Shown here in pieces: positions 1 through 50,180 of a stretch of DNA of 50,180 bases. Location of the stretch: the IMG/VR virus record IMGVR_UViG_3300021963_000185, positions 1 to 50,180 of that record; one strand, given 5' to 3'. Within the stretch, counting starts at the first letter, position 1; each line of letters starts with the position of its first letter. The position numbers were made by a program, and so were the translations under genes. This stretch comes from a virus. A model generated the notes under the pieces. It did no database searches and was not told the origin of the DNA. It saw only the letters and a list, made by a program, of their open reading frames with translations.

Positions 1-1
1 C

Positions 2-361
2 TCGTCTTATCTCGAGCAGGATGATTCTCCTTCGGCAATGTGGGTGGGAAGAACCTTGCCAGAATTGTTTAAAAATATGAGGGAATGGTCAATGCTGCTA
101 AATAGCCCTTTCAACTCCGACCATCCTGTGGCAGAACTTTCAAAAGCAGCTTTCGACTACATGGATACCCCAGAATGGGTGTACAGCGAAATAGACGCCA
201 TGCCCGACATGCATCTGTCAAGATTTTTTAAGGGTGATGAAAACTACAGAGAACCAGTGTGGGGGTTTCCTCAATTTTCTGACGAAACGATTGAATGGCT
301 TGAAAACAAGTTTGAAAACAATAAATTTAAGTCTTTAGAACAGATGCTTGAGGAAATGTAA
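2..361 (+). CDS. Hypothetical protein, 5'-truncated, first of a tandem paralog pair
   Basis: The reading frame is open to the left edge of the window (codons in phase from base 2), so the ATG at 38 is probably internal and the gene begins upstream. The visible 119 residues align along their whole length with the C-terminal half of the next gene: both share DSPS-x-MWV, EWS, SDHP, PDMHL-x-RF and KG-x-ENYR in the same order and spacing. The stop overlaps the next ATG by one base (TAATG), so the two are translationally coupled. I recognise no known family, signal peptide or membrane segment. The acidic and aromatic composition suggests a small soluble cytoplasmic protein. Function unknown. Confidence 0.7.
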   Translation, partial: SSYLEQDDSPSAMWVGRTLPELFKNMREWSMLLNSPFNSDHPVAELSKAAFDYMDTPEWVYSEIDAMPDMHLSRFFKGDENYREPVWGFPQFSDETIEWLENKFENNKFKSLEQMLEEM

Positions 362-1053
362 TGTCTTTGCAAGAAGAAAAACTATATAAAGAAGCTAAAC
401 CCAATAATCACGGGTTTTTTGTTTTGATGAAAAGCCAAATGGTAGTTGAAGGTTTAGATAACTACCCAAGAATGGGTCGTTGTGACAATCTGTCTTACGC
501 TCCCGTCAATGTTGCAGTTGGGACTGCATATGAAGACGAAGCAACTACAGCAATAAGAAAATCACCATACGCAAAAGTTGGATTTACGTTAAGTAACGTC
601 GGAAGATACGAAAAACTGATAGATGCATCACCCAGTTTTTTTATTTGCTACATGGAGATGGTGGAAAAAACAGAAACGGGATATTTTCCAGCGCTTCACC
701 TAGAAAAGGGTGACTCACCTTCGTCAATGTGGGTAGCAAAAACTATTCCACAATTGCTTAGGAACATAAAAGAATGGTCAGATATGGCAAATGCACCATT
801 TGATTCTGACCACCCAATGGCGGTTTATTCAAAGAAATTTTGGGAAATAACAAACCCACCCGAAACCGTTATCGATGAGATTAACAATTACCCGGACATG
901 CATTTGTTCAGATTTCTAAAAGGTGAAGAAAATTACAGAGATGAGACGTTTCCATATCCATCTCTTTCTGACACTGCAAAAGAATGGTTTGAGTTAGTTA
1001 TTCAGGAATTCAGTCCGGATATTCCTACGTCCGAGAGAATCTCTAGTCTTTAA
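361..1053 (+). CDS. Hypothetical protein, full-length paralog of the preceding gene (230 aa)
   Basis: ATG start sits in a TAATG overlap with the preceding gene, and the ORF ends in TAA directly against the stop of the convergent minus-strand gene. The C-terminal half (about residues 110-225) is a diverged copy of the preceding protein, keeping DSPSSMWV, EWSD, SDHPM, YPDMHLFRFLKG and ENYRD. The N-terminal 110 residues have no visible counterpart because the paralog is cut by the window edge. No catalytic motif, cysteine cluster or membrane segment is visible. The pair is plausibly a recent tandem duplication in an accessory region beyond the tail-fibre genes. Function unknown. Confidence 0.7.
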   Translation: MSLQEEKLYKEAKPNNHGFFVLMKSQMVVEGLDNYPRMGRCDNLSYAPVNVAVGTAYEDEATTAIRKSPYAKVGFTLSNVGRYEKLIDASPSFFICYMEMVEKTETGYFPALHLEKGDSPSSMWVAKTIPQLLRNIKEWSDMANAPFDSDHPMAVYSKKFWEITNPPETVIDEINNYPDMHLFRFLKGEENYRDETFPYPSLSDTAKEWFELVIQEFSPDIPTSERISSL

Positions 1054-1269
1054 TCACCAATAGCCGACTGGACACTCTGCATGCTGCAGGCGTACTTTTA
1101 GGTTCATAAAGCAGCCGCATTTCCGACACTGATTGGTAGCGTCGATAAAGTGTGGGCACTCAGTACATATTGAGTATCTATTTCTAGCTTCTTCATCCGA
1201 CGCATATTTGGTGGATTTTCTAAAAAAGTCTAATGGGGATGCTTTTTTCCCGCGATTTTCTCTTGTCAC
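1054..1269 (-). CDS. Small zinc-ribbon protein, DUF6171-like (71 aa)
   Basis: The protein carries the pattern C-x2-C-x8-C-x2-C-x-C followed by AECP near the C-terminus (CTECPHF, CRKCGCFMNLK, AECPVGYW). This pattern is typical of small phage-encoded zinc-binding proteins found near tail genes (DUF6171-like, from memory). I chose the GTG at 1267-1269, which overlaps the upstream stop as GTGA, the coupling used widely in this genome. A longer form starting at GTG 1314 would overlap the upstream gene by 49 bases. The molecular role is unknown. It is the last minus-strand gene and meets the plus-strand genes tail to tail without a visible terminator. Confidence 0.65.
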   Translation of the reverse strand: MTRENRGKKASPLDFFRKSTKYASDEEARNRYSICTECPHFIDATNQCRKCGCFMNLKVRLQHAECPVGYW

Positions 1270-1538
1270 GAAATAGAGTCTATCTTGCCTTGCGCGATGA
1301 CGTATGAAGCACACAGTTCTTTTATTCTGCCAATCTCAAATGCTTTTTGCCCTCCGGTTTTTTCGTCGATTGATTCTTCGGCTGCAGCAAAGTCGGCATT
1401 AGAAAGAGGTTTGGAAGGGTCAAAGTCATCCGGGTCTATGCCATTTGTTATGAGCAGCCGATAAAGTTCGTTGACTATTTGGGCTTTTGCCGACTCAAGT
1501 GTTGCCTTTTTCTGTATTTCAGACATCTGAATTTTCAT
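1266..1538 (-). CDS. Hypothetical small acidic protein downstream of the fibre genes (90 aa)
   Basis: ATG start preceded by GGAG eight bases upstream. The 90-residue product looks mostly helical (MSEIQKKATLESAKAQIVNELYRLL at the N-terminus) with an acidic middle (DPDDFDPSKPLSNADF, then AAAEESIDEK). No cysteines pair up into a metal site and no membrane segment is visible. It lies between the large glycine-rich fibre gene and the zinc-ribbon gene, with GTGA coupling to the latter. Its position suggests a tail-fibre accessory or chaperone role, but that rests on gene order only. Confidence 0.6.
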   Translation of the reverse strand: MKIQMSEIQKKATLESAKAQIVNELYRLLITNGIDPDDFDPSKPLSNADFAAAEESIDEKTGGQKAFEIGRIKELCASYVIAQGKIDSIS

Positions 1539-1549
1539 TGTGCATTCTC

Positions 1550-3091
1550 CTATGTGTTTAGAATTATAACCTGCATGCCAGCAGACCCTGTAGAACTGTC
1601 AGAAGTTCCACCATTTGTATTTATGGATGGGCCAGAAATTGAATTTTCAGTAACTAAAATAAAACCTCCGCCTCCTCCTGGTTTCCCGTCTACGCCTTCC
1701 GTGACCGAACCCGCAGTCCCAGCCGGACCAGCAGTACCGGCAGCTCCACCAGCTCCACCGGGGTAATGGAATGTGTACGAATGGCTATGAGCTACCGGCC
1801 CAGCCTGGAGTTTTAGGTCTCTTTCGGCCTGTTTTGGCACAGAATGATGAGACGAGTAGTCGCCAGAGCTGTGGGTTGCGGGGGACCTGTTAAATATCGA
1901 ATCATAGAAAAAAAGATATGCGTGGTGTCCGGCGGGTCTTCCTCCAGCTGGTCCATCTGCACTAAAATGGTTATGGTTTACCCCTCCTATGTGGTAAAAA
2001 TGTCCGCCAGGAGCATGGTAATTATCGACATGCCCATGGTCATGCGCATCGCCGGCAAAGTAAAAGCTTCCCCCGCCAATCGTGTTGTTGTAATGCTCTT
2101 CGTAGTTCCACAATCTTGTTTGATGCCACCCATCTGGTCGGCCATGCACGATGGGCGAATGAGGCCCCAGCCACGCATTATCACTTGGGAAGTAAGTGGT
2201 TGGGAGCGGTGTTGTGTGGTGGTCGCCTCCGCCATGATGCGCAGGTCGTGTGTGGTGATATGTGTTCACATGTACGCTTCCGCCATCTCTGGCCGGTGCT
2301 GCATCACCAGCAGTACCAGCAGAACCGGCACTGACTGCGCCTGGGGCTACTGCTGCTGTTTTTACCAACCCTGCGCGCCCCTGACTAAAGAACGTGCCAG
2401 ACCCAGAAACGTTCTTAGCAACGACCAAGACGACTGGTCCTCCAGCTCCTCCCGCTCCCCCAACTCCAGCCGTTCCAGGGCTAGCGAGTGAACCTCTTGT
2501 CCCTGGAGTCCCAGAAGCACCCCTTCCACCCTGGACCCCAACCGAATGTGCATGAGGCGGGTGTTGCCCCAAAGCCCCTGCTACGCCAGCAGAGTTTGGC
2601 CACGTAGCTGGGGAGTCAGTGCCTGGGGTTAATGTGCCGTCATTTCCTTTTGTTCCGGAAGAGCCACCAGCAAGAGCTCTAAGTATCCCAGACGAATCTC
2701 TATATGCTCCCGATATTGCTGATTGGACATCGTTAAGTAATGATGCGGGTATCTGAGTGGCCGTCGTTCCGGAGCCCGCACCACCAATTGAGTATGTTAC
2801 TGATGAGCCGGAAGAAGTTACATTGCCAGAAACGGTGCCGCTAGAAACTGATATATCATTTTTTACACCTATTGAGCCGTTAAGGATTAGTGTCCCTCTA
2901 ACAAAAACTCTAAAACCGTTTGTATTGAGGTGTACGCCGGTATTGATGGTTAGGTTGTTGTAATACATGTCTCTGGAAAGAGATGTATTGGATGAAATTA
3001 CTACGTTTCCGTCAAACCCACCGCCATAAACGGTGTCGTTTCCTATCCTCTGGGTATAGGTTTTATTTGGAAATCTTACGAGCGAGCCCAT
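1550..3091 (-). CDS. Glycine-rich tail fibre / receptor-binding protein with histidine-rich insertion (513 aa)
   Basis: I chose the ATG at 3089-3091, one base after the upstream stop, with AGG nine bases upstream; a TTG at 3100 would sit on that AGG. The N-terminal ~70 residues (VYGGGFDG, NNLTINTGVHL, RVFVRGTLIL) are shared with the next upstream gene and resemble beta-strand-rich attachment domains of phage fibres. Glycine-rich collagen-like stretches follow (GVGGAGGAGG; GGAGGAAGTAG; KPGGGGGF), interrupted by a roughly 150-residue histidine-rich block (about bases 1780-2280) with several HxH motifs (HDHGH, HNH, HSH). Such composition fits a host-binding tip. It is a structural virion protein by context: after the baseplate genes and last of the large minus-strand tail genes. 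Confidence 0.75.
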   Translation of the reverse strand: MGSLVRFPNKTYTQRIGNDTVYGGGFDGNVVISSNTSLSRDMYYNNLTINTGVHLNTNGFRVFVRGTLILNGSIGVKNDISVSSGTVSGNVTSSGSSVTYSIGGAGSGTTATQIPASLLNDVQSAISGAYRDSSGILRALAGGSSGTKGNDGTLTPGTDSPATWPNSAGVAGALGQHPPHAHSVGVQGGRGASGTPGTRGSLASPGTAGVGGAGGAGGPVVLVVAKNVSGSGTFFSQGRAGLVKTAAVAPGAVSAGSAGTAGDAAPARDGGSVHVNTYHHTRPAHHGGGDHHTTPLPTTYFPSDNAWLGPHSPIVHGRPDGWHQTRLWNYEEHYNNTIGGGSFYFAGDAHDHGHVDNYHAPGGHFYHIGGVNHNHFSADGPAGGRPAGHHAYLFFYDSIFNRSPATHSSGDYSSHHSVPKQAERDLKLQAGPVAHSHSYTFHYPGGAGGAAGTAGPAGTAGSVTEGVDGKPGGGGGFILVTENSISGPSINTNGGTSDSSTGSAGMQVIILNT

Positions 3092-3092
3092 T

Positions 3093-3803
3093 TCAGACAA
3101 CCTGCATGTATACCACTGTGCCGGGATTTTGTCCAGTCACATCAGTCGTAACACCAGAGGGAAGAGAAATCCCACTAGAAACTATAAGAATAACCCCGCC
3201 ACCAGCAGGGGCTGTGCCTGGAGCTCTAAATGAAGATGTTCCAGAAGATGGCCCACCGATATAACGAGCAGAAACTATTACTACTCCACCGCCGGGCTGA
3301 CTATTTCCTCCAGCGCCACCACGAAGATATGTTGGACCACCGCCTGCTGCGGTAACCGAGTAACCAGTGATTGCTTGATGAGGGACTCGAAAATACTCGG
3401 TTCCACCAAGAGCGGCGGTCGGTGCGGTAGCGGTAAAACCAGTAGCAGAACCACCAAGGCTGTGGGTTACGGACGTAGATGCAGCTCCGCCTTGCTGTAT
3501 AGAGCCAGCAGTTGAGTAGCCAGTGGTGTACCCGATTGACGAGCTTGCGCCAAAATTGAGCGTTCCCTTTACGAATATCCTATGCCCGTTAGGAGATAAA
3601 CGGACGCCAGCATTTATAGACAGGTTCTGAAAATGAATATCTCTAGTCATTTGATAAACATTGCCAGATGGCGTCATTCCAAGAATCGCGCTAGAGCCAT
3701 TCAGTGTGGCGTCGCCGTCCATCCCTGTGCCGTAGACTGGGTCTGCTGAGTCTAAAAACTGAGCTAGTGTATTTTGCGCTGGGTAGCGCTCAATGCCGGG
3801 CAT
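3093..3803 (-). CDS. Glycine-rich tail fibre protein, shorter paralog (236 aa)
   Basis: ATG start at 3803. The N-terminal domain (VYGTGMDGDAT, IHFQNLSINAGVRL, HRIFVKGTLNFG) matches that of the 513-residue fibre just downstream, and the C-terminal half is again glycine-rich beta (GGGPTYLRGGAGGNSQPGGGVVIVSARYI). It lacks the histidine-rich block of its neighbour. It lies in the fibre cluster after the baseplate genes, separated by only one base from the next gene. It is probably a second tail appendage subunit or the proximal partner of the larger fibre. The family assignment rests on composition and position, not on a catalytic motif. Confidence 0.7.
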   Translation of the reverse strand: MPGIERYPAQNTLAQFLDSADPVYGTGMDGDATLNGSSAILGMTPSGNVYQMTRDIHFQNLSINAGVRLSPNGHRIFVKGTLNFGASSSIGYTTGYSTAGSIQQGGAASTSVTHSLGGSATGFTATAPTAALGGTEYFRVPHQAITGYSVTAAGGGPTYLRGGAGGNSQPGGGVVIVSARYIGGPSSGTSSFRAPGTAPAGGGVILIVSSGISLPSGVTTDVTGQNPGTVVYMQVV

Positions 3804-3806
3804 TTC

Positions 3807-4142
3807 CTACTCCTCATAGGCATTGATTGTCACAGAAACAGAACCGCCAGCAGCACAGTAGAAATACAGTCTGTCTGATGAAGACATATGAATGTTCGTG
3901 TTGAACGTAATTGTTTCATTGGCAGCAATGGACTGAGCATTGAACAGCCTATTAACGGACGTTTCTGTGCCTGTCGTAGATACACCAAATGTCAAAGTAG
4001 TAGCCGAGCCGGAATTGCAAAATATAACCTGCTTTACAACCCCCGTGGCAGCTGTTGGCGAATAACGACCAGTTGCCGTATCGGATGACCAGCTTCCAGT
4101 CGGGACCGCTTTAGGTCCAAATCTCACAGCATCTAAACTCAC
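3807..4142 (-). CDS. Small beta-rich tail protein (111 aa)
   Basis: The GTG start overlaps the upstream stop (GTGA). The product is rich in Ser, Thr, Gly and Ala with alternating hydrophobic residues (TLTFGVSTTGT, ETITFNTNIHM, RLYFYCAAGGSVSVTINAY), consistent with a compact beta-sandwich of the type found in phage head or tail decoration and fibre-associated proteins. It has no signal peptide. It lies between two fibre genes, so a structural role at the tail tip is the best guess. No named family recognised. Confidence 0.6.
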   Translation of the reverse strand: MSLDAVRFGPKAVPTGSWSSDTATGRYSPTAATGVVKQVIFCNSGSATTLTFGVSTTGTETSVNRLFNAQSIAANETITFNTNIHMSSSDRLYFYCAAGGSVSVTINAYEE

Positions 4143-4633
4143 GCCGAGACCTCCATAATAGTCTTGAGATGCAAATCTCTTAGGTTTGTGGCATACGAAA
4201 CAGAACCGCCAGTACCGAAGTTTACAGAAGAACCATCGGTGGCAGAGAAGCTAACAGTATTGCTCACTGTAAGTGTTTTGGTGTCAGCAATCGTTATGGT
4301 TGCACTAGTGGCAGGAGTGGTGAGGGTTACTTTATTGACTACTACTGGGTTTACCTGGTCTAGTTTTGCCGTTGTGATTGACCCATCTCCAACAACAAAC
4401 TGGTCTGAGTCAACCCACGATACGCCGTTGTAGTATTGGACTTTTTCTTCGTCAATAAGATAAGTAAATCTTCCAGGAGCAAGAGCAGGTTTTGTTATTC
4501 CGTCCCCAAACGCATTATTCCTAGCGGTCGTGTTTGCGAATACGGCAACTACCTGGTCCATGAAATAGCCGTTTAGCTCCGCGTCAGAGAGCACCTCGCC
4601 GTTTCTAAAAATCTTTACGCCAAGACCAGCCAT
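4139..4633 (-). CDS. Tail fibre-like structural protein (164 aa)
   Basis: ATG start with GGAGG four bases upstream. The N-terminus (GLGVKIFRNGEVLSDAELN) and middle (QYYNGVSWVDSDQFVVGDGS, then ITTAKL) are typical of short phage tail-fibre or tip proteins that carry a structured N-terminal base and repetitive beta strands. The rest is Thr/Val/Ser-rich (TLTVSNTVSFSATDGSSV). It is the first gene after an intrinsic terminator that closes the baseplate operon, and a candidate extended -10 promoter lies in the 5' gap. This suggests the fibre cluster has its own transcript. Confidence 0.6.
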   Translation of the reverse strand: MAGLGVKIFRNGEVLSDAELNGYFMDQVVAVFANTTARNNAFGDGITKPALAPGRFTYLIDEEKVQYYNGVSWVDSDQFVVGDGSITTAKLDQVNPVVVNKVTLTTPATSATITIADTKTLTVSNTVSFSATDGSSVNFGTGGSVSYATNLRDLHLKTIMEVSA

Positions 4634-4654
4634 GAATCCTCCAGGTACTTGCTA

Positions 4655-4671
4655 ATTTTACCATTTTAATA
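4655..4671 (-). promoter_or_regulatory. Candidate extended -10 promoter for the fibre genes
   Basis: Read on the minus strand, the element is TATTAAAATGGTAAAAT, containing TGG-TAAAAT (TGn extended -10). It lies about 21 bases before the fibre gene start at 4633, and directly after a terminator, where a new promoter would be needed. The same arrangement recurs as TATTAAAAATGGTATACT at 23045-23062 before the structural genes. No -35 box is obvious. Assignment is by pattern only. Confidence 0.4.
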
Positions 4672-4708
4672 AAAATGGCCAGGGCAGGATTACCTTCTCA
4701 CCTGGCCA
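4668..4708 (-). terminator. Intrinsic terminator at the end of the baseplate genes
   Basis: On the minus strand an 8-bp perfect GC-rich stem, TGGCCAGG / CCTGGCCA (bases 4701-4708 and 4676-4683), encloses a 17-base loop and is followed at once by TTTTTATT. The stop codon of the tail protein I gene (4690) lies inside the loop. This is the classical layout of a Rho-independent terminator. Confidence 0.7.
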
Positions 4709-6201
4709 GTATCCGATGTCGTCGACACGTCTGTTCCGGGATTTGAGTAGGAAAATGTGTCTGTAGTTACGGCAGTCACCGTATACGTACCGTTGAATAC
4801 ACCGCCAGATGCATCCACGTCTATAACCTCGACAGTGTCTCCCACCAAAATCCAATGAGACCCATCTGTGGTTATTGTTGCGACATCGCTTGACCGAGAT
4901 TTAGACAGAACATCAAACCAGTCATATCCATCATTTGTTTCACCAATTGGGATGCCGCTTGAAGAACCAACTATTCCGAGAACAGGGTTTCCTACCGTAA
5001 ATTCAAACTCTGTTTTAGCTTCATGGTAAATTTTATATCCCATTGGCCTTGCGTCTTCTACAGACTGAACCACCAGTTCACTTGAGTCCAGTTCTGCTAT
5101 GCAGTCTGGTGTTTCGTTTACAAGTGTCTGTATGAGTATTTTAAAAGGGTCACCAAGGTACTCCGGAGTGATAGCAACCGCATATGTAGACGGCAAACCA
5201 TTTTTAGTGAAATGAAGACACTGTTTTGCCGATTCCAAAAGCGCCTGCCTACTTCCAGCAGCAATCCCATAAAATCCTGTAGAAAGTTGCCACTTCTCGT
5301 AAGAGCGTTCAGATTCAGAAGACGGCAAATATGGAGCATTAGATGAATCGTAGATATTTTTTCTTGATTTTGTTCCAACAAACTGCGCCAACCAAGGCGC
5401 ATATCTGGGGTTTACGTAGTAAGGGTTAGACAGGGTGCTGTGAACGTTATTTATCGTTATTTGTTCTTGAAGAGAGTTGAGAGCATATGGTTGATGTTCG
5501 TATAGTGATTTGTATTCTTCAAAAGCATCGTCCGCAGATGCATTCATACAGTCAATAAGCCTATGCATTGGCATGGTTGGGTCTGTTTGCTGTGAATCTA
5601 CGTCCCAGTAAAAATCAGGAAGTAGAGGTCTTGAGCTGTGAACAAATATATTTTCAAAATACATCTGGTCATCGATTAGGTTTGGTGAAGTTATGTGAAA
5701 AGTTGACCCACCATGTCCGCTAACTTCTATTCTTGCTTTTATTGAATATGTTGTTGACGAGCTAATTGGTATTGTTAAAAGATTGCTGCGTACTGCTGTA
5801 AAAGTACCAGGGTATACAGTCTTGATTAGCGGAGTAACTGACGTGTGTAGTTCCGTGGAAAGATATAAATAAGTTTTTATTATGCATACCGAAGGAACTA
5901 TAATTTTTGCGTTGAACGAAAAGCGCCTTCCGTTGTCGCCGACCAGTAGTTCTGTTCCAGAGTTTGTGTACACATACGTGTCTGCTCCAGATGAAGGATT
6001 TATATCTAACGAATATCGGGAAAGAACGCTATATGGTTCAGAAACTATTTCTATAGTCGGTTCATCCACCAGAGATGCTGAGTCTACATCCCACCCTGCA
6101 GCGGTACTGTATGAAGCTTCAATTTCATATGGGTACCCATTAGAGCGGGATTTTACGTATAGACCACGCTGGTCACTAAACCGGTTTACTGTTTTTGACA
6201 T
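4690..6201 (-). CDS. Baseplate / tail protein I-like (503 aa)
   Basis: I chose ATG 6199-6201 (MSKTVNRFSD), two bases after the upstream stop; a GTG at 6258 would overlap the J gene by 55 bases. A central segment (ADDAFEEYKSLYEH, then YAPWLAQFVGTK and GFYGIAAGSRQALLESAKQCL) resembles P2 gpI-type baseplate proteins that connect the wedge to the fibres. The extreme C-terminus (about residues 425-503) is a small beta domain with VATITT, LVGD, TFSY and G-x-DVSTTSD-x-G-x-V-x-R. A near copy sits inside the neighbouring J protein. Position after gp25 and J and before the fibres supports the assignment. An intrinsic terminator overlaps its stop. Confidence 0.7.
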   Translation of the reverse strand: MSKTVNRFSDQRGLYVKSRSNGYPYEIEASYSTAAGWDVDSASLVDEPTIEIVSEPYSVLSRYSLDINPSSGADTYVYTNSGTELLVGDNGRRFSFNAKIIVPSVCIIKTYLYLSTELHTSVTPLIKTVYPGTFTAVRSNLLTIPISSSTTYSIKARIEVSGHGGSTFHITSPNLIDDQMYFENIFVHSSRPLLPDFYWDVDSQQTDPTMPMHRLIDCMNASADDAFEEYKSLYEHQPYALNSLQEQITINNVHSTLSNPYYVNPRYAPWLAQFVGTKSRKNIYDSSNAPYLPSSESERSYEKWQLSTGFYGIAAGSRQALLESAKQCLHFTKNGLPSTYAVAITPEYLGDPFKILIQTLVNETPDCIAELDSSELVVQSVEDARPMGYKIYHEAKTEFEFTVGNPVLGIVGSSSGIPIGETNDGYDWFDVLSKSRSSDVATITTDGSHWILVGDTVEVIDVDASGGVFNGTYTVTAVTTDTFSYSNPGTDVSTTSDTGQVRR

Positions 6202-6203
6202 AT

Positions 6204-7664
6204 TTATACCGAAACGTATGTGAAAGTTATGTCTGTTGGGTCGAGCGAGGGACACCACCCCTTATGCGCTGGCTCAAGGTCTGAACCTATTTGTGTGAGC
6301 CACCCATCCACTGTTGTACCCGTAAGAGTAAAAGAATCTACGTATCTAACCCCTGGAATTTGACTTATGAGACCGATTATTACGTTTTTTCTAACTGTGC
6401 TTTCGTATGTTGGGAAACCAGAAGGACTTAGGTACTCGACAATTGTGTTTTCAATAATTTGTTCAAGCGGCTCCCTGTCATAAGCAGAATCTAAAACCAC
6501 TGACCCAGAAACAGATACGGGTAATATTTCCATGTTTTCCACATTGACAGTAAGACCGCCTATAGCGGCTTCCGCTACGGCAATTTTTATTATTTCTTTT
6601 TGTTCCGTACCAACAAAACCACCGAGACCGTATACATACGTGGCTATGTGTCCAACAACTTCTGCACCCCGTTTTACCGTACCTGCATCTGCTACTGAGG
6701 AAACATCTCCTCCACTATTTAAGTAAGAAAAAGTGGTCGCTGTAGTTGCTGTTATTTCTACTTCTCCATCGAAGGCATTTGATGGCGAGCCTCCGGCCGC
6801 AATATTTTCAACCACTACCATATCTCCAACGAGAAGCTGATGCCCCTCGGATGTCGTCAATGTGGCTACTCCAGCTGTTCTTGATTTGGTGGTTACTGAA
6901 TATGTTTTCTCGGTGTCGCGATTGCCGATGTCGGGGTCTCCGTTGGTCAAGTCATACGTTTTTACTCTGCCCACAAATCCAACATAGTTATTTGCTACGA
7001 ATGCATCAACTTGTGTTGATTTTGCAAGAGTGGAAGAAAGTGAAGATAAATATGATGTTGCTCTTGATAAAAACTCTGCAGAGTTTTCCTCATTAAATCC
7101 GTTTTGGAAGTAGCTGCCTGCAAAAGCGTTCAATATCTCAGTTGACGGGGAAAGAACAGTAAGAGACTCGCCCTCAGATATGATGGGGATTACTCCTGGC
7201 AAGAATGCCTCACAGAGAACTGTTCCAGACGGGTAAGGGTCTCCAGGTGAGTATGACTCATCGGCAGGTATATCCAGTGATTCAACAGTTTGGAATACGT
7301 AATCAATTGTTTCGTCTTCAAAAACATATGAATAACCAAATAAGGTTCCAGACGGTATAGTCGCTCCTTCATATGAGTCTGCGGTTATCTCTATTGTCAT
7401 TTCGGCTGGTATTGCCGGTCTTTGAGACACGCCCATCATTGAGACGATTCCAGACATGACACTATCTGGCAGTCTGTTTAACCCGGTTATGATTTGCCAC
7501 GCTATGTACGAGCTGGCCTGAAACATGGCGTCTTCCACTGTTCCAACACGAAGGTTGAATTCTGGGAGCGTTAGTCTTGCCATTTCAATTGACTCTAGGT
7601 AAATTTCCCCAGGTGTTTTGTCAAAAATCTTTAGGTCAATATATTGTGAAAAATCTGCAGGCAT
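6204..7664 (-). CDS. Baseplate J-like wedge protein (486 aa)
   Basis: ATG start. The N-terminus (PGEIYLESIEMARLTLPEF, then RVGTVEDAMFQASSYIAW) and the glycine/threonine-rich core (TIPSGTLFGYSYVFED) match the baseplate J family, which forms the wedge ring that triggers sheath contraction together with gp25 and I. Residues about 255-335 hold an insertion (VATLTT, LLVGD-x-VVV, TFSYLNSGGDVSS) that matches the C-terminal domain of the adjacent I protein. The C-terminal part (VSGSVVLDSAYD, EQIIENTIVEYL, IPGVRYVDSFTL) is typical of J proteins. It sits three bases downstream of gp25, the order seen in P2- and Mu-like myophages. Confidence 0.8.
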   Translation of the reverse strand: MPADFSQYIDLKIFDKTPGEIYLESIEMARLTLPEFNLRVGTVEDAMFQASSYIAWQIITGLNRLPDSVMSGIVSMMGVSQRPAIPAEMTIEITADSYEGATIPSGTLFGYSYVFEDETIDYVFQTVESLDIPADESYSPGDPYPSGTVLCEAFLPGVIPIISEGESLTVLSPSTEILNAFAGSYFQNGFNEENSAEFLSRATSYLSSLSSTLAKSTQVDAFVANNYVGFVGRVKTYDLTNGDPDIGNRDTEKTYSVTTKSRTAGVATLTTSEGHQLLVGDMVVVENIAAGGSPSNAFDGEVEITATTATTFSYLNSGGDVSSVADAGTVKRGAEVVGHIATYVYGLGGFVGTEQKEIIKIAVAEAAIGGLTVNVENMEILPVSVSGSVVLDSAYDREPLEQIIENTIVEYLSPSGFPTYESTVRKNVIIGLISQIPGVRYVDSFTLTGTTVDGWLTQIGSDLEPAHKGWCPSLDPTDITFTYVSV

Positions 7665-7667
7665 GGA

Positions 7668-7973
7668 TTACCCCTCTGTTATGACGAACGAGAAACTGAC
7701 ACCAGTAGTCCCATCGTTTTTTTGATTTGTAGAAACTGAAGTAATTTCTACTTCTGGTATAAACCGTGCCGCGTTCAGCACAAACAACCCTCTGTCTATC
7801 GATGTGAACGTCGGGTCGTTAACACCAAACAACGGGGAGTACGGGAGACTTCTGGGCTCTGTTAGTAAAGCAATTGTCAATAATTGAGCGTAATAGTCTT
7901 CCGTACCCTCCCTTAGGAGCTCGACGCCGCCAGACTCAAATCTAATTGGGAATTTAATTGTGTCCATTGTCAT
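7668..7973 (-). CDS. Baseplate wedge protein, gp25-like (about 101 aa)
   Basis: The product (IKFPIRFESGG, LREGTEDYYAQLLTIALLTEP, SLPYSPLFGVNDP, LNAARFIPEVEIT) matches the short gp25/W family of baseplate wedge proteins in length and in the position of its central helix. AGGAG lies four bases before the ATG at 7971-7973; an ATG two codons inside (7967) has a more usual ten-base spacing, so the exact start is open. The frame extends upstream to a TTG, which has no better ribosome site. It precedes J and I in the usual myovirus order. Confidence 0.7.
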   Translation of the reverse strand: MTMDTIKFPIRFESGGVELLREGTEDYYAQLLTIALLTEPRSLPYSPLFGVNDPTFTSIDRGLFVLNAARFIPEVEITSVSTNQKNDGTTGVSFSFVITEG

Positions 7974-8049
7974 TAATCTCCTGAACAATACATTTTAATT
8001 CATTTTTTAATGATAATGCGCTGACATTAGTTGAGCATATTGATGTCAT
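7954..8049 (-). CDS. Possible small ORF, 31 aa
   Basis: A short ORF begins at ATG 8047-8049 in an ATGA overlap with the stop of the spike gene, with AGGGG seven bases upstream, and ends inside the start of the gp25 gene. The predicted peptide (MTSICSTNVSALSLKNELK at its start) has no recognisable motif. Start context and coupling are as good as for its large neighbours. It may be a genuine tiny gene, or a translational bridge that keeps ribosomes on the message across an otherwise empty 70-base gap. Confidence 0.35.
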   Translation of the reverse strand: MTSICSTNVSALSLKNELKCIVQEINDNGHN

Positions 8050-8759
8050 GTCAAATCCCCTGTAAGCAGGTAGGAATTTAAATCAACACACACCAGCGTT
8101 GCCACTGAATAGCGCGCCCTTAGGCTCAAGGAAAGGGCCGTGTTAACAGACACTCCAGCTCCTTGAATTATTGTAAAAGTCCCAGTCGCACGTCTAGCAA
8201 AATCAACTTTTTGACCAACCATAAACCCTGTTGATGAATTAATCTCAAGCGTGCATGTTGTTGTGTTGTATAGGAGTTTTCCTGCCGCAGAAGCCGTGAG
8301 GGGTCCACTAGAGACAGCCTCAACGGTTTGTGTGTTGCTCCACAGGGAGACCCACGACTCTCCGTTCCACGAAAAGTAAGAATTCGTATCTTTGACGTAA
8401 GCCAGACAGCCTTCCGGAAGAGCGGCAACAACTTCTGGGTATATTTCCGTGGACTCCATAATTAAAATCATTGATTGGTTAATAGGTCTTGCGTTCCCAA
8501 AAATAACCATAGAAGTCATTGCCTGATTAGAGAAAGCACAGAGCACTGTGTCGCCAATTATCATCTTGGTACTTTGTGTTACGCTCAGAGGCATTAACGG
8601 GCCGTATGAGATTCCAAGAGCCTGCACGTATATTACGACCCGTCCATCGGGGTAGGCCCTGGTGACAACGCCTTGATACATCTCCCCCGGCCTTTTGGGA
8701 GCAGATGATGCCTTGTCGCGACGAATTGGGGCGTTCTGAATTCCGTAGTCTGAAATCAT
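8046..8759 (-). CDS. Baseplate spike / gpV-like protein (237 aa)
   Basis: ATGA overlap with the hub gene. Residues about 25-95 (MYQGVVTRAYPDGRVVIYV, then IGDTVLCAFSNQAMTSMVIFG) look like the OB-fold N-terminal domain of central baseplate spike proteins, which is small, beta-rich and placed right after the hub. Residues 115-140 (GCLAYVKDTNSYFSWNGESWV) are of a type common in phage tail-tip and fibre heads, and the C-terminus is Thr/Ser-rich beta. Gene order hub, spike, gp25, J, I fits the P2/Mu pattern. No lysozyme or amidase domain is present. Confidence 0.6.
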   Translation of the reverse strand: MISDYGIQNAPIRRDKASSAPKRPGEMYQGVVTRAYPDGRVVIYVQALGISYGPLMPLSVTQSTKMIIGDTVLCAFSNQAMTSMVIFGNARPINQSMILIMESTEIYPEVVAALPEGCLAYVKDTNSYFSWNGESWVSLWSNTQTVEAVSSGPLTASAAGKLLYNTTTCTLEINSSTGFMVGQKVDFARRATGTFTIIQGAGVSVNTALSLSLRARYSVATLVCVDLNSYLLTGDLT

Positions 8760-10690
8760 GCTGCACCTGGAGTATTAGAATAATCACCACGAGGAAATCT
8801 TTTTTTGACCACATCTAGCTGCTGTCTAGATAAAGTTTTTCCATAATTTGATGCGTTTGCTATCGCTTCTCTAAGTGTTGAGCCTCTGGCTTTTGCAAGA
8901 AATAGACCACTCGATTCCCATAGCCTAAACGATGGATTTGAAGACTCTATGAAACCCCCAATTATTTTGTTTTGGATATCGTCCATGAGTTTTCTTTGTT
9001 TAGGGCTTTTGACGTGTACTGTTATTTTGTTTTCAGCGTAATTCACATTTGTCACTGGGAAAACAGTGTTAGCAATTATGTTTTTTGAAGAGTTTGACAA
9101 ACCTGAAAATTGAACAGGAATAATAGAAACAATGTCTCCAGAAAGCATTCCCGAAACATCAGAAACAACATAATTGAAATACTGAGCATTTTCATAAACT
9201 GTACTCGATGGCATTGGGGTTACGCCTTCCGGGTCCGATGACCTAAACCCGCTTAGTACCTGAGACCTATAAACCTGTTTTGGCTCTCCTGTTATTGTCC
9301 ATATTTGGGGAATCAAAATTGCGTACGGTTTTCCAGCATTAACTCCTGTTGTTCTAGTTGTAAAAGTTGCAGAGTAAAGGGTTCGTGGTTCCCCGTCTAC
9401 GACAAAAATAGGTCTATCCCACAAATTTATGTTTCCAGTTTCAAAAATACCAGCCGAAGGAGTGGGGTAATTCATGGGAGCATCAGGAGTAGGGAGGGGA
9501 AATATTTTAAAACCAGCTGGGGGTGTGAAAAATCTTGGTATGTCTTCTTGCTTAAATACTTGGTTTTGAGTCGCTGATGTATTTGCAAGAACATCTATAA
9601 CCTGTGGTCCCTTTTTGCCTATTTCTAAGTCTTTTATTTCCTTCTCTTCCTTTTCGGGTTTTTTGAAAGATATATTTACAGGGTCTGGCACAAGGTCGCT
9701 AAACGTAACGGAGTCAATTAGGTAATAACCGTTAAACGTTGGCACACCTTCTATTTTTACGGTCATTCCTGGGCGAAGCCTAACTGCATTAAATCTGTCG
9801 ATAATTGCGTTTCCGCTTCCATCCCACGGGTTGTTTTCGGAAATTGTCATATTGGGCACGGATAGCAACTGAAGAACATTTCTCTGCGAAGACTCAATTG
9901 TCGGCGTATAGGTATAGGGGCGAACAGATGACTGTTGAAAGTGGGGTTTATATATAAGAGGTATGTACTTGTTTTGTTTTTTATCAGATTTCTTTTTAGT
10001 TTTTTTATTACCTAGCGGTATTTCGTGTGTACCCCATCTTTTTAATAGGAATTTTTCTGAAGCGAATATTAGGTACCCATCAACTTCAAATACAACAAAT
10101 TTTGCTTCACCAGCAAGGTTTGTTATTACGTCCCAAACTGAATCTGCCTTATTGCCACCAGATGCTTTGTTTATCTGCTGTTTTTTGCTTGTATTTTCCC
10201 CCCAGAATTTAAGACCATACTTTTTCGCTGCCTGCTGAACGAAAGCTGTTCCGCTACCTTTTATGCTTCCCGGAGACCTGTCCCTCTTCATCTGTTGAAT
10301 TGCTCTTGAATAGCACCTGACTTCGACAACAGGGCTCGCTCCAGGGCCTTGGGAAACGGTTACGTTTGCTATCTCGAACAGTTGAGTTTGACGTTCTCTG
10401 ACATCTGGGTTTCTTGTTCCCTCTATGGTCCCAAAAGTTTCTGTCACATACGCGACTATCCGTCCAATAGAAAAATAGTTATTTTCGAGCATCTTTAGCC
10501 CTGTATCGCTAACGCTAAAAGACACCTCACTAGCCATGTTTGTTGTGTAGCTGACGTTTAGGTTTATCAAATTTGCTCTTACGTCTGCAATCTGATAGTT
10601 TTTTTCGTCAACAAAATAAATCACACCTCCAGCTTGCCTAACTAGACTGTTTGGAAGCGGAACAAAAATCTTCTCCAAAGACGTTGTCAC
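8756..10690 (-). CDS. Baseplate hub protein, gp27/D-like (644 aa)
   Basis: GTG start in a GTGA overlap with the upstream gene. The first 350 residues alternate beta strands with motifs common in hub proteins (FSVSDTGLKMLENNYF, IGRIVAYVTE, VEVRCYSRAIQQMKR, GSGTAFVQQAAKKYGLKFWG, VWDVITNLAGEAKFVVFEVDG). They resemble the XkdQ/gpD group that caps the tail tube and holds the spike. A low-complexity lysine-rich linker (KKTKKKSDKKQNK) follows at about residue 230. The C-terminal part is unassigned. It lies between the tape measure-proximal gene and the spike, the expected place for the hub. Confidence 0.65.
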   Translation of the reverse strand: MTTSLEKIFVPLPNSLVRQAGGVIYFVDEKNYQIADVRANLINLNVSYTTNMASEVSFSVSDTGLKMLENNYFSIGRIVAYVTETFGTIEGTRNPDVRERQTQLFEIANVTVSQGPGASPVVEVRCYSRAIQQMKRDRSPGSIKGSGTAFVQQAAKKYGLKFWGENTSKKQQINKASGGNKADSVWDVITNLAGEAKFVVFEVDGYLIFASEKFLLKRWGTHEIPLGNKKTKKKSDKKQNKYIPLIYKPHFQQSSVRPYTYTPTIESSQRNVLQLLSVPNMTISENNPWDGSGNAIIDRFNAVRLRPGMTVKIEGVPTFNGYYLIDSVTFSDLVPDPVNISFKKPEKEEKEIKDLEIGKKGPQVIDVLANTSATQNQVFKQEDIPRFFTPPAGFKIFPLPTPDAPMNYPTPSAGIFETGNINLWDRPIFVVDGEPRTLYSATFTTRTTGVNAGKPYAILIPQIWTITGEPKQVYRSQVLSGFRSSDPEGVTPMPSSTVYENAQYFNYVVSDVSGMLSGDIVSIIPVQFSGLSNSSKNIIANTVFPVTNVNYAENKITVHVKSPKQRKLMDDIQNKIIGGFIESSNPSFRLWESSGLFLAKARGSTLREAIANASNYGKTLSRQQLDVVKKRFPRGDYSNTPGAA

Positions 10691-12375
10691 AATCCCCAGC
10701 TCTCAATCATTCGTATTGAGCCTCTTCCTGCACTATTAGTTCTGTTCCAATAGTCGCGAGCTCTCTTTACCTTCTCGTAGTCATTGTTCGAAACTATCCA
10801 GTAGGCAGGACACTTTTCTGTTCCGGCGCTTCTGGAAATAAGATTTATTGATTTTAGATATATTGCAAGTGCGGCGTTTTCTCCAAGAGCCTGAAGATTG
10901 AACCCAAGTTTGCTTCCAGCTCCCGTTGTTGTGAGGGCAAGAGACCTTCCGCATCCTTCGGTAGTTTCGCCGTCTTTGGGTGGCGGAGGGTTATATGGAG
11001 GCGGCTTGGGGAACTTAATTAAATCAACCAGCTCATGTGGGAATTCGGTAAGCGTTATATCGCATGATGCCCTGCTTATAGAGCCGTTTATGTTTCTATA
11101 AATAGAGGTCACATTGAATTCTGATATAACAAAAAGAGCTCCAGCGTTGCTGGATTGCTGAAATGGAAATTTCAACTGTGTAGACATAATTTCATCTAGG
11201 CCCATAAAAATAACCGGGTAAGGGGAAAGGGCTATTTTTCTAAGATTGTTTAACTGTTGGTCTACTGATGTTGTTATGACTTTTCCATCTATTGCATCAT
11301 CCAGGGTCCCAGAAGAATCTGAGGAAACAAGAAATGTAAAAGACGCCTGCATTAACTTATAACTTTGCCAATCCATTATGGGTCTATTGGCCACACGTTC
11401 AATTGTTGACCAGTTTGAGCCAATCGAACTATAAGCAATTTGATTAGGTTTATGAACAAACTCATGGCTAAGTGGTTCAGTTATCCCGTCCGTAACCTGA
11501 ATCATTTTTGGCACAGAAGGGGTCTGTGGTAGGGCTTGGGGCCTATTTACTTGCGCAGAGTCACCAAGAGAAACGGATATGTTCATGGGTGCGCCAGTGG
11601 AACGTGAATTAACAGCCCTCGGCGTTGATGTTGACATCGCCGCTCTCGTTTGGAGTGCCTCATCAGATTTTGCATCTACCAAAGCTATGGCTTGCTCTCT
11701 CGTCTTCCCGCCAGCTACTAATTCGTCGACTTGTGCGAGTTTTATTGACTCAGCGGCTGCGGCCATAAGAGAATCTGTTGACTGGCCAGACGTATCCCTA
11801 GTAAACAAAACATCTAGCATGAACTGCGTATCTCTGACACCGGCAGCAGAAAGTTTGGCAAATGCATAAAACTTGTTTTCAAACGGGTGATACCAGTACC
11901 CTGGATAAACCAAATCGCCGTTGTCGTCATAAACGCTTGTATAGGTCTGGGTGCTCTCAATCCATACCTGTATGTTTCTGTAGGAGTACGGGTTCAAATC
12001 AACAGCAAGAGGAAAAACTTTTAGCTGGGCCGTGGCGACGTAAAGCCTATTGCCAACGTACTTATGCGTATAAACGGGGAAAGGTTCTGTGTATTTTCTA
12101 CGAGACTGAGACGGCCTGACGGACGCCCTCTTGTCATATTTTATTCTTGACTGCTCGACAAGTTCATCGCCTGACGTATATTGGACGTAAGCCTGCATTA
12201 AGGGCATAGGCATCCAGTATTCGTCATCATCTGCCCTAACAGAAGAAACGCCATCGGCTTGAGTTTTGTGAAGATGATAGACGGGGTATCCGGGGTAAAG
12301 AACACCAGACCCATTTTGTATTTTTCTAACCTCTTTATAGAAGTATGTGTTTTGAATAGCTTGGTTTACAGGCAT
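10687..12375 (-). CDS. Tail protein between tape measure and hub (562 aa)
   Basis: The ATG overlaps the tape measure stop by one base (TAATG). Three parts are visible: an aromatic-rich N-terminal region (residues 1-190), an Ala/Ser-rich middle including a predicted helix (MAAAAESIKLAQVDELVAGG), and a C-terminal domain with SIYRNINGSISRASCDITLTEF and FPHELVDLIKF. The last strand pattern recalls gpU-type or tail-tube-initiator proteins. It ends its globular part in a proline stretch (PKPPPYNPPPPK). The position directly after the tape measure fits a tail-tip/tube initiator or distal tail protein, but no family is certain. Confidence 0.55.
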   Translation of the reverse strand: MPVNQAIQNTYFYKEVRKIQNGSGVLYPGYPVYHLHKTQADGVSSVRADDDEYWMPMPLMQAYVQYTSGDELVEQSRIKYDKRASVRPSQSRRKYTEPFPVYTHKYVGNRLYVATAQLKVFPLAVDLNPYSYRNIQVWIESTQTYTSVYDDNGDLVYPGYWYHPFENKFYAFAKLSAAGVRDTQFMLDVLFTRDTSGQSTDSLMAAAAESIKLAQVDELVAGGKTREQAIALVDAKSDEALQTRAAMSTSTPRAVNSRSTGAPMNISVSLGDSAQVNRPQALPQTPSVPKMIQVTDGITEPLSHEFVHKPNQIAYSSIGSNWSTIERVANRPIMDWQSYKLMQASFTFLVSSDSSGTLDDAIDGKVITTSVDQQLNNLRKIALSPYPVIFMGLDEIMSTQLKFPFQQSSNAGALFVISEFNVTSIYRNINGSISRASCDITLTEFPHELVDLIKFPKPPPYNPPPPKDGETTEGCGRSLALTTTGAGSKLGFNLQALGENAALAIYLKSINLISRSAGTEKCPAYWIVSNNDYEKVKRARDYWNRTNSAGRGSIRMIESWGL

Positions 12376-15300
12376 TACGAACGCTCCCTAGCTATCGATT
12401 CGGCACGCTTTATTTTCTGCATAACAACATTAGCTATTTCCTCTGGAGAGTTGGTGCCACCATTGATGTGGAATGTGTACGTATTTCCTCCGCTAGTAGA
12501 GCTTCCAGGAACGACTATCGGGGTGGATGAATTCACCGCAGGCGTCATAGTGTCGCCGATTGCTCCAGGCCCTGGAACCACGTGAAGATGTCTACTACCA
12601 GACGTTCCGTGGAATTCCGCAAAACCTCCAGATTGACGAGTCAATACAGCGTACTGCCCTAGATTTTGGCCGACTAGGTCTATTGCTCTTCCAGTGACAT
12701 GGTCCGAGTTGATGGAGCCAAGATTGCCGGTTCTATACGAAGACGTAATTGTTCTATTCCCAGTCAATTGACCGTTTATTGCGCTGTGTCTGGCCATCGT
12801 CTGAGATAGACGGGATGATGTTGTGTCTCCAACGGACGAGCCTCGTGGCGTTGCTGTATCCGCCTCCTTTGCAACCATGTCAATAAATTTCTGAGTCATC
12901 CATTCAGGCTTATTTGTGCCGCTAAAGTACGCCGATATGTTTGACGAGAAGTTGTCAACAGCCGTTTTAAACGTATTGCTAGCGGTATCCATCTTGTCTG
13001 CAACGAGATTTGCTCCTTCGTCCATTTCACTGAGGGATATTTTTCCTGTTTGTCCATATTGAGCAAATACCTTGCTGGCTTGAGCTTGCATGAACTCAGA
13101 TTCGGTTTTAAAACCGGCATCGGTAATCATTTTGTTTTTTTCTGCATCGGTTTTGTTAGCGAGAGGATTATTAAAGTTAATCTTTCCTCCTTCATAATCG
13201 AGCAAGAACTTCTGCCTATTGGCATCACTCATGCCCGATATGAGACCGCCTATCTGCTTGTCGTTGGCAATGAATCCCATATTTGCCATTTGCGCGGATA
13301 TGTCGGATGATGCAGTTCCAACGAATCCCTGCTCTGTGCGCTTGTTTTGTTCGGTAAGAGCGCCAGAAACCCTGTCGGTAAAGAATTTGTTAGGGTCGAT
13401 TCCGTACATAAACCCGCCGGGCTGGAATGCGGCTCCTGGCGCGTCCTTTGTACCAAGCTGTTGCTGCTGACCGTATAGAGCCTGAATCGGGCTGTCGTAC
13501 ACTGCTAGCGAAGATTCTTGGAACTTCTTGAGGTTTTCTAAAATAGCCTTATCACCTGCGCCAGATTCAACAGCACTGGCAAGAGCAAAGCCAGCTTCGT
13601 CATATATTTGTGGGTCAACAATTTGCTTTATTGCCTCATCAAATGCGCTAATGCCCTGGACAAAGGAGTCAATGTTCAGATTTTTTATTTCTTCTGCTGT
13701 TTTTCTGGTTGCCAATCCGAGCTTTGTTACTAAGTCGGTAAAATCAATCATTGGGTCGTAGAGGTTTACACCCATACTTTTTGCTAGCTGCTCTAGTTCT
13801 GCGCCGGATTTTCCGCTTGCATCCTGTAGCTTTTTCATTCTGTTTGTAGTTTGCTCGTCGATGGTTTTCATCGCATCGATTCTGTCCGGCAAACCTTTTT
13901 GCAATTCCTTAAAACCGGAAGCTTCGTCTTTGTCCAATTTCTTAAGTTCTTCTTCAGAGAACAAGTCCTTAAACGCTGGGTCTTTTAGGGCATCCTTGAA
14001 AACTGCTTTATCTTTTTCTAGTTGCTTTTTACGCCCACCTCTATTGAACAGACCTTTCACCCCGCCAGCTATTCCGCCAACAAGACTGCCGATAGTTCCA
14101 CCTATCGCTGCTCCTATTCCGGCCCCTATCGCCGTGCCAAGTGGTCCGCCTATTGTTCCTATCGCTCCACCGACTAGCGCTCCAGCGCCTCCACCAATTT
14201 TTGCTCCACCCTTAGCCCAGTTCCCGGCTTGCTCCATGGTTGAATTGGCGTACTTGCCCTTGAATCCTCCCTTTTGTAGCTTTCCTTGCAGCTTTTCATA
14301 TTTGGCAGCAGTTTCTCCGGCTACGCCGCTGAAGGCCGCCCCCATGTTTGATATGTCTCCGCCGGCGGCAACTCTTCTTTCAACTGCTGCCGCTCTTTGC
14401 CCGGCGGCAACAAACTCTTTCATCATTATGTTGTCGAGGAATCCGTTCATTGCGGCCTTGGCTTCTTTTGCGCGGACCTTCATTCCGTTACTGAAGCCCA
14501 TTACAGCGCCGGTAATTGCGCCAAGAGCAGCACCTACTGCCGTACCAATTCCTGGAGCAATCATTGTTCCTATTGCAGCACCCGCTCCAGCACCAGTTAA
14601 ACCACCGGCTAAGCCGCTCTGCGATTTAAGCGCCGCGCCGCCAAGACCAACAGCAAGACCAGCAAGCGGGTTGAATTGTCCAACCATTCCGCCAAGAGCC
14701 ATTGCTCCCTGCATCTCTTCTGGCATGAACTGAGAAGCCATTGACATTCCCATACCAACGCCCATTTTGGCAGTCATTGAGTTGTTTATGCCGCCAATGC
14801 CAAGCTTTTCGTTTCCGAGAATTGCAGAACCAAGGGCGCTTTCTCTTCTGGACCTGTTTGCAAGGCTGAGCATATTCATTCTCGAGCCAACGCCAGTGCC
14901 CTTGCCTGAAAAGCCTTTTGTAGACACCTGGCCTGCTTCGTTAATAGTGCCTATCTGCTGGCCATTTTTAGTGCTAAGAATTCGGCCAGTTGGGACTTTT
15001 ACATCGTTGCCATCAGCATCCTTGACAGTTTTCATTTCCTGAAATGCGTATCTGCGCCCGGTTGTTTTGGAACGGAAAAGGTCATTTTCCCTTCCATCTA
15101 TGCCGAATGCTGGGTTATATTGGGCACGCCACATGCGAGTCATGAAGTTAACACGAGAGGTTGCTCCGGTTGTCCCCGAACCGCCTGCGCCCGGAGGTGC
15201 TGTTCCTGGACCGCCCATACCACCAGATGGCGAACCTCCGCCACCAGGGGCAGTGCCAGCGGTGTATCCAGTTCCTGGGCCTCCTGCACCAGACGAGAAT

Positions 15301-17624
15301 CGTGCCCCAGAACCAGGAGTTACGCCAGCAGCGAGTAACTTGCGTTCGGCTATCGCTCTTTCTGGGTCGCCTGGCGGTCTCATGGATACTTGATACTGAA
15401 GCTTTGCTATTTTGTCTGGGCTCATCGAAGCGACAATGCGAGGCTGGGATGTTGCGACCAGGGCTGTACTTGTTGAAGCGCCCGGCGGGGTATTGACTCC
15501 AGCCGTGTTTGGTACTTGCTCAAACACCTGTCCAGTACGACCAGTGATTCCAGAGCCAGGAATTAGTCTTCTGAATGTCCCAGGGTTATTTACCCATTTT
15601 CCTTTTTTGTTGTAGTAGCCGTTCCCTCTTCCGACAAGCTTTGCATCAGGATTTGGGTAGTTAGCTGGAGGATTCCTGAAGTCAAACGGCCATCTTCTGC
15701 CACCAGTTAGCGGTTGTCCTTGATTTGTGTAGAGAATTGGGCCAGTCTGAACAGCTGGTAGGTTTCGTCCACCCGTTGAGCCTGGGCCAATAGCTCCCAT
15801 GATTCTTTGACCAGGACCAATAGCCCCCATTGGTCTTGGGCCCGGCCCTAGTGCGGGATAAACCGGTCCAGGGCCTATTGCTCTAGGTGGTTGCGGGCCA
15901 GGTCCTATTGGACGTGGACCCTGTGGCGGCCCACCTCCTGGCTGTGTTGGTATCGGTCTTCCACCAATATTTACAACGGGTGTAGTTATGTTCACAGTGT
16001 TTGGGGCTATGGCATTGTCTTTACCTAGATAGCCACCCTTATGTCCTTTCATTTGGCGGAAAATAATTGCCAACGCCATAAGGCCAGCTCCGCCCTGCCC
16101 GCCAAACATCCCTGTGAACATGCCAAAAACGCTATTTAGCATCTTTACGACACCAGTTAGTCCGTTTACTAGGTCGTTAATGAATGGAAGAGCATCAAAA
16201 AATGCTTTTCTGAAAGTTCTGCTCATATCCATTATCGCGTTAAGCAGCCCACCAAACGATTCACCAAGCTCGCGGAGGTCGTCTTTATGCAGTATGACCT
16301 GCTCATTAAACTGGCCCATGGTGTCTTTGATGCCTATTTTTAGCTGTTCCCAGATTCCTTTGAACATGCCTTCAATCGCTTTGGCACCTTCTATGTAGGG
16401 TCTAAGATTCTCTTTGGTGATTTTGAACCATCTGGTTACCCTGTCCCACCAGCCGGCCATGTCTTTAAAGAAACCTTTTGTTTCTGGTAACCACTTACGT
16501 ATCAGTTTTACAAAGAAGTTTGATGTTTTTTCTATTCCACTAACGAGCGAGTCCATCATTGTCCCGCGCCCAAATTCAGCAAGCGAGCCAGAGACTCTTA
16601 ACAGGTCTCTTCTGATGATTCGATATATTTTCTCAATTGCCACTTTTGCTGGCCCAAGAAACTCTTGGCCAAAGTCACCAAAATCTGCTTTAAGAAGATT
16701 GAAGTATTTTTTTATTGACGCTATGAGCGTTAGGTTTACTGCTTCGAACTGACCAGCAACACCACCAAGCTTTGCAAGCTCTCCGGACATTATTAGAGAC
16801 TTGAGTTCTTTTTTGGAAGTGACTTTAGCTTTCTTTAGAGCATTCTCCATTTCTGGTCCAAGCTCTTTTGCTGCTGCTTTGACATCAGACATGCTCTTCT
16901 TGGAGTCATTCAGCGCTGCGATAACAGCACCGACCTGTTCAGCGGCTTGTGCGGGGTCTTTTCCTGCTGCGCCAAAATCCATAAGATTTTTCATCAGCCC
17001 ACTAGTTTTTGCTATCTGAGCAGAGTTCATTGACTTAGACATTGCTGCATAGGCTTTGTTTATCGCCTCGACACCCAGACCAGCTAAATCTGCATCCCTT
17101 TGCAGGGCGCGCATTGCTGCTCTTGTTTGGTTTATCCCAGCACCAAATGCCGGAGCACCTTTGCCCTTGAATGCGTACATTGCTGCCTGCGATTCGCGTT
17201 GTGCGGCGGCAAATGTCCCGAGCGCTACGGCGGCACTAGCCGCAGCCCCAGCTATAGCCGTCATACCCCATGCATAAGCTTTGTGCAAGTATTTGCCGGC
17301 AACGAACAGACCGTGTATACCGACCAACGCTGCAGATAGAAGTGCCATTTGGATGAGGGTTCCCTTAATAGCAAGACCCAGAACCTTGGATAGGCCCATG
17401 CCCATCATCTTGATTCCCTTGTCCATTGAGTCAAAGACTTTTCTGGTACGAGTTGCCGCAATCATGAATTGCGTCATTTGGGTTCCGGCAGTCGATGCGC
17501 CAGAAGAGAATCTTGACATTCTCCGTTCTAGACCGGTAACCGCTTTATCGAGGGCTTTTATTTCGGCAGCGCCTTGGAGGGCTCCCTTAACCTCAATATT
17601 AATTGTTGCTTCGGCCCTAGCCAT
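12375..17624 (-). CDS. Tape measure protein with C-terminal M15-like peptidase (1749 aa)
   Basis: ATG with GGAG five bases upstream. It is the longest minus-strand gene and follows the frameshifted chaperone, as tape measures do. In order it has an N-terminal helical region with a hydrophobic stretch (about 85-145), a helical rod to 540, a Pro/Gly-rich linker with repeated IGPGP (about 545-800), two glycine-zipper membrane-like segments (about 1000-1050 and 1135-1195), and a C-terminal peptidase-like domain. The latter has SDHVTGRAID (H1642, D1649) and RHLH (H1681), the zinc-ligand pattern of M15 D-Ala-D-Ala peptidases; it could open peptidoglycan during DNA entry. Two RFSSGA sites (R38 and R775) match the motif repeated in the giant ORF at 33905. 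Confidence 0.85.
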   Translation of the reverse strand: MARAEATINIEVKGALQGAAEIKALDKAVTGLERRMSRFSSGASTAGTQMTQFMIAATRTRKVFDSMDKGIKMMGMGLSKVLGLAIKGTLIQMALLSAALVGIHGLFVAGKYLHKAYAWGMTAIAGAAASAAVALGTFAAAQRESQAAMYAFKGKGAPAFGAGINQTRAAMRALQRDADLAGLGVEAINKAYAAMSKSMNSAQIAKTSGLMKNLMDFGAAGKDPAQAAEQVGAVIAALNDSKKSMSDVKAAAKELGPEMENALKKAKVTSKKELKSLIMSGELAKLGGVAGQFEAVNLTLIASIKKYFNLLKADFGDFGQEFLGPAKVAIEKIYRIIRRDLLRVSGSLAEFGRGTMMDSLVSGIEKTSNFFVKLIRKWLPETKGFFKDMAGWWDRVTRWFKITKENLRPYIEGAKAIEGMFKGIWEQLKIGIKDTMGQFNEQVILHKDDLRELGESFGGLLNAIMDMSRTFRKAFFDALPFINDLVNGLTGVVKMLNSVFGMFTGMFGGQGGAGLMALAIIFRQMKGHKGGYLGKDNAIAPNTVNITTPVVNIGGRPIPTQPGGGPPQGPRPIGPGPQPPRAIGPGPVYPALGPGPRPMGAIGPGQRIMGAIGPGSTGGRNLPAVQTGPILYTNQGQPLTGGRRWPFDFRNPPANYPNPDAKLVGRGNGYYNKKGKWVNNPGTFRRLIPGSGITGRTGQVFEQVPNTAGVNTPPGASTSTALVATSQPRIVASMSPDKIAKLQYQVSMRPPGDPERAIAERKLLAAGVTPGSGARFSSGAGGPGTGYTAGTAPGGGGSPSGGMGGPGTAPPGAGGSGTTGATSRVNFMTRMWRAQYNPAFGIDGRENDLFRSKTTGRRYAFQEMKTVKDADGNDVKVPTGRILSTKNGQQIGTINEAGQVSTKGFSGKGTGVGSRMNMLSLANRSRRESALGSAILGNEKLGIGGINNSMTAKMGVGMGMSMASQFMPEEMQGAMALGGMVGQFNPLAGLAVGLGGAALKSQSGLAGGLTGAGAGAAIGTMIAPGIGTAVGAALGAITGAVMGFSNGMKVRAKEAKAAMNGFLDNIMMKEFVAAGQRAAAVERRVAAGGDISNMGAAFSGVAGETAAKYEKLQGKLQKGGFKGKYANSTMEQAGNWAKGGAKIGGGAGALVGGAIGTIGGPLGTAIGAGIGAAIGGTIGSLVGGIAGGVKGLFNRGGRKKQLEKDKAVFKDALKDPAFKDLFSEEELKKLDKDEASGFKELQKGLPDRIDAMKTIDEQTTNRMKKLQDASGKSGAELEQLAKSMGVNLYDPMIDFTDLVTKLGLATRKTAEEIKNLNIDSFVQGISAFDEAIKQIVDPQIYDEAGFALASAVESGAGDKAILENLKKFQESSLAVYDSPIQALYGQQQQLGTKDAPGAAFQPGGFMYGIDPNKFFTDRVSGALTEQNKRTEQGFVGTASSDISAQMANMGFIANDKQIGGLISGMSDANRQKFLLDYEGGKINFNNPLANKTDAEKNKMITDAGFKTESEFMQAQASKVFAQYGQTGKISLSEMDEGANLVADKMDTASNTFKTAVDNFSSNISAYFSGTNKPEWMTQKFIDMVAKEADTATPRGSSVGDTTSSRLSQTMARHSAINGQLTGNRTITSSYRTGNLGSINSDHVTGRAIDLVGQNLGQYAVLTRQSGGFAEFHGTSGSRHLHVVPGPGAIGDTMTPAVNSSTPIVVPGSSTSGGNTYTFHINGGTNSPEEIANVVMQKIKRAESIARERS
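15288..15302 (-). other. RFSSG site in tape measure (residues 775-779)
   Basis: Encodes RFSSG followed by Ala, within a Gly/Pro-rich linker (about residues 770-830) between the N-terminal rod and the rest of the tape measure. The codons are cga ttc tcg tct ggt. It is identical at the peptide level to the inter-module motif of the 4174-residue ORF. The inferred role is a proteolytic processing site. Confidence 0.5.
17499..17513 (-). other. RFSSG site in tape measure (residues 38-42)
   Basis: Encodes RFSSG followed by Ala near the tape measure N-terminus. The codons are aga ttc tct tct ggc, different from those of the second copy. Cleavage here would remove about 40 residues. The inferred role is a processing site, by analogy with the polyprotein; other explanations are not excluded. 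Confidence 0.45.
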
Positions 17625-17634
17625 AGGCGCTCCA

Positions 17635-17676
17635 ACACTCTCAGACGATTTTGTTTTAAAAAAATCGCGTGAGTGT
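17635..17676 (-). promoter_or_regulatory. Stem-loop between tail chaperone and tape measure
   Basis: Two nested inverted repeats, ACACTC / GAGTGT (17635-17640 with 17671-17676) and CGATTTT / AAAATCG (17646-17652 with 17661-17667), form one long hairpin. It sits in the gap after the frameshift extension stop (17691) and just before the tape measure ribosome site. No U-tract follows on the minus strand, so it is more likely an mRNA processing, stability or translation-control element than a terminator. Confidence 0.45.
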
Positions 17677-17690
17677 AGGGCGGCTAGACG

Positions 17691-18397
17691 TTAGCCGGAG
17701 GCTCTCGCCCTGCGTTCCTGCTCTTCGCGGTCGTTACTTATAACTTTAGCACAGGCAAGCCGAATCAGCCATTCTTCCTCATCGGAGTCAAGAATCCTAA
17801 TTGGGTCTGTACCGAACAATTCACCTAGTCTGGCCGCAGATATGACCAGAGGGTCTTCAACTAGTTCGTCGAAGACCCCTTCGTAGGGTCCTCAACGTCA
17901 ACCGAGTCTGAATATCCAGCGGCGTCAAGGATTGAGAGAGCTGCTGCTTCAATATGCGGGTCAACGCCGAAAAACTCACGGACGCAGTCAGGTAGGGGTC
18001 TAGTTGTCTGTGTCATTTCAAGAATTGCAGGAGAAGCAAATGTGAGCTCATTGCTATTGTCGTCAAACACTTCTTCATCGTCAAACAGTATGCCAATCGT
18101 TGTATGACCGATGACCGAACATGCAAAACGGGTTGCATCCATACCGTTTCTGGTGTCTTCACCAGCCTGCTTACGCCAGTTTTTCATCTGGTTCTGCGTG
18201 ATATTCGGGCTAATCTTTATCTTTACGCCCGGACGTTCTGGAACTGGAATATAAACAACAGGTCTCTCGACCTTCTTCTTGATGACGGAAGAGAGCTTCT
18301 GTAGGGGAGTCTCGTTCGCTGGAAGGGCTGGAGTCTTAGCCTTTGCCTTGTTTGAGGCGGCCTCGTCTGTTGTGTAAAGTTCGTTGTTATCGCTCAT
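17691..18397 (-). CDS. Tail assembly chaperone, long form made by -1 frameshift
   Basis: The upstream frame (residues 1-178, ending at TAG 17861) is overlapped in the -1 frame by an open extension of 61 codons ending in TAA at 17691. Slipping back one base on the GGGG run (17876-17879; zero-frame codons AAG GGG TCT) joins PTKG to VFDELVEDPLVISAARLGEL and continues to EEQERRARASG. The extension is acidic and helical, like the T part of G/GT-type chaperones, and ends just before the tape measure gene. Such paired short and long chaperones guide tape measure folding in nearly all long-tailed phages. The frame relation is seen directly; the slip is inferred. Confidence 0.7.
17861..18397 (-). CDS. 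Tail assembly chaperone, short form (178 aa)
   Basis: ATG start at 18397. The product has a charged disordered N-terminus (residues 1-45), a region with VYIPVPERPGVKIKISPNIT and a helical C-terminal half (ATRFACSVIGHTTIGILFDD, then PDCVREFFGVDPHIEAAALSIL). It lies between the tail tube and tape measure genes, the fixed position of the G-type chaperone. Most ribosomes should terminate at TAG 17861, giving this abundant form. The alternative -1 product is annotated separately. Confidence 0.75.
   Translation of the reverse strand: MSDNNELYTTDEAASNKAKAKTPALPANETPLQKLSSVIKKKVERPVVYIPVPERPGVKIKISPNITQNQMKNWRKQAGEDTRNGMDATRFACSVIGHTTIGILFDDEEVFDDNSNELTFASPAILEMTQTTRPLPDCVREFFGVDPHIEAAALSILDAAGYSDSVDVEDPTKGSSTN
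17876..17881 (-). promoter_or_regulatory. Predicted -1 ribosomal frameshift site
   Basis: On the minus strand the zero-frame codons AAG GGG contain four consecutive G. The tRNA on GGG can re-pair perfectly one base back, while AAG to GAA would not, so this fits a single-tRNA slip on GGG rather than a canonical X-XXY-YYZ heptamer. Downstream pairing was not established. Confidence 0.55.
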
Positions 18398-18449
18398 GGA
18401 TGAGAACTTAGCACACTGTTCTGCGTGCTGTGTGAACTAGCCGAAATTA

Positions 18450-18929
18450 TCAGCCAGCAGCACCAGCTCCGGACTCAACGTCCGAGATTGCAAATGTCAA
18501 CGAGAAGGTTGCTGGAGCACCTGACGAAGAGTCGCCGTCAGGCTCTGTAATTCCGACCAGAAGAGCCTTGGAGTAAACGCGGTCTGTGCCTGGAACTTTG
18601 AGGTCGCAGTCGAATGTCTCAACTGTGATGTCGTATTCCGCACGGCCGACCAGGGGTCGCAGGGAAGCAATCTTCTCGCCGATACCCGTGGCCGAGTCAG
18701 ACGCAACGCGGTCATCGTCATAATGAGCAGTCAGGGTGATATCCCCGACTTCTGATGGGGCGCAGAGAACCGTGGGGCGCAGCTTCCCGCCCTCGTAAAT
18801 CTTCTCAACCGATGCCGTAATTTCGCCACCGGAAACCTGAGCAAAGTAAAAGCTTGTCCACTTGGGGTGCTTATCCGGTGCTACCGGAACAATGCTCGCT
18901 AGTACTTGACGCTGAGATACTTTTGCCAT
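18450..18929 (-). CDS. Tail tube protein (159 aa)
   Basis: ATG start. The product is beta-rich and of the usual size for a myovirus tube subunit (SFYFAQVSGGEITASVEKIY, LCAPSEVGDITLTAHYDDDR, AEYDITVETFDCD, FSLTFAISDVESG). It lies between the sheath and the tail chaperone, the conserved position of the tube gene. It would stack in rings inside the sheath to form the DNA channel. The family is inferred from size, strand pattern and order rather than from a signature motif. Confidence 0.7.
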   Translation of the reverse strand: MAKVSQRQVLASIVPVAPDKHPKWTSFYFAQVSGGEITASVEKIYEGGKLRPTVLCAPSEVGDITLTAHYDDDRVASDSATGIGEKIASLRPLVGRAEYDITVETFDCDLKVPGTDRVYSKALLVGITEPDGDSSSGAPATFSLTFAISDVESGAGAAG

Positions 18930-18943
18930 ATTTCTGTCCCTCT

Positions 18944-20464
18944 CTAGACGACGCTAGCTGTTAGGTTCGACTTGATGATGTCGACTTCAATTTTGTCGCC
19001 GACGCTGCTTGTTCTTACCCCAACCTTTGCCTTAACGGTGCCGCCAGCAAGCTGGCTAACAGGGTTGAGGGCTGCGTCGCATCGAACGGTGTAGCCGTTG
19101 TCGACTTTCTTACCGTTTGCATCGAATGCCTGGAACAGCGCTCCCTGCTCGCGAAGTGGAGCAAGAATCGCTATCAGTCTCGAAGTTATAGCCGAGAAAA
19201 TTGTGTCACGACCGTCAATCACGCCAAACACCAAGTCTTCCAGTGAGCGCTGTGACTCCACAACAACGTGGTTGACAATTTCCTGCGTTGTGATGAATCT
19301 AAAGTTCTCATCATCGAACGACAAGGCGCGAGCACCGTAGATTCTCACCGAGTTCTGGATAATTCTGATTGCGTTGATGTTGTTAAGGTCGAGCGTGTCG
19401 CCATTTGCTTTATTGATGTCTGCTGCGACACCTGAAACCCATCTTCCGGCTGAAATCAGACCTGCAGCTGGGACCTGAGCGCCAGCCTGGTTGTGCGCGA
19501 GGGCACGCTTAGCGGCAACGTAGCCGTCAGCAGGGATTCTGCGAGTTACACCAGCAGTTGTTGTCGGAACGTCTACCCATGGGTAGTACATGGCTCCGTG
19601 CTCAGAGCCATCGACTGTTGATAGGTAAAGCGACTTAGATGCGGCCTCAGTAACGCTGTCATCAACTCCAGCGTGAGTGATGGCGATTCTGTTATATGCG
19701 TTCGCATGGGCGATTAGCGCATTTGAGATTGTAGGTTCGGCCTTTGTTGTTCCGTCATAGTCGGTGTAAGGACTAGCACCAGCAACGCGACCAGCTGTTT
19801 CACCGTCAGGAATTGCGACTGCACCGGTTCCGTATGCGTCGTTGAACAGGTCAAGACCATCAACTAGAGCAGCGTCATCAACGTTTGCAATGTCGTCGGT
19901 GCCTGCTGAAAGTGCGGTAGACGCAAGAGGGGCCGGGATTGTTGCGGCCCCAGCTGTTACATCTGCGGAGATATAGCGAGAAGCAACTGAGCTTAGGTTA
20001 ATTCTTCCTGCAGCCTGAGCAACAGTCGTGACTGTTCCGGTCGAGTACACAACGTCACCATCAAGAGCAACCGATATAACGAATGTTGATGCGGTTGGGT
20101 TTGTGACCGTAATTTCAACATCTGAGCTCCATGCACCAGGGCCGTTTGCTGAGATTGTCATTACTGGGTCATCGGATGAATCATCCAAGACGAGCGAACC
20201 TGAAGTTGCGCCGCTACCGACTACGCGAGCCACGTAGCACTGGGTACCGCCCTCTTCGAAAAATGTTTCGACTGTTGGGTGCAGATATGAATAGGAAACA
20301 TAGCCACCGTAGAAGCTTTCGAATTCAGCAATACTCTGCACCAAAGTTGCAGAATCGACTGGGCCACGTGCAGCGAGACCTACAAAGAAGGCCTGCGAAG
20401 ACTCGCGAACTGTCGCTGATGATGGGCCCGTTCTTACTGCTGTTGAGATAACTACGCCTGGCAT
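18944..20464 (-). CDS. Contractile tail sheath protein (506 aa)
   Basis: ATG start. The N-terminal region (PGVVISTAVRTGPSSA, AFFVGLAARGPVDSATLVQS, FESFYGGYVSYSYLHPTVET, CYVARVVG) is the signature of phage tail sheath proteins. The C-terminal part (IRIIQNSVRIYGARALSF, YTVRCDAALNP, KVGVRTSSVGDKIEVDII) matches the conserved domain that carries the contractile linkages. Residues about 100-290 form a variable outer domain. Length is normal for the family. This gene shows that the phage is a myovirus. A 120-base gap with a possible hairpin precedes it. Confidence 0.9.
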   Translation of the reverse strand: MPGVVISTAVRTGPSSATVRESSQAFFVGLAARGPVDSATLVQSIAEFESFYGGYVSYSYLHPTVETFFEEGGTQCYVARVVGSGATSGSLVLDDSSDDPVMTISANGPGAWSSDVEITVTNPTASTFVISVALDGDVVYSTGTVTTVAQAAGRINLSSVASRYISADVTAGAATIPAPLASTALSAGTDDIANVDDAALVDGLDLFNDAYGTGAVAIPDGETAGRVAGASPYTDYDGTTKAEPTISNALIAHANAYNRIAITHAGVDDSVTEAASKSLYLSTVDGSEHGAMYYPWVDVPTTTAGVTRRIPADGYVAAKRALAHNQAGAQVPAAGLISAGRWVSGVAADINKANGDTLDLNNINAIRIIQNSVRIYGARALSFDDENFRFITTQEIVNHVVVESQRSLEDLVFGVIDGRDTIFSAITSRLIAILAPLREQGALFQAFDANGKKVDNGYTVRCDAALNPVSQLAGGTVKAKVGVRTSSVGDKIEVDIIKSNLTASVV

Positions 20465-20585
20465 AAGACCTTCCTCTGTTTATATCGATGGGCAATGCCG
20501 TCTAACAAGTCATATTGTACAGACGGTAATACTCCAACTATTGCAACTGTTCTTAAAGAATAGTTCGATTTAAATAATAACACCT
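20465..20585 (-). promoter_or_regulatory. Sheath leader with inverted repeat
   Basis: This 121-base gap holds no ORF. On the minus strand CCGTCT (20521-20526) pairs with AGACGG (20498-20503), with a weaker inner ACA/TGT pairing. The loop contains TACAAT, which could serve as a -10 box for the abundant sheath transcript, but spacing to a -35 is poor. A leader hairpin or a promoter are both possible. Confidence 0.3.
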
Positions 20586-21212
20586 TTAGTCTGCCGTGAG
20601 CTCCGGTATTGGGTCGGATGACCCCCCACCTATAACGGTCAGTTGAATCTCGTTTGCAATCCCTATCGGCTTGCGAGAAACGACTTCGTCTATGTCCATG
20701 TTGTATCCGACATAAGCCCCAGCCATTACCCTGTCACCCTTGAGGAGTGTTAAGTCGGAGAATTCCTCCCGCATTGTCCCCTCGTCAATCATTGCTCGGA
20801 AGGAATTTCTAGAGTCGTAAGCCTTCATGCACGGATAATCAAGAAGAGCTGCGCGGATAACTGTTGTAAGCCTGTCTCGCATTATCGTTGCTTCTTCTGG
20901 GCCTTCAGTTTTCACCCACACATATGTTCTCATTGCGTAGGTGACTCGATATAGGGGGTCTGGGCCATCAAACCCAATACGCTCAAAACCAGATGTAGAT
21001 ATTGCAAGATTTACAATCAATGGCCATGTGTCTATGGCTATTGGTTCATGAACGATGTATCCCTCAGGGGACGGGAGAGTGATGTCGTCAACATTCCATC
21101 CATTTCGATAGTCAATAATTCTTACCGGAATATCTTCTTTAAGATAATTATTGACATATGCTTTGGCAAATTGAGGTCCATGCATTAGTGGGTAGCCGGG
21201 TGCATCAGCCAT
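20586..21212 (-). CDS. Probable tail terminator / tail completion protein (208 aa)
   Basis: The ATG overlaps the upstream stop (TAATG). The protein has an alpha/beta layout (YIVHEPIAIDTWPLIVNLAI, PLYRVTYAMRTYVWVKTEG, IMRDRLTTVIRAALLD) like the proteins that cap the tail tube at the neck. It lies between a gpS-like morphogenesis gene and the sheath gene, where tail terminators usually occur. No motif is decisive. Residue block TYVWVKTEGPEEATIMRDRL is typical of the family as I remember it. Confidence 0.5.
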   Translation of the reverse strand: MADAPGYPLMHGPQFAKAYVNNYLKEDIPVRIIDYRNGWNVDDITLPSPEGYIVHEPIAIDTWPLIVNLAISTSGFERIGFDGPDPLYRVTYAMRTYVWVKTEGPEEATIMRDRLTTVIRAALLDYPCMKAYDSRNSFRAMIDEGTMREEFSDLTLLKGDRVMAGAYVGYNMDIDEVVSRKPIGIANEIQLTVIGGGSSDPIPELTAD

Positions 21213-21685
21213 TATGCAAACAGCCCTTCGTCACCCTCAACGACATAGTTTGACATCTTTTCTGCTAAATCATTTAAGAAAGTCTGATTCAGAAAAACTA
21301 TTTCACGCTTTGGCATTTTGCTTGTTCCTGTTTGATGGAATTGCGCATATGGAACACCTGTTCCGAATGTTGCGGAAAGTTTGTCGATTTTGTTCACCAA
21401 TGGGTCGGACAATTCTGAAACACTTCTAAAAAGTCTTCCGCTTCTAACAAGCGTCGGAGCTCCTGGATAACGAGCCAATTTCCATGATGCATATTCGGCG
21501 CTAAGTGGTGCCCATCCACCGACCTCAAGTCCTTGCGATGTGAAATTATCGGCGAATGTTCTTTTTAGCTGCTGGTGGGCCCATCTGAATGCTGGTCTTA
21601 CGTCAGTGATTCTTTCACGTATTCCATCAATCAGGTCATCTACTTCGTCTGCCCGGACCTCTGCCTGGATTCTTATATTAGTCAT
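21212..21685 (-). CDS. Virion morphogenesis protein, P2 gpS / HK97 gp10-like (157 aa)
   Basis: ATG in TAATG overlaps at both ends. The central segment (AHQQLKRTFADNF, GGWAPLSAEYASWK, PGAPTLVRSGRLFRSV, FGTGVPYAQFHQTG) is the conserved core of the phage virion morphogenesis / tail completion family, which acts at the neck joining head to tail. Length is standard. Its neighbours, a head-tail adaptor upstream and a tail terminator downstream, agree with this role. Confidence 0.75.
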   Translation of the reverse strand: MTNIRIQAEVRADEVDDLIDGIRERITDVRPAFRWAHQQLKRTFADNFTSQGLEVGGWAPLSAEYASWKLARYPGAPTLVRSGRLFRSVSELSDPLVNKIDKLSATFGTGVPYAQFHQTGTSKMPKREIVFLNQTFLNDLAEKMSNYVVEGDEGLFA

Positions 21686-22332
21686 TACGCGACTCTGCTT
21701 CTCCTGTATTTCCTAACAGAAGCTAATTCAGTATCCAGGAATCCAGTCACCAATGGGCCAACGTTTCGTGTTTCTAAATCCTTTAGTCCGACAACGTCGT
21801 CGTGCATGTTTTGCATTTCGCGAGAAGCGGCTCTTAAAATAAGCAGCTTAAACATTGGGATATTTGCTCCATCAAGGCCTGCGGTGTATGTGATTGTTAC
21901 CTTGTCTCCGTCAAGCGCATAAAAATAGTCAATACCGAATCTTCTCTTAACGTAGTCAACTTCTTCTACTAAAGTTCTTTCGGTACTTCCTACAGGCTTA
22001 ACCTTCACATCAACAACAGAGACAACAGGTGAGTTTCTTAAATAGATGGTGTGTGGCGGCTCCGCATATTCAGACATTTCTACTGGATTTGTATTAACAA
22101 ATGAGTCTGTGTATTGAGAAGTTGGCGTTGAAAGAAAGGAACCCATTGGCACTCCACGGAATCCAGATTCAATAATGTATTCCTCTTCGAACTCTTCCAC
22201 CTCTATAGGTCTACGAAGATAGCCTTCCATCTCGGACTGGAGTCCAGCAAGAATCATGTCAGCCGCATCCTGCTGTCTAAGAGACAGTTTGATGTCCATA
22301 TACGTGACTAGGTCAGATTGAGTCACCAGCAT
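21685..22332 (-). CDS. Head-tail connector / adaptor protein (215 aa)
   Basis: ATG start. The N-terminal helices (LVTQSDLVTYMDIKLSLRQQ, AADMILAGLQSEMEGYLRRP) and the following beta region (IYLRNSPVVSVVDVKV, YALDGDKVTITYTAGL) are characteristic of gp6/gp15-type adaptor proteins that bind below the portal. The C-terminal helix (IPMFKLLILRAASREMQNM) would contact the portal ring. It is the first of the run of neck genes leading to the sheath. The portal itself is on the other strand about 9 kb away. Confidence 0.65.
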   Translation of the reverse strand: MLVTQSDLVTYMDIKLSLRQQDAADMILAGLQSEMEGYLRRPIEVEEFEEEYIIESGFRGVPMGSFLSTPTSQYTDSFVNTNPVEMSEYAEPPHTIYLRNSPVVSVVDVKVKPVGSTERTLVEEVDYVKRRFGIDYFYALDGDKVTITYTAGLDGANIPMFKLLILRAASREMQNMHDDVVGLKDLETRNVGPLVTGFLDTELASVRKYRRSRVA

Positions 22333-22365
22333 GATTAGGCTCCGAAAGTAGTCACCATTTTGCGA

Positions 22366-23007
22366 CTATCTATTTCTCTTTGGTGCTGCCTTCTTGGGAG
22401 CTGCCGACTTCTTTGCGGGAGCTGCCTTCTTTGCGGGGGCAGCCTTCTTGACAGCCTTCTTTGTGGCGTTACGAGCGGCAGCCTTCTTTTCTTGCTCTCT
22501 TTTACGCTTGGCACGAGCTTTTGCTGCAGCATCAGTCTGCTTCTTACGCTGCTTACGAACTTCTGCAAGAATTCCGCCTTGAGAGCCTCGCCCTGCCTTC
22601 TTGCCCTCGCGCGTTGCTCTGTCGTAGTCTGCTTTGTCTGCTGCATCAATCGCTGGACGGGCTTTGTAGCCCTGCTTGCGACCAATGCCTTGGCGACCTT
22701 CTGGGGTCTCGGCAAGTCCTATTGGGCCAGGACCCTTACGCTTCCGGTATAGTTTTGCCCCAAGGGCGCGCACGTCCGCCTCTGAGGCGTAGCCCTGTCT
22801 GGATAGGGATGACCTTCCTAGGCGGTTTCTTGTGCTCTTGTCCCCGAACACACGAGTCGTGTACTCATCAAGTGCTTTAAGCTTGTTTTGAACAGCAGTG
22901 CGTCTAGCACCTTTAAGGCCCTTTAGCTTACGGCGGAGTTCTTTCTCCAAATCCATAGCCGCAGCGGCGTCATCTGTAATGTCTGGGCCATAGCGTAGTC
23001 CTGGCAT
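22366..23007 (-). CDS. Basic protein with histone H1-like Lys/Ala/Pro tail (213 aa)
   Basis: ATG start. The first 150 residues are charged and helical (AAAAMDLEKELRRKLKGL, TAVQNKLKALDEYTTRVFGD, ADVRALGAKLYRKRK). The last 50 are repeats of KKAAPAKKAAPAKK type ending KRNR. Such a tail resembles linker-histone and mycobacterial Hup C-termini and would bind DNA without sequence preference. The gene opens the structural run, directly after a candidate extended -10 promoter. A head or DNA-packing role is reasonable but unproven. Overlapping ORFs in other frames here are by-products of the repeat. Confidence 0.65.
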   Translation of the reverse strand: MPGLRYGPDITDDAAAAMDLEKELRRKLKGLKGARRTAVQNKLKALDEYTTRVFGDKSTRNRLGRSSLSRQGYASEADVRALGAKLYRKRKGPGPIGLAETPEGRQGIGRKQGYKARPAIDAADKADYDRATREGKKAGRGSQGGILAEVRKQRKKQTDAAAKARAKRKREQEKKAAARNATKKAVKKAAPAKKAAPAKKSAAPKKAAPKRNR

Positions 23008-23044
23008 AAATCCCCGCTTCGGTTAAAAAGGACTTTATGCAGAG

Positions 23045-23062
23045 AGTATACCATTTTTAATA
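23045..23062 (-). promoter_or_regulatory. Candidate extended -10 promoter for the head-tail/tail operon
   Basis: On the minus strand TATTAAAAATGGTATACT contains the extended -10 TGG-TATACT. It lies in an 84-base gene-free gap, about 38 bases before the start of the basic protein gene at 23007. It is nearly identical to the element at 4655-4671. No clear -35 box is visible, as expected for extended -10 promoters. Confidence 0.45.
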
Positions 23063-23091
23063 TTTCTGGTACTAATAAAAGAACTTGATTA

Positions 23092-23649
23092 TTATCTATC
23101 CGCGTTTGGTGGCGACTCTATTGAGATGCCAAAATCATCAGTAGTCCCAGGAGGGGCTTCGACCGGAACCCATGCACGCGCATACGTATGGTCTTTTATA
23201 TTTCTGGCTTTCAAAAGCGAGTTATTTATCATCAAGGAGTATTCCTCCTTTTTCATGCACAACGTTCGTTCTAATTTTTCCGCATCTACCGTTTTAGACA
23301 TGACAAGTTTTCTTACAATCTTTGACATTGGCTTAGCAAAAAGTGCCCCTCGTGAACGGTTAAAGCGCAAATGCATCAACATCGCATCAAGGGAAGAAAC
23401 ATCGTGCTCTATTACGGGTATCTCGTCCCCCACGACGTCGGCTATCCTGCTGACCCGCGTGGCCAGGAGAAATCTTTCCGACCCGTCAATTATTTCCCCA
23501 GTTGATTTTCTCACCTGTAGGGGTTGAGTAAACCCGTAATCCATCAATGAAGCTGAAAGAGCAAGCAAATCAGGGCGCAATATGTAAGTTGATTTCCATT
23601 CTGGAACAAAAAGTTCTGATGGTTTTTTGTAGACGATTTCAAGCTTCAT
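23092..23649 (-). CDS. ParB-like nuclease-domain protein, second copy (185 aa)
   Basis: I chose ATG 23647-23649, overlapping the upstream stop by 11 bases; a TTG at 23676 is less likely. The ParB/sulfiredoxin-fold signature is present: an N-terminal PSELFVPEW region, LSASLMDYGFTQPLQVRK, IIDGSERFLLATRV and ending in LMHLRFNRSRGAL. It has no helix-turn-helix DNA-binding part of chromosomal ParB. It forms a cassette with a PAPS-reductase-like gene and another ParB-like gene, as in IbrA/IbrB pairs. The fold can be a CTPase or nuclease; the role in this phage is unknown. Confidence 0.7.
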   Translation of the reverse strand: MKLEIVYKKPSELFVPEWKSTYILRPDLLALSASLMDYGFTQPLQVRKSTGEIIDGSERFLLATRVSRIADVVGDEIPVIEHDVSSLDAMLMHLRFNRSRGALFAKPMSKIVRKLVMSKTVDAEKLERTLCMKKEEYSLMINNSLLKARNIKDHTYARAWVPVEAPPGTTDDFGISIESPPNADR

Positions 23650-24778
23650 ACACTGTGTCAATTCCTGCTTCTGCAATTCTTACTGAATCTGCTTTTGTTT
23701 TTGGTCCTACTGGTGTGGGTGAATTTACGTCTATATCGTTTAGGGCTAAATTCCTAATTAGCCAACTGACAGGGTATCCATATGGGTCTTGAAGGTGTTT
23801 TTTTCTGAACCTGGATACATATGCCTTTGCGTCCCTCTGTCTTCGTTCCCCTATTAGGTAGTCGTTGATAAACATGAGGGCACCGTCCCAGCTATGCGAA
23901 GCATACTGAGATATGAGTTTTTCTATGTCGAATTCTGTCCACCATCTGCGCTGCGCATCTATCTGTGGAAAGCATTCAAACAGTCTGTCGTAGAATTCCG
24001 GCTCTGTAGCTACAACATCGCCGATGCGCCTAATCGCTACTGAATGAAGGGGTATCCCAACTCTTGTATTACTTCCAGTTAGTGCTGCAAGGTCGTAATA
24101 CTCGCAAAATTCTGCTCCATGTTCCTCTGCAATGAACTTGAAAACATCATTCGTGTTCCAGTCATAAATAACTTTTGCAAACTTGAGAGGTATGCCAGCC
24201 TTCAACTTGTATGGGGTGACAATGTAATTTTCGTGTAGTTTTTGCACTATTGACCTGTAGCGGACCATTGACTCGCTCGCCCTGACTCCAGTTATGAAGG
24301 CAACGTTTCCCTTCTTGCCCTGCATCGTGTAGTAATCGGTCTGCTCGGGAAGTGATACGTCGTGAGTCAAGCCAAAGTGTTCGCCAGTTATTGCCCACGG
24401 CGGTATGTCTCTAACTAGACGACCCATTTTTTTGCGTGCGTTACTCCAAAGAAGGGTCGTAACTCTTGAGCCAAGAATCCATATTTCTGCTGGGTACGGA
24501 AGGCAGTACCACTCCATATCGACCCAGTCGTACTGACGGACACGCTCCGTGTACTCAACCACGGTTGGGCTGACCATTTCTTCGTCCCTGAAGATTACCT
24601 TAACCGGTCCAAGGCCGCGTTCTTCATGCACTTCTTTTGCTAAGTAAAGTACAGCAGTACTATCTTTGCCGCCAGAGAACTGAACACAGACCGTATCAAA
24701 CGTGTCGTAGACGTGTCTAATCCTCTGCCTTGCTGCGTCAACGCACGACATATCGAGGAACATTCTTTGGCGAGTCAT
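23639..24778 (-). CDS. PAPS-reductase-like (IbrA/DndC-type) PP-loop protein (379 aa)
   Basis: ATG in a TAATG overlap. Residues 35-40 are the PP-loop SGGKDS (context VCVQFSGGKDSTAVLYL), which binds ATP in the adenine-nucleotide alpha-hydrolase fold of PAPS reductases, DndC and IbrA. Other conserved features are VIFRDEEMVSPTVVEY, the tract FITGVRASESMVRYR and IPLKFAKVIYDWNTNDVF. Length agrees with IbrA proteins. It is flanked on both sides by ParB-like genes. Possible roles include a sulfur or nucleotide modification of DNA or tRNA, but no Dnd or Ssp partner is in the window. Confidence 0.75.
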   Translation of the reverse strand: MTRQRMFLDMSCVDAARQRIRHVYDTFDTVCVQFSGGKDSTAVLYLAKEVHEERGLGPVKVIFRDEEMVSPTVVEYTERVRQYDWVDMEWYCLPYPAEIWILGSRVTTLLWSNARKKMGRLVRDIPPWAITGEHFGLTHDVSLPEQTDYYTMQGKKGNVAFITGVRASESMVRYRSIVQKLHENYIVTPYKLKAGIPLKFAKVIYDWNTNDVFKFIAEEHGAEFCEYYDLAALTGSNTRVGIPLHSVAIRRIGDVVATEPEFYDRLFECFPQIDAQRRWWTEFDIEKLISQYASHSWDGALMFINDYLIGERRQRDAKAYVSRFRKKHLQDPYGYPVSWLIRNLALNDIDVNSPTPVGPKTKADSVRIAEAGIDTVYEA

Positions 24779-24942
24779 TAGTACCTAGCTATCTGGGAAA
24801 GTCTTTGGACTTCGGCCCTTAGTTCGTTTACTTCTATTAGAAGTCGTTTGCGCTCTAAGTCAACAATGTCAAAATGCCGACCGCACACAATGCGTTTTTC
24901 TTGGTCGTCATAACCACAAAGACATTTTTCTTCTGCCTTCAT
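24778..24942 (-). CDS. Small cysteine-containing protein in the ParB/PAPS cassette (54 aa)
   Basis: ATG 24940-24942 lies just after the ParB-like stop, and the ORF ends in a TAATG overlap with the PAPS-reductase gene. The peptide begins MKAEEKCLCGYDDQEKRIVC, then GRH: C7, C9, C20 and H23 could bind one zinc. A short helix (LERKRLLIEVNELRAEVQRL) with heptad spacing follows. The longer upstream reading frame lies wholly inside the ParB gene and is not used. Its place between the two cassette genes suggests a cofactor or adaptor. Confidence 0.55.
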   Translation of the reverse strand: MKAEEKCLCGYDDQEKRIVCGRHFDIVDLERKRLLIEVNELRAEVQRLSQIARY

Positions 24943-24943
24943 T

Positions 24944-25744
24944 TTAAATTTCCGTATGTTGAGCAATGAAATCGAGCAACCGTTCAGCCGTTGTCGAGCC
25001 AACGACTGCAGCGTCGTTTCTGAGCCACCGCACAAACTCGTACCACTTAGCCTGCTGGTCTGGGCTGTCAAAAACAATTGTGTACTGCACAACTGCTTGC
25101 GGCCTCTCGCCTTGGCCTGAAACGGTTGAGCCTCTTACTGCAACATCTGATTGATTTGCGGAAGATGGAGCAACGATTCTGTTTTCCCCACCCGAATCTC
25201 TTGAAACAGTAAAAGAAGGAGATGGGACATCCTCGTCATTTTCATCCATATCTCCGGGTTGGGAAATCAATACAGGAGGGATGTAGGTTCCGGTTGACGA
25301 CAGTTCGCTACTGTTTTTGTCTATTTCCTGCTCGTATTCTGCTATTTCAAATTCGTCCCACCCAAGACCCTCTAGTAGTTCCGGGTAGTACTCGTTAACT
25401 TCTGTTATCAACTCAAACACCGCTTCATCGTCTGAGTATCCGAGTTCGACGGTTCTGTTGTCTGCAAGAGCAAAAGCGATTGCTCGTGAGTCGTCGCCAT
25501 CCAGATAGACAACTGCGATTTTATTCCACCCAAGCTCTTTTGCTGCCTCAAGTTGATGATTTCCGGCTATTACCGTTGCGGTCCCATCGTCATTTTTCTT
25601 TGCAACAATCGGCTTCACTTGACCAAACTCTGCATACGAAGCGACAATTGCTGGTATGTCGCCTATGCGCGGATTTTTGGGAAGGGGCACAAGCGTTTCT
25701 ATGTCAACTGCCATTTGTCGAAGAGAAGGATGTATCCCGTCCAT
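24944..25744 (-). CDS. ParB-like nuclease-domain protein (266 aa)
   Basis: ATG in a TAATG overlap. Residues 15-100 carry the ParB N-terminal domain: LPKNPR (21-26), GQVKPIV (41-47), IAGNHQLEAA (59-68), then RAIAFALADNRTVELG. The middle (about 150-210) is Ser-rich and disordered, and the C-terminus (VQYTIVFDSPDQQAKWYEFV, ERLLDFIAQH) is a small alpha/beta domain common to phage-encoded ParB-like proteins. It heads the ParB, small Cys protein, PAPS-reductase, ParB cassette. Partition seems unlikely without ParA, so a regulatory or modification role is more probable. Confidence 0.75.
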   Translation of the reverse strand: MDGIHPSLRQMAVDIETLVPLPKNPRIGDIPAIVASYAEFGQVKPIVAKKNDDGTATVIAGNHQLEAAKELGWNKIAVVYLDGDDSRAIAFALADNRTVELGYSDDEAVFELITEVNEYYPELLEGLGWDEFEIAEYEQEIDKNSSELSSTGTYIPPVLISQPGDMDENDEDVPSPSFTVSRDSGGENRIVAPSSANQSDVAVRGSTVSGQGERPQAVVQYTIVFDSPDQQAKWYEFVRWLRNDAAVVGSTTAERLLDFIAQHTEI

Positions 25745-26037
25745 TACTTACTCTCCATGCTGATTAATTTTCTGCATATGTCTTCAATTATTTCGTGCGT
25801 CAGTATTACCGACCAAAATTGGTACGGCTGTCTTGCATTCTCTGCAACCCACAACCTTCTTTGGTCACATACAACGAGAAACTCCTCGATGGTTTTTGGT
25901 GACGTCGACCATGGGCAAGGAGGAATCGGTTCACCATCGTCATCAGACGGGCTGAAAACTGAATACTTTGTTGTCGTGGCAGTAGATGATGATGTTGAGT
26001 ACCTAACTGCCGTTCTTTTTTTCTTGCGAAATATCAT
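25744..26037 (-). CDS. Hypothetical protein (97 aa)
   Basis: ATG start in an ATGA overlap with the upstream gene, and TAATG coupling to the ParB-like gene downstream. The N-terminus is basic and Ser/Thr-rich (FRKKKRTAVRYSTSSSTATT). The C-terminal half looks folded (TIEEFLVVCDQRRLWVAENA, FWSVILTHEIIEDICRKLI) and contains two isolated cysteines. No known family recognised. Its coupling suggests it works with the ParB/PAPS cassette or simply shares its transcript. Confidence 0.55.
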   Translation of the reverse strand: MIFRKKKRTAVRYSTSSSTATTTKYSVFSPSDDDGEPIPPCPWSTSPKTIEEFLVVCDQRRLWVAENARQPYQFWSVILTHEIIEDICRKLISMESK

Positions 26038-26381
26038 GATGTTTGAACCCTAACATTCGCATTAAGTGTTCTTAGAGCATCGATTGATGTTCTAAGAGAG
26101 AGAAGCTTTTCCCTCTTTGATTTGACCAGCGCCTCAGCAATTTTGTAATCGTACGCAGCATCGTCCATCTTGTAGTCGGCCCAGGCTTCTCTTTCCTTGA
26201 TAGAGCCCTTTGCCGAAAGATATTCCTTCGCCCAATTAGCCTTGTAAAGGGCTTCCTTCTTTGCCGATTCGATAGCCAGCACTTCGAAAGACTCTGTCTC
26301 CTCTTCTAAAATCTCCATAAGCCTCATTAACTCCCCTTCAATTTCAACTTGTGAAATGGGCGATGTTCTAGCGTTCCTCAA
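26034..26381 (-). CDS. Hypothetical helical protein, TTG start (115 aa)
   Basis: The start is TTG at 26379-26381, overlapping the RuvC-like stop as TTGA; AAAGGA six bases upstream supports it. The product is almost entirely helical and charged (EGELMRLMEILEEETESFEV, KANWAKEYLSAKGSIKEREA, YDYKIAEALVKSKREKLLSL), like a coiled coil. Phages often carry such a protein beside recombination genes, but I cannot name the family. No catalytic residues are evident. Confidence 0.6.
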   Translation of the reverse strand: MRNARTSPISQVEIEGELMRLMEILEEETESFEVLAIESAKKEALYKANWAKEYLSAKGSIKEREAWADYKMDDAAYDYKIAEALVKSKREKLLSLRTSIDALRTLNANVRVQTS

Positions 26382-26911
26382 CTATGTTCCTTTCCAATAA
26401 ATTCATCCAAAGAAGACCAATCGACGTTATCTAGTGCAGACATGTTGGTCAACGGCCAATCATATTGTGATTTTCCGACCCTTGCAAGTCCCATTTCCTC
26501 TAATACCCAGGCATCACACATGTCGTCAGCACCAGGACCTGACCATACGATTCCAGTTTTTGCCGATATCGAAGAGATGACTTCGCTCTTTCCGGCATTT
26601 CCCTTACCAGTAGCAAACTTAGCCCTGCATTTTGGTGGAATCTCTATAAAAGGGATGTTCGACTCCCAGAGCAACATTCTTACGCACCCGCCTAGCTCAC
26701 CAATGCTGTGAGCCTGACTGTTCCGTGAAGCAAAAGAATAACCCTCGATTAACACAAAAGAATTTTTAATATTTAAGCAATAGTTTAAAACTTCTTTAGA
26801 CACTGAATAAAGTCTTTCAGGACCTTTTGATTTAGTACTGATTATCGAAGGAGAGCCTAAATTACATATTCCGGTGGATGTCAAAGAAAGGTCGATTCCA
26901 ACAAAATTCAC
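26378..26911 (-). CDS. RuvC-like Holliday junction resolvase / RNase H-fold nuclease (177 aa)
   Basis: GTG start with TAGGG seven bases upstream. The RNase H-fold acidic residues are in place: D7 in GIDLSLTSTG, E56 in VLIEGYSFASRNS, and the D129/D130 ... D133 cluster in PGADDMCDAW. K108 (GKSE) and a conserved GELGGCVRMLLW helix also match RuvC-type resolvases of phages. It would cut branched DNA produced by recombination before packaging. It is the first gene after the terminator and hairpin region at 26912-27268, so it probably has its own promoter there. Confidence 0.75.
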   Translation of the reverse strand: MNFVGIDLSLTSTGICNLGSPSIISTKSKGPERLYSVSKEVLNYCLNIKNSFVLIEGYSFASRNSQAHSIGELGGCVRMLLWESNIPFIEIPPKCRAKFATGKGNAGKSEVISSISAKTGIVWSGPGADDMCDAWVLEEMGLARVGKSQYDWPLTNMSALDNVDWSSLDEFIGKEHS

Positions 26912-26929
26912 AAAACGACCCTACTACAT

Positions 26930-26970
26930 GAACGAGCCCGCACCTATTAATTTCTGGTGCGGGCCCGTTC
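26930..26970. repeat. 15-bp inverted repeat before the RuvC-like gene
   Basis: GAACGAGCCCGCACC (26930-26944) pairs with GGTGCGGGCCCGTTC (26956-26970) with one mismatch and an 11-base AT-rich loop. It is GC-rich against an AT-rich background. Neither side is followed by a T-run, so it is not a plain intrinsic terminator. It sits 19 bases before the RuvC-like start and could be a 5'-leader structure, an operator or a processing site. Confidence 0.6.
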
Positions 26971-27035
26971 ATCTATAGCGGCCCTAAGGTATGAAAAGCA
27001 CGCAATAGATATTAAAGCACAAAAATAATTGGTTG

Positions 27036-27080
27036 GTAAAAAGCAAACGACCGCTAGTCCTGCAGAGACTAGACGGTCGT
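27036..27080 (-). terminator. Intrinsic terminator after the HNH gene
   Basis: On the minus strand ACGACCG-(bulge)-CTAGTC pairs with GACTAG-CGGTCGT around a CTGCAG-containing 7-base loop: a 13-bp stem with one bulged base. TTTGCTTTTT follows at once. It lies downstream of the HNH gene and would end the terminase-to-HNH transcript. Confidence 0.65.
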
Positions 27081-27268
27081 AGGCAGCGAATGAGCTCGGG
27101 GTCTCAGGTGGCCGCCGCCCTCCTTGCCGTGGTAAATCCACTAGACACTGGACCACTCTCCCTTCTTAGCCGATTGATACGGAATTCAGGTACCTTGATT
27201 TAGATGATACAGCGCTATGTGTTTAGCCAGCTATTAAGAATTGGACCAATTTTTAAAACCAAAATTAA

Positions 27269-27625
27269 TTAATTTTCCCAACTATGTCTTGACAAGCCTA
27301 AATCAAATGCAAGACCAGGGTTTTCGCCTATCCTCCGGTGGCATTGGCGGCAGACACACATCAAATTTGATTCATCCGTAATGGAGCCACCTTGAGAGCG
27401 GCGAACCAATTCATGAACATCAACAGATTGCCTGCGCAAATATGTTACGAGCTCATCGTGTTCCGCAAAAATTGGACAAGCCTCACAGTACGGTCTTTCT
27501 GCTAAAAGTTTCTTAACGAGAGGTATTCTCTCGTTTTCGTACTTACTTGCCATTTTGGATGAGCGCTTTTTAATTGGGCTGCGCTTTATCTGCTTGGAAG
27601 AACGTTTCAATGGCTTTCTTTGCAT
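27269..27625 (-). CDS. HNH endonuclease (118 aa)
   Basis: The ATG overlaps the upstream stop by one base. The N-terminal 25 residues are strongly basic (KPLKRSSKQIKRSPIKKRSS), suited to DNA contact. The HNH core is complete: H71 (DVHELVRRSQGG), N87 (ESNLMCVC) and H96 (RQCHRRIG). C47, C50, C92 and C95 form the usual structural zinc site. HNH proteins near terminase often assist cos/pac cleavage (as in HK97-type phages). It could also be a free-standing homing enzyme. It is transcribed from the same strand as the large terminase, 2.5 kb downstream. Confidence 0.8.
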   Translation of the reverse strand: MQRKPLKRSSKQIKRSPIKKRSSKMASKYENERIPLVKKLLAERPYCEACPIFAEHDELVTYLRRQSVDVHELVRRSQGGSITDESNLMCVCRQCHRRIGENPGLAFDLGLSRHSWEN

Positions 27626-28134
27626 CAGATAGCTGATGAATCAATTGAATCAAAAAGCCACTTGTTTTCAAGAGTTGCCCACAGTGCCCTATCGATTGCA
27701 GTCTCTTCAAGGTCGTACTCTCTCAACATTGCTCTATGTTTTACGATTGCACGACGAAGAGTGTCTGCCTCATTTGCAATCGCCGGCATTTCCATCTTTT
27801 CACCGGTCTCAACCATTGACACAACTTGGTCAAGCTTTTTGTTCACGTAGAACTTAAAACGAGAAATCTTTTTCTTGCGCTCGGCATAAACACGACATGC
27901 TTCTGCTAGGAGAACCTTCCCTTCGCGCCCAAGGTTTTCAAACCTCTCCCTATCCACTTCTTCGTCGGCGTCAATATCCTCAATCTGTTCATCGAGGTTG
28001 TCAATAAGTGAAAGAAGTGCTTCCTTCCATCTGTGCCAGTTTTCTTTTTCTAGGAGTATTTCCCTCTGTTCGCGGGGAAGTTGGTTTTTGACTTCGTCGG
28101 CAACCATTTTTGCAAATCTGTAATCGTCAATCAT
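27625..28134 (-). CDS. Hypothetical helical protein in the recombination cluster (169 aa)
   Basis: ATG start with GAGGA five bases upstream. The product is almost all helix and very charged (ADEVKNQLPREQREILLEKE, LSLIDNLDEQIEDIDADEEV, KKISRFKFYVNKKLDQVV), with no cysteines besides one and no catalytic motif. It sits between the Cas4-like nuclease and the HNH gene. An accessory replication or recombination role is suggested by its place only. Confidence 0.6.
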   Translation of the reverse strand: MIDDYRFAKMVADEVKNQLPREQREILLEKENWHRWKEALLSLIDNLDEQIEDIDADEEVDRERFENLGREGKVLLAEACRVYAERKKKISRFKFYVNKKLDQVVSMVETGEKMEMPAIANEADTLRRAIVKHRAMLREYDLEETAIDRALWATLENKWLFDSIDSSAI

Positions 28135-28143
28135 TTTTTCCTC

Positions 28144-28917
28144 TTAGTTCCACGCAGGACAAATGTTCTTATAGCTACACCAGTTGCAAAGAATCGACTT
28201 GAGCGGTTCAAAGTTGCCGGATGAGCATCTATTGTCAACTTCTGATTTTGTTTCTTGAACAATCTCAATTGTTTTAATTTTGTCTTCTTCTTTTACCTCT
28301 CTGGCTCTTTTAACGCCATCCTTTAGGTAAAGAAGTTCCAGTTCTCCTACTTCACCAGCGCCCATTCCTTCAAGCAAGTTGGCATAAATGTGAAGTTGAA
28401 AAAACTTATCGTCAAGGTACTGGGGCTTAGGGGTTTTGCCAGTTTTGTAATCACTGACGATTATCTGACCGGTTTCTTCCGATACCGAATATCTGTCAAT
28501 AAACCCTTTTATGGTCACCCCTCCAACAGAGCCGTAGACCTCAAACTCAAGGCCGTCCGGCTCTATCAGTTGTGGGTCTTCAACTTTCCACAAGTTTTCC
28601 ACACACCACCATGCTTGCCACCTAAACATGCGCAACTTTTCCTTATTGCGTATGTAAAAAGAAACTTGCTGTTCCCATGATGAGTCCCAAACATCCTTTG
28701 CCACAATTTTTGCAACATCAAGGGTTCTCTCTTCTGATGGAAACCCATAGAGGTTCTCAAGAATGTCATGAACAAAGTTCCCCAACATCGCTGCTTCTCC
28801 AGGCTCATCTGGGATTTGGTCAATCTTGTTGAACTTAAACTTCAGCGGGCACTGTTGGAAAGTACCTATTGAAGAAGCGGATAGATGTGGCGGGGGGACG
28901 AGCTCGGAGTCACTCAT
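28144..28917 (-). CDS. PD-(D/E)XK nuclease with Fe-S cysteines, Cas4/RecB-like (257 aa)
   Basis: I chose ATG 28915-28917, overlapping the upstream stop by eight bases; a TTG at 28962 is less likely. Key features are the N-terminal LSASSIGTFQQCPLKFKF with C23, H50 in GNFVHDILE, D141 (IKGFIDRY), and D156/K158 (IIVSDYKTGK). A C-terminal cluster C244, C247, C253 (LCNWCSYKNICPAW) completes the four-cysteine iron-sulfur pattern of Cas4 and AddB nucleases. This enzyme would resect DNA ends to give single strands for the Rad52-like annealing protein encoded just upstream. All catalytic positions are present. Confidence 0.8.
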   Translation of the reverse strand: MSDSELVPPPHLSASSIGTFQQCPLKFKFNKIDQIPDEPGEAAMLGNFVHDILENLYGFPSEERTLDVAKIVAKDVWDSSWEQQVSFYIRNKEKLRMFRWQAWWCVENLWKVEDPQLIEPDGLEFEVYGSVGGVTIKGFIDRYSVSEETGQIIVSDYKTGKTPKPQYLDDKFFQLHIYANLLEGMGAGEVGELELLYLKDGVKRAREVKEEDKIKTIEIVQETKSEVDNRCSSGNFEPLKSILCNWCSYKNICPAWN

Positions 28918-29587
28918 TTGGTGCGCTCGGTGAGTCGAAAGTGATTCTGACAATTTCAGCAATCAACTCATCTAGTTCGTCATGCGTCGCGCTTGATTTG
29001 GTTGGCTTCGGCTTTCCGTCGCTAAAGCTTTCCCAGTGGGAATTCAGCTGATTTTTTTGCTCGGCGTTCAGTGTCTTCGCTAGGCCCATGAAGTTGTCCC
29101 ACTTCTGCAGTCTTTCAGACTCTTCTTGAGAAACCGGCGCATGAGAAGCGGCAATTACCTCTTCCACTTCCATCGCATCCTCAGAACGAGCCAAGTAAAG
29201 ACCAACGCCCATTGTCTGTGCAGCTTTCTTTAGTGCATCAGAAACGGCACCCTTCATTTCGTCACCCAGGTCAACAATGTCACCCTGCTTTGTGCGCTTA
29301 ATCTTTTGCCCACCGTAGCCGTCTCGGTAGATAATCGCATCAGGTCTAGATGCATCACAATGCCAAGAGATTCGAACGTGCGCAACGATGTAGTCAGGGT
29401 CAAGAGAGTCTCTCCCGCAGGAAATGATTTCGAATGACCACTGGTCAACACCGAGAACCTTGTTGAGTCTGGTAATCACTTCGCTAACTGGGATATAAGT
29501 AAGTGATGTTCCTCCCTTTTTGAGAATTCTCTCCATCTCTGGCGGGAATGGCTCAGAGAGCATTTGCATGATGTTTGCGCTCGTCAT
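28910..29587 (-). CDS. Rad52-like single-strand annealing protein (225 aa)
   Basis: ATGA overlap with the upstream gene. Residues 25-60 (GGTSLTYIPVSEVITRLNKV, VDQWSFEII) and 95-135 (GGQKIKRTKQGDIVDLGDEM, KGAVSDALKKAAQTMGVGLYL) match the N-terminal annealing domain of the Rad52/Rad22 family, common in phages. The C-terminal 80 residues are charged and variable, likely for protein contacts. With the Cas4-like exonuclease it forms a two-component recombination system similar in logic to Red beta/exo. Confidence 0.75.
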   Translation of the reverse strand: MTSANIMQMLSEPFPPEMERILKKGGTSLTYIPVSEVITRLNKVLGVDQWSFEIISCGRDSLDPDYIVAHVRISWHCDASRPDAIIYRDGYGGQKIKRTKQGDIVDLGDEMKGAVSDALKKAAQTMGVGLYLARSEDAMEVEEVIAASHAPVSQEESERLQKWDNFMGLAKTLNAEQKNQLNSHWESFSDGKPKPTKSSATHDELDELIAEIVRITFDSPSAPNE

Positions 29588-30081
29588 TGATTGTCTCCTT
29601 TTCTGACGATGATGCTTGTTTTCAATTGACCTGTTTCGCAGTACATGTCAGGGTTGATTCCAATGTTGTTGAGTTCCTTGACTCTCCAGTAAGAGGGGGC
29701 ACAGTAAGTCAACAAGTCCATTGCAATTTCTTCTGGCGACTTTACGATTTCACCAGTGTCCATGTCAACCGACATTTGTGAAAGCCTGTCAACAACTGCA
29801 CGAGCGAGGTCTTTGTGCTGCCAAGCCTTGCGCTCATATGAAGACTTCTTTTCAATAAGCGCATTTCCATCAAGGGTGACAACTGATTCTCCAGCCATCA
29901 TCTCTCCAAATTTTGCAGAGAACGAGTCGTACACAATGGAAATGTCTCGCTTGACAAGGTTCAGGGCTAACAGAATGTTTCCTGCCTCAGCGAGGTCTTC
30001 CGATGATTCAAATAATTCCGACAAGGCGGAATCTAGAGATACGACGAGTTCTTTAAGCTCGTTAATCTTTTCTAGTGACAC
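29584..30081 (-). CDS. Hypothetical protein upstream of the Rad52-like gene (165 aa)
   Basis: GTG start (VSLEKINELK) with only a weak ribosome site, and ATGA coupling to the Rad52-like gene. The N-terminal 100 residues are helical (LKELVVSLDSALSELFESSE, DLAEAGNILLALNLVKRDI). The C-terminal part has SYERKAWQHKDLARAVVDRL and PSYWRVKELNNIGI. It looks like a soluble protein that acts with the annealing protein. I know similar proteins in the same place in other phages but not their function. Confidence 0.6.
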   Translation of the reverse strand: MSLEKINELKELVVSLDSALSELFESSEDLAEAGNILLALNLVKRDISIVYDSFSAKFGEMMAGESVVTLDGNALIEKKSSYERKAWQHKDLARAVVDRLSQMSVDMDTGEIVKSPEEIAMDLLTYCAPSYWRVKELNNIGINPDMYCETGQLKTSIIVRKGDNQ

Positions 30082-30139
30082 TTTTAGTAGTGCTTTCTTG
30101 TAGGTAGTGGGTAGGTATTTTGTCGGCGGTAATTCCGAC

Positions 30140-31459
30140 CTAGAGGACTATAGCAATCCTTCTTCTGGATGGCAACCCCAATTCTGCAAGATGTGTAAAT
30201 GCTCCAACGGCAGAGTCAACCTGGTCGTCGTGGTCGCAGGCCTCAGGAAATGACGACAGCTCGTCCATCCACGAAGTCAACCATGGACCCCTGATGATTC
30301 TTACGTTCCCGTTTGCTACGGCAGCCGCGAATGGCCTGGCTCTGGTGACCTTGTCGCCCGTAGCTCTCACGCCCATAAAGTCATACCCAGGGAGGACGTA
30401 TCTAGCGTATTGGTCAACCAGGGCTTTGCCCGAGGAGCCTGGCTCCTGCTCCATCCTTATCGGAATGCTTGTCCCATCCTCATAAGCAGTTTGGGCTATT
30501 AATTGTTCGACCTTCTCCCCCTTGAGGCGGCCCCTCTTGATATCCAAAATATAGGCAATTCCGTCCGAAAACATCATTAAAGTTCCTACTGTCCAGTCTG
30601 GGTCTGGGTTTGAGTGACTTGGCTCGGTAGCCGCAAGGTCCCAGAATCGCACAATTCGAGCATTTGGGTCGTTTTTGGGGACATCGGTCATGTCGATAAT
30701 TTCTATAGATTCCCGCTCAAAAAGGGTTCCCAGGGTGGTGCTCCACCAGTCACCCTCCTCCAGTCTGCGCCTTTCTATAGGGTCAAGGGCTTGCAGGGCC
30801 TGACGGTATGAGGTCGCATCAATCCCGGGGTTGTCGGTAAGTTTGCTGGGTACAAATATTCTTCCATCACCAATCCCCTCAACTATGAATCGCTGTCTAA
30901 CCCAGTTGGGAGCAGGGTTTGAGGCGCACCTCATTCTTAGGGGAACCTCGGAAAGAGGACCACTTGCTGGTCGACGTAGACGAGAGAACATGTACCTATA
31001 GTCGGCTTCTCTGATTTCGGTGACCTCGTCCATCCCGATGAATTGGAATTCCGAACCTTTGTATCTGAGGTAATCGTTTTGGTTGTTCAGATAACCAAAA
31101 GAAATTCTTGCCCCTGATGGGAAAGTGGCGACGAAGCTATTGTTGTTCCAGTGAACATCGTCGTAAAGATTTATCCAGCTTTTAAATCTGTCCATCAAAG
31201 CTCCGGGCAGGGATAAGTCAGCAAAAGTACGTCTGAATAGAATTGCAGAATAACTCGGTATGTCTACATATTGAAGGGCGGACATAAGAAGAGCAGACGA
31301 CTTGCCACCCCCTGCTGCTCCACCAAAAAGTGCTTCGAGGGCATTTGTGCGGAGAAACACCTTTTGAGTGATGGATGGTTCTTCGGGACAGAAAGGCGGA
31401 ACGCGCGGCTGAAGATAGTCGAGTATCTTGCTCCATTTTTCTTCTTCGTTGTCACTCAT
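30140..31459 (-). CDS. Terminase large subunit (439 aa)
   Basis: I chose ATG 31457-31459; a GTG three codons upstream is possible. The ATPase domain shows Walker A GGAAGGGKS (46-54) and Walker B FIGMDE (D144, E145). The C-terminal nuclease shows RFWDLAATE (D274) and HDDQVDSAVGA (D411, D412, D415), acidic residues for two metals. The enzyme translocates DNA into the prohead and cuts concatemers. Length is normal. Unusually, it is divergently oriented from the portal gene, and it leads a minus-strand transcript of recombination genes rather than capsid genes. Confidence 0.9.
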   Translation of the reverse strand: MSDNEEEKWSKILDYLQPRVPPFCPEEPSITQKVFLRTNALEALFGGAAGGGKSSALLMSALQYVDIPSYSAILFRRTFADLSLPGALMDRFKSWINLYDDVHWNNNSFVATFPSGARISFGYLNNQNDYLRYKGSEFQFIGMDEVTEIREADYRYMFSRLRRPASGPLSEVPLRMRCASNPAPNWVRQRFIVEGIGDGRIFVPSKLTDNPGIDATSYRQALQALDPIERRRLEEGDWWSTTLGTLFERESIEIIDMTDVPKNDPNARIVRFWDLAATEPSHSNPDPDWTVGTLMMFSDGIAYILDIKRGRLKGEKVEQLIAQTAYEDGTSIPIRMEQEPGSSGKALVDQYARYVLPGYDFMGVRATGDKVTRARPFAAAVANGNVRIIRGPWLTSWMDELSSFPEACDHDDQVDSAVGAFTHLAELGLPSRRRIAIVL

Positions 31460-31511
31460 CAATACCACGCCTTAATACTGCAGCCCACTCCAGTAGGCTA
31501 GTGTATAGCAC
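31460..31511. promoter_or_regulatory. Divergent intergenic region between terminase and head operon
   Basis: Only 52 bases separate two divergent operons, so promoters for both must lie here or inside the genes. On the plus strand TGTATAGC, a weak extended -10, ends four bases before the ATG at 31512; this would give a nearly leaderless message. The minus side has AAGG ten bases before the terminase ATG. No -35 box is clear on either strand. Confidence 0.3.
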
Positions 31512-31691
31512 ATGCCAAAACTTATAGAAATTGTCCGAGCAAAGATGACTCGGGCGTTGTTCGCTTATATTTTCATGCTTTCATTTATACTATTAACCAG
31601 TATTGGCGCTGCGTTAATATACCCCCCTGCCGGCTTGCTGGTGGCGGGAACATCGTGTGGTCTTTTTGGCTACCTCCTAGGTCGTGAGTAG
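31512..31691 (+). CDS. Small membrane protein with two transmembrane segments (59 aa)
   Basis: An ORF of 59 codons starts at ATG 31512 and stops five bases before the portal start. After a basic N-terminus (KLIEIVRAKMTRAL) it has a first hydrophobic segment (FAYIFMLSFILLTSIGAALI), a PP turn, then a second (GLLVAGTSCGLFGYLLG). It ends in GRE. The predicted hairpin topology with both ends inside the cell fits a small holin-like or membrane-anchored phage protein. No endolysin neighbours it, so holin is only one option. The ribosome site is weak, which may fit leaderless or coupled translation. Confidence 0.5.
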   Translation: MPKLIEIVRAKMTRALFAYIFMLSFILLTSIGAALIYPPAGLLVAGTSCGLFGYLLGRE

Positions 31692-31696
31692 GGAAT

Positions 31697-33805
31697 ATGG
31701 CTTGGAATTCTCCGGTAAATAAATCTCTTGCTAATGAGAGCAAGAAAGAAATAGGCCCAGGAGCACCGGTAGCGACAAACCCTGGTTTGACTGGTAGGGC
31801 TTACCGAGATTCGTGGGATATTGAACGTGCCTATCGAGAAGGGATGCAGAAGGTCACATGGGTGGCACGATGCATTGACGCAATAGCTGGCAACCAAGCA
31901 AGATTGCCAATAATCCTAAGAAAAGACAACTCTCCAGACGGAGAGATTCTTTCTAAGAAGGCCTCCAACGATTCTGAGTTGATGGAGATTCTTAATACAA
32001 AGTCAAACATTGGAGAGAACTCTTTCATCTTTAGGTACAGACTTTCTTCCCAGATACTTTTGGGAACCCGTGGAGCCTTTATCGAAAAAGTAAGAGGACG
32101 CGATGGAGGAATAGTCGGGCTAAACCTTTTGCCTGCTCAATCAACTGCACCCATCCCGGATGCAAAGAAATTTGTTTCAGGTTATGAAGTAACGATGCCA
32201 TATGGCCAGAAAGTAATCCTGAAGCCAGAAGACGTTACATGGATTCGAAGACCGCACCCGCTCGACCCATACCTCTCCCTTACTCCGCTTGAAGCGTGTG
32301 GAGTAGCTGTAGAAATAGAAAATCTAGCCAAGCTTTACAACAGGAACTACCTGCTAAATGACGGCAGACCTGGCGGGTTGCTTGTGTTGCGCGGAGAAAT
32401 AGATGACGACGACAAGGAAGAACTACGCAGCAGATTCAGGGGCAATCTATCGCGCGCGGGATACACATCTGTTATTTCGTCGGACGATGGAGTTGACTAC
32501 GTAGACACATCAGCAAACCCAAGAGATGCTGCATACATACAGATGAGACAGTTGACCAAGGAGGAAATTCTTGCATCATTCGGAGTACCAGAATCAGTCA
32601 TTGGCAACGCCTCGGGAAGGACGTTTAGCAACGCTTCGGAGGAAATTCGTGTCTTTTGGATGGAAACGATGCTTCCCCATCTGGAGATTCTTTCACGGGG
32701 TCTAGATGAGCTGGACGACAAGAACTACGTAGATTTCGATACGAGCGAAGTTCCAATTTTGATGCTCTACAAGCAGGAGCGCCACCGCTACTTAATGGAC
32801 GAATTTCAAAATGGTCTGATAAGCAACAATGAATACAGAACTCAGTCTGGAAGAAAAGAAACAGAATCTGACCTTGCTGATTCTTTGCTTTTAAATCCGA
32901 ACCTTATTCCGATTGCAAACACAAAAAAGAAAATGGAAGACAAGGCAACCGCAAACGTTCCGGGTGCCGCAGGAATGCCAGGAATGCCAGGAATGCCACC
33001 AGGCGCTCCAGGAATGCCAGGAATGCCGGGAATGCCACCAGGCCCAGAGCAGGCAATTCCGGGAGTTGGCGGTCAGCCCCTTGACCCGAATACAATGGCC
33101 GGAGCGATGGCAGAGGTCGCAGGACAGGGCGGTGGAGAACTTGCTCAAACGCCAATACCAGGAATGCCTACACCCCCTCAGCCCGAAGCAATGCCGGCAG
33201 GCATGTCAACCGGCATGGAGCCCATGCCAGCAGGCGCTGCATCCGCAGAGAGCCAAGACATTCAGACAAAGTCAGAGCAAGAGCTGGAAATGCAGAGATG
33301 GGAAGAAATTCTCTACCGCAGTATTGAGAGGGTTCTTGAAAGACAGCAGCGTGTAGTACTGGAAAAGTCAAGTGGGGCAAAAGCGAAAAAAGCCCTAGTT
33401 GCTGGGACTCTAGACATACCATCAATACTTCAGTCCGAAACATGGGATAGACAGTTCGAAGACGACATCAAACCTGTGATAACAGCAATCATCAAGGAAT
33501 CCCAAGCTGCATCTGGTTCAAAGATTTCCAAGAAGTCAGCGAAAAATCATCTGATTGATTCCGACGTGGTCGCACAGGTTGAATCACAGATGGAAAGAAT
33601 TAAGTCTATTAACACGGAAATGTCATCTGAAATCACGAACATCATGCTCGCATCTCTCTCAATCCAAGGCGAAGACCAGCGCGCGAGCGCCTTTAGGTCA
33701 AATATCGTCTCTTTGTACACAAATCTCTTCGGAAAGAGACTTCCAGAGCTTGCTGAGGACGAAACAAGACGCGCTTGGGTGTTCGGTCAATACTTGACAA
33801 GGTAG
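31697..33805 (+). CDS. Portal protein, HK97-type with extended C-terminus (702 aa)
   Basis: ATG with AGGGA close upstream. Residues 30-410 match HK97-family portals: AYRDSWDIERAYREGMQKVT, VARCIDAIAGNQARLPIIL, LSSQILLGTRGAFIEKVRG, EDVTWIRRPHPLDPYLSLTP, and IQMRQLTKEEILASFGVPES. The dodecameric ring it forms is the vertex for DNA entry and tail attachment. Beyond residue 410 there is an unusual tail. A collagen-like Met/Pro/Gly repeat (GMPGMPGMPPGAPGMPG) spans about 425-450, more Pro-rich sequence runs to 530, and then a helical C-terminal domain reaches 702. The normal family length is 400-500, so the C-terminal domain is an extra module. The C-terminus keeps no RFSSG site. Confidence 0.85.
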   Translation: MAWNSPVNKSLANESKKEIGPGAPVATNPGLTGRAYRDSWDIERAYREGMQKVTWVARCIDAIAGNQARLPIILRKDNSPDGEILSKKASNDSELMEILNTKSNIGENSFIFRYRLSSQILLGTRGAFIEKVRGRDGGIVGLNLLPAQSTAPIPDAKKFVSGYEVTMPYGQKVILKPEDVTWIRRPHPLDPYLSLTPLEACGVAVEIENLAKLYNRNYLLNDGRPGGLLVLRGEIDDDDKEELRSRFRGNLSRAGYTSVISSDDGVDYVDTSANPRDAAYIQMRQLTKEEILASFGVPESVIGNASGRTFSNASEEIRVFWMETMLPHLEILSRGLDELDDKNYVDFDTSEVPILMLYKQERHRYLMDEFQNGLISNNEYRTQSGRKETESDLADSLLLNPNLIPIANTKKKMEDKATANVPGAAGMPGMPGMPPGAPGMPGMPGMPPGPEQAIPGVGGQPLDPNTMAGAMAEVAGQGGGELAQTPIPGMPTPPQPEAMPAGMSTGMEPMPAGAASAESQDIQTKSEQELEMQRWEEILYRSIERVLERQQRVVLEKSSGAKAKKALVAGTLDIPSILQSETWDRQFEDDIKPVITAIIKESQAASGSKISKKSAKNHLIDSDVVAQVESQMERIKSINTEMSSEITNIMLASLSIQGEDQRASAFRSNIVSLYTNLFGKRLPELAEDETRRAWVFGQYLTR
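32973..33042 (+). repeat. Short tandem repeats in the portal gene
   Basis: A 9-base unit close to ggaatgcca is repeated, giving the peptide pattern GMPGMPGMPPG twice in succession. The repeats lie in the linker between the portal ring domain and the C-terminal extension. Such repeats can change copy number by slippage. Confidence 0.7.
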
Positions 33806-33828
33806 TTTTAGTAAATAGTTTACTAAAA
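33806..33828. repeat. Perfect 10-bp palindrome after the portal stop
   Basis: TTTTAGTAAA and TTTACTAAAA flank a three-base TAG loop immediately after the portal stop codon. The stem is AT-only except one pair per arm, weak for a terminator, but perfectly symmetric. It lies in the 99-base gap before the giant ORF. It may be an attenuator, an operator or an mRNA end. Confidence 0.6.
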
Positions 33829-33904
33829 ACATTGCAAAAAGACCAAAACTTCCCACGAACTAACTCTTTTGTCGTTTATTATCTTTCTTTGACAAAGGAG
33901 TCTC

Positions 33905-34429
33905 ATGTCAAAATCCTCGGCAAACCCTGCAATTCAGTACAAAGCTGCCACTCAGGGTGCTATAAATCTTGACGAAGCCAAGGGCATAGTCGAATGCTTC
34001 GTAGCCGGAATTGGTAACAAGGACTCGGTCGGCGACGTTTGTGCGCCAGGTGCGTTCTCGAAGAGCCTGATGCGCCGGAAGCCAAGAGTCGTGTGGGGAC
34101 ACAACTGGAACGACCCAATCGGCAAAGTTCTTGAAATATACGAGGTACCACCGAACGACCCTCGCCTTCCAGGAAAGATGCGCTCGGCCGGCATCGGTGG
34201 ACTTTATGCACGAGTTCAGTTCAACCTTATGTCAGAAAAGGGAAAAGAAGCGTTTGCGAGCGTTGCTTTTTTTGGTGAGGAACAAGAATGGTCTATTGGT
34301 TATAAAACAATTAATGCCAAGTTCGACCAGCAGATGCAGGCAAACGTCTTGTACGAAGTTGAACTTTATGAAGTGAGCCCTGTTCTCCATGGAGCAAACC
34401 AACTCACAGGAACAATTTCTGTTAAGTCA
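33905..34429 (+). other. Prohead protease domain (HK97 / S78-like) of the polyprotein
   Basis: Residues 1-175. GIVECFVAGIGNKDSVGDV, APGAFSKSL, H66 in VVWGHNWNDPIG, S130 in EEQEWSIGYK and E153/E156 in YEVELYEVSPVLHGANQ follow the order His, Ser, acid of phage maturation proteases. Full-length for this family is about 180-220 residues, so the domain is complete. It follows the portal, its usual neighbour. It would cut scaffold and capsid, and probably the rest of its own chain. Confidence 0.8.
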
Positions 34430-37400
34430 GACGAAAACTCTGCCGTCGCCGTTATGGAAAGAGCTGTTAGCTCAATAGCGGACATCGGAAATGCCAATTC
34501 TTCAGAACTGAAAGAAGTTCTAGATGCGCTGAAGAAAATAGCTTCGTCTGTATCGGAGGACGAGAAGTGCGGACCAGGCATGCCACACATGCAAAGACCA
34601 GCGACGCCTTCCGGAATGCCTTCTGCACCAGCAACAGGACCAGCTCCACGTTCGGTTGTAAAACCAACTAGACCGTCTATCCCGGAAAACCCAATGGTCG
34701 TAGCGCTTCGCAGGGAGCTTGTTGCACGAACAGGTTCTAACATTATCGTTAGGTCAGCGGGTGACAATGTTGTTGTGTTTGACCGCGTGATGAGTGATGG
34801 AACTGCGTCTACATACAGGCTCGCTTATCATTACGCAAGTGGCGAGTTCATGTTCGGCAAGCCGGAAAAAGTTAGTGCCCAGACCGTCTACACACCAGAG
34901 ACTCCTGGAGCATCTGGAGATGCATACTGGGGCGATGACTACTCCGAAATGCCTAAGTCTCTAGGATTCGATGAATTCTGGGGTTCAGGGTTCGGAAGTG
35001 AAATCAACTTCCAGGCAGATACAGGAAATGCTTTGATGGGGGTGATAGAGAGCCTTCAGCAAATAATTGATGAAAAGTCCGAATATGTAATACCGGTCGA
35101 ACCGACAGAGGCCTTTGAGTTCAAGCAGATGATTGACCCAGTGCTTGAGTACTACAAAGCAGATGCGAGAGTAACTGAGGAGGGGATTGTAGTTAAGTCG
35201 GCACACAATCCAGAGCTAATTGAAGCTCTTGATGTCGCGACTAAGTCCGTACTGGGAAAAATCCGAAGGGGCATTGGCGCTGGAAGGCGTCTTGATGCTC
35301 CAAATATTGGCGGAGGAAAGGGTCGCAGTAGAGCGGCTAGAGCAATCGGCGCTGCTACTGGTGGTGTAGCTGGAAATCTAGACCCGTCCAAGATTTCAAT
35401 GAATGACCCAGATGGTGACGGCTGGGCAAAAGAAGGCTCAAAAAATCCAGTGTGGGTTGGCTTTAAGAAAGCTACACAAAAACTTACTGGTGGTGGCAAA
35501 AAGAAGCCATCAAAAGATGAGCAAAGAGCTCGTTCTGCGGTAAACGCAGACAGACCTGGTCCGCCACGTCCAGGCACACAGAGAGCATGGGACGCCCCAT
35601 CGGTGCCTGCACCGCCACGTCCAAGCAGGGTCACGTTGACCGACGACGCCGGCGCAAGACTGCGCGAAGCAAGCCGTCAGCGGGCAAGAGAGCTCGGCTT
35701 TGATAGAAGCGTTGACCCAGCACCGCCACGCCCTCGAAAGAAACTCACTAACCAGGTAACAAGAGCTCCTCGTCCTGGTGATGGGGGTAGAAAACCGTCT
35801 GGTGAATCGATAGCCAACGCAATACGGCGTGAAACATCCGCATCAAGCCCTGTCCTGGGTCAGCAGCTAGCCAACGATATATCTAAGTACGGCTACCCAG
35901 AAGAAATGTCAACCGATGATTTGATTAGAACCGTCGCTGATTTCAGAAGAGAGCTGACTTCAGCAAGAAGAGATTTTGAAAAACTCCAATCGGACAGGTT
36001 CTCCGGAAAAGATGTTCCTTCAATGGAAATCAAGAAGGCAAGACAGCGTATTGATTCGCTTCGCCAAAGAGCATCCGTATACTCCTCGGAAATTTCAAAA
36101 CGTGACAAAGTAAAAGGCAACGACAGATTCTCTTCAGGGAAAGCGGTAACTCCAGAAGCAAAGCGCATGAGAAGACATGCCCCAATTGGAACTACCGGTG
36201 AATTTGACCTTCCGGAAGAAATAGCTGCAAGAGAAAAACACGAAGCATTTGTAGAGGAATTCAAAAAGCAAAACGGTTTTTGGCGCGATATCCCAAGAGC
36301 CGGAACAGTGAACTCCATGAACACTTCAGAAGAATGGCAGCGCGCTCGGGAAATTTCTCACAACGTAGCAATTCGGGAATGGGAAGAGACAGAGTTAAAC
36401 AGAAGACCAAAAGATTTTAGCGAAAAAGCAAGAGCATCCGTCGACTATCTGACATGGTACGGAAACTTCGCGAAGAGAATGGGTGGCTACCTCGATAGGG
36501 AAGAGGCAAGCGAAAACATTACTGACGACGAGCTAAGCGGCGCAAGGGCTGCAGTACTTGAAGTACTTGCTGAAAAGAGAGCCGTACCAGGTTCGAGAGA
36601 AGCTCTATCAAACCTAGAAAAAATGATGGATGATGCTGGATTCGGCCCTAATGGTCGCCACGAGACACCATGGGGCGGAAGAAAGAGAACATCTGTTACG
36701 GGATTCTCTTCTGGGAGAACAATAGATAGAAATGTCATGAAGTCTTTGAAAGACGACGGATTGGCGCTAGATGACGACGATGTCGTTGCTATTTTGCTTC
36801 CCAACTCAGGGCTTATTGTCCACAAAACTCTCACTGCTCGCAAAGATGACAGTTCCCTAAACTGGAAAAACATTCTTGGCGACAGCAAGGTAGAGCCAAA
36901 GGACCCGACTTCGCCAAGGGCAATGATTCGTCTAGATGCTGAGGGCTTCCAAAAACTAAGCGATGCCATGGACGCGGCAAACTCTGAGTTCGTACCTGGA
37001 CAGCTTTTGCCGCCACACATCGGAACGATAAAAGATAAAGATTTCCCATACTCTTATCCACCATCTACAAGATTCTCATCTGGCAGTAAATATGCACCAG
37101 AAATAGAGGACGAGCTGTGGCTCGACTCTGAACTGGGCGGCAACAGAGCGGCAGACAGAATTAATACCGAAAACGTCGATATGGAGATAGTTCCATCTTC
37201 CGACATAGGCCTTGATGGGCCAGATGCGGGAGCATGGACTGTTGTAGGTATGTACCGAGGGGAAGATTATGGCTCCGTCGACTATATCTACGAGACAGAT
37301 ACCTTTGATTCTGTAGAAGAAGCAAGACGATTCATAGAAACATATGACAGGTTGATAGAGGAAGAAATTAGACCTGGAGACCCAGAGTTCTTCCTTGACA

Positions 37401-40400
37401 TAAATAATTACAATAGAAGCAACAAAATATCCCTTGATGATGACCTTGACTCTGCCATAGACAAAGCAGTGCAAACTAGGAAGGATAGAGAGAATGCTCC
37501 GTATGACTACGGCAGCCTTATTTCTTCTCTTCTTTCTGATAGGGCACTAAATGTTTTTGGTGATGGGGAATCACGGTTCTCTTCTGGGCGCAACAAGGCA
37601 GAAAGACGCCAAGACGTCAAGAGGGTCATGGCTACCAACATGGCAGATAGGAAAGTAAACCTAGGGATACTTTCTCGTCGCATGAAGGGAGAAACCCTGG
37701 ACGAGGTTGGTAGGGCATACGGTCTAGATAGAGGAACCGTTCGCCAAATGGAGATGCGGGAAATGAAGCGCCTCAGAGATGGTGCAACTCCAAGCGAGAT
37801 ACTCGCCTACAGAATGGAAGGACTCACCCTCGACGATATGAGCAGAATGCTCGGAATGTCTCGTGAAGATGTAAGAAGAATTGAGTCTAGAGAAATAGCA
37901 CGCATGAGGCTCGACGGGCGCGATGGAAGCGACGCAATATTCGAGGGACGCAAAGCTGGATTGAGTCGCGAATCAATAGAGAGGATAACCGGCCTATCTG
38001 CAGACGACATAGAGACAAAAGAGAGAAAAGGATTCGAGAGAGCCGTAACTCGCGAAGATGTTTCTTATCAAATATTTGACAAGTATGTAACAAACTTTGG
38101 CGAAGATGAACTAACCGATGCAGAACTCGCAGAGGAGCTGGGAGTTAGTGAAAGAATTGTTTCCGAGGTGCGCGCAGGAGCAAATAAGAACATACTCGAC
38201 GCCCGTCGCGACATGGATGAATACTACAGAAGCCTTCCGGAACCAACTGATGAAGAGCTTCAAGCAGAGGCCAATTACTACGCAGATAACTTCGCTAGAG
38301 AGCAGGGTTTCAGTTCCTACGGCGAATATGAGGAGTACCTCTCCAGTGTGGGCAAAGAAGAAGGCGGAGCAAGGCTGTCTTCTGGATTAGTTCGTCAAAT
38401 GACTATCGAAAATCCACTACTAATAGGAACGCTTGCTGGTATTGCTAGCTCTAAGATTCAGAGAAGAAGAAGAGAAAGACTCGACGAGGATGAAGAATAT
38501 CTCGACGACGATGACAACGACGAGAGATTTTCTTCCGGTGCAGGCAAGAGCAGCCTTACGCCCAGCCAAAAGGTTGGCCAAAGGGTGTTTGATGAAGCAT
38601 CCAAGATAGCCAAAGAAGATAAGAAAGACATTTTCGACACAATGGATGCACTCATCTTTGATGAGCGCTTCGATTCCGTTAACCGTGGGGAAAAGCTCGA
38701 CACAAATGAGATGTATGCTCATATCAATGCCCTTCTTTACCCGGAGGGTGCTAAAGAAAGCAAGAAGCGCAGACTCTGGAGAAGAGAAAGACTCTCCTCT
38801 GGCGGCTCTTCTAGCGAGATACGTAAAAAGAAGCGCGCAAAAATAAAGCAGAAGGCATGGTCGGAAGAAGACCTCCAAAGATTCCGCGATAGAAACATAC
38901 TCAAAGCCAAGACACGCCCAGGAAAACGCAAGAACGGCCCATCTGCAGAAGAGTTTTCTTCTGGAAGAAAGAGGATAGACACCGCTGGAAGTTCAGCGCT
39001 GACTGGAGCATTCTATGATGCCGACAACGAAAGACTTGTTGTCGGGTTCAACAAGGGTGGCGTCTATGCGTATGACGGAGTAACCCCAGGAGACATAGAA
39101 GAGTTGCACAATGCCGAAAGCAAGGGTGCAGCTATGGCTTCAATCAAGAAGAAATACAAGGGCGTAAGGCTGTCTGAAGCAGACGACAGCCTAAAAGCAA
39201 CTAAGCAGGGCGACGAGTGGGTCGTTAACCCAGATAATGAAACAACATATTCAATATCCGAAGACGGCGGTGAATTCTTTGTTTTAAGAACAACTGGAAG
39301 TTACGCACGTGATGGTGGACAGTCTGGCGATGAGTACTACCACCCAGAGTCTTTCAAGAATATGGACTCTGCGATGAAGTGGGTAGAGCAGGACTTCTTG
39401 CCGTCAATTACTCCAGAGCCGTGGGACGAGGACGACTACGACGTAGACAGATTCTCGTCAGGTGGACCAGTTCGTGCCGCAAATCTTATGCAGTTTGACA
39501 CTCGTAGAAGCAGACGCGCTAGCAACATGACATATGACCCGCAGGATGGTCGTGTTGGTGTTACCTACAACGACGGTAGTGAACGGTTTTTCTCAGAGGT
39601 CCCATACGAAGCAGCAAGTTCTGCTGGTAACCCAGCAAAAGATATAGACGATTTTATCGATGACCTGGAAAAAGGAAAAGTTGGCAGAGAGGGCGGAAGA
39701 TTTAGCTCTGGTGCTGGCTCGGTGCCAAGAACTGATTGGGACTATTCATATCAGAAGTTCCCGCCAACAGAAGAGCAGGCAGTCATTGCAGATGCGGTAG
39801 CAACTGGTGAGAACGTGATTGTAAGAGCATTTGCCGGTACTGGTAAAACTTCTACTCTTGTAACGATTGCTGAAAGACTAAAGCGTCAAGACCCGAAGAA
39901 GAGAATCGTCTACATGGCGTTCAACAAGGACATTCAGCTTGAAGCTGAGGGCAGATTCCCTGGGAATACAGAGTCTCGAACTGGTGACTCAATCTCCTGG
40001 AACTGGGTCAAGCAGACGATGGGTAAAGCTTTCACTGACAGAATGGGCAGTAACGCACCTGAAAGAGTTAAATCCAAGGGGACGCGCAACAAAGATATAT
40101 CTGTTCATTTCAAGATTAAGCAGATGGAACATCCAGATGGTCTTAAAGACTCAACAACAGGAAGCCCTGTAGTTCTTGATGCGGTTGACGTAACAAAACT
40201 TGTAAGAGAGGCTGTTAAGCAGTTCCTTATCTCGGAAGATGATGAAATAGGCGCGCAGCACTTCAAGACAATCCAGAATGTTCCGCCCGTTCTGTTGGGT
40301 CACGCAAAAGCTATTTGGGATGACATGAACGACCCAGATGGCGTAATGAAGCTCGACAACTCAGTTTTCACAAAGATGTGGGCCCTATCGAGACCGCAGC

Positions 40401-43400
40401 TCAGCGAAGGTGTTGGACTATTTAAAGGAAAGCCGTCCGTAATATTCTTTGACGAAGCTCAGGACATCAACCCAGTAATGGCAAGAGTTATGCGCGAGCA
40501 GAACATCCAAGTCGTATTCGTTGGAGACAGCTACCAGGCTATTTACGGATTCCGTGGAGCATCGGACAGTCTAGAAAAAGCGGAAGCCGCATACGACCTT
40601 CCGCTCACTGGCTCATGGAGATTTGACAGCAAAATAGCTGGATATGCAAACAGATTCCTAGCATACATGGGTTCAAAAAACAGAATTCGTGGAGTCGGCA
40701 AGCCAGGCAATGGCGTTGTTGAACCAGAGTCGATGGTTGACCCAGATGCAATCTTGACAAGAAGCAACGGCGGAGCGCTCCGTGCAGTTGTGGAGCAAAT
40801 ACAGCTTGGCAGAACTGTAGGAACTTCTGAGAACTTCAAGAAGGACCTAACGAGATTTGCGTGGCACGCAGTAATGCTCAAGGCTGGTAAACAAGTAAAA
40901 AATCCACATGAGGAGCTAGAAGAATTCTCTTCATGGAAAGAGGTTCAGGATGCAGCCAGCGCCGAGGATGCAAGCCCGCGACTGAGAATGCTTGTGCAGC
41001 TATTCAATGACACGCCAAACATTATCGACATACTAGACCAGGTCGTTGTTGGGGGCAAGCTCAAGGGGGAGTCCGGTGGCGGCTCCGGCAAGAGAATTCT
41101 GCCGAGCGAAATAACAGATGGCTTTGAGATGTCTATAGACCCAGGCAGCATGGGTAAATGGGCAGGAGATAAGAAAACGCAGGTTTTGTATAAGAACGGA
41201 AAGCTGTTCTTGCAACTCCCATACACCAAATACCCTTCATCTGATTCGGATGCAAAGTTTGAGTGGCAAAAGCAAAATTTAAATCCGATAGGTAAAGTCC
41301 AAAAAGGTAAACCGGACGAAACAAATGGCAAATATGCAATCTGGGTTGACGCAACTCCAGAACAGGCAGCAGAGTTACTCTCTGGCATAACTTCAGGTGA
41401 TGCTCAAGAAGTTGACGTCATGGTAATGACGGCACACAGGTCAAAAGGTCTTGAATTTGGGAGAGTTCGGCTTTATGGAGATTTCCCAAGACCAAGACTC
41501 AACAAGAAGACCAACGAGATGGAGTACCCATCACCAGAGGAGCAGAGACTTCAGTATGTTGCGTCTACGAGAGCAATACGCGAACTAGACCCAGGCCCTA
41601 CAGACTGGATATACGGGGAAACATCAGAAGACGATGAAAGCCCAGATGTACCGGGTGGTTTCTCGTCTGGTGCAAGAGGCAACCCGATACCAAGCGCTAT
41701 TGGTAAGGATATGGTCCTAGAAGATGGCGGAACACTTGAAGACAATATGTTCAAGGGCACATACATCGCCGACTTTAATGGTGGAAAGATGGTCATCCAG
41801 CCAGCTGGAAGAGATTCGTGGGCTGTTTACCGTGCCGACTTCAGTGGTGGAGAAGATGGACCTTCTTACAGTTTCAGTTACGGACCGCCATCCGACGATG
41901 CAGAGTTTGGCTCACTGGCAGATGCGTACGAACATGTCCTGAACTACGTCAAGGAAAACGATATTTCTCTGGACTCTCTGGATGGCACTAGACGGTCAAA
42001 AGGTAGCGAGTCTTTCTCTGAGGCAAAAATTTCCAATTCAGATTCTGGAATTGCACAGAGATTTAGCTCTGGCCGCAAAGATGCGGATAAGAGACTTAAA
42101 GAAGCAAGAAAGTCTTCATCTAAGAAAGGCGACAAAGCAGAAGGCAAAGATTCGCGCCTAGATAGAGCAGTAGATGCTTACCTGAATTATGTGTTCGGCG
42201 CAAATCAATCATCTCGTCTTTCTTCGGGACGCAGTCAGGAAAACAATGGCGTAAGCAAGCGTGATGCTGAAGACGTTGAAATCTTGGCTAACTATTACAT
42301 GAATTCATATGGAGGATATGACGACGAGCTCGGGGACTGGCTAGACAGCAATCCAGGAAAGACAGAGAACGACTACATCTCCAGCCAGGAATTCTCGGAG
42401 AGAGTCGATGAGATGGAAAACGTTATGGCCGACGCTGGAGACAGTATGGCTGAAAACCGTCTTGATGAATATGCAAACCGCAGATTAGGTTCTGGGGCTA
42501 ACTCAGAAAGACCATCAGACGAAGATATCTACAATCTTAGAATGTCCGGCCCAACTCTTGAAGAGGTTGGCGAGCAGTACGGAATGACCCGCCAGGAAGT
42601 TCGAGCTGCCGAAATGCGCCACATAAGAAGAATGCGTGATGAAGGTTTTGAGTCAACTGGGACACCAACTTCGAGAAGAGAGCGTCGCTTGTCTTCTGGC
42701 GCTAACAGAGGAGGGATAAAAAGGTCGACAAACTCTGGAGTAGCGAGAAAAGATGGGAAGGTTGTCCTTGCGAGAAGAACCGAAGTCTCACAAGGTTGGA
42801 CTGGTGCCCCAGAAGAATATCTGAAGCCAGATGATGACTTTTTTGATGCAGAATCAGCATCAAGAATACTCAACAACCCCCTAGAGAGCTATAACGACCA
42901 AACCGGATGGCCGGTTCCGGCGAAAGAATTCTTCCAAAGTCTTGTTCTAGGCAGACCAGGCCAAGACGTAGATGTCATGGATGAAGACGGGAAATTCACC
43001 ACAGATGGACGTCTTAGAATCAAGAGTCTATTAACCGGCTCTGAGGCTGCAAAAGAGAAGTTTATAGACAGAATCGAATCTGGCGAAGTTTCTCATATGC
43101 AAGCAGTATCCGCAATGACTCTGCTTGAAAAAATCGGCATGAACGTCGGGGATGCTTCTGACCACATGTTCGAGACATTCGGATTCAAGTCGGCACCAGT
43201 TTGGGTTTCTGGCTTGGATGCAAGAGACCCGGACTACGACCTAATTAGGGGTGAAGTTAACTGGTCCCCGCTAACAGAAGAACAGTGGGTTGATGAAATC
43301 AAGCAGGCCTATGTAGACAACGCCAACATAAGTCAGTACGCAAAGAACAGAAGAGACTGGGTAACCAGAAATAAGGGCAAGTCAGAGAAAGATTATGAGG

Positions 43401-46400
43401 CGAGCCCTGAGTTTTTGCAAGACGCAAAACGGGCATATCTCTACAACAAGGGAGTTATGGGCCCTGCCGAAGTATATTCTCACCCATACTCACATTTCTA
43501 TGCAATGAGAGAAGACCAGAGAGATGCAGTAAAGAAGAACTGGCTTTCTCAGAACCCAGGAAAGACAGACGCTGACTACGACGAGGCGATGTCATGGGGT
43601 GGCGAAGGCGACCCAGACCTATCTCCTTTAGTTGGTGGATGGGGTTTTGGGGACCCACGAAAAGCCGCGTCAACAACTCTACAACCAGAAGCTGGCTCTC
43701 CGACTAAGAGGCCAGTATCACCTCAGCCATCGTCTTCGACTAAGTCTTCGCTATCTCCAGACACAACCAGAAGGCTATTCAAGGCGTTCAAGAGAGATGT
43801 AATACTTTCTGCTGCCGGAATAAATGAAGGAACAAACAGAGAAAAAGCAAAGAAACTCTCTGAGCTTGTCGGGTTTGACATCAATGAAGAGACATTCGAC
43901 AGATACAGAAAAGACGGCGTATCCCCACGTGTGGTAATAGAATTACTACGTAAAGGCCATATCAAAAACTTAAGTGGCATAGGTAATGCTGACCGGGCAA
44001 ACGACGACCTCAATGCGCTGGTTCGAGAGGCGAATAAATCCGTCTTTGTATCTACGGCTTTTGGAAGAATCAGAGAGGCGGCCAGGGCGGCAGGTCTTTC
44101 TGACGAATCTTTCGGAAGAAGCCTATGGAAAATGCTTAGCAAGGACCACGAAGTACACGTATTTGGCAAAGGTGACAGAGGTGTTCCAAGAAGCGGAATG
44201 GCAGATGGCGGAATACCAGCGACGTTCAACTTGAGCAAACTTGACCTACTAGGAGAGAGTGAACTAACAACTCTCGTTGATGGTCTAAACAAGATGGCCG
44301 AATCTGAAGGCTCTTCGGCAAGATTCTCCATAGATGAGATATTCCCAAGAGACGGTGACGCATTCGCTGACCCATTCGGTGAGTCGAAGATAAGAATGAG
44401 CAGCGGTGCTTCTCCGGTAAAGGGTCAACGCTTTGTAGCCAAGCCCAAGGAAAACAGATTGACTGCTGCAGCCAGGGAGACAGCAGAAATGCGCTTCTCC
44501 TCCGCAGCTAGACCTACGTACAGAACAGCCGGGGGTGGCATAGACAAAGATGCTATGTCTGCCGACATCGACGATGCAATACGCGGTCCAAGACTTGGTG
44601 CTGTCGCCATAACTACCGCCAACGCAGACAACGTTGGCAGAGAACAGATTGACAACCTTGCAAGAGCAATAACACTGCGTCAACACATAGCCGACATGTT
44701 CCCAAGCGTTGTTAACGATAGAACTGGTGTCTCCTACGATATAGAGCCACTACTTATCGAACAAGGGCTAGACCCCAAGGACGCGGAAAAGCTCACTGAC
44801 CTGGTTAATGACCTTGATGACTACATCGATGGCATCGTCGGGCAGTTCGAAGAAGAGGGAGACAAGCTCGAATCTGGACTGCGCCGCATGAACGACATGC
44901 TTGATGAAGTTGAAAGTCTTCGCAAGTACAGAAAAGAAACAATCGAGAAGTATGGCGAAGATGATGCAAGAAACCTGGTAGCAAGACTTGACGACAAAAT
45001 CAACAAGCTAACAACTTCAATAGACGAGGAATACCAGGCGACAATCGGCAGCAATAGAACAAATATGGCAAAACTCAGAGATGAGGCGCTTGCTCTTGTT
45101 GATGACAACCCCGGATTTGAAAAGCCCAAAGCTGGGTCAGACGGTCCTCGCCTATCTAGTGGTGCGAACTCACTTTCATCGAAGCTTATAGCCCTTGAAA
45201 TGTCGATGGGGCGCTCTGCTGAGGGCGGTCTTCCCAAGTACACCCCTGTTAGCAAGATTGACTTCAATGTTCCATCTGGAACAAGACTTTCTTCTGGTAA
45301 AGCGGACGAATGGTACGAAAACCTAACCGCAAAGTTGATTGAACAAATAGAAAAAGTTCAGGCATCAGGTGGAGACACGTGGCAGTTCCCTTGGCACAGA
45401 ACAACTTCCATGCCGAAGAACGGGATATCGAACCACGTATTCAGCGGCATGAACCCATTTGTTTTGATGCTTTCAGCAGATGAAAAGGGCTATACCAGCA
45501 ACAAATGGGCCACATATAACCAGTGGCAAAGCGTTGGTGGTCAGGTAAGAAAAGGCGAAAAAGGTACACAAATTCTGGCCCCAGTTTTCAAAAAGGTAAA
45601 AGACCCAGATACCGGCAAAGAGGAAACAAAACTAGTCAACTGGAGAACCTATTCGGTATTCAACCTTGAACAAATTGAAGGCATAAACCCAGACGACTAT
45701 AAAGACGACCCGAAAGAGCTTCTCGACGAAGCGGCGCGTGTAGAGAAGGTTGACAAGGCCTTCTCTGCGGTTGGGGCAGAAATAGAAACGGGTGATGGCT
45801 CAAGCGCACATTACAGCCCATCAAAAGACAAGGTAGTTATGCCTCCTTTTGCCTACTTCAAGACACCAGAGGGCTACTATGCGACTCTCGGTCATGAGTT
45901 GGTCCACTGGACCGGGCATACATCCAGACTAGATAGACCCAATATGAACCGCTTTGGGACGCCGGAGTACGCACGGGAGGAATTGGTTGCAGAATTAGGA
46001 GCAGCATTCCTAATGGCAAACTTCGGACTCTCTGCAGAGCCTAGAGAAGACCATGCCCACTATCTGGCCAACTGGCTCAAGGTTCTGCGCGAAGAGCCCA
46101 AAGCCCTCCAAGAGGCAGCTAGAGAAGCGCAAAAAGCTTCAAAACTGCTTATCGAAAAGATGAGGCAAGTGCTGGAAGATGCAGGCGTAGCGGAAGAGAC
46201 CATCGAAGATGTGGTCGAAGAAAAAACCGCAAAGGTAGGAATGTTTTCTGGGTCAGAGAGTAATTCTCTACTACAAGTAGCAGGGGCTCTCCCCGCCTAC
46301 CTCCGCATGGAAGTTGAGGCAGCAATTAAAAGCACCGCCTCAGAAGAGGTTCTATCAACTAAGGTTATTAACAGAATTTCAAAAACAATTGAACTTCTAG

Positions 46401-46429
46401 AGACATTCTCGAAGCAAAAAGGTATTTGA
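33905..46429 (+). CDS. Giant polyprotein: prohead protease, HTH modules, KTSC, SF1 helicase, ArdC (4174 aa)
   Basis: ATG with a strong AAAGGAG four bases upstream; no stop in 12.5 kb. In order: HK97-type prohead protease (1-175); low-complexity and unknown regions with a DPDGDG calcium-like motif (501-506); sigma-region-4-like helix-turn-helix repeats (1229-1489); KTSC domain (1688-1760); complete UvrD/Fbh1-type helicase (1937-2584); another sigma-like HTH (2865-2927); a 560-residue region with W-x3-NPGKT-type repeats (2933-3496); coiled coil (3535-3748); ArdC antirestriction protein with HELVH (3799-4174). Domain boundaries coincide with (R)(F/L/M)SSG motifs: residues 741, 933, 1056, 1224, 1490, 1541, 1629, 1683, 1849, 1932, 2585, 2719, 2771, 2928, 3497, 3749, 3794, plus degenerate 698, 2860, 3530. 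I infer cleavage at these sites by the N-terminal protease. It is far larger than typical phage head proteins. Confidence 0.85.
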   Translation: MSKSSANPAIQYKAATQGAINLDEAKGIVECFVAGIGNKDSVGDVCAPGAFSKSLMRRKPRVVWGHNWNDPIGKVLEIYEVPPNDPRLPGKMRSAGIGGLYARVQFNLMSEKGKEAFASVAFFGEEQEWSIGYKTINAKFDQQMQANVLYEVELYEVSPVLHGANQLTGTISVKSDENSAVAVMERAVSSIADIGNANSSELKEVLDALKKIASSVSEDEKCGPGMPHMQRPATPSGMPSAPATGPAPRSVVKPTRPSIPENPMVVALRRELVARTGSNIIVRSAGDNVVVFDRVMSDGTASTYRLAYHYASGEFMFGKPEKVSAQTVYTPETPGASGDAYWGDDYSEMPKSLGFDEFWGSGFGSEINFQADTGNALMGVIESLQQIIDEKSEYVIPVEPTEAFEFKQMIDPVLEYYKADARVTEEGIVVKSAHNPELIEALDVATKSVLGKIRRGIGAGRRLDAPNIGGGKGRSRAARAIGAATGGVAGNLDPSKISMNDPDGDGWAKEGSKNPVWVGFKKATQKLTGGGKKKPSKDEQRARSAVNADRPGPPRPGTQRAWDAPSVPAPPRPSRVTLTDDAGARLREASRQRARELGFDRSVDPAPPRPRKKLTNQVTRAPRPGDGGRKPSGESIANAIRRETSASSPVLGQQLANDISKYGYPEEMSTDDLIRTVADFRRELTSARRDFEKLQSDRFSGKDVPSMEIKKARQRIDSLRQRASVYSSEISKRDKVKGNDRFSSGKAVTPEAKRMRRHAPIGTTGEFDLPEEIAAREKHEAFVEEFKKQNGFWRDIPRAGTVNSMNTSEEWQRAREISHNVAIREWEETELNRRPKDFSEKARASVDYLTWYGNFAKRMGGYLDREEASENITDDELSGARAAVLEVLAEKRAVPGSREALSNLEKMMDDAGFGPNGRHETPWGGRKRTSVTGFSSGRTIDRNVMKSLKDDGLALDDDDVVAILLPNSGLIVHKTLTARKDDSSLNWKNILGDSKVEPKDPTSPRAMIRLDAEGFQKLSDAMDAANSEFVPGQLLPPHIGTIKDKDFPYSYPPSTRFSSGSKYAPEIEDELWLDSELGGNRAADRINTENVDMEIVPSSDIGLDGPDAGAWTVVGMYRGEDYGSVDYIYETDTFDSVEEARRFIETYDRLIEEEIRPGDPEFFLDINNYNRSNKISLDDDLDSAIDKAVQTRKDRENAPYDYGSLISSLLSDRALNVFGDGESRFSSGRNKAERRQDVKRVMATNMADRKVNLGILSRRMKGETLDEVGRAYGLDRGTVRQMEMREMKRLRDGATPSEILAYRMEGLTLDDMSRMLGMSREDVRRIESREIARMRLDGRDGSDAIFEGRKAGLSRESIERITGLSADDIETKERKGFERAVTREDVSYQIFDKYVTNFGEDELTDAELAEELGVSERIVSEVRAGANKNILDARRDMDEYYRSLPEPTDEELQAEANYYADNFAREQGFSSYGEYEEYLSSVGKEEGGARLSSGLVRQMTIENPLLIGTLAGIASSKIQRRRRERLDEDEEYLDDDDNDERFSSGAGKSSLTPSQKVGQRVFDEASKIAKEDKKDIFDTMDALIFDERFDSVNRGEKLDTNEMYAHINALLYPEGAKESKKRRLWRRERLSSGGSSSEIRKKKRAKIKQKAWSEEDLQRFRDRNILKAKTRPGKRKNGPSAEEFSSGRKRIDTAGSSALTGAFYDADNERLVVGFNKGGVYAYDGVTPGDIEELHNAESKGAAMASIKKKYKGVRLSEADDSLKATKQGDEWVVNPDNETTYSISEDGGEFFVLRTTGSYARDGGQSGDEYYHPESFKNMDSAMKWVEQDFLPSITPEPWDEDDYDVDRFSSGGPVRAANLMQFDTRRSRRASNMTYDPQDGRVGVTYNDGSERFFSEVPYEAASSAGNPAKDIDDFIDDLEKGKVGREGGRFSSGAGSVPRTDWDYSYQKFPPTEEQAVIADAVATGENVIVRAFAGTGKTSTLVTIAERLKRQDPKKRIVYMAFNKDIQLEAEGRFPGNTESRTGDSISWNWVKQTMGKAFTDRMGSNAPERVKSKGTRNKDISVHFKIKQMEHPDGLKDSTTGSPVVLDAVDVTKLVREAVKQFLISEDDEIGAQHFKTIQNVPPVLLGHAKAIWDDMNDPDGVMKLDNSVFTKMWALSRPQLSEGVGLFKGKPSVIFFDEAQDINPVMARVMREQNIQVVFVGDSYQAIYGFRGASDSLEKAEAAYDLPLTGSWRFDSKIAGYANRFLAYMGSKNRIRGVGKPGNGVVEPESMVDPDAILTRSNGGALRAVVEQIQLGRTVGTSENFKKDLTRFAWHAVMLKAGKQVKNPHEELEEFSSWKEVQDAASAEDASPRLRMLVQLFNDTPNIIDILDQVVVGGKLKGESGGGSGKRILPSEITDGFEMSIDPGSMGKWAGDKKTQVLYKNGKLFLQLPYTKYPSSDSDAKFEWQKQNLNPIGKVQKGKPDETNGKYAIWVDATPEQAAELLSGITSGDAQEVDVMVMTAHRSKGLEFGRVRLYGDFPRPRLNKKTNEMEYPSPEEQRLQYVASTRAIRELDPGPTDWIYGETSEDDESPDVPGGFSSGARGNPIPSAIGKDMVLEDGGTLEDNMFKGTYIADFNGGKMVIQPAGRDSWAVYRADFSGGEDGPSYSFSYGPPSDDAEFGSLADAYEHVLNYVKENDISLDSLDGTRRSKGSESFSEAKISNSDSGIAQRFSSGRKDADKRLKEARKSSSKKGDKAEGKDSRLDRAVDAYLNYVFGANQSSRLSSGRSQENNGVSKRDAEDVEILANYYMNSYGGYDDELGDWLDSNPGKTENDYISSQEFSERVDEMENVMADAGDSMAENRLDEYANRRLGSGANSERPSDEDIYNLRMSGPTLEEVGEQYGMTRQEVRAAEMRHIRRMRDEGFESTGTPTSRRERRLSSGANRGGIKRSTNSGVARKDGKVVLARRTEVSQGWTGAPEEYLKPDDDFFDAESASRILNNPLESYNDQTGWPVPAKEFFQSLVLGRPGQDVDVMDEDGKFTTDGRLRIKSLLTGSEAAKEKFIDRIESGEVSHMQAVSAMTLLEKIGMNVGDASDHMFETFGFKSAPVWVSGLDARDPDYDLIRGEVNWSPLTEEQWVDEIKQAYVDNANISQYAKNRRDWVTRNKGKSEKDYEASPEFLQDAKRAYLYNKGVMGPAEVYSHPYSHFYAMREDQRDAVKKNWLSQNPGKTDADYDEAMSWGGEGDPDLSPLVGGWGFGDPRKAASTTLQPEAGSPTKRPVSPQPSSSTKSSLSPDTTRRLFKAFKRDVILSAAGINEGTNREKAKKLSELVGFDINEETFDRYRKDGVSPRVVIELLRKGHIKNLSGIGNADRANDDLNALVREANKSVFVSTAFGRIREAARAAGLSDESFGRSLWKMLSKDHEVHVFGKGDRGVPRSGMADGGIPATFNLSKLDLLGESELTTLVDGLNKMAESEGSSARFSIDEIFPRDGDAFADPFGESKIRMSSGASPVKGQRFVAKPKENRLTAAARETAEMRFSSAARPTYRTAGGGIDKDAMSADIDDAIRGPRLGAVAITTANADNVGREQIDNLARAITLRQHIADMFPSVVNDRTGVSYDIEPLLIEQGLDPKDAEKLTDLVNDLDDYIDGIVGQFEEEGDKLESGLRRMNDMLDEVESLRKYRKETIEKYGEDDARNLVARLDDKINKLTTSIDEEYQATIGSNRTNMAKLRDEALALVDDNPGFEKPKAGSDGPRLSSGANSLSSKLIALEMSMGRSAEGGLPKYTPVSKIDFNVPSGTRLSSGKADEWYENLTAKLIEQIEKVQASGGDTWQFPWHRTTSMPKNGISNHVFSGMNPFVLMLSADEKGYTSNKWATYNQWQSVGGQVRKGEKGTQILAPVFKKVKDPDTGKEETKLVNWRTYSVFNLEQIEGINPDDYKDDPKELLDEAARVEKVDKAFSAVGAEIETGDGSSAHYSPSKDKVVMPPFAYFKTPEGYYATLGHELVHWTGHTSRLDRPNMNRFGTPEYAREELVAELGAAFLMANFGLSAEPREDHAHYLANWLKVLREEPKALQEAAREAQKASKLLIEKMRQVLEDAGVAEETIEDVVEEKTAKVGMFSGSESNSLLQVAGALPAYLRMEVEAAIKSTASEEVLSTKVINRISKTIELLETFSKQKGI
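37589..38371 (+). other. Helix-turn-helix repeat module, sigma-70 region-4-like
   Basis: Residues 1229-1489, bounded by motifs at 1224 and 1490. At least four successive HTH units are visible. At about 1262 is ETLDEVGRAYGLDRGTVRQM, then EMREMKRLR. At about 1306 is LTLDDMSRMLGMSREDVRRI, then ESREIARMR. Weaker units start near 1349 (ESIERITGLSADDIE) and 1403 (AELAEELGVSERIVSEV). The first two follow the sigma region 4.2 pattern TL-x-EVG-x3-G-x-(T/S)R-x2-(V/I)RQIE, closing in a basic helix. DNA or RNA polymerase binding is inferred. Confidence 0.65.
38966..39448 (+). other. KTSC-domain module
   Basis: Residues 1688-1848, bounded by motifs at 1683 and 1849. The first part (SSALTGAFYDADNERLVVGF, GGVYAYDGVTPGDIEEL, AESKGAAMASIKKKYKGVRL) fits the KTSC domain, a small beta domain first noted at the C-terminus of lysyl-tRNA synthetases and common in phages; its function is poorly known. 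The second part (DEWVVNPDNETTYSISEDGG, ESFKNMDSAMKWVEQ) is a separate small alpha/beta unit. The next module (1854-1931) has a looser KTSC-like pattern (MTYDPQDGRVGVTYNDGS). Confidence 0.6.
39713..41656 (+). other. SF1 (UvrD/Fbh1-type) helicase module
   Basis: Residues 1937-2584, bounded by motifs at 1932 and 2585. Helicase motifs in order are Q-motif PPTEEQAVI, Walker A AGTGKT (1977-1982), motif Ia YMAFNKDIQ, motif II DEAQD (2183-2187), motif III FVGDSYQAIYGFRG, motif IV GSWRFDSKIAGYANRFL, motif V TAHRSKGLEFGRVRLYGDF and motif VI LQYVASTRA. All motifs are present in about 650 residues, so this is a complete, probably active 3'-5' helicase. Delivery in the virion or action in replication are both possible. 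Confidence 0.85.
42497..42685 (+). other. Second sigma-region-4-like HTH module
   Basis: Residues 2865-2927, between RLGSG (2860) and RLSSG (2928). The 63-residue unit is almost only one HTH: PTLEEVGEQYGMTRQEVRAA followed by EMRHIRRMRDEG. It aligns closely with the first unit of the module at 1262. It would be released as a tiny DNA-binding peptide if both flanking sites are cut. Confidence 0.6.
42701..44392 (+). other. Large unassigned module with W-x3-N-P/K-G-K repeats
   Basis: Residues 2933-3496. The motif W-x3-N-(P/K)-G-K-(T/S)-x2-D-Y occurs at W3152 (WVTRNKGKSEKDY) and W3213 (WLSQNPGKTDADY). A third copy sits at W2812 in the earlier module 2776-2859 (WLDSNPGKTENDY). A helical region follows (LFKAFKRDVILSAAGINEGT, KKLSELVGFDI). 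I do not recognise a family; it may bind DNA or act as a capsid-internal structural protein. Confidence 0.4.
44507..45148 (+). other. Coiled-coil module
   Basis: Residues 3535-3748. Long heptad-like helices (EQIDNLARAITLRQHIADMF, LTDLVNDLDDYIDGIVGQFE, ESGLRRMNDMLDEVESLRKY, ARLDDKINKLTTSIDEEYQA) with abundant charge suggest an elongated coiled coil. Such segments often serve as internal scaffold cores in phage heads. It lies between a degenerate RFSSA site and RLSSG. Confidence 0.5.
45299..46429 (+). other. ArdC-type antirestriction module
   Basis: Residues 3799-4174. The N-terminal ArdC domain (ADEWYENLTAKLIEQIEKVQ, GDTWQFPWHRTTSMPKNGIS, LSADEKGYTSNKWATYNQWQ, GGQVRKGEKGTQILAPVF, WRTYSVFNLEQIEGI) binds single-stranded DNA in the plasmid protein. 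The following zincin domain has HELVHWTGH (H3997, H4001) and a likely third ligand E4030 in EELVAELGAAF. ArdC from plasmids protects incoming single-stranded DNA from restriction enzymes. Here the module is complete (about 300 of 376 residues). The position at the C-terminus of a head-associated polyprotein suggests virion delivery, as with P1 Dar proteins. Confidence 0.8.
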
Positions 46430-46482
46430 CATCAGCGGATATACGCCGCAATACATACTCAAATGATAGTTTAGAGTATAAT
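46426..46482 (+). promoter_or_regulatory. Possible promoter upstream of the acidic Zn-ribbon gene
   Basis: In the 87-base gap after the polyprotein, TATAAT (46477-46482) lies 34 bases before the ATG and TTGACA (46426-46431, overlapping the polyprotein stop) is farther up. Their spacing is about 45 bases, so they do not form one promoter; either could act alone. TTGACA has CAATAC 17 bases downstream. A separate transcript for the head genes would be reasonable. Confidence 0.3.
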
Positions 46483-46516
46483 TTTACGGCACGGACAATA
46501 TAGGAGACCGTCTTTT

Positions 46517-48034
46517 ATGGACAAAGAAATGCAGAACGCCCTAAGTATTGACGCCGACGGCAATATACTCAAATGCGCCAAGGGTGCCGACGCTTCTGCC
46601 TGCGGTTTCGAGGCTGGCTCAAAGATTTGTGGCAAATGTGGCGCTATTCCTACTCAGGTAAAAATTGTGCCCGTTGACGACGAGGAAATGGACGAAGAAG
46701 AAGAAATGACCGACGAAATGCCTGAAGAAGGCATGACGGACGAAGAGATGCCAGAAGAAGAAGAAATGCCGGAGGACGAAGAGGAAGAGGAAGAGGAAGA
46801 ATCCGATTCCGAAGACGAAGAGTCCATGGACGAAGAGAAGACGGCGTATTACAAAACTTACGGGTACGACAAGTACGTAAAGAAGTATGGCAAGAAGCCT
46901 TGGATGCCAGACATGGAAGATGATGAAGAGGACATGGAAGAATCCATGGACGAAAAAATGATGTCATCCAACAGCGGCAGCTCTCCGCGAAAGCAGAGAA
47001 GAATGGACCGCATGAAGGGCATGGACGAAGAGATGCCCGAAGACGAAGACATGGACGAAGAAATGCCAGAAGACGAAGAGCTCGATGACGAGGAAGAGAT
47101 GAAAGGCGCAATGGACCGCGCCTACAAGCGTCGCCTTGTTTCACTGGGCGTCAAGTCTGCTGACGTTGGTTCTTCCGGTTACCTGTGCGCCATCGACCGC
47201 AAGGCATATGCTGGCCATGTTCCTGTATGCGATAACTGTGAAGGCGGATGCGTTTCCGAAAAGGGAATGCCAGGCCTAATTCACGTAGAGGGAATGGCAG
47301 AAGAACTGATTGACGGTTCTGTTGTTGCATCTGGATATGCAGTGGCTAATGACACCTTTGTAGTTGACGTACAGAAAAAGTCAGGAAAGACATACGAAGT
47401 TTTCTACGAAGGCTCGACTGGTGAGCTTCTTGGCTTCCATAAGCTCGAAGACACTCTCAGCATCAAGTCTGCGCTTGATGACCTCAGAGTTATAACTCTG
47501 TTTGAGGCCGCCGACATTGCCGTCAAGGCAATAGATGGACACATCGTTGGAGTTGAGGCAGATTCTTTCGAAGGAATAGATGCTTTTGCTGTTGAGGTCG
47601 ACGGCTTTGACGGCAAGTCATACGATGTTTTTGTTTCACTGGACGGGGAAGTCCTCGGTTACGACAAGTACGAGATGGACGAAGCCGAAGAGATAGAAGC
47701 AGAAGCTGCAGAGATTGCCCTCAAGCGTGCGTTTAGTGACGACAAGAGAGAGGCTATGGCTAAAGAGGGAACCGCGATGGCGGATGGCTCCTACCCAATA
47801 GCAGGCGAAGAGGACCTAAAGAACGCAATTCAGGCATTTGGCAGAGCGAAGGACAAAGAAGCAACAAAACGTCACATCATGAAGCGGGCAAAGGAAATGG
47901 GCAAAGAAAACCTAATTCCAGCCAACTGGGTAATGGGCGGAGATTCAGAAAAGAAGTCTTCCGAAGTTGACGCAGAGCTGATGGCCTCACTAATTGAGTT
48001 CGAGCTTCTTCAGGCCGAAACAGAAATCAACTAA
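46517..48034 (+). CDS. Acidic Zn-ribbon / PepSY-like head-associated protein, DUF6582-like C-terminus (505 aa)
   Basis: ATG with AGGAG ten bases upstream. The N-terminus has a zinc-ribbon pattern C20, C29, C38, C41 (LKCAKGADASACG, KICGKCG). Residues about 55-205 are extremely acidic low complexity with Met/Pro (EEMPEDEEEEEEEE). A second cysteine set is C224, C238, C241, C245. Two PepSY-like beta units follow (TYEVFYEGSTGELLGFHKLE; SYDVFVSLDGEVLGYDKYEM). The C-terminal 70 residues (DGSYPIAGEEDLKNAIQAFG, TKRHIMKRAKEMGKENLIP) match the DUF6582-like motif frequent near phage capsid genes. A scaffold or capsid-assembly function is plausible because of its acidity and its place after the protease. 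Confidence 0.65.
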   Translation: MDKEMQNALSIDADGNILKCAKGADASACGFEAGSKICGKCGAIPTQVKIVPVDDEEMDEEEEMTDEMPEEGMTDEEMPEEEEMPEDEEEEEEEESDSEDEESMDEEKTAYYKTYGYDKYVKKYGKKPWMPDMEDDEEDMEESMDEKMMSSNSGSSPRKQRRMDRMKGMDEEMPEDEDMDEEMPEDEELDDEEEMKGAMDRAYKRRLVSLGVKSADVGSSGYLCAIDRKAYAGHVPVCDNCEGGCVSEKGMPGLIHVEGMAEELIDGSVVASGYAVANDTFVVDVQKKSGKTYEVFYEGSTGELLGFHKLEDTLSIKSALDDLRVITLFEAADIAVKAIDGHIVGVEADSFEGIDAFAVEVDGFDGKSYDVFVSLDGEVLGYDKYEMDEAEEIEAEAAEIALKRAFSDDKREAMAKEGTAMADGSYPIAGEEDLKNAIQAFGRAKDKEATKRHIMKRAKEMGKENLIPANWVMGGDSEKKSSEVDAELMASLIEFELLQAETEIN

Positions 48035-48050
48035 AGAAAGCGGACCCCAA

Positions 48051-50180
48051 ATGGCGGGTACGTTTACACACAAGACAAGGACGCTGGTATCGCCACGACT
48101 TGTTTCCCCACTTGCCGGAAGAAAAGACTTTATAGAAGCTGCCGAGGTATTCAGGCTATCTATTGGCGTGACTTCCAAATCAAACGTCCTAGACCCACAC
48201 ATGGCGGTAAAGGCCGCAATGGCTGGAGGAATGACCAGCCCTGGACAGGCAGACGATAAAAAACGCGCCAATAAGGGCGGCCCACCTGGCATGAAACATG
48301 AAGGCGATGGATATCGCTACATGCCTAATGAAGTTGCCGGACCGGGGAAATCTTTATATCTTTTCCCGTCTTATGAAACCAGAAACTCGTCGAAAATGGA
48401 ACCCAACTTTGGTTTCCTAGACACAGCTAAGCCCGTCTCTGTTGATGAGATGAAAAAGAAGCTTGCTGAATCTCCACGAATAAGAATGGAGAAGTACAAG
48501 ATAAACCCCAGAAACGGGGAAAAAATAGATGGCTCAGAAAAGCCAATGGACCCTCTTTACTTCAACAGGGAGCTTCCTGCAGAAAGAAACCCAGACCTGG
48601 ACGGTGTTGAGGAGAAAAGTCTCGGCGAATCACTAGGTAGAGCAGCTCGCGGAAGCAGTCTCGTCGGCAGAGTAGCTCAAGGGATAGGAATAGTTTTTGA
48701 CGAGCTAGGCAAAATGCGTTGCCCTCCTGGAACTCCGGCTGCAAATCAATTTACTGACGCAAATGGCTCAAATTGTTTTGGCGTAAGCCTGCCCAAACTC
48801 GTTGGGAAACTGGTAGAGCTAGCTAGGGAAGCAGCACCAGAAGGTGACGAAAGAAGAAGCGTCAAAGGAATACAAAAAAAGATTGCCAATCTAATTTTTG
48901 ACTTTGACAACAGCCGCTTTGGCAGAGTCTCGTGGTACGACGAAAACGGAAAGCGAATGGGCTTCGGCGAGTACAGAAAGTACCGCGAAAAAGGTGGTGT
49001 TGCGGAAGGCGAAAGATGGTTCGTCAATGCAATGGTCAGGGCCGAAGAGGAGTTCCGTCGCCAGGGCGAGCGCGTAAAAGAACTACAGGACAGACTGGGA
49101 ATAGATTCGTCAGACGATAAACGAGCAACAAACGCTGACCTAGTAGAGACGATAGAAAAGCTTAGAGAAAACGGCGTAATCAATACTGTAATAAGAAACA
49201 GGGATACGCCAGAGATAGTCGAAGCGCGAATAAAAGCAAGATTAGAAGCAGACCCAAGCTATAGGGCGTTGTCTAAAGAAGAAAAAGAAATCCTCATCAA
49301 GGGAGATATTGCTAGGTATTACGAAACAGAAAGAGCATCACTAGAAGCTTTTATAGATGAAGTAATCAAAAACCCAGAACATATCAAAGACGCAATAGAC
49401 ACTATAAGTTTTGTAAACGGAAGAGACCTGGATGATGGTGCTTTTTCGATTAATGGCGTAGTGGGCGGGGAAAGAATAAGCGGGAATATAGACCTAGACA
49501 TAACCCACATGATGGGCAGGCAAGAAAGCGAAATGCCCAATCTAAAAACAAATGAGAGACTAAAAATATACGCTGAAGGCGGTAAAACAGAAGCAGAAAG
49601 AGTCGCCCATCTCCACGACTTCTTAGTCAACTCAAATGCTTTTGCTACAAACATGGCCTGCATGGTTGAGGGTCCGTCTGGCATCGGTCGTCATACGATG
49701 AAACATGAAATAGCGCACTCCATACAGGCCAAAGCTCTTCATGAATACGTGAAAAACATGCTCGCAACAGGCGGGAGTATAAAGATTGGCAAAAGGGAAA
49801 TAACAGACCCATCGAAGCTGACAGCAGACGACATATACCTAATCATGCAGGGCAAAACAAGTGTCCCTCTAGATGCCATAAAGGGGCTTCAGACTAGAGG
49901 AGAGGCTGTTGCATTTCTGGCCGGACGTTACATCTGGGACATGAACCCAGAAGGCTCGCCAAACCGCTCCATGGAAATAGGAGCAGAACTTTGGGCGTTG
50001 AGAAGTCTTGGTCTTATATTTGGAGACGACATAGATGCCGCTCTCGAATACATGGATGACGTTTCGTTTGGAAAAACATTTACCGATAGAGCTGCGTCAG
50101 ATGCTGACGCAATTAGAGCTGTGGCAGACACTTACTACGATGCCGGGAGCAGAATTGCCAAGGAGCGAGCTGAAAGAGTA
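48051..50180 (+). CDS. Large protein with HEIAH metallopeptidase motif, 3'-truncated by window
   Basis: Starts at ATG 48051, 16 bases after the preceding stop, and stays open for 710 codons to the right edge. Residues 224-243 hold CPPGTPAANQFTD ... SNCFG (C224, C242). This looks like a small motif I have seen in phage proteins, but cannot name. HEIAH (552-556, in MKHEIAHSIQ) is a zincin zinc-binding motif; the surrounding sequence (RHTMKHEIAHSIQAKALHEY) is helical, as expected. Most of the rest is charged helix (EAAPEGDERRSVKGIQKKIA, EEFRRQGERVKELQDRLGID). No (R)(F/L)SSG motif is seen in the visible part. It could be an additional virion-packed protease or maturation factor. Confidence 0.65.
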   Translation, partial: MAGTFTHKTRTLVSPRLVSPLAGRKDFIEAAEVFRLSIGVTSKSNVLDPHMAVKAAMAGGMTSPGQADDKKRANKGGPPGMKHEGDGYRYMPNEVAGPGKSLYLFPSYETRNSSKMEPNFGFLDTAKPVSVDEMKKKLAESPRIRMEKYKINPRNGEKIDGSEKPMDPLYFNRELPAERNPDLDGVEEKSLGESLGRAARGSSLVGRVAQGIGIVFDELGKMRCPPGTPAANQFTDANGSNCFGVSLPKLVGKLVELAREAAPEGDERRSVKGIQKKIANLIFDFDNSRFGRVSWYDENGKRMGFGEYRKYREKGGVAEGERWFVNAMVRAEEEFRRQGERVKELQDRLGIDSSDDKRATNADLVETIEKLRENGVINTVIRNRDTPEIVEARIKARLEADPSYRALSKEEKEILIKGDIARYYETERASLEAFIDEVIKNPEHIKDAIDTISFVNGRDLDDGAFSINGVVGGERISGNIDLDITHMMGRQESEMPNLKTNERLKIYAEGGKTEAERVAHLHDFLVNSNAFATNMACMVEGPSGIGRHTMKHEIAHSIQAKALHEYVKNMLATGGSIKIGKREITDPSKLTADDIYLIMQGKTSVPLDAIKGLQTRGEAVAFLAGRYIWDMNPEGSPNRSMEIGAELWALRSLGLIFGDDIDAALEYMDDVSFGKTFTDRAASDADAIRAVADTYYDAGSRIAKERAERV

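Follow-up and report, generated by a model that had tools for sequence, protein, structure and literature searches.

A short motif shared by a phage tape measure protein and a protease-bearing polyprotein as a candidate processing signal

The tape measure gene, the polyprotein and their common motif

The DNA analysed here, referred to as the window, comprises 50,180 bases of the virus record IMGVR_UViG_3300021963_000185. On its minus strand lies the gene for a tape measure protein (TMP; Table 1), assigned by homology to phrog_167 and by its location behind the tail tube gene. Its neighbours encode the tail tube and the tail sheath, and the phage therefore has a contractile tail. Hydrophobic segments occupy TMP residues 81–103, 123–141 and 1026–1044, the first two of which are possibly membrane-spanning. 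Towards the C-terminus, an M15-type signature, SDHxxGxAxD followed by HxH, was conserved in 27 TMP relatives. Peptidase_M15_3 was matched in 24 of 27 members with weak E-values (best E 8e-4), and in the window TMP with an E-value of only 0.009, below the curated cut-off. A low-confidence model of the C-terminal part gave weak hedgehog-fold matches, and searches of PDB sequences with the TMP C-terminus and with the protease described below returned nothing useful. With the window TMP as query, tblastn gave zero matches in all phage records (50,697), and cultured phages were therefore dropped as models for this protein. A 290-aa open frame antisense to the TMP gene (13861–14733, plus strand) is most likely a by-product of TMP composition and not a gene.

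Direct reading confirmed that RFSSGA occurs exactly twice in the TMP, encoded by differing codons, as the sequence-only reading of this DNA had described. The sites themselves were right, with one adjustment in position: a start at 15288 spans RFSSG only, the codon for the final Ala starting at 15285 on the minus strand. The earlier placement of site 2 in a Gly/Pro-rich linker also held, Gly and Pro making up 40–43% of the 60 residues at and after the site. Two chance matches are improbable, as had been claimed; at least two matches to [RK][FLM]SSG appeared in only 2 of 20,000 shuffled TMPs (about 1 in 10,000), with a mean of 0.018 matches per shuffled protein and an expected RFSSGA count of 2.2e-4. 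By BLAST, the two TMP sites share no homology beyond the motif, and neither do the TMP and the polyprotein. A duplicated DNA or protein segment as the source of the sites was thus ruled out, in agreement with the different codons.

Among the coding ORFs of the window, [RK][FLM]SSG was found outside the TMP only in a polyprotein encoded on the plus strand, the remaining matches falling in non-coding frames; the claim that the pentapeptide is confined in this way was borne out. The domain order of the polyprotein begins with a Peptidase_S78 (prohead protease) domain at the N-terminus, continues with a sigma-like HTH, a KTSC and a UvrD helicase domain, and closes with ArdC-N and the zincin-like metallopeptidase MPTase-PolyVal, a set of conflict-related domains joined to a peptidase in one polypeptide, as is characteristic of polyvalent proteins. 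The S78 assignment is supported by a PF04586 score of 37.4 bits against a curated cut-off of 21. Around the putative catalytic His and Ser, the motifs WGHNWND and QEWSIG are, by eye, kept in the relative G027, and the phage GMA6 has WHHN and QEWSIG.

Downstream of the polyprotein, a 505-aa Glu/Asp-rich protein (46517–48034) has a C-terminal part (KDKEATKRHIMKRAKEMGKENLIPANW) similar to the C-terminal end of the protease protein in GMA6; it looks as though the cargo polyprotein had split the protease from a scaffold-like part. Elsewhere in the window, a PAPS-reductase-like protein (SGGKDSTAVLYLAKE) lies between two ParB-like proteins, all recognised by eye (minus strand, 23639–24778, 24944–25744 and 23092–23676). 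This set, possibly related to DNA modification or sulfur, recurs in G001 and L261, the latter a marine outgroup.

Table 1. Features of the window and of related records, with their positions and the basis of each assignment
Feature	Coordinates	Strand	Basis or remark
TMP, 1749 aa	12375..17624	-	phrog_167 tail length tape measure protein, E 5.3e-15; adjoining genes for tail tube and sheath
Predicted Peptidase M15-like (Zn DD-peptidase-type) domain, TMP residues about 1606-1687	12564..12809	-	invariant SDHxxGxAxD and HxH
Hypervariable Gly/Pro-rich linker, TMP residues about 540-845	15090..16007	-	alignment A2 and composition
Site 2, RFSSGA, TMP residues 775-780	15285..15302	-	direct reading; codons CGA TTC TCG TCT GGT GCA
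Site 1, RFSSGA, TMP residues 38-43	17496..17513	-	direct reading; codons AGA TTC TCT TCT GGC GCA
Protease polyprotein, 4174 aa	33905..46429	+	14 [RK][FLM]SSG sites (17 core sites)
Peptidase_S78 (caudovirus prohead protease) domain, residues 28-171	33986..34417	+	Pfam PF04586, E 3.7e-9
Polyprotein site RFSSG, residue 741	36125..36139	+	direct reading
Polyprotein site RFSSG, residue 1056	37070..37084	+	direct reading
Polyprotein site RFSSG, residue 1224	37574..37588	+	direct reading
Polyprotein site RLSSG, residue 1490	38372..38386	+	direct reading
Polyprotein site RFSSG(A), residue 1541	38525..38539	+	direct reading
Polyprotein site RLSSG, residue 1629	38789..38803	+	direct reading
Polyprotein site RFSSG, residue 1849	39449..39463	+	direct reading
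Polyprotein site RFSSG(A), residue 1932, directly ahead of UvrD-type helicase module	39698..39712	+	direct reading and Pfam
Polyprotein site RFSSG, residue 2719	42059..42073	+	direct reading
Polyprotein site RLSSG, residue 2771	42215..42229	+	direct reading
Polyprotein site RLSSG(A), residue 2928	42686..42700	+	direct reading
Polyprotein site RMSSG(A), residue 3497	44393..44407	+	direct reading
Polyprotein site RLSSG(A), residue 3749	45149..45163	+	direct reading
Polyprotein site RLSSG, residue 3794, directly ahead of ArdC-N/zincin module	45284..45298	+	direct reading and Pfam
Zincin-like metallopeptidase MPTase-PolyVal, residues 3947-4073	45743..46123	+	Pfam PF18818, E 1.8e-43; rival candidate protease
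Second large ORF, cut by record end	47994..50180	+	relatives carry more sites beyond about residue 1300
RNase_T modules of related polyproteins	L241 residues 3181-3368; L257 residues 1863-2041; L258 residues 1981-2160		LSSG sites flanking each time
Marine polyproteins	L263:6372-14441 (G027:C111); G029:18128-26026; G034:687-8390		

Distribution and conservation of the motif in relatives

Relatives of the protease are widespread in IMG/VR (540 protease matches), and among the 80 loci examined many have several to many [RK][LFM]SSG sites in the polyprotein ORF. In 11 records read fully or nearly so, the core [LFM][SA]SG was seen 204 times in the large polyproteins against 8.9 expected, and 28 times in all other proteins (245,000 aa) against 32.5 expected, hence with no enrichment. 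Outside the large polyproteins, the TMP was the one recurrent carrier of the motif. Within 11 polyproteins, that of the window and ten others, none of 133 core sites fell inside a Pfam domain, while 30.8 were expected there; often a module starts 3–50 aa past a site and stops some tens of residues short of the following one. G001 carries an RNase_T exonuclease module in its first polyprotein, and G004 and G008 each carry one in their second; LSSG sites flank it each time. This arrangement indicates that modules move cassette-like between polyproteins with sites on both sides, and the overall layout of the sites has the anatomy of a processing signal.

A profile search for TMP relatives returned 80 loci. 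In the first 14 relatives (52–100% identity where aligned) every covered site was kept, site 1 as RFSSGA, RLSSGA or KLSSGA and site 2 as RFSSGA or RLSSGA. We then considered a non-redundant set of 30 TMPs with less than 85% mutual identity, relatives at about 40% identity and up. The core was present near residues 35–40, at site 1, in 24 of these 30 proteins (0.1 in shuffles); for the hypervariable linker the figure was 25 of 27 (2.3 in shuffles). The core was absent from site 1 in six of 30 and from the linker in two of 27. Stray core matches elsewhere in the 30 proteins amounted to only a handful. Conservation in close relatives that keep the polyprotein, on which the sequence-only reading had made its proposal depend, was thus found for both TMP sites down to about 40% identity. 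Alignment A2 shows site 1 embedded in an otherwise variable stretch. Site 2 shifts from about residue 558 to 786 with linker length, yet it stays, although the linker itself cannot be aligned.

These counts bear on the idea that the sites are chance matches in a low-complexity protein. The TMP is indeed rich in Gly, Ser and Ala, and shuffled linkers contain the core in about 9% of TMPs, but the core is present in 25 of the 27 natural linkers and at the N-termini of 24 of the 30 proteins. The shuffles and the conservation together rule this explanation out, leaving it a negligible probability. The strict requirement for Arg or Lys at the first position did not stand up, as Gly, Ser and Ala also precede the core. 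On sequence evidence, the core motif is best written [LFM][SA]SG, with a preceding residue that is lineage-biased (Arg/Lys or Gly).

Another explanation is that the motif remains uncut and acts as a short docking motif or a flexible joint, serving the binding of a common partner or independent folding. Its sites are located in flexible linkers, where a spacer role is conceivable. A spacer, however, needs no invariant SSG core with a preferred Leu or Phe at site 1, which the structural model tentatively puts between two predicted helices and not in the Gly/Pro linker; the same model suggests that the linker is unstructured, its prediction for TMP residues 1–620 being poor (mean pLDDT 49). Other multidomain and tail proteins of these phages also go without the motif. 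A docking or joint function therefore appears improbable.

The TMP also seems to track the polyprotein motif across lineages, within limits. In the G014 lineage, the polyprotein sites read GLSSG, and the sole TMP site, located in the linker, is likewise GLSSG. In eight of ten paired records, TMP and polyprotein have the same residue ahead of the core; in the other two they differ. In the marine sister clade, the S78 protease is 75–79% identical to that of the window, and the polyproteins (about 2600 aa) contain no LSSG. Instead, they carry a repeated GLxSR(R)-like motif (GGLPSRRD, PAGLASRRN, HGFASRRP), which is possibly a switched cleavage code. The linker site is absent from all seven distinct marine-clade TMPs, two of which retain [LM]SSG at site 1. 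A search of the marine linkers for a GLxSR-type site gave one candidate (L273, GLTSR at 607), and such a site is not general there. The cultured Gordonia phages GMA6 and DalanDe, with S78 proteases 37–43% identical, have no LSSG polyprotein and neither TMP site. All of these contrasts reflect few evolutionary events and are uncorrected for phylogeny.

The clade differences could also have their origin in different hosts, if a host protease made the cuts and the polyprotein and the TMP were both its substrates. A precedent exists in phage T5, whose TMP is cleaved and for which a host role in the cleavage of a tail protein has been reported, in a 1973 paper cited in PMC10038345. Against a host enzyme, the polyprotein supplies its own protease or proteases, and only phages that encode the polyprotein have the motif; both are absent from GMA6 and DalanDe. 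We regard cleavage by a host protease as quite unlikely, though less so than an uncut joint.

Candidate proteases and the proposed processing

The polyprotein offers two candidate enzymes. The zincin-like metallopeptidase is carried in most of these polyproteins (20 of 23 records searched), and Iyer et al. 2017 proposed that such domains process polyvalent proteins (PMC5512222). However, the zincin was not found in G010, G011 and G013, records that are fragments, although the GLSSG polyproteins of G011 and G013 are complete; G014 has the zincin in a separate ORF. Moreover, it always accompanies ArdC-N as one module, as in ordinary anti-restriction proteins. Cleavage of the sites by the zincin is therefore unlikely in our estimate, if somewhat less so than cleavage by a host enzyme. 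The S78 domain is fused to every LSSG polyprotein examined, and since the zincin is missing (G011, G013) or separate (G014), S78 would be the better candidate. The separate zincin ORF of G014 (32963–36052, about 1,030 aa) itself has four core sites; the cargo of this GLSSG lineage is thus spread across several smaller polyproteins.

The major capsid protein (MCP) is the normal substrate of a prohead protease. The MCPs of eight relatives (G001:81440–82768 and those of seven further records) contained no [LFM][SA]SG, and this standard substrate therefore cannot calibrate the specificity of S78. A sequence L(S/T)SRE, conserved among them around residue 95, could represent either a helix cap or a cleavage site of related type. 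Since it is maybe a helix cap only and the MCPs are without the core, calibration by the MCP N-terminal cut was dropped. In addition, S78 sequence and motif are not tightly coupled, because the marine protease is 75–79% identical and yet the polyprotein motif differs.

Of the two proposals made in the sequence-only reading, a signal shared by the polyprotein and the TMP is well supported, above all by its conservation in TMPs and further by its restriction to these proteins and its placement between modules; cutting of the TMP in trans by the polyprotein protease is something that we infer, as we do cutting itself, the exact scissile bond, the responsible protease and the timing in assembly. 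The TMP and the polyprotein are separate proteins encoded on opposite strands, so any cut by a polyprotein protease must be in trans. We consider it probable that the core is a proteolytic signal common to both proteins and is cut in trans by a protease of the polyprotein, most likely S78. The fuller proposal, in which TMP maturation too is carried out in trans at the shared consensus by the head-type S78 protease of the cargo polyprotein and is thereby coupled to polyprotein expression, seems to us evenly balanced.

Under this proposal, the polyprotein would be cut at its core sites into modules, among them the protease, the sigma-like HTH, KTSC, the UvrD helicase and ArdC with the zincin. 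Two cuts in trans in the TMP, which is 182 kDa when intact, would be made by this enzyme as well, S78 at the N-terminus being the likeliest. A cut at site 1 would trim about 41 residues (about 4 kDa) from the TMP N-terminus. The middle piece, of about 78 kDa, would be helical and contain the hydrophobic segments 81–103 and 123–141, and the C-terminal piece, of about 100 kDa, would contain the segment 1026–1044 and the M15-type peptidase domain.

Comparison with known systems

The separate elements of this proposal are already known, namely TMP processing in lambda and T5, prohead proteases with a cleavage consensus, and polyvalent proteins. In lambda, the TMP gpH is processed proteolytically to gpH*. 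The T4 head protease gp21 recognises a single short consensus, at which it cleaves numerous substrates as well as itself. Head and tail usually assemble separately, a point that we counted against a protease shared between them.

In T5, the TMP pb2 is converted to pb2* and pb2C during tail assembly, and the cut, after R1127, splits off a muralytic metallopeptidase domain (PMC10038345); the 1973 paper, as cited there, describes the host involvement in tail protein cleavage as selective. Lambda and T5 resemble the present case in TMP proteolysis, which here is predicted from sequence alone. They differ in having a single cut near the C-terminus, whereas two sites are predicted here, near residue 38 and in mid-protein. 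T5 provides a precedent for parting the muralytic domain from the ruler, but the position of the cut is different: in T5 it lies between a hydrophobic stretch and the peptidase domain, while here site 2 (residue 775) precedes both the segment 1026–1044 and the M15-like domain. A repeated consensus shared with a phage polyprotein is not described for T5 (PMC10038345).

The head protease gp245 of SPN3US cuts many substrates, and itself, at an AXE motif; nine head proteins were identified as substrates, and the tape measure gp239, a tail protein, is not described as one (PMC10052503). In SPN3US the consensus is thus located in head proteins, whereas here it is located in the TMP and a giant polyprotein, and the MCP is without it. 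Bendigovirus GMA6 and DalanDe have tail sheath genes and a related S78, as here, but differ in the absence of an LSSG polyprotein and of either TMP site.

Polyvalent proteins of phages and conjugative elements have been proposed to enter the host by delivery and to undergo processing (Iyer et al. 2017, PMC5512222), and they are, as here, giant multidomain proteins with ArdC-N, zincin, helicase and nuclease modules. In that survey, assemblin-like (prohead-type) peptidases are always C-terminal, and neither a repeated consensus nor tape measures are mentioned; in the present polyprotein, S78 stands at the N-terminus and the sites can be read directly. Within the literature covered, which took in few subscription papers, we found no cleavage consensus common to a protease polyprotein and a tape measure and no N-terminal prohead protease in a polyvalent protein, and the top matches of a search for the motif itself were unrelated.

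The phages concerned form an environmentally widespread, uncultured, contractile-tailed group. For their large polyprotein family, the motif could serve as a cleavage code readable from sequence, from which products would be predictable in hundreds of metagenomic genomes, and two small protein fragments together with one protease domain would suffice for a direct test of which protease matures the TMP. If the proposal is true, tail length and release of the lytic domain are perhaps coupled to polyprotein expression too, and one phage protease consensus would be common to cargo on the head side and to a tail protein, across the usual divide between head and tail assembly.

Follow-up and report, generated by a model that had tools for sequence, protein, structure and literature searches.

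An N-terminal prohead protease and a recurrent module-boundary motif in the giant proteins of an uncultured myophage lineage: a candidate self-processing polyprotein

The window analysed here is a 50.2-kb stretch of DNA from an uncultured phage (50,180 nucleotides; IMG/VR record IMGVR_UViG_3300021963_000185, positions 1 to 50,180). It encodes a tape measure protein (TMP) as well as a tail sheath, which makes the phage a myovirus. The terminase gene, on the minus strand, is followed on the plus strand by the portal gene and then by a giant open reading frame (ORF), here called A, which is open over 4174 codons and reads as a protein of 4174 aa (Table 1). The initial annotation had described A as one ORF joining a prohead protease of the Peptidase_S78 (S78) family to unrelated domains. 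This description is borne out by the Pfam domains of A and by the same layout in relatives. For two shared modules without assigned function (alignments A2 and A3), profile searches turned up no convincing relative, either structural or in Pfam.

The chance that so large an ORF is an assembly artefact is close to nil. Its frame can be broken by one homopolymer base, as in an independent contig (L081/L235) that is 99.96% identical to the window and has a one-base insertion near codon 108 of gene A. Because this is a single homopolymer base in a near-identical contig, the window's intact frame is the credible one. An artefact is, moreover, already refuted by the relatives: many samples have yielded independent contigs, dozens in all, with the same architecture.

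Table 1. Features of the window discussed in the text (aa, residue number; for motifs, that of the hydrophobic residue)
Feature	Position	Strand	Basis
TMP, two RFSSG	12375..17624	-	PHROG 167
TMP motif 2 RFSSG, aa 775-779 (776), Pro/Gly-rich linker	15288..15302	-	motif scan
TMP motif 1 RFSSG, aa 38-42 (39)	17499..17513	-	motif scan
Terminase large subunit	30140..31468	-	domain search
Portal protein	31697..33805	+	domain search
Polyprotein A, N-terminal S78 protease + modules	33905..46429	+	ORF, Pfam
Peptidase_S78 domain, aa 28-171	33986..34417	+	Pfam 3.7e-9, alignments, AF2/Foldseek
Motif 1 RFSSG, aa 742	36125..36139	+	motif scan
Motif 2 GFSSG, aa 934	36701..36715	+	motif scan
Motif 3 RFSSG, aa 1057	37070..37084	+	motif scan
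Motif 4 RFSSG, aa 1225	37574..37588	+	motif scan
Sigma70 region-4-like / HTH module, aa 1255-1376	37667..38032	+	Pfam Sigma70_r4 at about aa 1255-1335
Motif 5 RLSSG, aa 1491	38372..38386	+	motif scan
Motif 6 RFSSG, aa 1542	38525..38539	+	motif scan
Motif 7 RLSSG, aa 1630	38789..38803	+	motif scan
Motif 8 EFSSG, aa 1684	38951..38965	+	motif scan
KTSC domain, aa 1696-1745	38990..39139	+	Pfam
Motif 9 RFSSG, aa 1850	39449..39463	+	motif scan
Motif 10 RFSSG, aa 1933	39698..39712	+	motif scan
UvrD-type SF1 helicase module, about aa 1963-2561	39791..41587	+	Pfam
Motif 11 GFSSG, aa 2586	41657..41671	+	motif scan
Motif 12 RFSSG, aa 2720	42059..42073	+	motif scan
Motif 13 RLSSG, aa 2772	42215..42229	+	motif scan
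Motif 14 RLSSG, aa 2929	42686..42700	+	motif scan
Motif 15 RMSSG, aa 3498	44393..44407	+	motif scan
Motif 16 RLSSG, aa 3750	45149..45163	+	motif scan
Motif 17 RLSSG, aa 3795	45284..45298	+	motif scan
ArdC N domain (ArdcN), aa 3803-3919	45311..45661	+	Pfam
MPTase-PolyVal zincin domain, aa 3947-4073	45743..46123	+	Pfam
Gene C, acidic protein	46517..48034	+	C-terminus homologous to GMA6, DalanDe protease C-termini
Gene B, second giant ORF, N-terminal part, cut by window end	48051..50180	+	HExxH at about 49704

Downstream of A lie gene C and, beginning about 1.6 kb past A, gene B. The N-terminal half of the gene C protein is acidic and of low complexity, while about aa 403-473, at its C-terminus, match the C-termini of the GMA6 and DalanDe protease proteins at 56-62% identity. 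This likeness looks as if cargo had been inserted within an ancestral protease gene; a scaffold role for gene C is a guess. The HExxH peptidase motif is conserved in every B examined. Elsewhere in the window, two patterns were seen by eye. The C-terminal end of the TMP (12375-12900, minus strand) carries HxxGxAxD...HLH, a pattern that recalls M15 peptidases, and adjacent genes at 23639-25744 (minus strand), with SGGKDS-type and ParB-like starts, are reminiscent of an IbrA/IbrB pair.

The S78 domain of A scores 37.4 bits against a curated Pfam cutoff of 21 (E 3.7e-9). His66, Ser130 and Glu156, which we take to be the catalytic residues of the family, are invariant among relatives and align to HK97 gp4. 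An AF2 model of the core, built from a wide alignment, reached a pLDDT of about 93. Its best PDB match in Foldseek was T4 gp21 (probability 1.00, E 9e-3, TM 0.38/0.51), followed by herpesvirus assemblins, and against BFVD it gave 128 matches at E<=0.001, many of them named prohead proteases. The modelled N-terminal domain of A thus has the Assemblin/SH-clan fold. The gene lies between the portal gene and the major capsid gene (81440-82771 in contig G001). Residue 24 of the protease was considered as a specificity pocket, being Glu in 31/33 proteases of the R/K-motif lineages and Gln in 9/9 of those with a G motif, and was dropped as shared ancestry: further G-motif lineages (G020, G026 and G027) keep Glu.

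The feature that sets A apart is a sharp linear motif of 5-6 residues, [FLM]SSG with a preferred residue ahead of the hydrophobic one. We counted 17 copies, the number first reported, preceded by R in 14, G in two and E in one; composition shuffles of A averaged 0.36 copies and never exceeded 3. Every SSG in A (17/17) has F, L or M ahead of it, although these residues make up only 13% of the protein. Across A, B and the TMP of the window the figure is 19/19, against 0/17 in the remaining window ORFs. The SSG is written with 15 different codon triples among the 17 copies of A, so that conservation acts at the level of the peptide, in agreement with the earlier remark that synonymous codons differ between copies. 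The initial annotation also mentioned three degenerate copies; near-motifs present in A are RFSG (698), RLGSG (2860) and RFSSA (3530). The initial annotation was sound about the motif in A, and narrower than the real system, since it missed the TMP and, in relatives, B. Likewise, its estimate of some 20 products agrees roughly with A, where 17 sites predict 18; the motif system is wider. That SSG is invariant where the module alignments begin was set aside as evidence because the segments had been cut there, making the argument circular.

Relatives were collected through an S78 domain search of IMG/VR, which returned 540 matching stretches, with 80 loci kept. Pieces of 25 contigs were examined, together with the whole or almost the whole of several longer ones. 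In dozens of distinct IMG/VR contigs the S78 domain heads a giant ORF with several motifs at varying positions. The relation of motifs to domains was assessed on eleven giant proteins (A, A2 and B) drawn from eight genomes. Not one of their 139 motifs falls inside a Pfam envelope, against 33 expected and a minimum of 15 among 20000 permutations. Local homology between divergent proteins also ends near motifs about three times as often as expected, with 193 of 959 breakpoints within 10 aa of a motif (mean 67, maximum 102 by chance). By the initial annotation, homologs that do not keep the motif at domain boundaries would refute its reading; on both counts they do keep it there.

The modules between the motifs are mobile. 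The helicase stands ahead of ArdC in the window, G001, G003, G010 and G006, and behind it in G024 and G005; in all seven of these A proteins the ArdC match starts 7-13 aa past a motif, and in the split G019 protein 22 aa past one. An RNase_T cassette extends from motif to motif in the A of G001 (3137-3419) and in the B of G003 (1812-2112), and occurs also in the B of G010. In G014, one cassette has been copied between the phage's own A and B, with 71% identity. Comparison of the sequences indicates that cassettes bounded by motifs are the units in which modules change order or pass from one protein to another. In two relatives A is interrupted at or near a motif: L154 (G014) has an A7 homopolymer frameshift just after GLSSG, and L168 (G019) an in-frame TAA a few codons ahead of RLSSG. 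Gene fission at the motif was not adopted for these cases, as assembly error, frameshifting or readthrough may also explain them.

The motif clusters in A, B and TMP, three gene families, and is scarce elsewhere; in four long contigs its density in these genes is 14-52 times that of other ORFs. The B proteins of relatives carry 2-9 copies, downstream of the part inside the window. In the TMP, a site is found at aa 36-39 in most R/K lineages, with a second in a Pro/Gly-rich linker around aa 560-780. Further large ORFs bear the motif in G014 (1204 aa), in G026 (2069 aa) and in G030/G029 (two giant ORFs), and up to four giant ORFs with the motif of the lineage occur in one contig. The major capsid protein was considered as a cognate substrate and rejected: in the GFAS and GMRSR clades it has no cognate motif, and in the SSG clades it shows just [QH]L[ST]S[RS]E (LSSRE), which is conserved but independent of the clade residue.

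Between lineages, the motif changes, and it changes jointly across genes. The window lineage has R ahead of the hydrophobic residue, G013/G014/G021 have G, G012 has S and further lineages have K or K/R, and, where available, B and TMP show the same preference as the A of their lineage. The residue in A predicts that in B and TMP with a fit reached by 0/20000 label permutations, in a test that takes no account of shared ancestry. The rest of the site drifts as well. G026/G027 have GFAS[RG] in A, with PGFASGG in the TMP and GLASN in the B of G027; G020 has GFASN/GFASSG in A and GFASSSG in the TMP; and G029/G030 (L281, L282, L294, L298-L301) have GMRSR in four giant ORFs, namely A, B and a further pair (2517 and 2281 aa). 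The site sequence thus tracks across A, B and TMP but not the major capsid protein. Joint drift in unlinked genes points to a shared trans-acting reader of the site, a pattern that a passive linker would not leave.

The motif and the fusion are also lost together. Two marine MAG contigs (L303 and L305) have the terminase, portal and S78 genes in the window's order, with 75% identity in S78. There the S78 is a free protein of 438-444 aa with gene C directly next and no cargo, B is absent from the stretch examined, and no repeated motif was found, TMPs included. A separate family of giant ORFs with the same helicase (L237-L270) lies on contigs where no S78 of this type was detected; its linkers differ and are often Pro-rich, and the repeated motif is missing, so the notion that all giant helicase ORFs share the motif is wrong. 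Among the cultured relatives GMA6, Gray, Cantare, DalanDe and Gilgamesh, no repeated motif was found and the protease is unfused or C-terminal. L303-L305, which bear genes of this phage family, sit in bacterial MAGs (Gammaproteobacteria, Phycisphaerae), and are probably mis-binned phage contigs. In Streptomyces phage Gilgamesh (L136), gp48 is an unannotated protein of 4624 aa between portal and protease.

A protease in the same chain, a recurrent motif at module boundaries and a site sequence that tracks across proteins are among the traits of a self-cleaving viral polyprotein. From these comparisons, the site is likely read by one trans-acting phage factor and is most probably a protease cut site, with the fused S78 enzyme as the leading candidate cutter and self-processing as the best reading. 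The whole explanation, which we regard as probable, is that the myophage makes A as a single chain with an N-terminal prohead protease, that the S78 enzyme cuts this chain at x-[FLM]-S-S-G, and that the same protease cuts B and the TMP in trans at the clade-specific site. Cutting would free the protease and about 17 modules (HTH, KTSC, helicase, ArdC/zincin and others of unassigned kind). HK97 gp5 is cut between K103 and S104, and its sequence there reads TFNK/SLGS at residue 104. The S-x-G on the primed side resembles [FLM]/S-S-G, which makes the bond between the hydrophobic residue and the first Ser the favoured guess; the products would then most likely begin with SSG. A single translation product would bring protease and cargo to the prohead in fixed ratio, and the freed cargo would probably be ejected into the host with the DNA, virion delivery of A being suggested by its genomic context.

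Several points speak against S78 as the cutter of all these proteins. The major capsid protein, its classical substrate, lacks a cognate motif in the GFAS and GMRSR clades; the TMP is not a head protein, and its cutting by a prohead protease would be unusual; and the covariation of Glu24/Gln24 failed in other lineages. The conserved HExxH of every B could itself be the cutter, and this leads to the strongest rival, which we nevertheless judge unlikely: a zincin, either the N-terminal HExxH of B or the ArdC-linked MPTase, cuts the motifs, leaving capsid maturation as the sole task of the fused S78. In its favour, the motif is missing from relatives that have no B and no cargo, and the available text of Iyer et al. 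2017 (PMC5512222) proposes release of polyvalent-protein domains by zincins. However, the ArdC zincin was not detected on the motif-bearing contigs G013, G021 and G020 (fragments of 43-48 kb), so it is less likely to be needed, and the enzyme fused to the cargo in all A proteins is S78 and not a zincin.

Boundary placement and covariation would also follow if a phage factor such as a scaffold or chaperone read the motif as a docking or sorting tag, with no cleavage, and a capsid targeting sequence does package T4 internal proteins (PMC7411985). This seems rather improbable, as the motif lies inside a tail tape measure protein besides the head-side polyproteins, about 17 copies between modules would be a poor design for a tag and the T4 targeting sequences are terminal and cleaved off. 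The pure capsid packaging tag raised as an alternative by the initial annotation is likewise disfavoured by the motif in the TMP. Its other alternative, SSG as a flexible linker only, kept through repeated cassette duplication and recombination, has in its favour the position between domains, the linker-like look of SSG and the recombination of cassettes at motifs. It is nonetheless very improbable, given the hydrophobic residue at every SSG of the window's A and TMP, the differing codons, the covariation of the preceding residue in unlinked genes, and the GMRSR of other clades, which is not linker-like.

Polyproteins are a hallmark of RNA viruses, whereas large DNA-phage polyproteins have so far been suggested by analogy, through the polyvalent proteins. 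In the present case, sequences from dozens of contigs are enough to read off the protease, the sites and substrates likely to be its own, and the co-evolution of these. On balance, we think that a widespread uncultured myophage lineage makes its virion cargo as RNA-virus-style polyproteins, processed by a phage protease at a site that co-evolves with its substrates, and that site-bounded cassettes are traded between them. If so, this would explain how many proteins could be delivered in fixed ratio, the motifs would mark the boundaries of many anti-host modules of unassigned kind, and protease-site pairs of differing specificity would become available to compare.

Our literature search returned no described case of a phage polyprotein, and no N-terminal prohead protease with tandem boundary sites. 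The closest concept comes from Iyer et al. 2017 (PMC5512222), whose available text defines polyvalent proteins, draws the analogy to RNA-virus polyproteins and proposes release by embedded peptidases. As described there, polyvalent proteins resemble A in joining many unrelated domains per chain, with ArdC and MPTase, beside packaging genes; A has the same traits of several unrelated effector or nucleic-acid domains and a terminase/portal packaging context. They differ in that their assemblin-like peptidase is always C-terminal, by that account, and N-terminal in A. The same portions of the paper describe neither a repeated boundary motif, nor a site that recurs in the TMP and in another giant protein, nor drift of a motif between clades.

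The HK97-type prohead protease and the S78 domain of A are of the same family, with His/Ser/Glu aligned to gp4, adjoining the portal gene and upstream of the capsid gene. The HK97-type enzyme, however, is normally free, at about 200-450 aa, whereas in A it heads a 4174-aa cargo chain. In SPN3US (gp245), phiKZ (gp175) and T4 (gp21), one protease trims many head and ejected proteins at a short motif, which in SPN3US is AXE, sometimes with several motifs per propeptide (PMC10052503, PMC7411985). Their substrates are separate proteins with propeptides, whereas the sites of A part functional modules of one chain. Phage P1 DarA, according to the available text of PMC12810830, is processed by the protease Pro during head assembly, as is DdrB in head assembly by the summary in the consulted portion of PMC5512222. 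These are anti-restriction or virion-internal proteins that undergo processing, as proposed for A; those texts present single processing events, with no fused prohead protease described.

The cultured relatives are Gordonia phages GMA6, Gray and DalanDe, Brevibacterium phage Cantare and Streptomyces phage Gilgamesh, with about 37-46% identity in portal and S78; the capsid proteins of GMA6 and Cantare are 48-49% identical to those of this family. They share with it large genes between portal and capsid, but keep them as separate genes or, as in DalanDe (gp27), have the protease at the C-terminus. Polyvalent proteins are known already, and so is the trimming of head proteins by prohead proteases; what is new is the N-terminal protease fusion together with tandem boundary sites that are common to other proteins and drift by lineage.

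Follow-up and report, generated by a model that had tools for sequence, protein, structure and literature searches.

Predicted sigma-70 region 4-like HTH cassettes in a prohead-protease polyprotein of uncultivated phages

Gene organization and the HTH modules

The window, that is, the whole stretch of DNA analyzed here, is a virus record of 50,180 bases that is possibly a fragment. The gene for the portal protein lies upstream of a gene for a giant polyprotein on the + strand, and the terminase, tail sheath, tail tube and tape measure are encoded on the opposite strand, which also carries a gene for a phosphoadenosine phosphosulfate reductase family protein (23639-24778, -; phrog_2302, E 2.7e-76). 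The features of the polyprotein gene are the following.

33905..46429, + strand: polyprotein gene, 4174 aa; open reading frame read from the sequence
33986..34417, + strand: prohead protease domain (Peptidase_S78 / HK97 type) at the polyprotein N terminus, residues 28-171; profile matches
37574..38371, + strand: module A, residues 1224-1489, from RFSSG to RLSSG, with four predicted HTHs; sites and predicted structure
37655..37786, + strand: unit 1, residues 1251-1294, predicted sigma-4-like HTH; profile matches
37787..37918, + strand: unit 2, residues 1295-1338, predicted sigma-4-like HTH; profile match
37919..38056, + strand: third HTH of module A, residues 1339-1384, degenerate; predicted helices, no family match of its own
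38057..38209, + strand: fourth HTH-like segment of module A, residues 1385-1435, degenerate; low-confidence helices and a weak HipB match
42482..42685, + strand: module B, residues 2860-2927, 68 aa, from RLGSG at 2860 to RLSSG at 2928; motif sites, profiles and model
42515..42646, + strand: the single predicted sigma-4-like HTH of module B, residues 2871-2914; profile and predicted structure

The N-terminal domain, which is the presumed cutter of the polyprotein, is recognized by the Pfam profile Peptidase_S78 above the cut-off (PF04586, E 3.7e-9) and by the NCBIfam model proheadase_HK97 with 44.9 bits, below the cut-off of 59 for that model. In the Pfam search, KTSC and UvrD-like helicase segments were matched in the middle of the protein, and ArdC-N together with MPTase-PolyVal in the C-terminal part, where PF08401 and PF18818 score far above cut-off. 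Thus, ArdC-N and MPTase-PolyVal are found among other, unlike domains within one phage polypeptide, as in polyvalent proteins, the large multidomain phage proteins that carry ArdC-N and MPTase-PolyVal and whose delivery along with the DNA is predicted (Iyer et al. 2017, PMC5512222). By domain content, the polyprotein belongs to this kind of protein, as a variant. Its prohead protease is N-terminal, whereas the assemblin-like peptidases are described as always C-terminal in polyvalent proteins (PMC5512222), and it differs from the proteins covered there also in having repeated SSG sites and sigma-4-like HTH cassettes; the main text of that paper names rare 'other HTH domains' and leaves sigma unmentioned.

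Sigma-70 region 4-like HTH arrays had been placed by an initial annotation at 37589-38371, and both the coordinates and the frame are right: these positions are residues 1229-1489 of the polyprotein, within the module that extends from RFSSG (1224) to RLSSG (1490). The strings quoted there are present as well, at 1264 (TLDEVG), 1307 (LTLDDM) and 2884 (TLEEVG) as compared to the approximate positions 1262, 1306 and 2882 given originally, and the third copy does reside in a short module of its own, delimited by two motif sites. In a near relative of the window (L005), module A is 86% identical. The predicted helices of the third HTH occupy positions 119-127, 132-139 and 143-173 of module A, and the weak match of the fourth segment, to a HipB-type antitoxin HTH, covers residues 1402-1427. 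A recent tandem duplication at the DNA level was rejected as the source of the array, which contains no tandem repeat and consists of paralogous units that are 46-50% identical.

Sequence relationship to sigma-70 region 4

Searched against the whole polyprotein, the Pfam profile Sigma70_r4 matched three stretches (E 3.1e-13, 49.5 bits; cut-off 24.1). Scored as single copies, units 1 and 2 exceed the cut-off with 26.5 bits each, and the unit of module B, with 21 bits, falls below it. Sigma-70 region 4 was the top-ranked family in Pfam, NCBIfam, PHROGs and sequence searches of the PDB, with sigma models ranking first for modules A and B alike both in NCBIfam and in PHROGs. At E<=1, module A matched 31 PDB chains, namely, 28 sigma factors and 3 others; module B matched 70 chains, and among the best 60 listed, 59 are sigma, the other being a 'CAP repeat' chain. 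A profile built from an alignment of 25 units (A3) matched 78 PDB chains at E<=0.1, the best 60 listed being all sigma factors, headed by RpoH (1.8e-9, a score summed over two stretches, one of which is outside region 4) and followed by HrdB and SigA chains at about 2e-8. When the 25 members of this alignment were scanned singly in Pfam, 22 matched Sigma70_r4, 11 matched Sigma70_r4_2, and 8 matched HTH_28.

Other HTH proteins of related phages also score with PF04545 (about 18-28 bits), so that this profile on its own is thin evidence. As a control, we used a 221-aa HTH protein of related phages; it matched eleven PDB chains at E<=1, none of them sigma, and therefore not every HTH of these phages resembles sigma in the way the polyprotein units do. 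A chance origin of the units was rejected too, given that the unit HMM finds none in reversed proteins or in 10 residue shuffles. Judging from these sequence comparisons, the units are very probably sigma-4-like HTHs. The region 4.2 signature noted in the initial annotation is thus supported, with Sigma70_r4, mainly its 4.2 part, as the nearest known sequence family in preference to generic HTHs, and the HMM comparison proposed there as a check ranks Sigma70_r4 first and does not bear out placement in an unrelated HTH family. Most of the units cover only positions of about 10-50 or 16-49 (of 50) in the Sigma70_r4 profile, the one unit aligned over the full region 4 being unit 1, in which module residues 8-69 align with positions 104-163 of the NCBIfam model TIGR02937, the stretch corresponding to regions 4.1 and 4.2 in sigma models.

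Sigma70_r2 did not match the polyprotein (P0001) at E<=1 in Pfam, and 14 related records, fragments among them, likewise yielded no sigma region 2; it seems, from these searches, that the phages bring no full sigma factor. As candidates for a standalone sigma factor, we considered PF04545-scoring proteins of 206-227 aa and rejected them: they consist of an HTH followed by a long tail, and the one tested matches no sigma chain. In the search with the unit profile, they score 22-31 bits, as against mostly 50-91 bits for matches in frames >1000 aa, many of which came from the training alignment and two of which score 24.3 and 26.8. These proteins (L111:1241-1903 and the like) form a conserved set in their own right, with an N-terminal HTH and a PF04545 score and with sigma likeness absent in the PDB search; judged by eye, they are perhaps the small terminase.

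Predicted fold of the HTH modules

The AlphaFold2 model of module B (25 aligned sequences) contains helices at positions 13-21, 26-33 and 37-59, the pLDDT being about 94 for residues 11-50; the sites are located in the flexible ends. The confidently modeled part comprises just the three helices of an HTH, and the first helix of region 4 is not formed. In Foldseek, the first match of this model was domain 4 of S. aureus SigA (probability 0.98, E 0.41), in a list dominated by sigma region 4 with archaeal, LuxR-type and transposase HTHs interspersed. VIA-align superimposed it on Taq sigma region 4 with a Z score of 6.2 (1.0 A over 46 residues) and gave the highest Z, 6.9, to an archaeal regulator, values below 8 being unspecific. 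Neither comparison, then, separates sigma region 4 from other HTH families, and the modeled fold is that of a tri-helical HTH, which on its own is no proof of sigma origin. For module A, the model, derived from 7 sequences, is less confident (mean pLDDT 74.7) and shows four consecutive HTHs spaced at intervals of about 44-46 residues. Accordingly, the structure prediction suggested in the initial annotation yielded the three-helix HTH in module B and did not single out a sigma origin.

These results bear on the possibility that the units are sigma mimics which, once released, dock on the beta flap of the host RNA polymerase in place of region 4 and redirect or block the enzyme. The closest sequences are those of the primary sigma region 4, unit 1 aligns along the whole of that region, and T4 gp33 provides an example of a working phage sigma-4 mimic on the flap (PMC2988020); however, the match of most units is limited to the HTH part of region 4, the first region 4 helix is missing from the module B model, and the 14 records searched yielded no partner containing sigma region 2. 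We regard such mimicry as unlikely and, in the same vein, treat a direct grip of the units on the beta flap as possible although doubtful and outside our main claim.

Putative protease sites and the cassette architecture of the polyprotein

The polyprotein is split into 19 segments by 18 sites of the form x[FLM](S/G)SG, 17 of which are [LFM]SSG and one LGSG. The 27 units of 16 representative polyproteins are all free of internal sites, and the median distance from a unit to the nearest site is 17 aa, compared to 80 aa for randomly placed units; none of 1000 randomizations gave a median this low. Aligned with L005, the window shows a one-to-one correspondence of segments, interrupted by gains and losses that fall at the sites: a 51-aa segment is present in the window only, and segments of 344 aa and 282 aa are present in L005 only. 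The exception is the border at window residue 1056, RFSSG in the window versus AFSSG in L005, which is outside the pattern used; the first border of module B also differs, RLGSG in the window versus GLSSG in L005. The 282-aa segment (L005 residues 3135-3416), which is located between two sites, matches the RNase_T exonuclease, an apparent cassette exchange of enzyme modules.

Beyond the polyprotein, [LFM]SSG occurs twice in the tape measure protein of the window (12375-17624, -) and once in a frame of 105 aa that runs antisense to a tail gene and that we take as spurious. A second large polyprotein is encoded downstream, with its start at window position 47994; in a relative (L119:1994-8632), where it has 2213 aa, it contains three sites. 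Judging by these motifs, one protease site may be common to several virion-associated proteins. Among the nine capsid proteins of relatives (L126-L134), eight contain LSS near residue 100, and the ninth, from the near relative of the window, has LTS instead; this is presumably where the delta domain would end if it were of the same size as in HK97.

A recurrent motif is thus found at domain borders, at points of cassette gain and loss, in the tape measure protein and, as LSS, in the capsid proteins; from the spacing of the sites, the gain and loss of cassettes and the tape measure and capsid motifs, we infer that the protease cuts at the sites. The HTH modules are probably excised there; the earlier placement of the units in segments bounded by a putative protease motif agrees with the absence of internal sites and with the sites close by. 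In the polyprotein of a relative (L101), residues 2700-2751 match the WYL domain with 22.2 bits (cut-off 21.8). WYL is a domain of transcription regulators.

Distribution of the units in related viruses

When IMG/VR was searched with the protease domain, 496 relatives were confirmed, 80 of which were kept; most of the 76 that were translated contain several LSSG-type sites. With an HMM of the three window units (E<1e-3), 35 polyproteins were found to contain 55 domains in total, and reversed or shuffled sequences contained none; 32 polyproteins with 46 domains remained after exclusion of the window and its near relatives. Among polyproteins of at least 1500 aa, a unit is present in 30 of 47, a count that includes truncated polyproteins, omits L013 and L015 (the same records as, or near copies of, L005) and takes one polyprotein that runs across record ends as two halves (L080, L108). 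At the level of clusters of long polyproteins (90% identity), the unit is found in 16 of 20 and is absent in 4.

The PF04545 scan, which covered 48 of the 77 listed loci, produced matches (E<=0.01) inside frames of at least 1000 aa in 27 of the 48 records, one of these (G039) being a separate 1478-aa frame and not the protease gene of that record. Matches of at least 50 bits to profile A3 were obtained in 16 of 22 records, 28 in total and all in frames >1000 aa, many of them belonging to the A3 training set. The family consensus is RRMxGESLxxxAxxLGxxRxxVRxxExRHMxRxR. By sequence conservation, the units are a phage cassette family that is widespread in related viruses, which makes the sequence case stronger than the initial annotation put it. 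In G039 (L064), the protease gene encodes just 998 aa and the separate frame contains a strong unit match (67.5 bits); the polyprotein of this virus may be split in two.

A tblastn search of a phage collection with the HTH modules returned nothing beyond seven weak matches (E 0.03-0.05), one of which is the annotated rpoD of a Microcystis phage. In the isolates DalanDe, GMA6, Gilgamesh and Cantare (4 of 946 records), which have relatives of the protease, the protease gene contains no [LFM]SSG site, and there is no unit.

Selection on the units and their DNA-reading positions

In comparison with L005, dN and dS are 0.010 and 1.08 for unit 1, 0.050 and 0.60 for unit 2, and 0.149 and 1.79 for the whole polyprotein; for the module B unit, dN alone was obtained (0.055). 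Because synonymous substitutions approach saturation in places, the dN/dS ratios are rough; on these estimates, units 1 and 2 are under strong purifying selection. In the recognition helices (11 positions), 11, 10 and 11 residues are identical between the window units and their L005 orthologues, whereas between the units of the window just 5, 6 and 5 of 11 are identical. Such helices, kept per unit yet unlike between units, suggest distinct targets.

Of 25 units, 23 retain the equivalent of R584, 23 that of R588 and 24 that of E591 (E. coli numbering), and every one has a basic residue at 593. An acidic residue stands in place of sigma R586 in 19 of the 25, and the counterparts of E585 and Q589 are variable. 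We take 584, 585 and 589 to be base-reading positions of sigma. Fold and DNA-facing side seem to be preserved, and the reading code appears to have moved, which is a better fit to several readers with different targets than to copies that read -35 elements like sigma. Given the acidic 586 and the variable 585 and 589, reading of the -35 element in the manner of sigma is unlikely for most of the units. Binding to DNA is likely.

The same observations weigh on the idea that the HTH bundles are structural spacers, that is, assembly or scaffold elements of borrowed fold with no role involving nucleic acids. The HTH is a common fold that can also mediate contacts between proteins, and 4 of the 20 polyprotein clusters manage without a unit, but the retention of the R584, R588 and E591 equivalents and of the basic 593 in nearly all units, together with the strong purifying selection on units 1 and 2, makes this explanation highly improbable.

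Another reading gives the HTHs a part in guarding or packaging DNA: they would cover or label the phage DNA, both inside the capsid and while it enters the cell, and transcription would not be involved. That the same protein holds ArdC-N, an antirestriction ssDNA-binding domain, as well as helicase and nuclease modules is in its favor. The net charge, -11.1 for module A and -1.1 for module B, speaks against bulk coating, and the recognition helices, with their suggestion of distinct targets, also run counter to it. We find little reason to prefer this role, and protection against nucleases or ordering of the DNA is an improbable purpose for the units.

A proposed route from the head to early transcription

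In the reading that we favor, and hold to be evenly poised, the units are sigma-4.2-like DNA-binding miniproteins that originate from the head polyprotein, are delivered with the genome and act on early transcription. Beyond the computed family, predicted fold, borders and conservation, this involves cleavage, packaging, injection, DNA binding and an effect on transcription, steps that we infer as follows. The HTH cassettes would be made within a single prohead-protease polyprotein, and the N-terminal protease would probably cut the x[LFM]SSG sites during head maturation, freeing the 68-aa single-HTH piece and a four-HTH array of roughly 266 aa inside the capsid. Inside the head, the freed pieces would remain associated with the DNA, and they would enter the cell together with the genome. 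In the cell, they would bind chosen dsDNA sites via the sigma-4.2-type recognition helix and, once bound, might bias very early transcription through activation or occlusion at promoter-like sites in phage or host DNA.

We lean towards delivery of the HTH pieces into the host and see site-specific DNA binding with a transcriptional role as a proposition for which the scales are level. The favored reading is supported by the company of ArdC-N and MPTase-PolyVal, domains of proteins that are predicted to be delivered with DNA (PMC5512222), and is weakened by the net negative charge, the acidic residue at 586, the polyprotein clusters lacking the unit, and the structural matches shared with other HTHs. 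A bolder version is a virion-borne split sigma system, in which protease-released sigma-4-like readers would pre-program the host RNA polymerase before phage gene expression; this we deem rather improbable, and the same holds for its corollary that, with each reader having its own recognition helix, neither a phage sigma factor nor a phage polymerase would be needed.

With sigma-70 region 4 (PF04545; SigA/HrdB/RpoD), the units share the closest sequence family and the predicted three-helix core. They differ from sigma-70 in that regions 2 and 3 are missing along with, in most units, the first helix of region 4, in the diverged base-reading positions, in the family-specific RHM motif and in being produced inside a head polyprotein. 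The nearest functional parallels, as far as the cited accounts go, are the minimal sigma factors of jumbo phages (PMC7824862) and the split sigma of T4 (PMC2988020). Group 2 jumbo phages encode 'minimal' single-HTH sigma factors along with gp33 orthologues (PMC7824862). Like the units, these are phage proteins with just the sigma HTH, but they are described as sigma or transcription factors and are not pieces of a head-protease polyprotein (PMC7824862). T4 gp33 is a small phage sigma-4 mimic without sequence similarity to sigma and without DNA sequence recognition (PMC2988020), and the situation here is the reverse: the units are sigma-like in sequence and their DNA-side residues are kept. The N4 virion RNA polymerase and T4 Alt are head-carried proteins for transcription takeover, and the N4 polymerase is packaged unprocessed (PMC5512222); these are enzymes, whereas the units are small predicted DNA-binding HTHs.

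The initial annotation had held sigma-like regulators made as pieces of a polyprotein to be undescribed. In the narrow sense, this stands: within the wording searched, the openly licensed literature yielded no phage sigma-like unit that is part of a head polyprotein. HTHs in polyvalent proteins (PMC5512222) and minimal sigma factors (PMC7824862) are nevertheless known from those accounts.

Should the favored reading be true, the proteins that accompany the DNA of a large group of uncultivated phages into the cell would include transcription factors in addition to enzymes; these factors would be cut from one head protein that also contains the protease, a means to control host transcription at time zero. 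Members of the unit family are amenable to expression as peptides of about 60-70 aa and to direct tests. In the search for hosts, we identified three metagenome-bin contigs (L123, L124 and L125) with a protease that is 74-76% identical and with conflicting labels, Phycisphaerae versus Gammaproteobacteria; these are probably phage contigs that were binned with bacteria.
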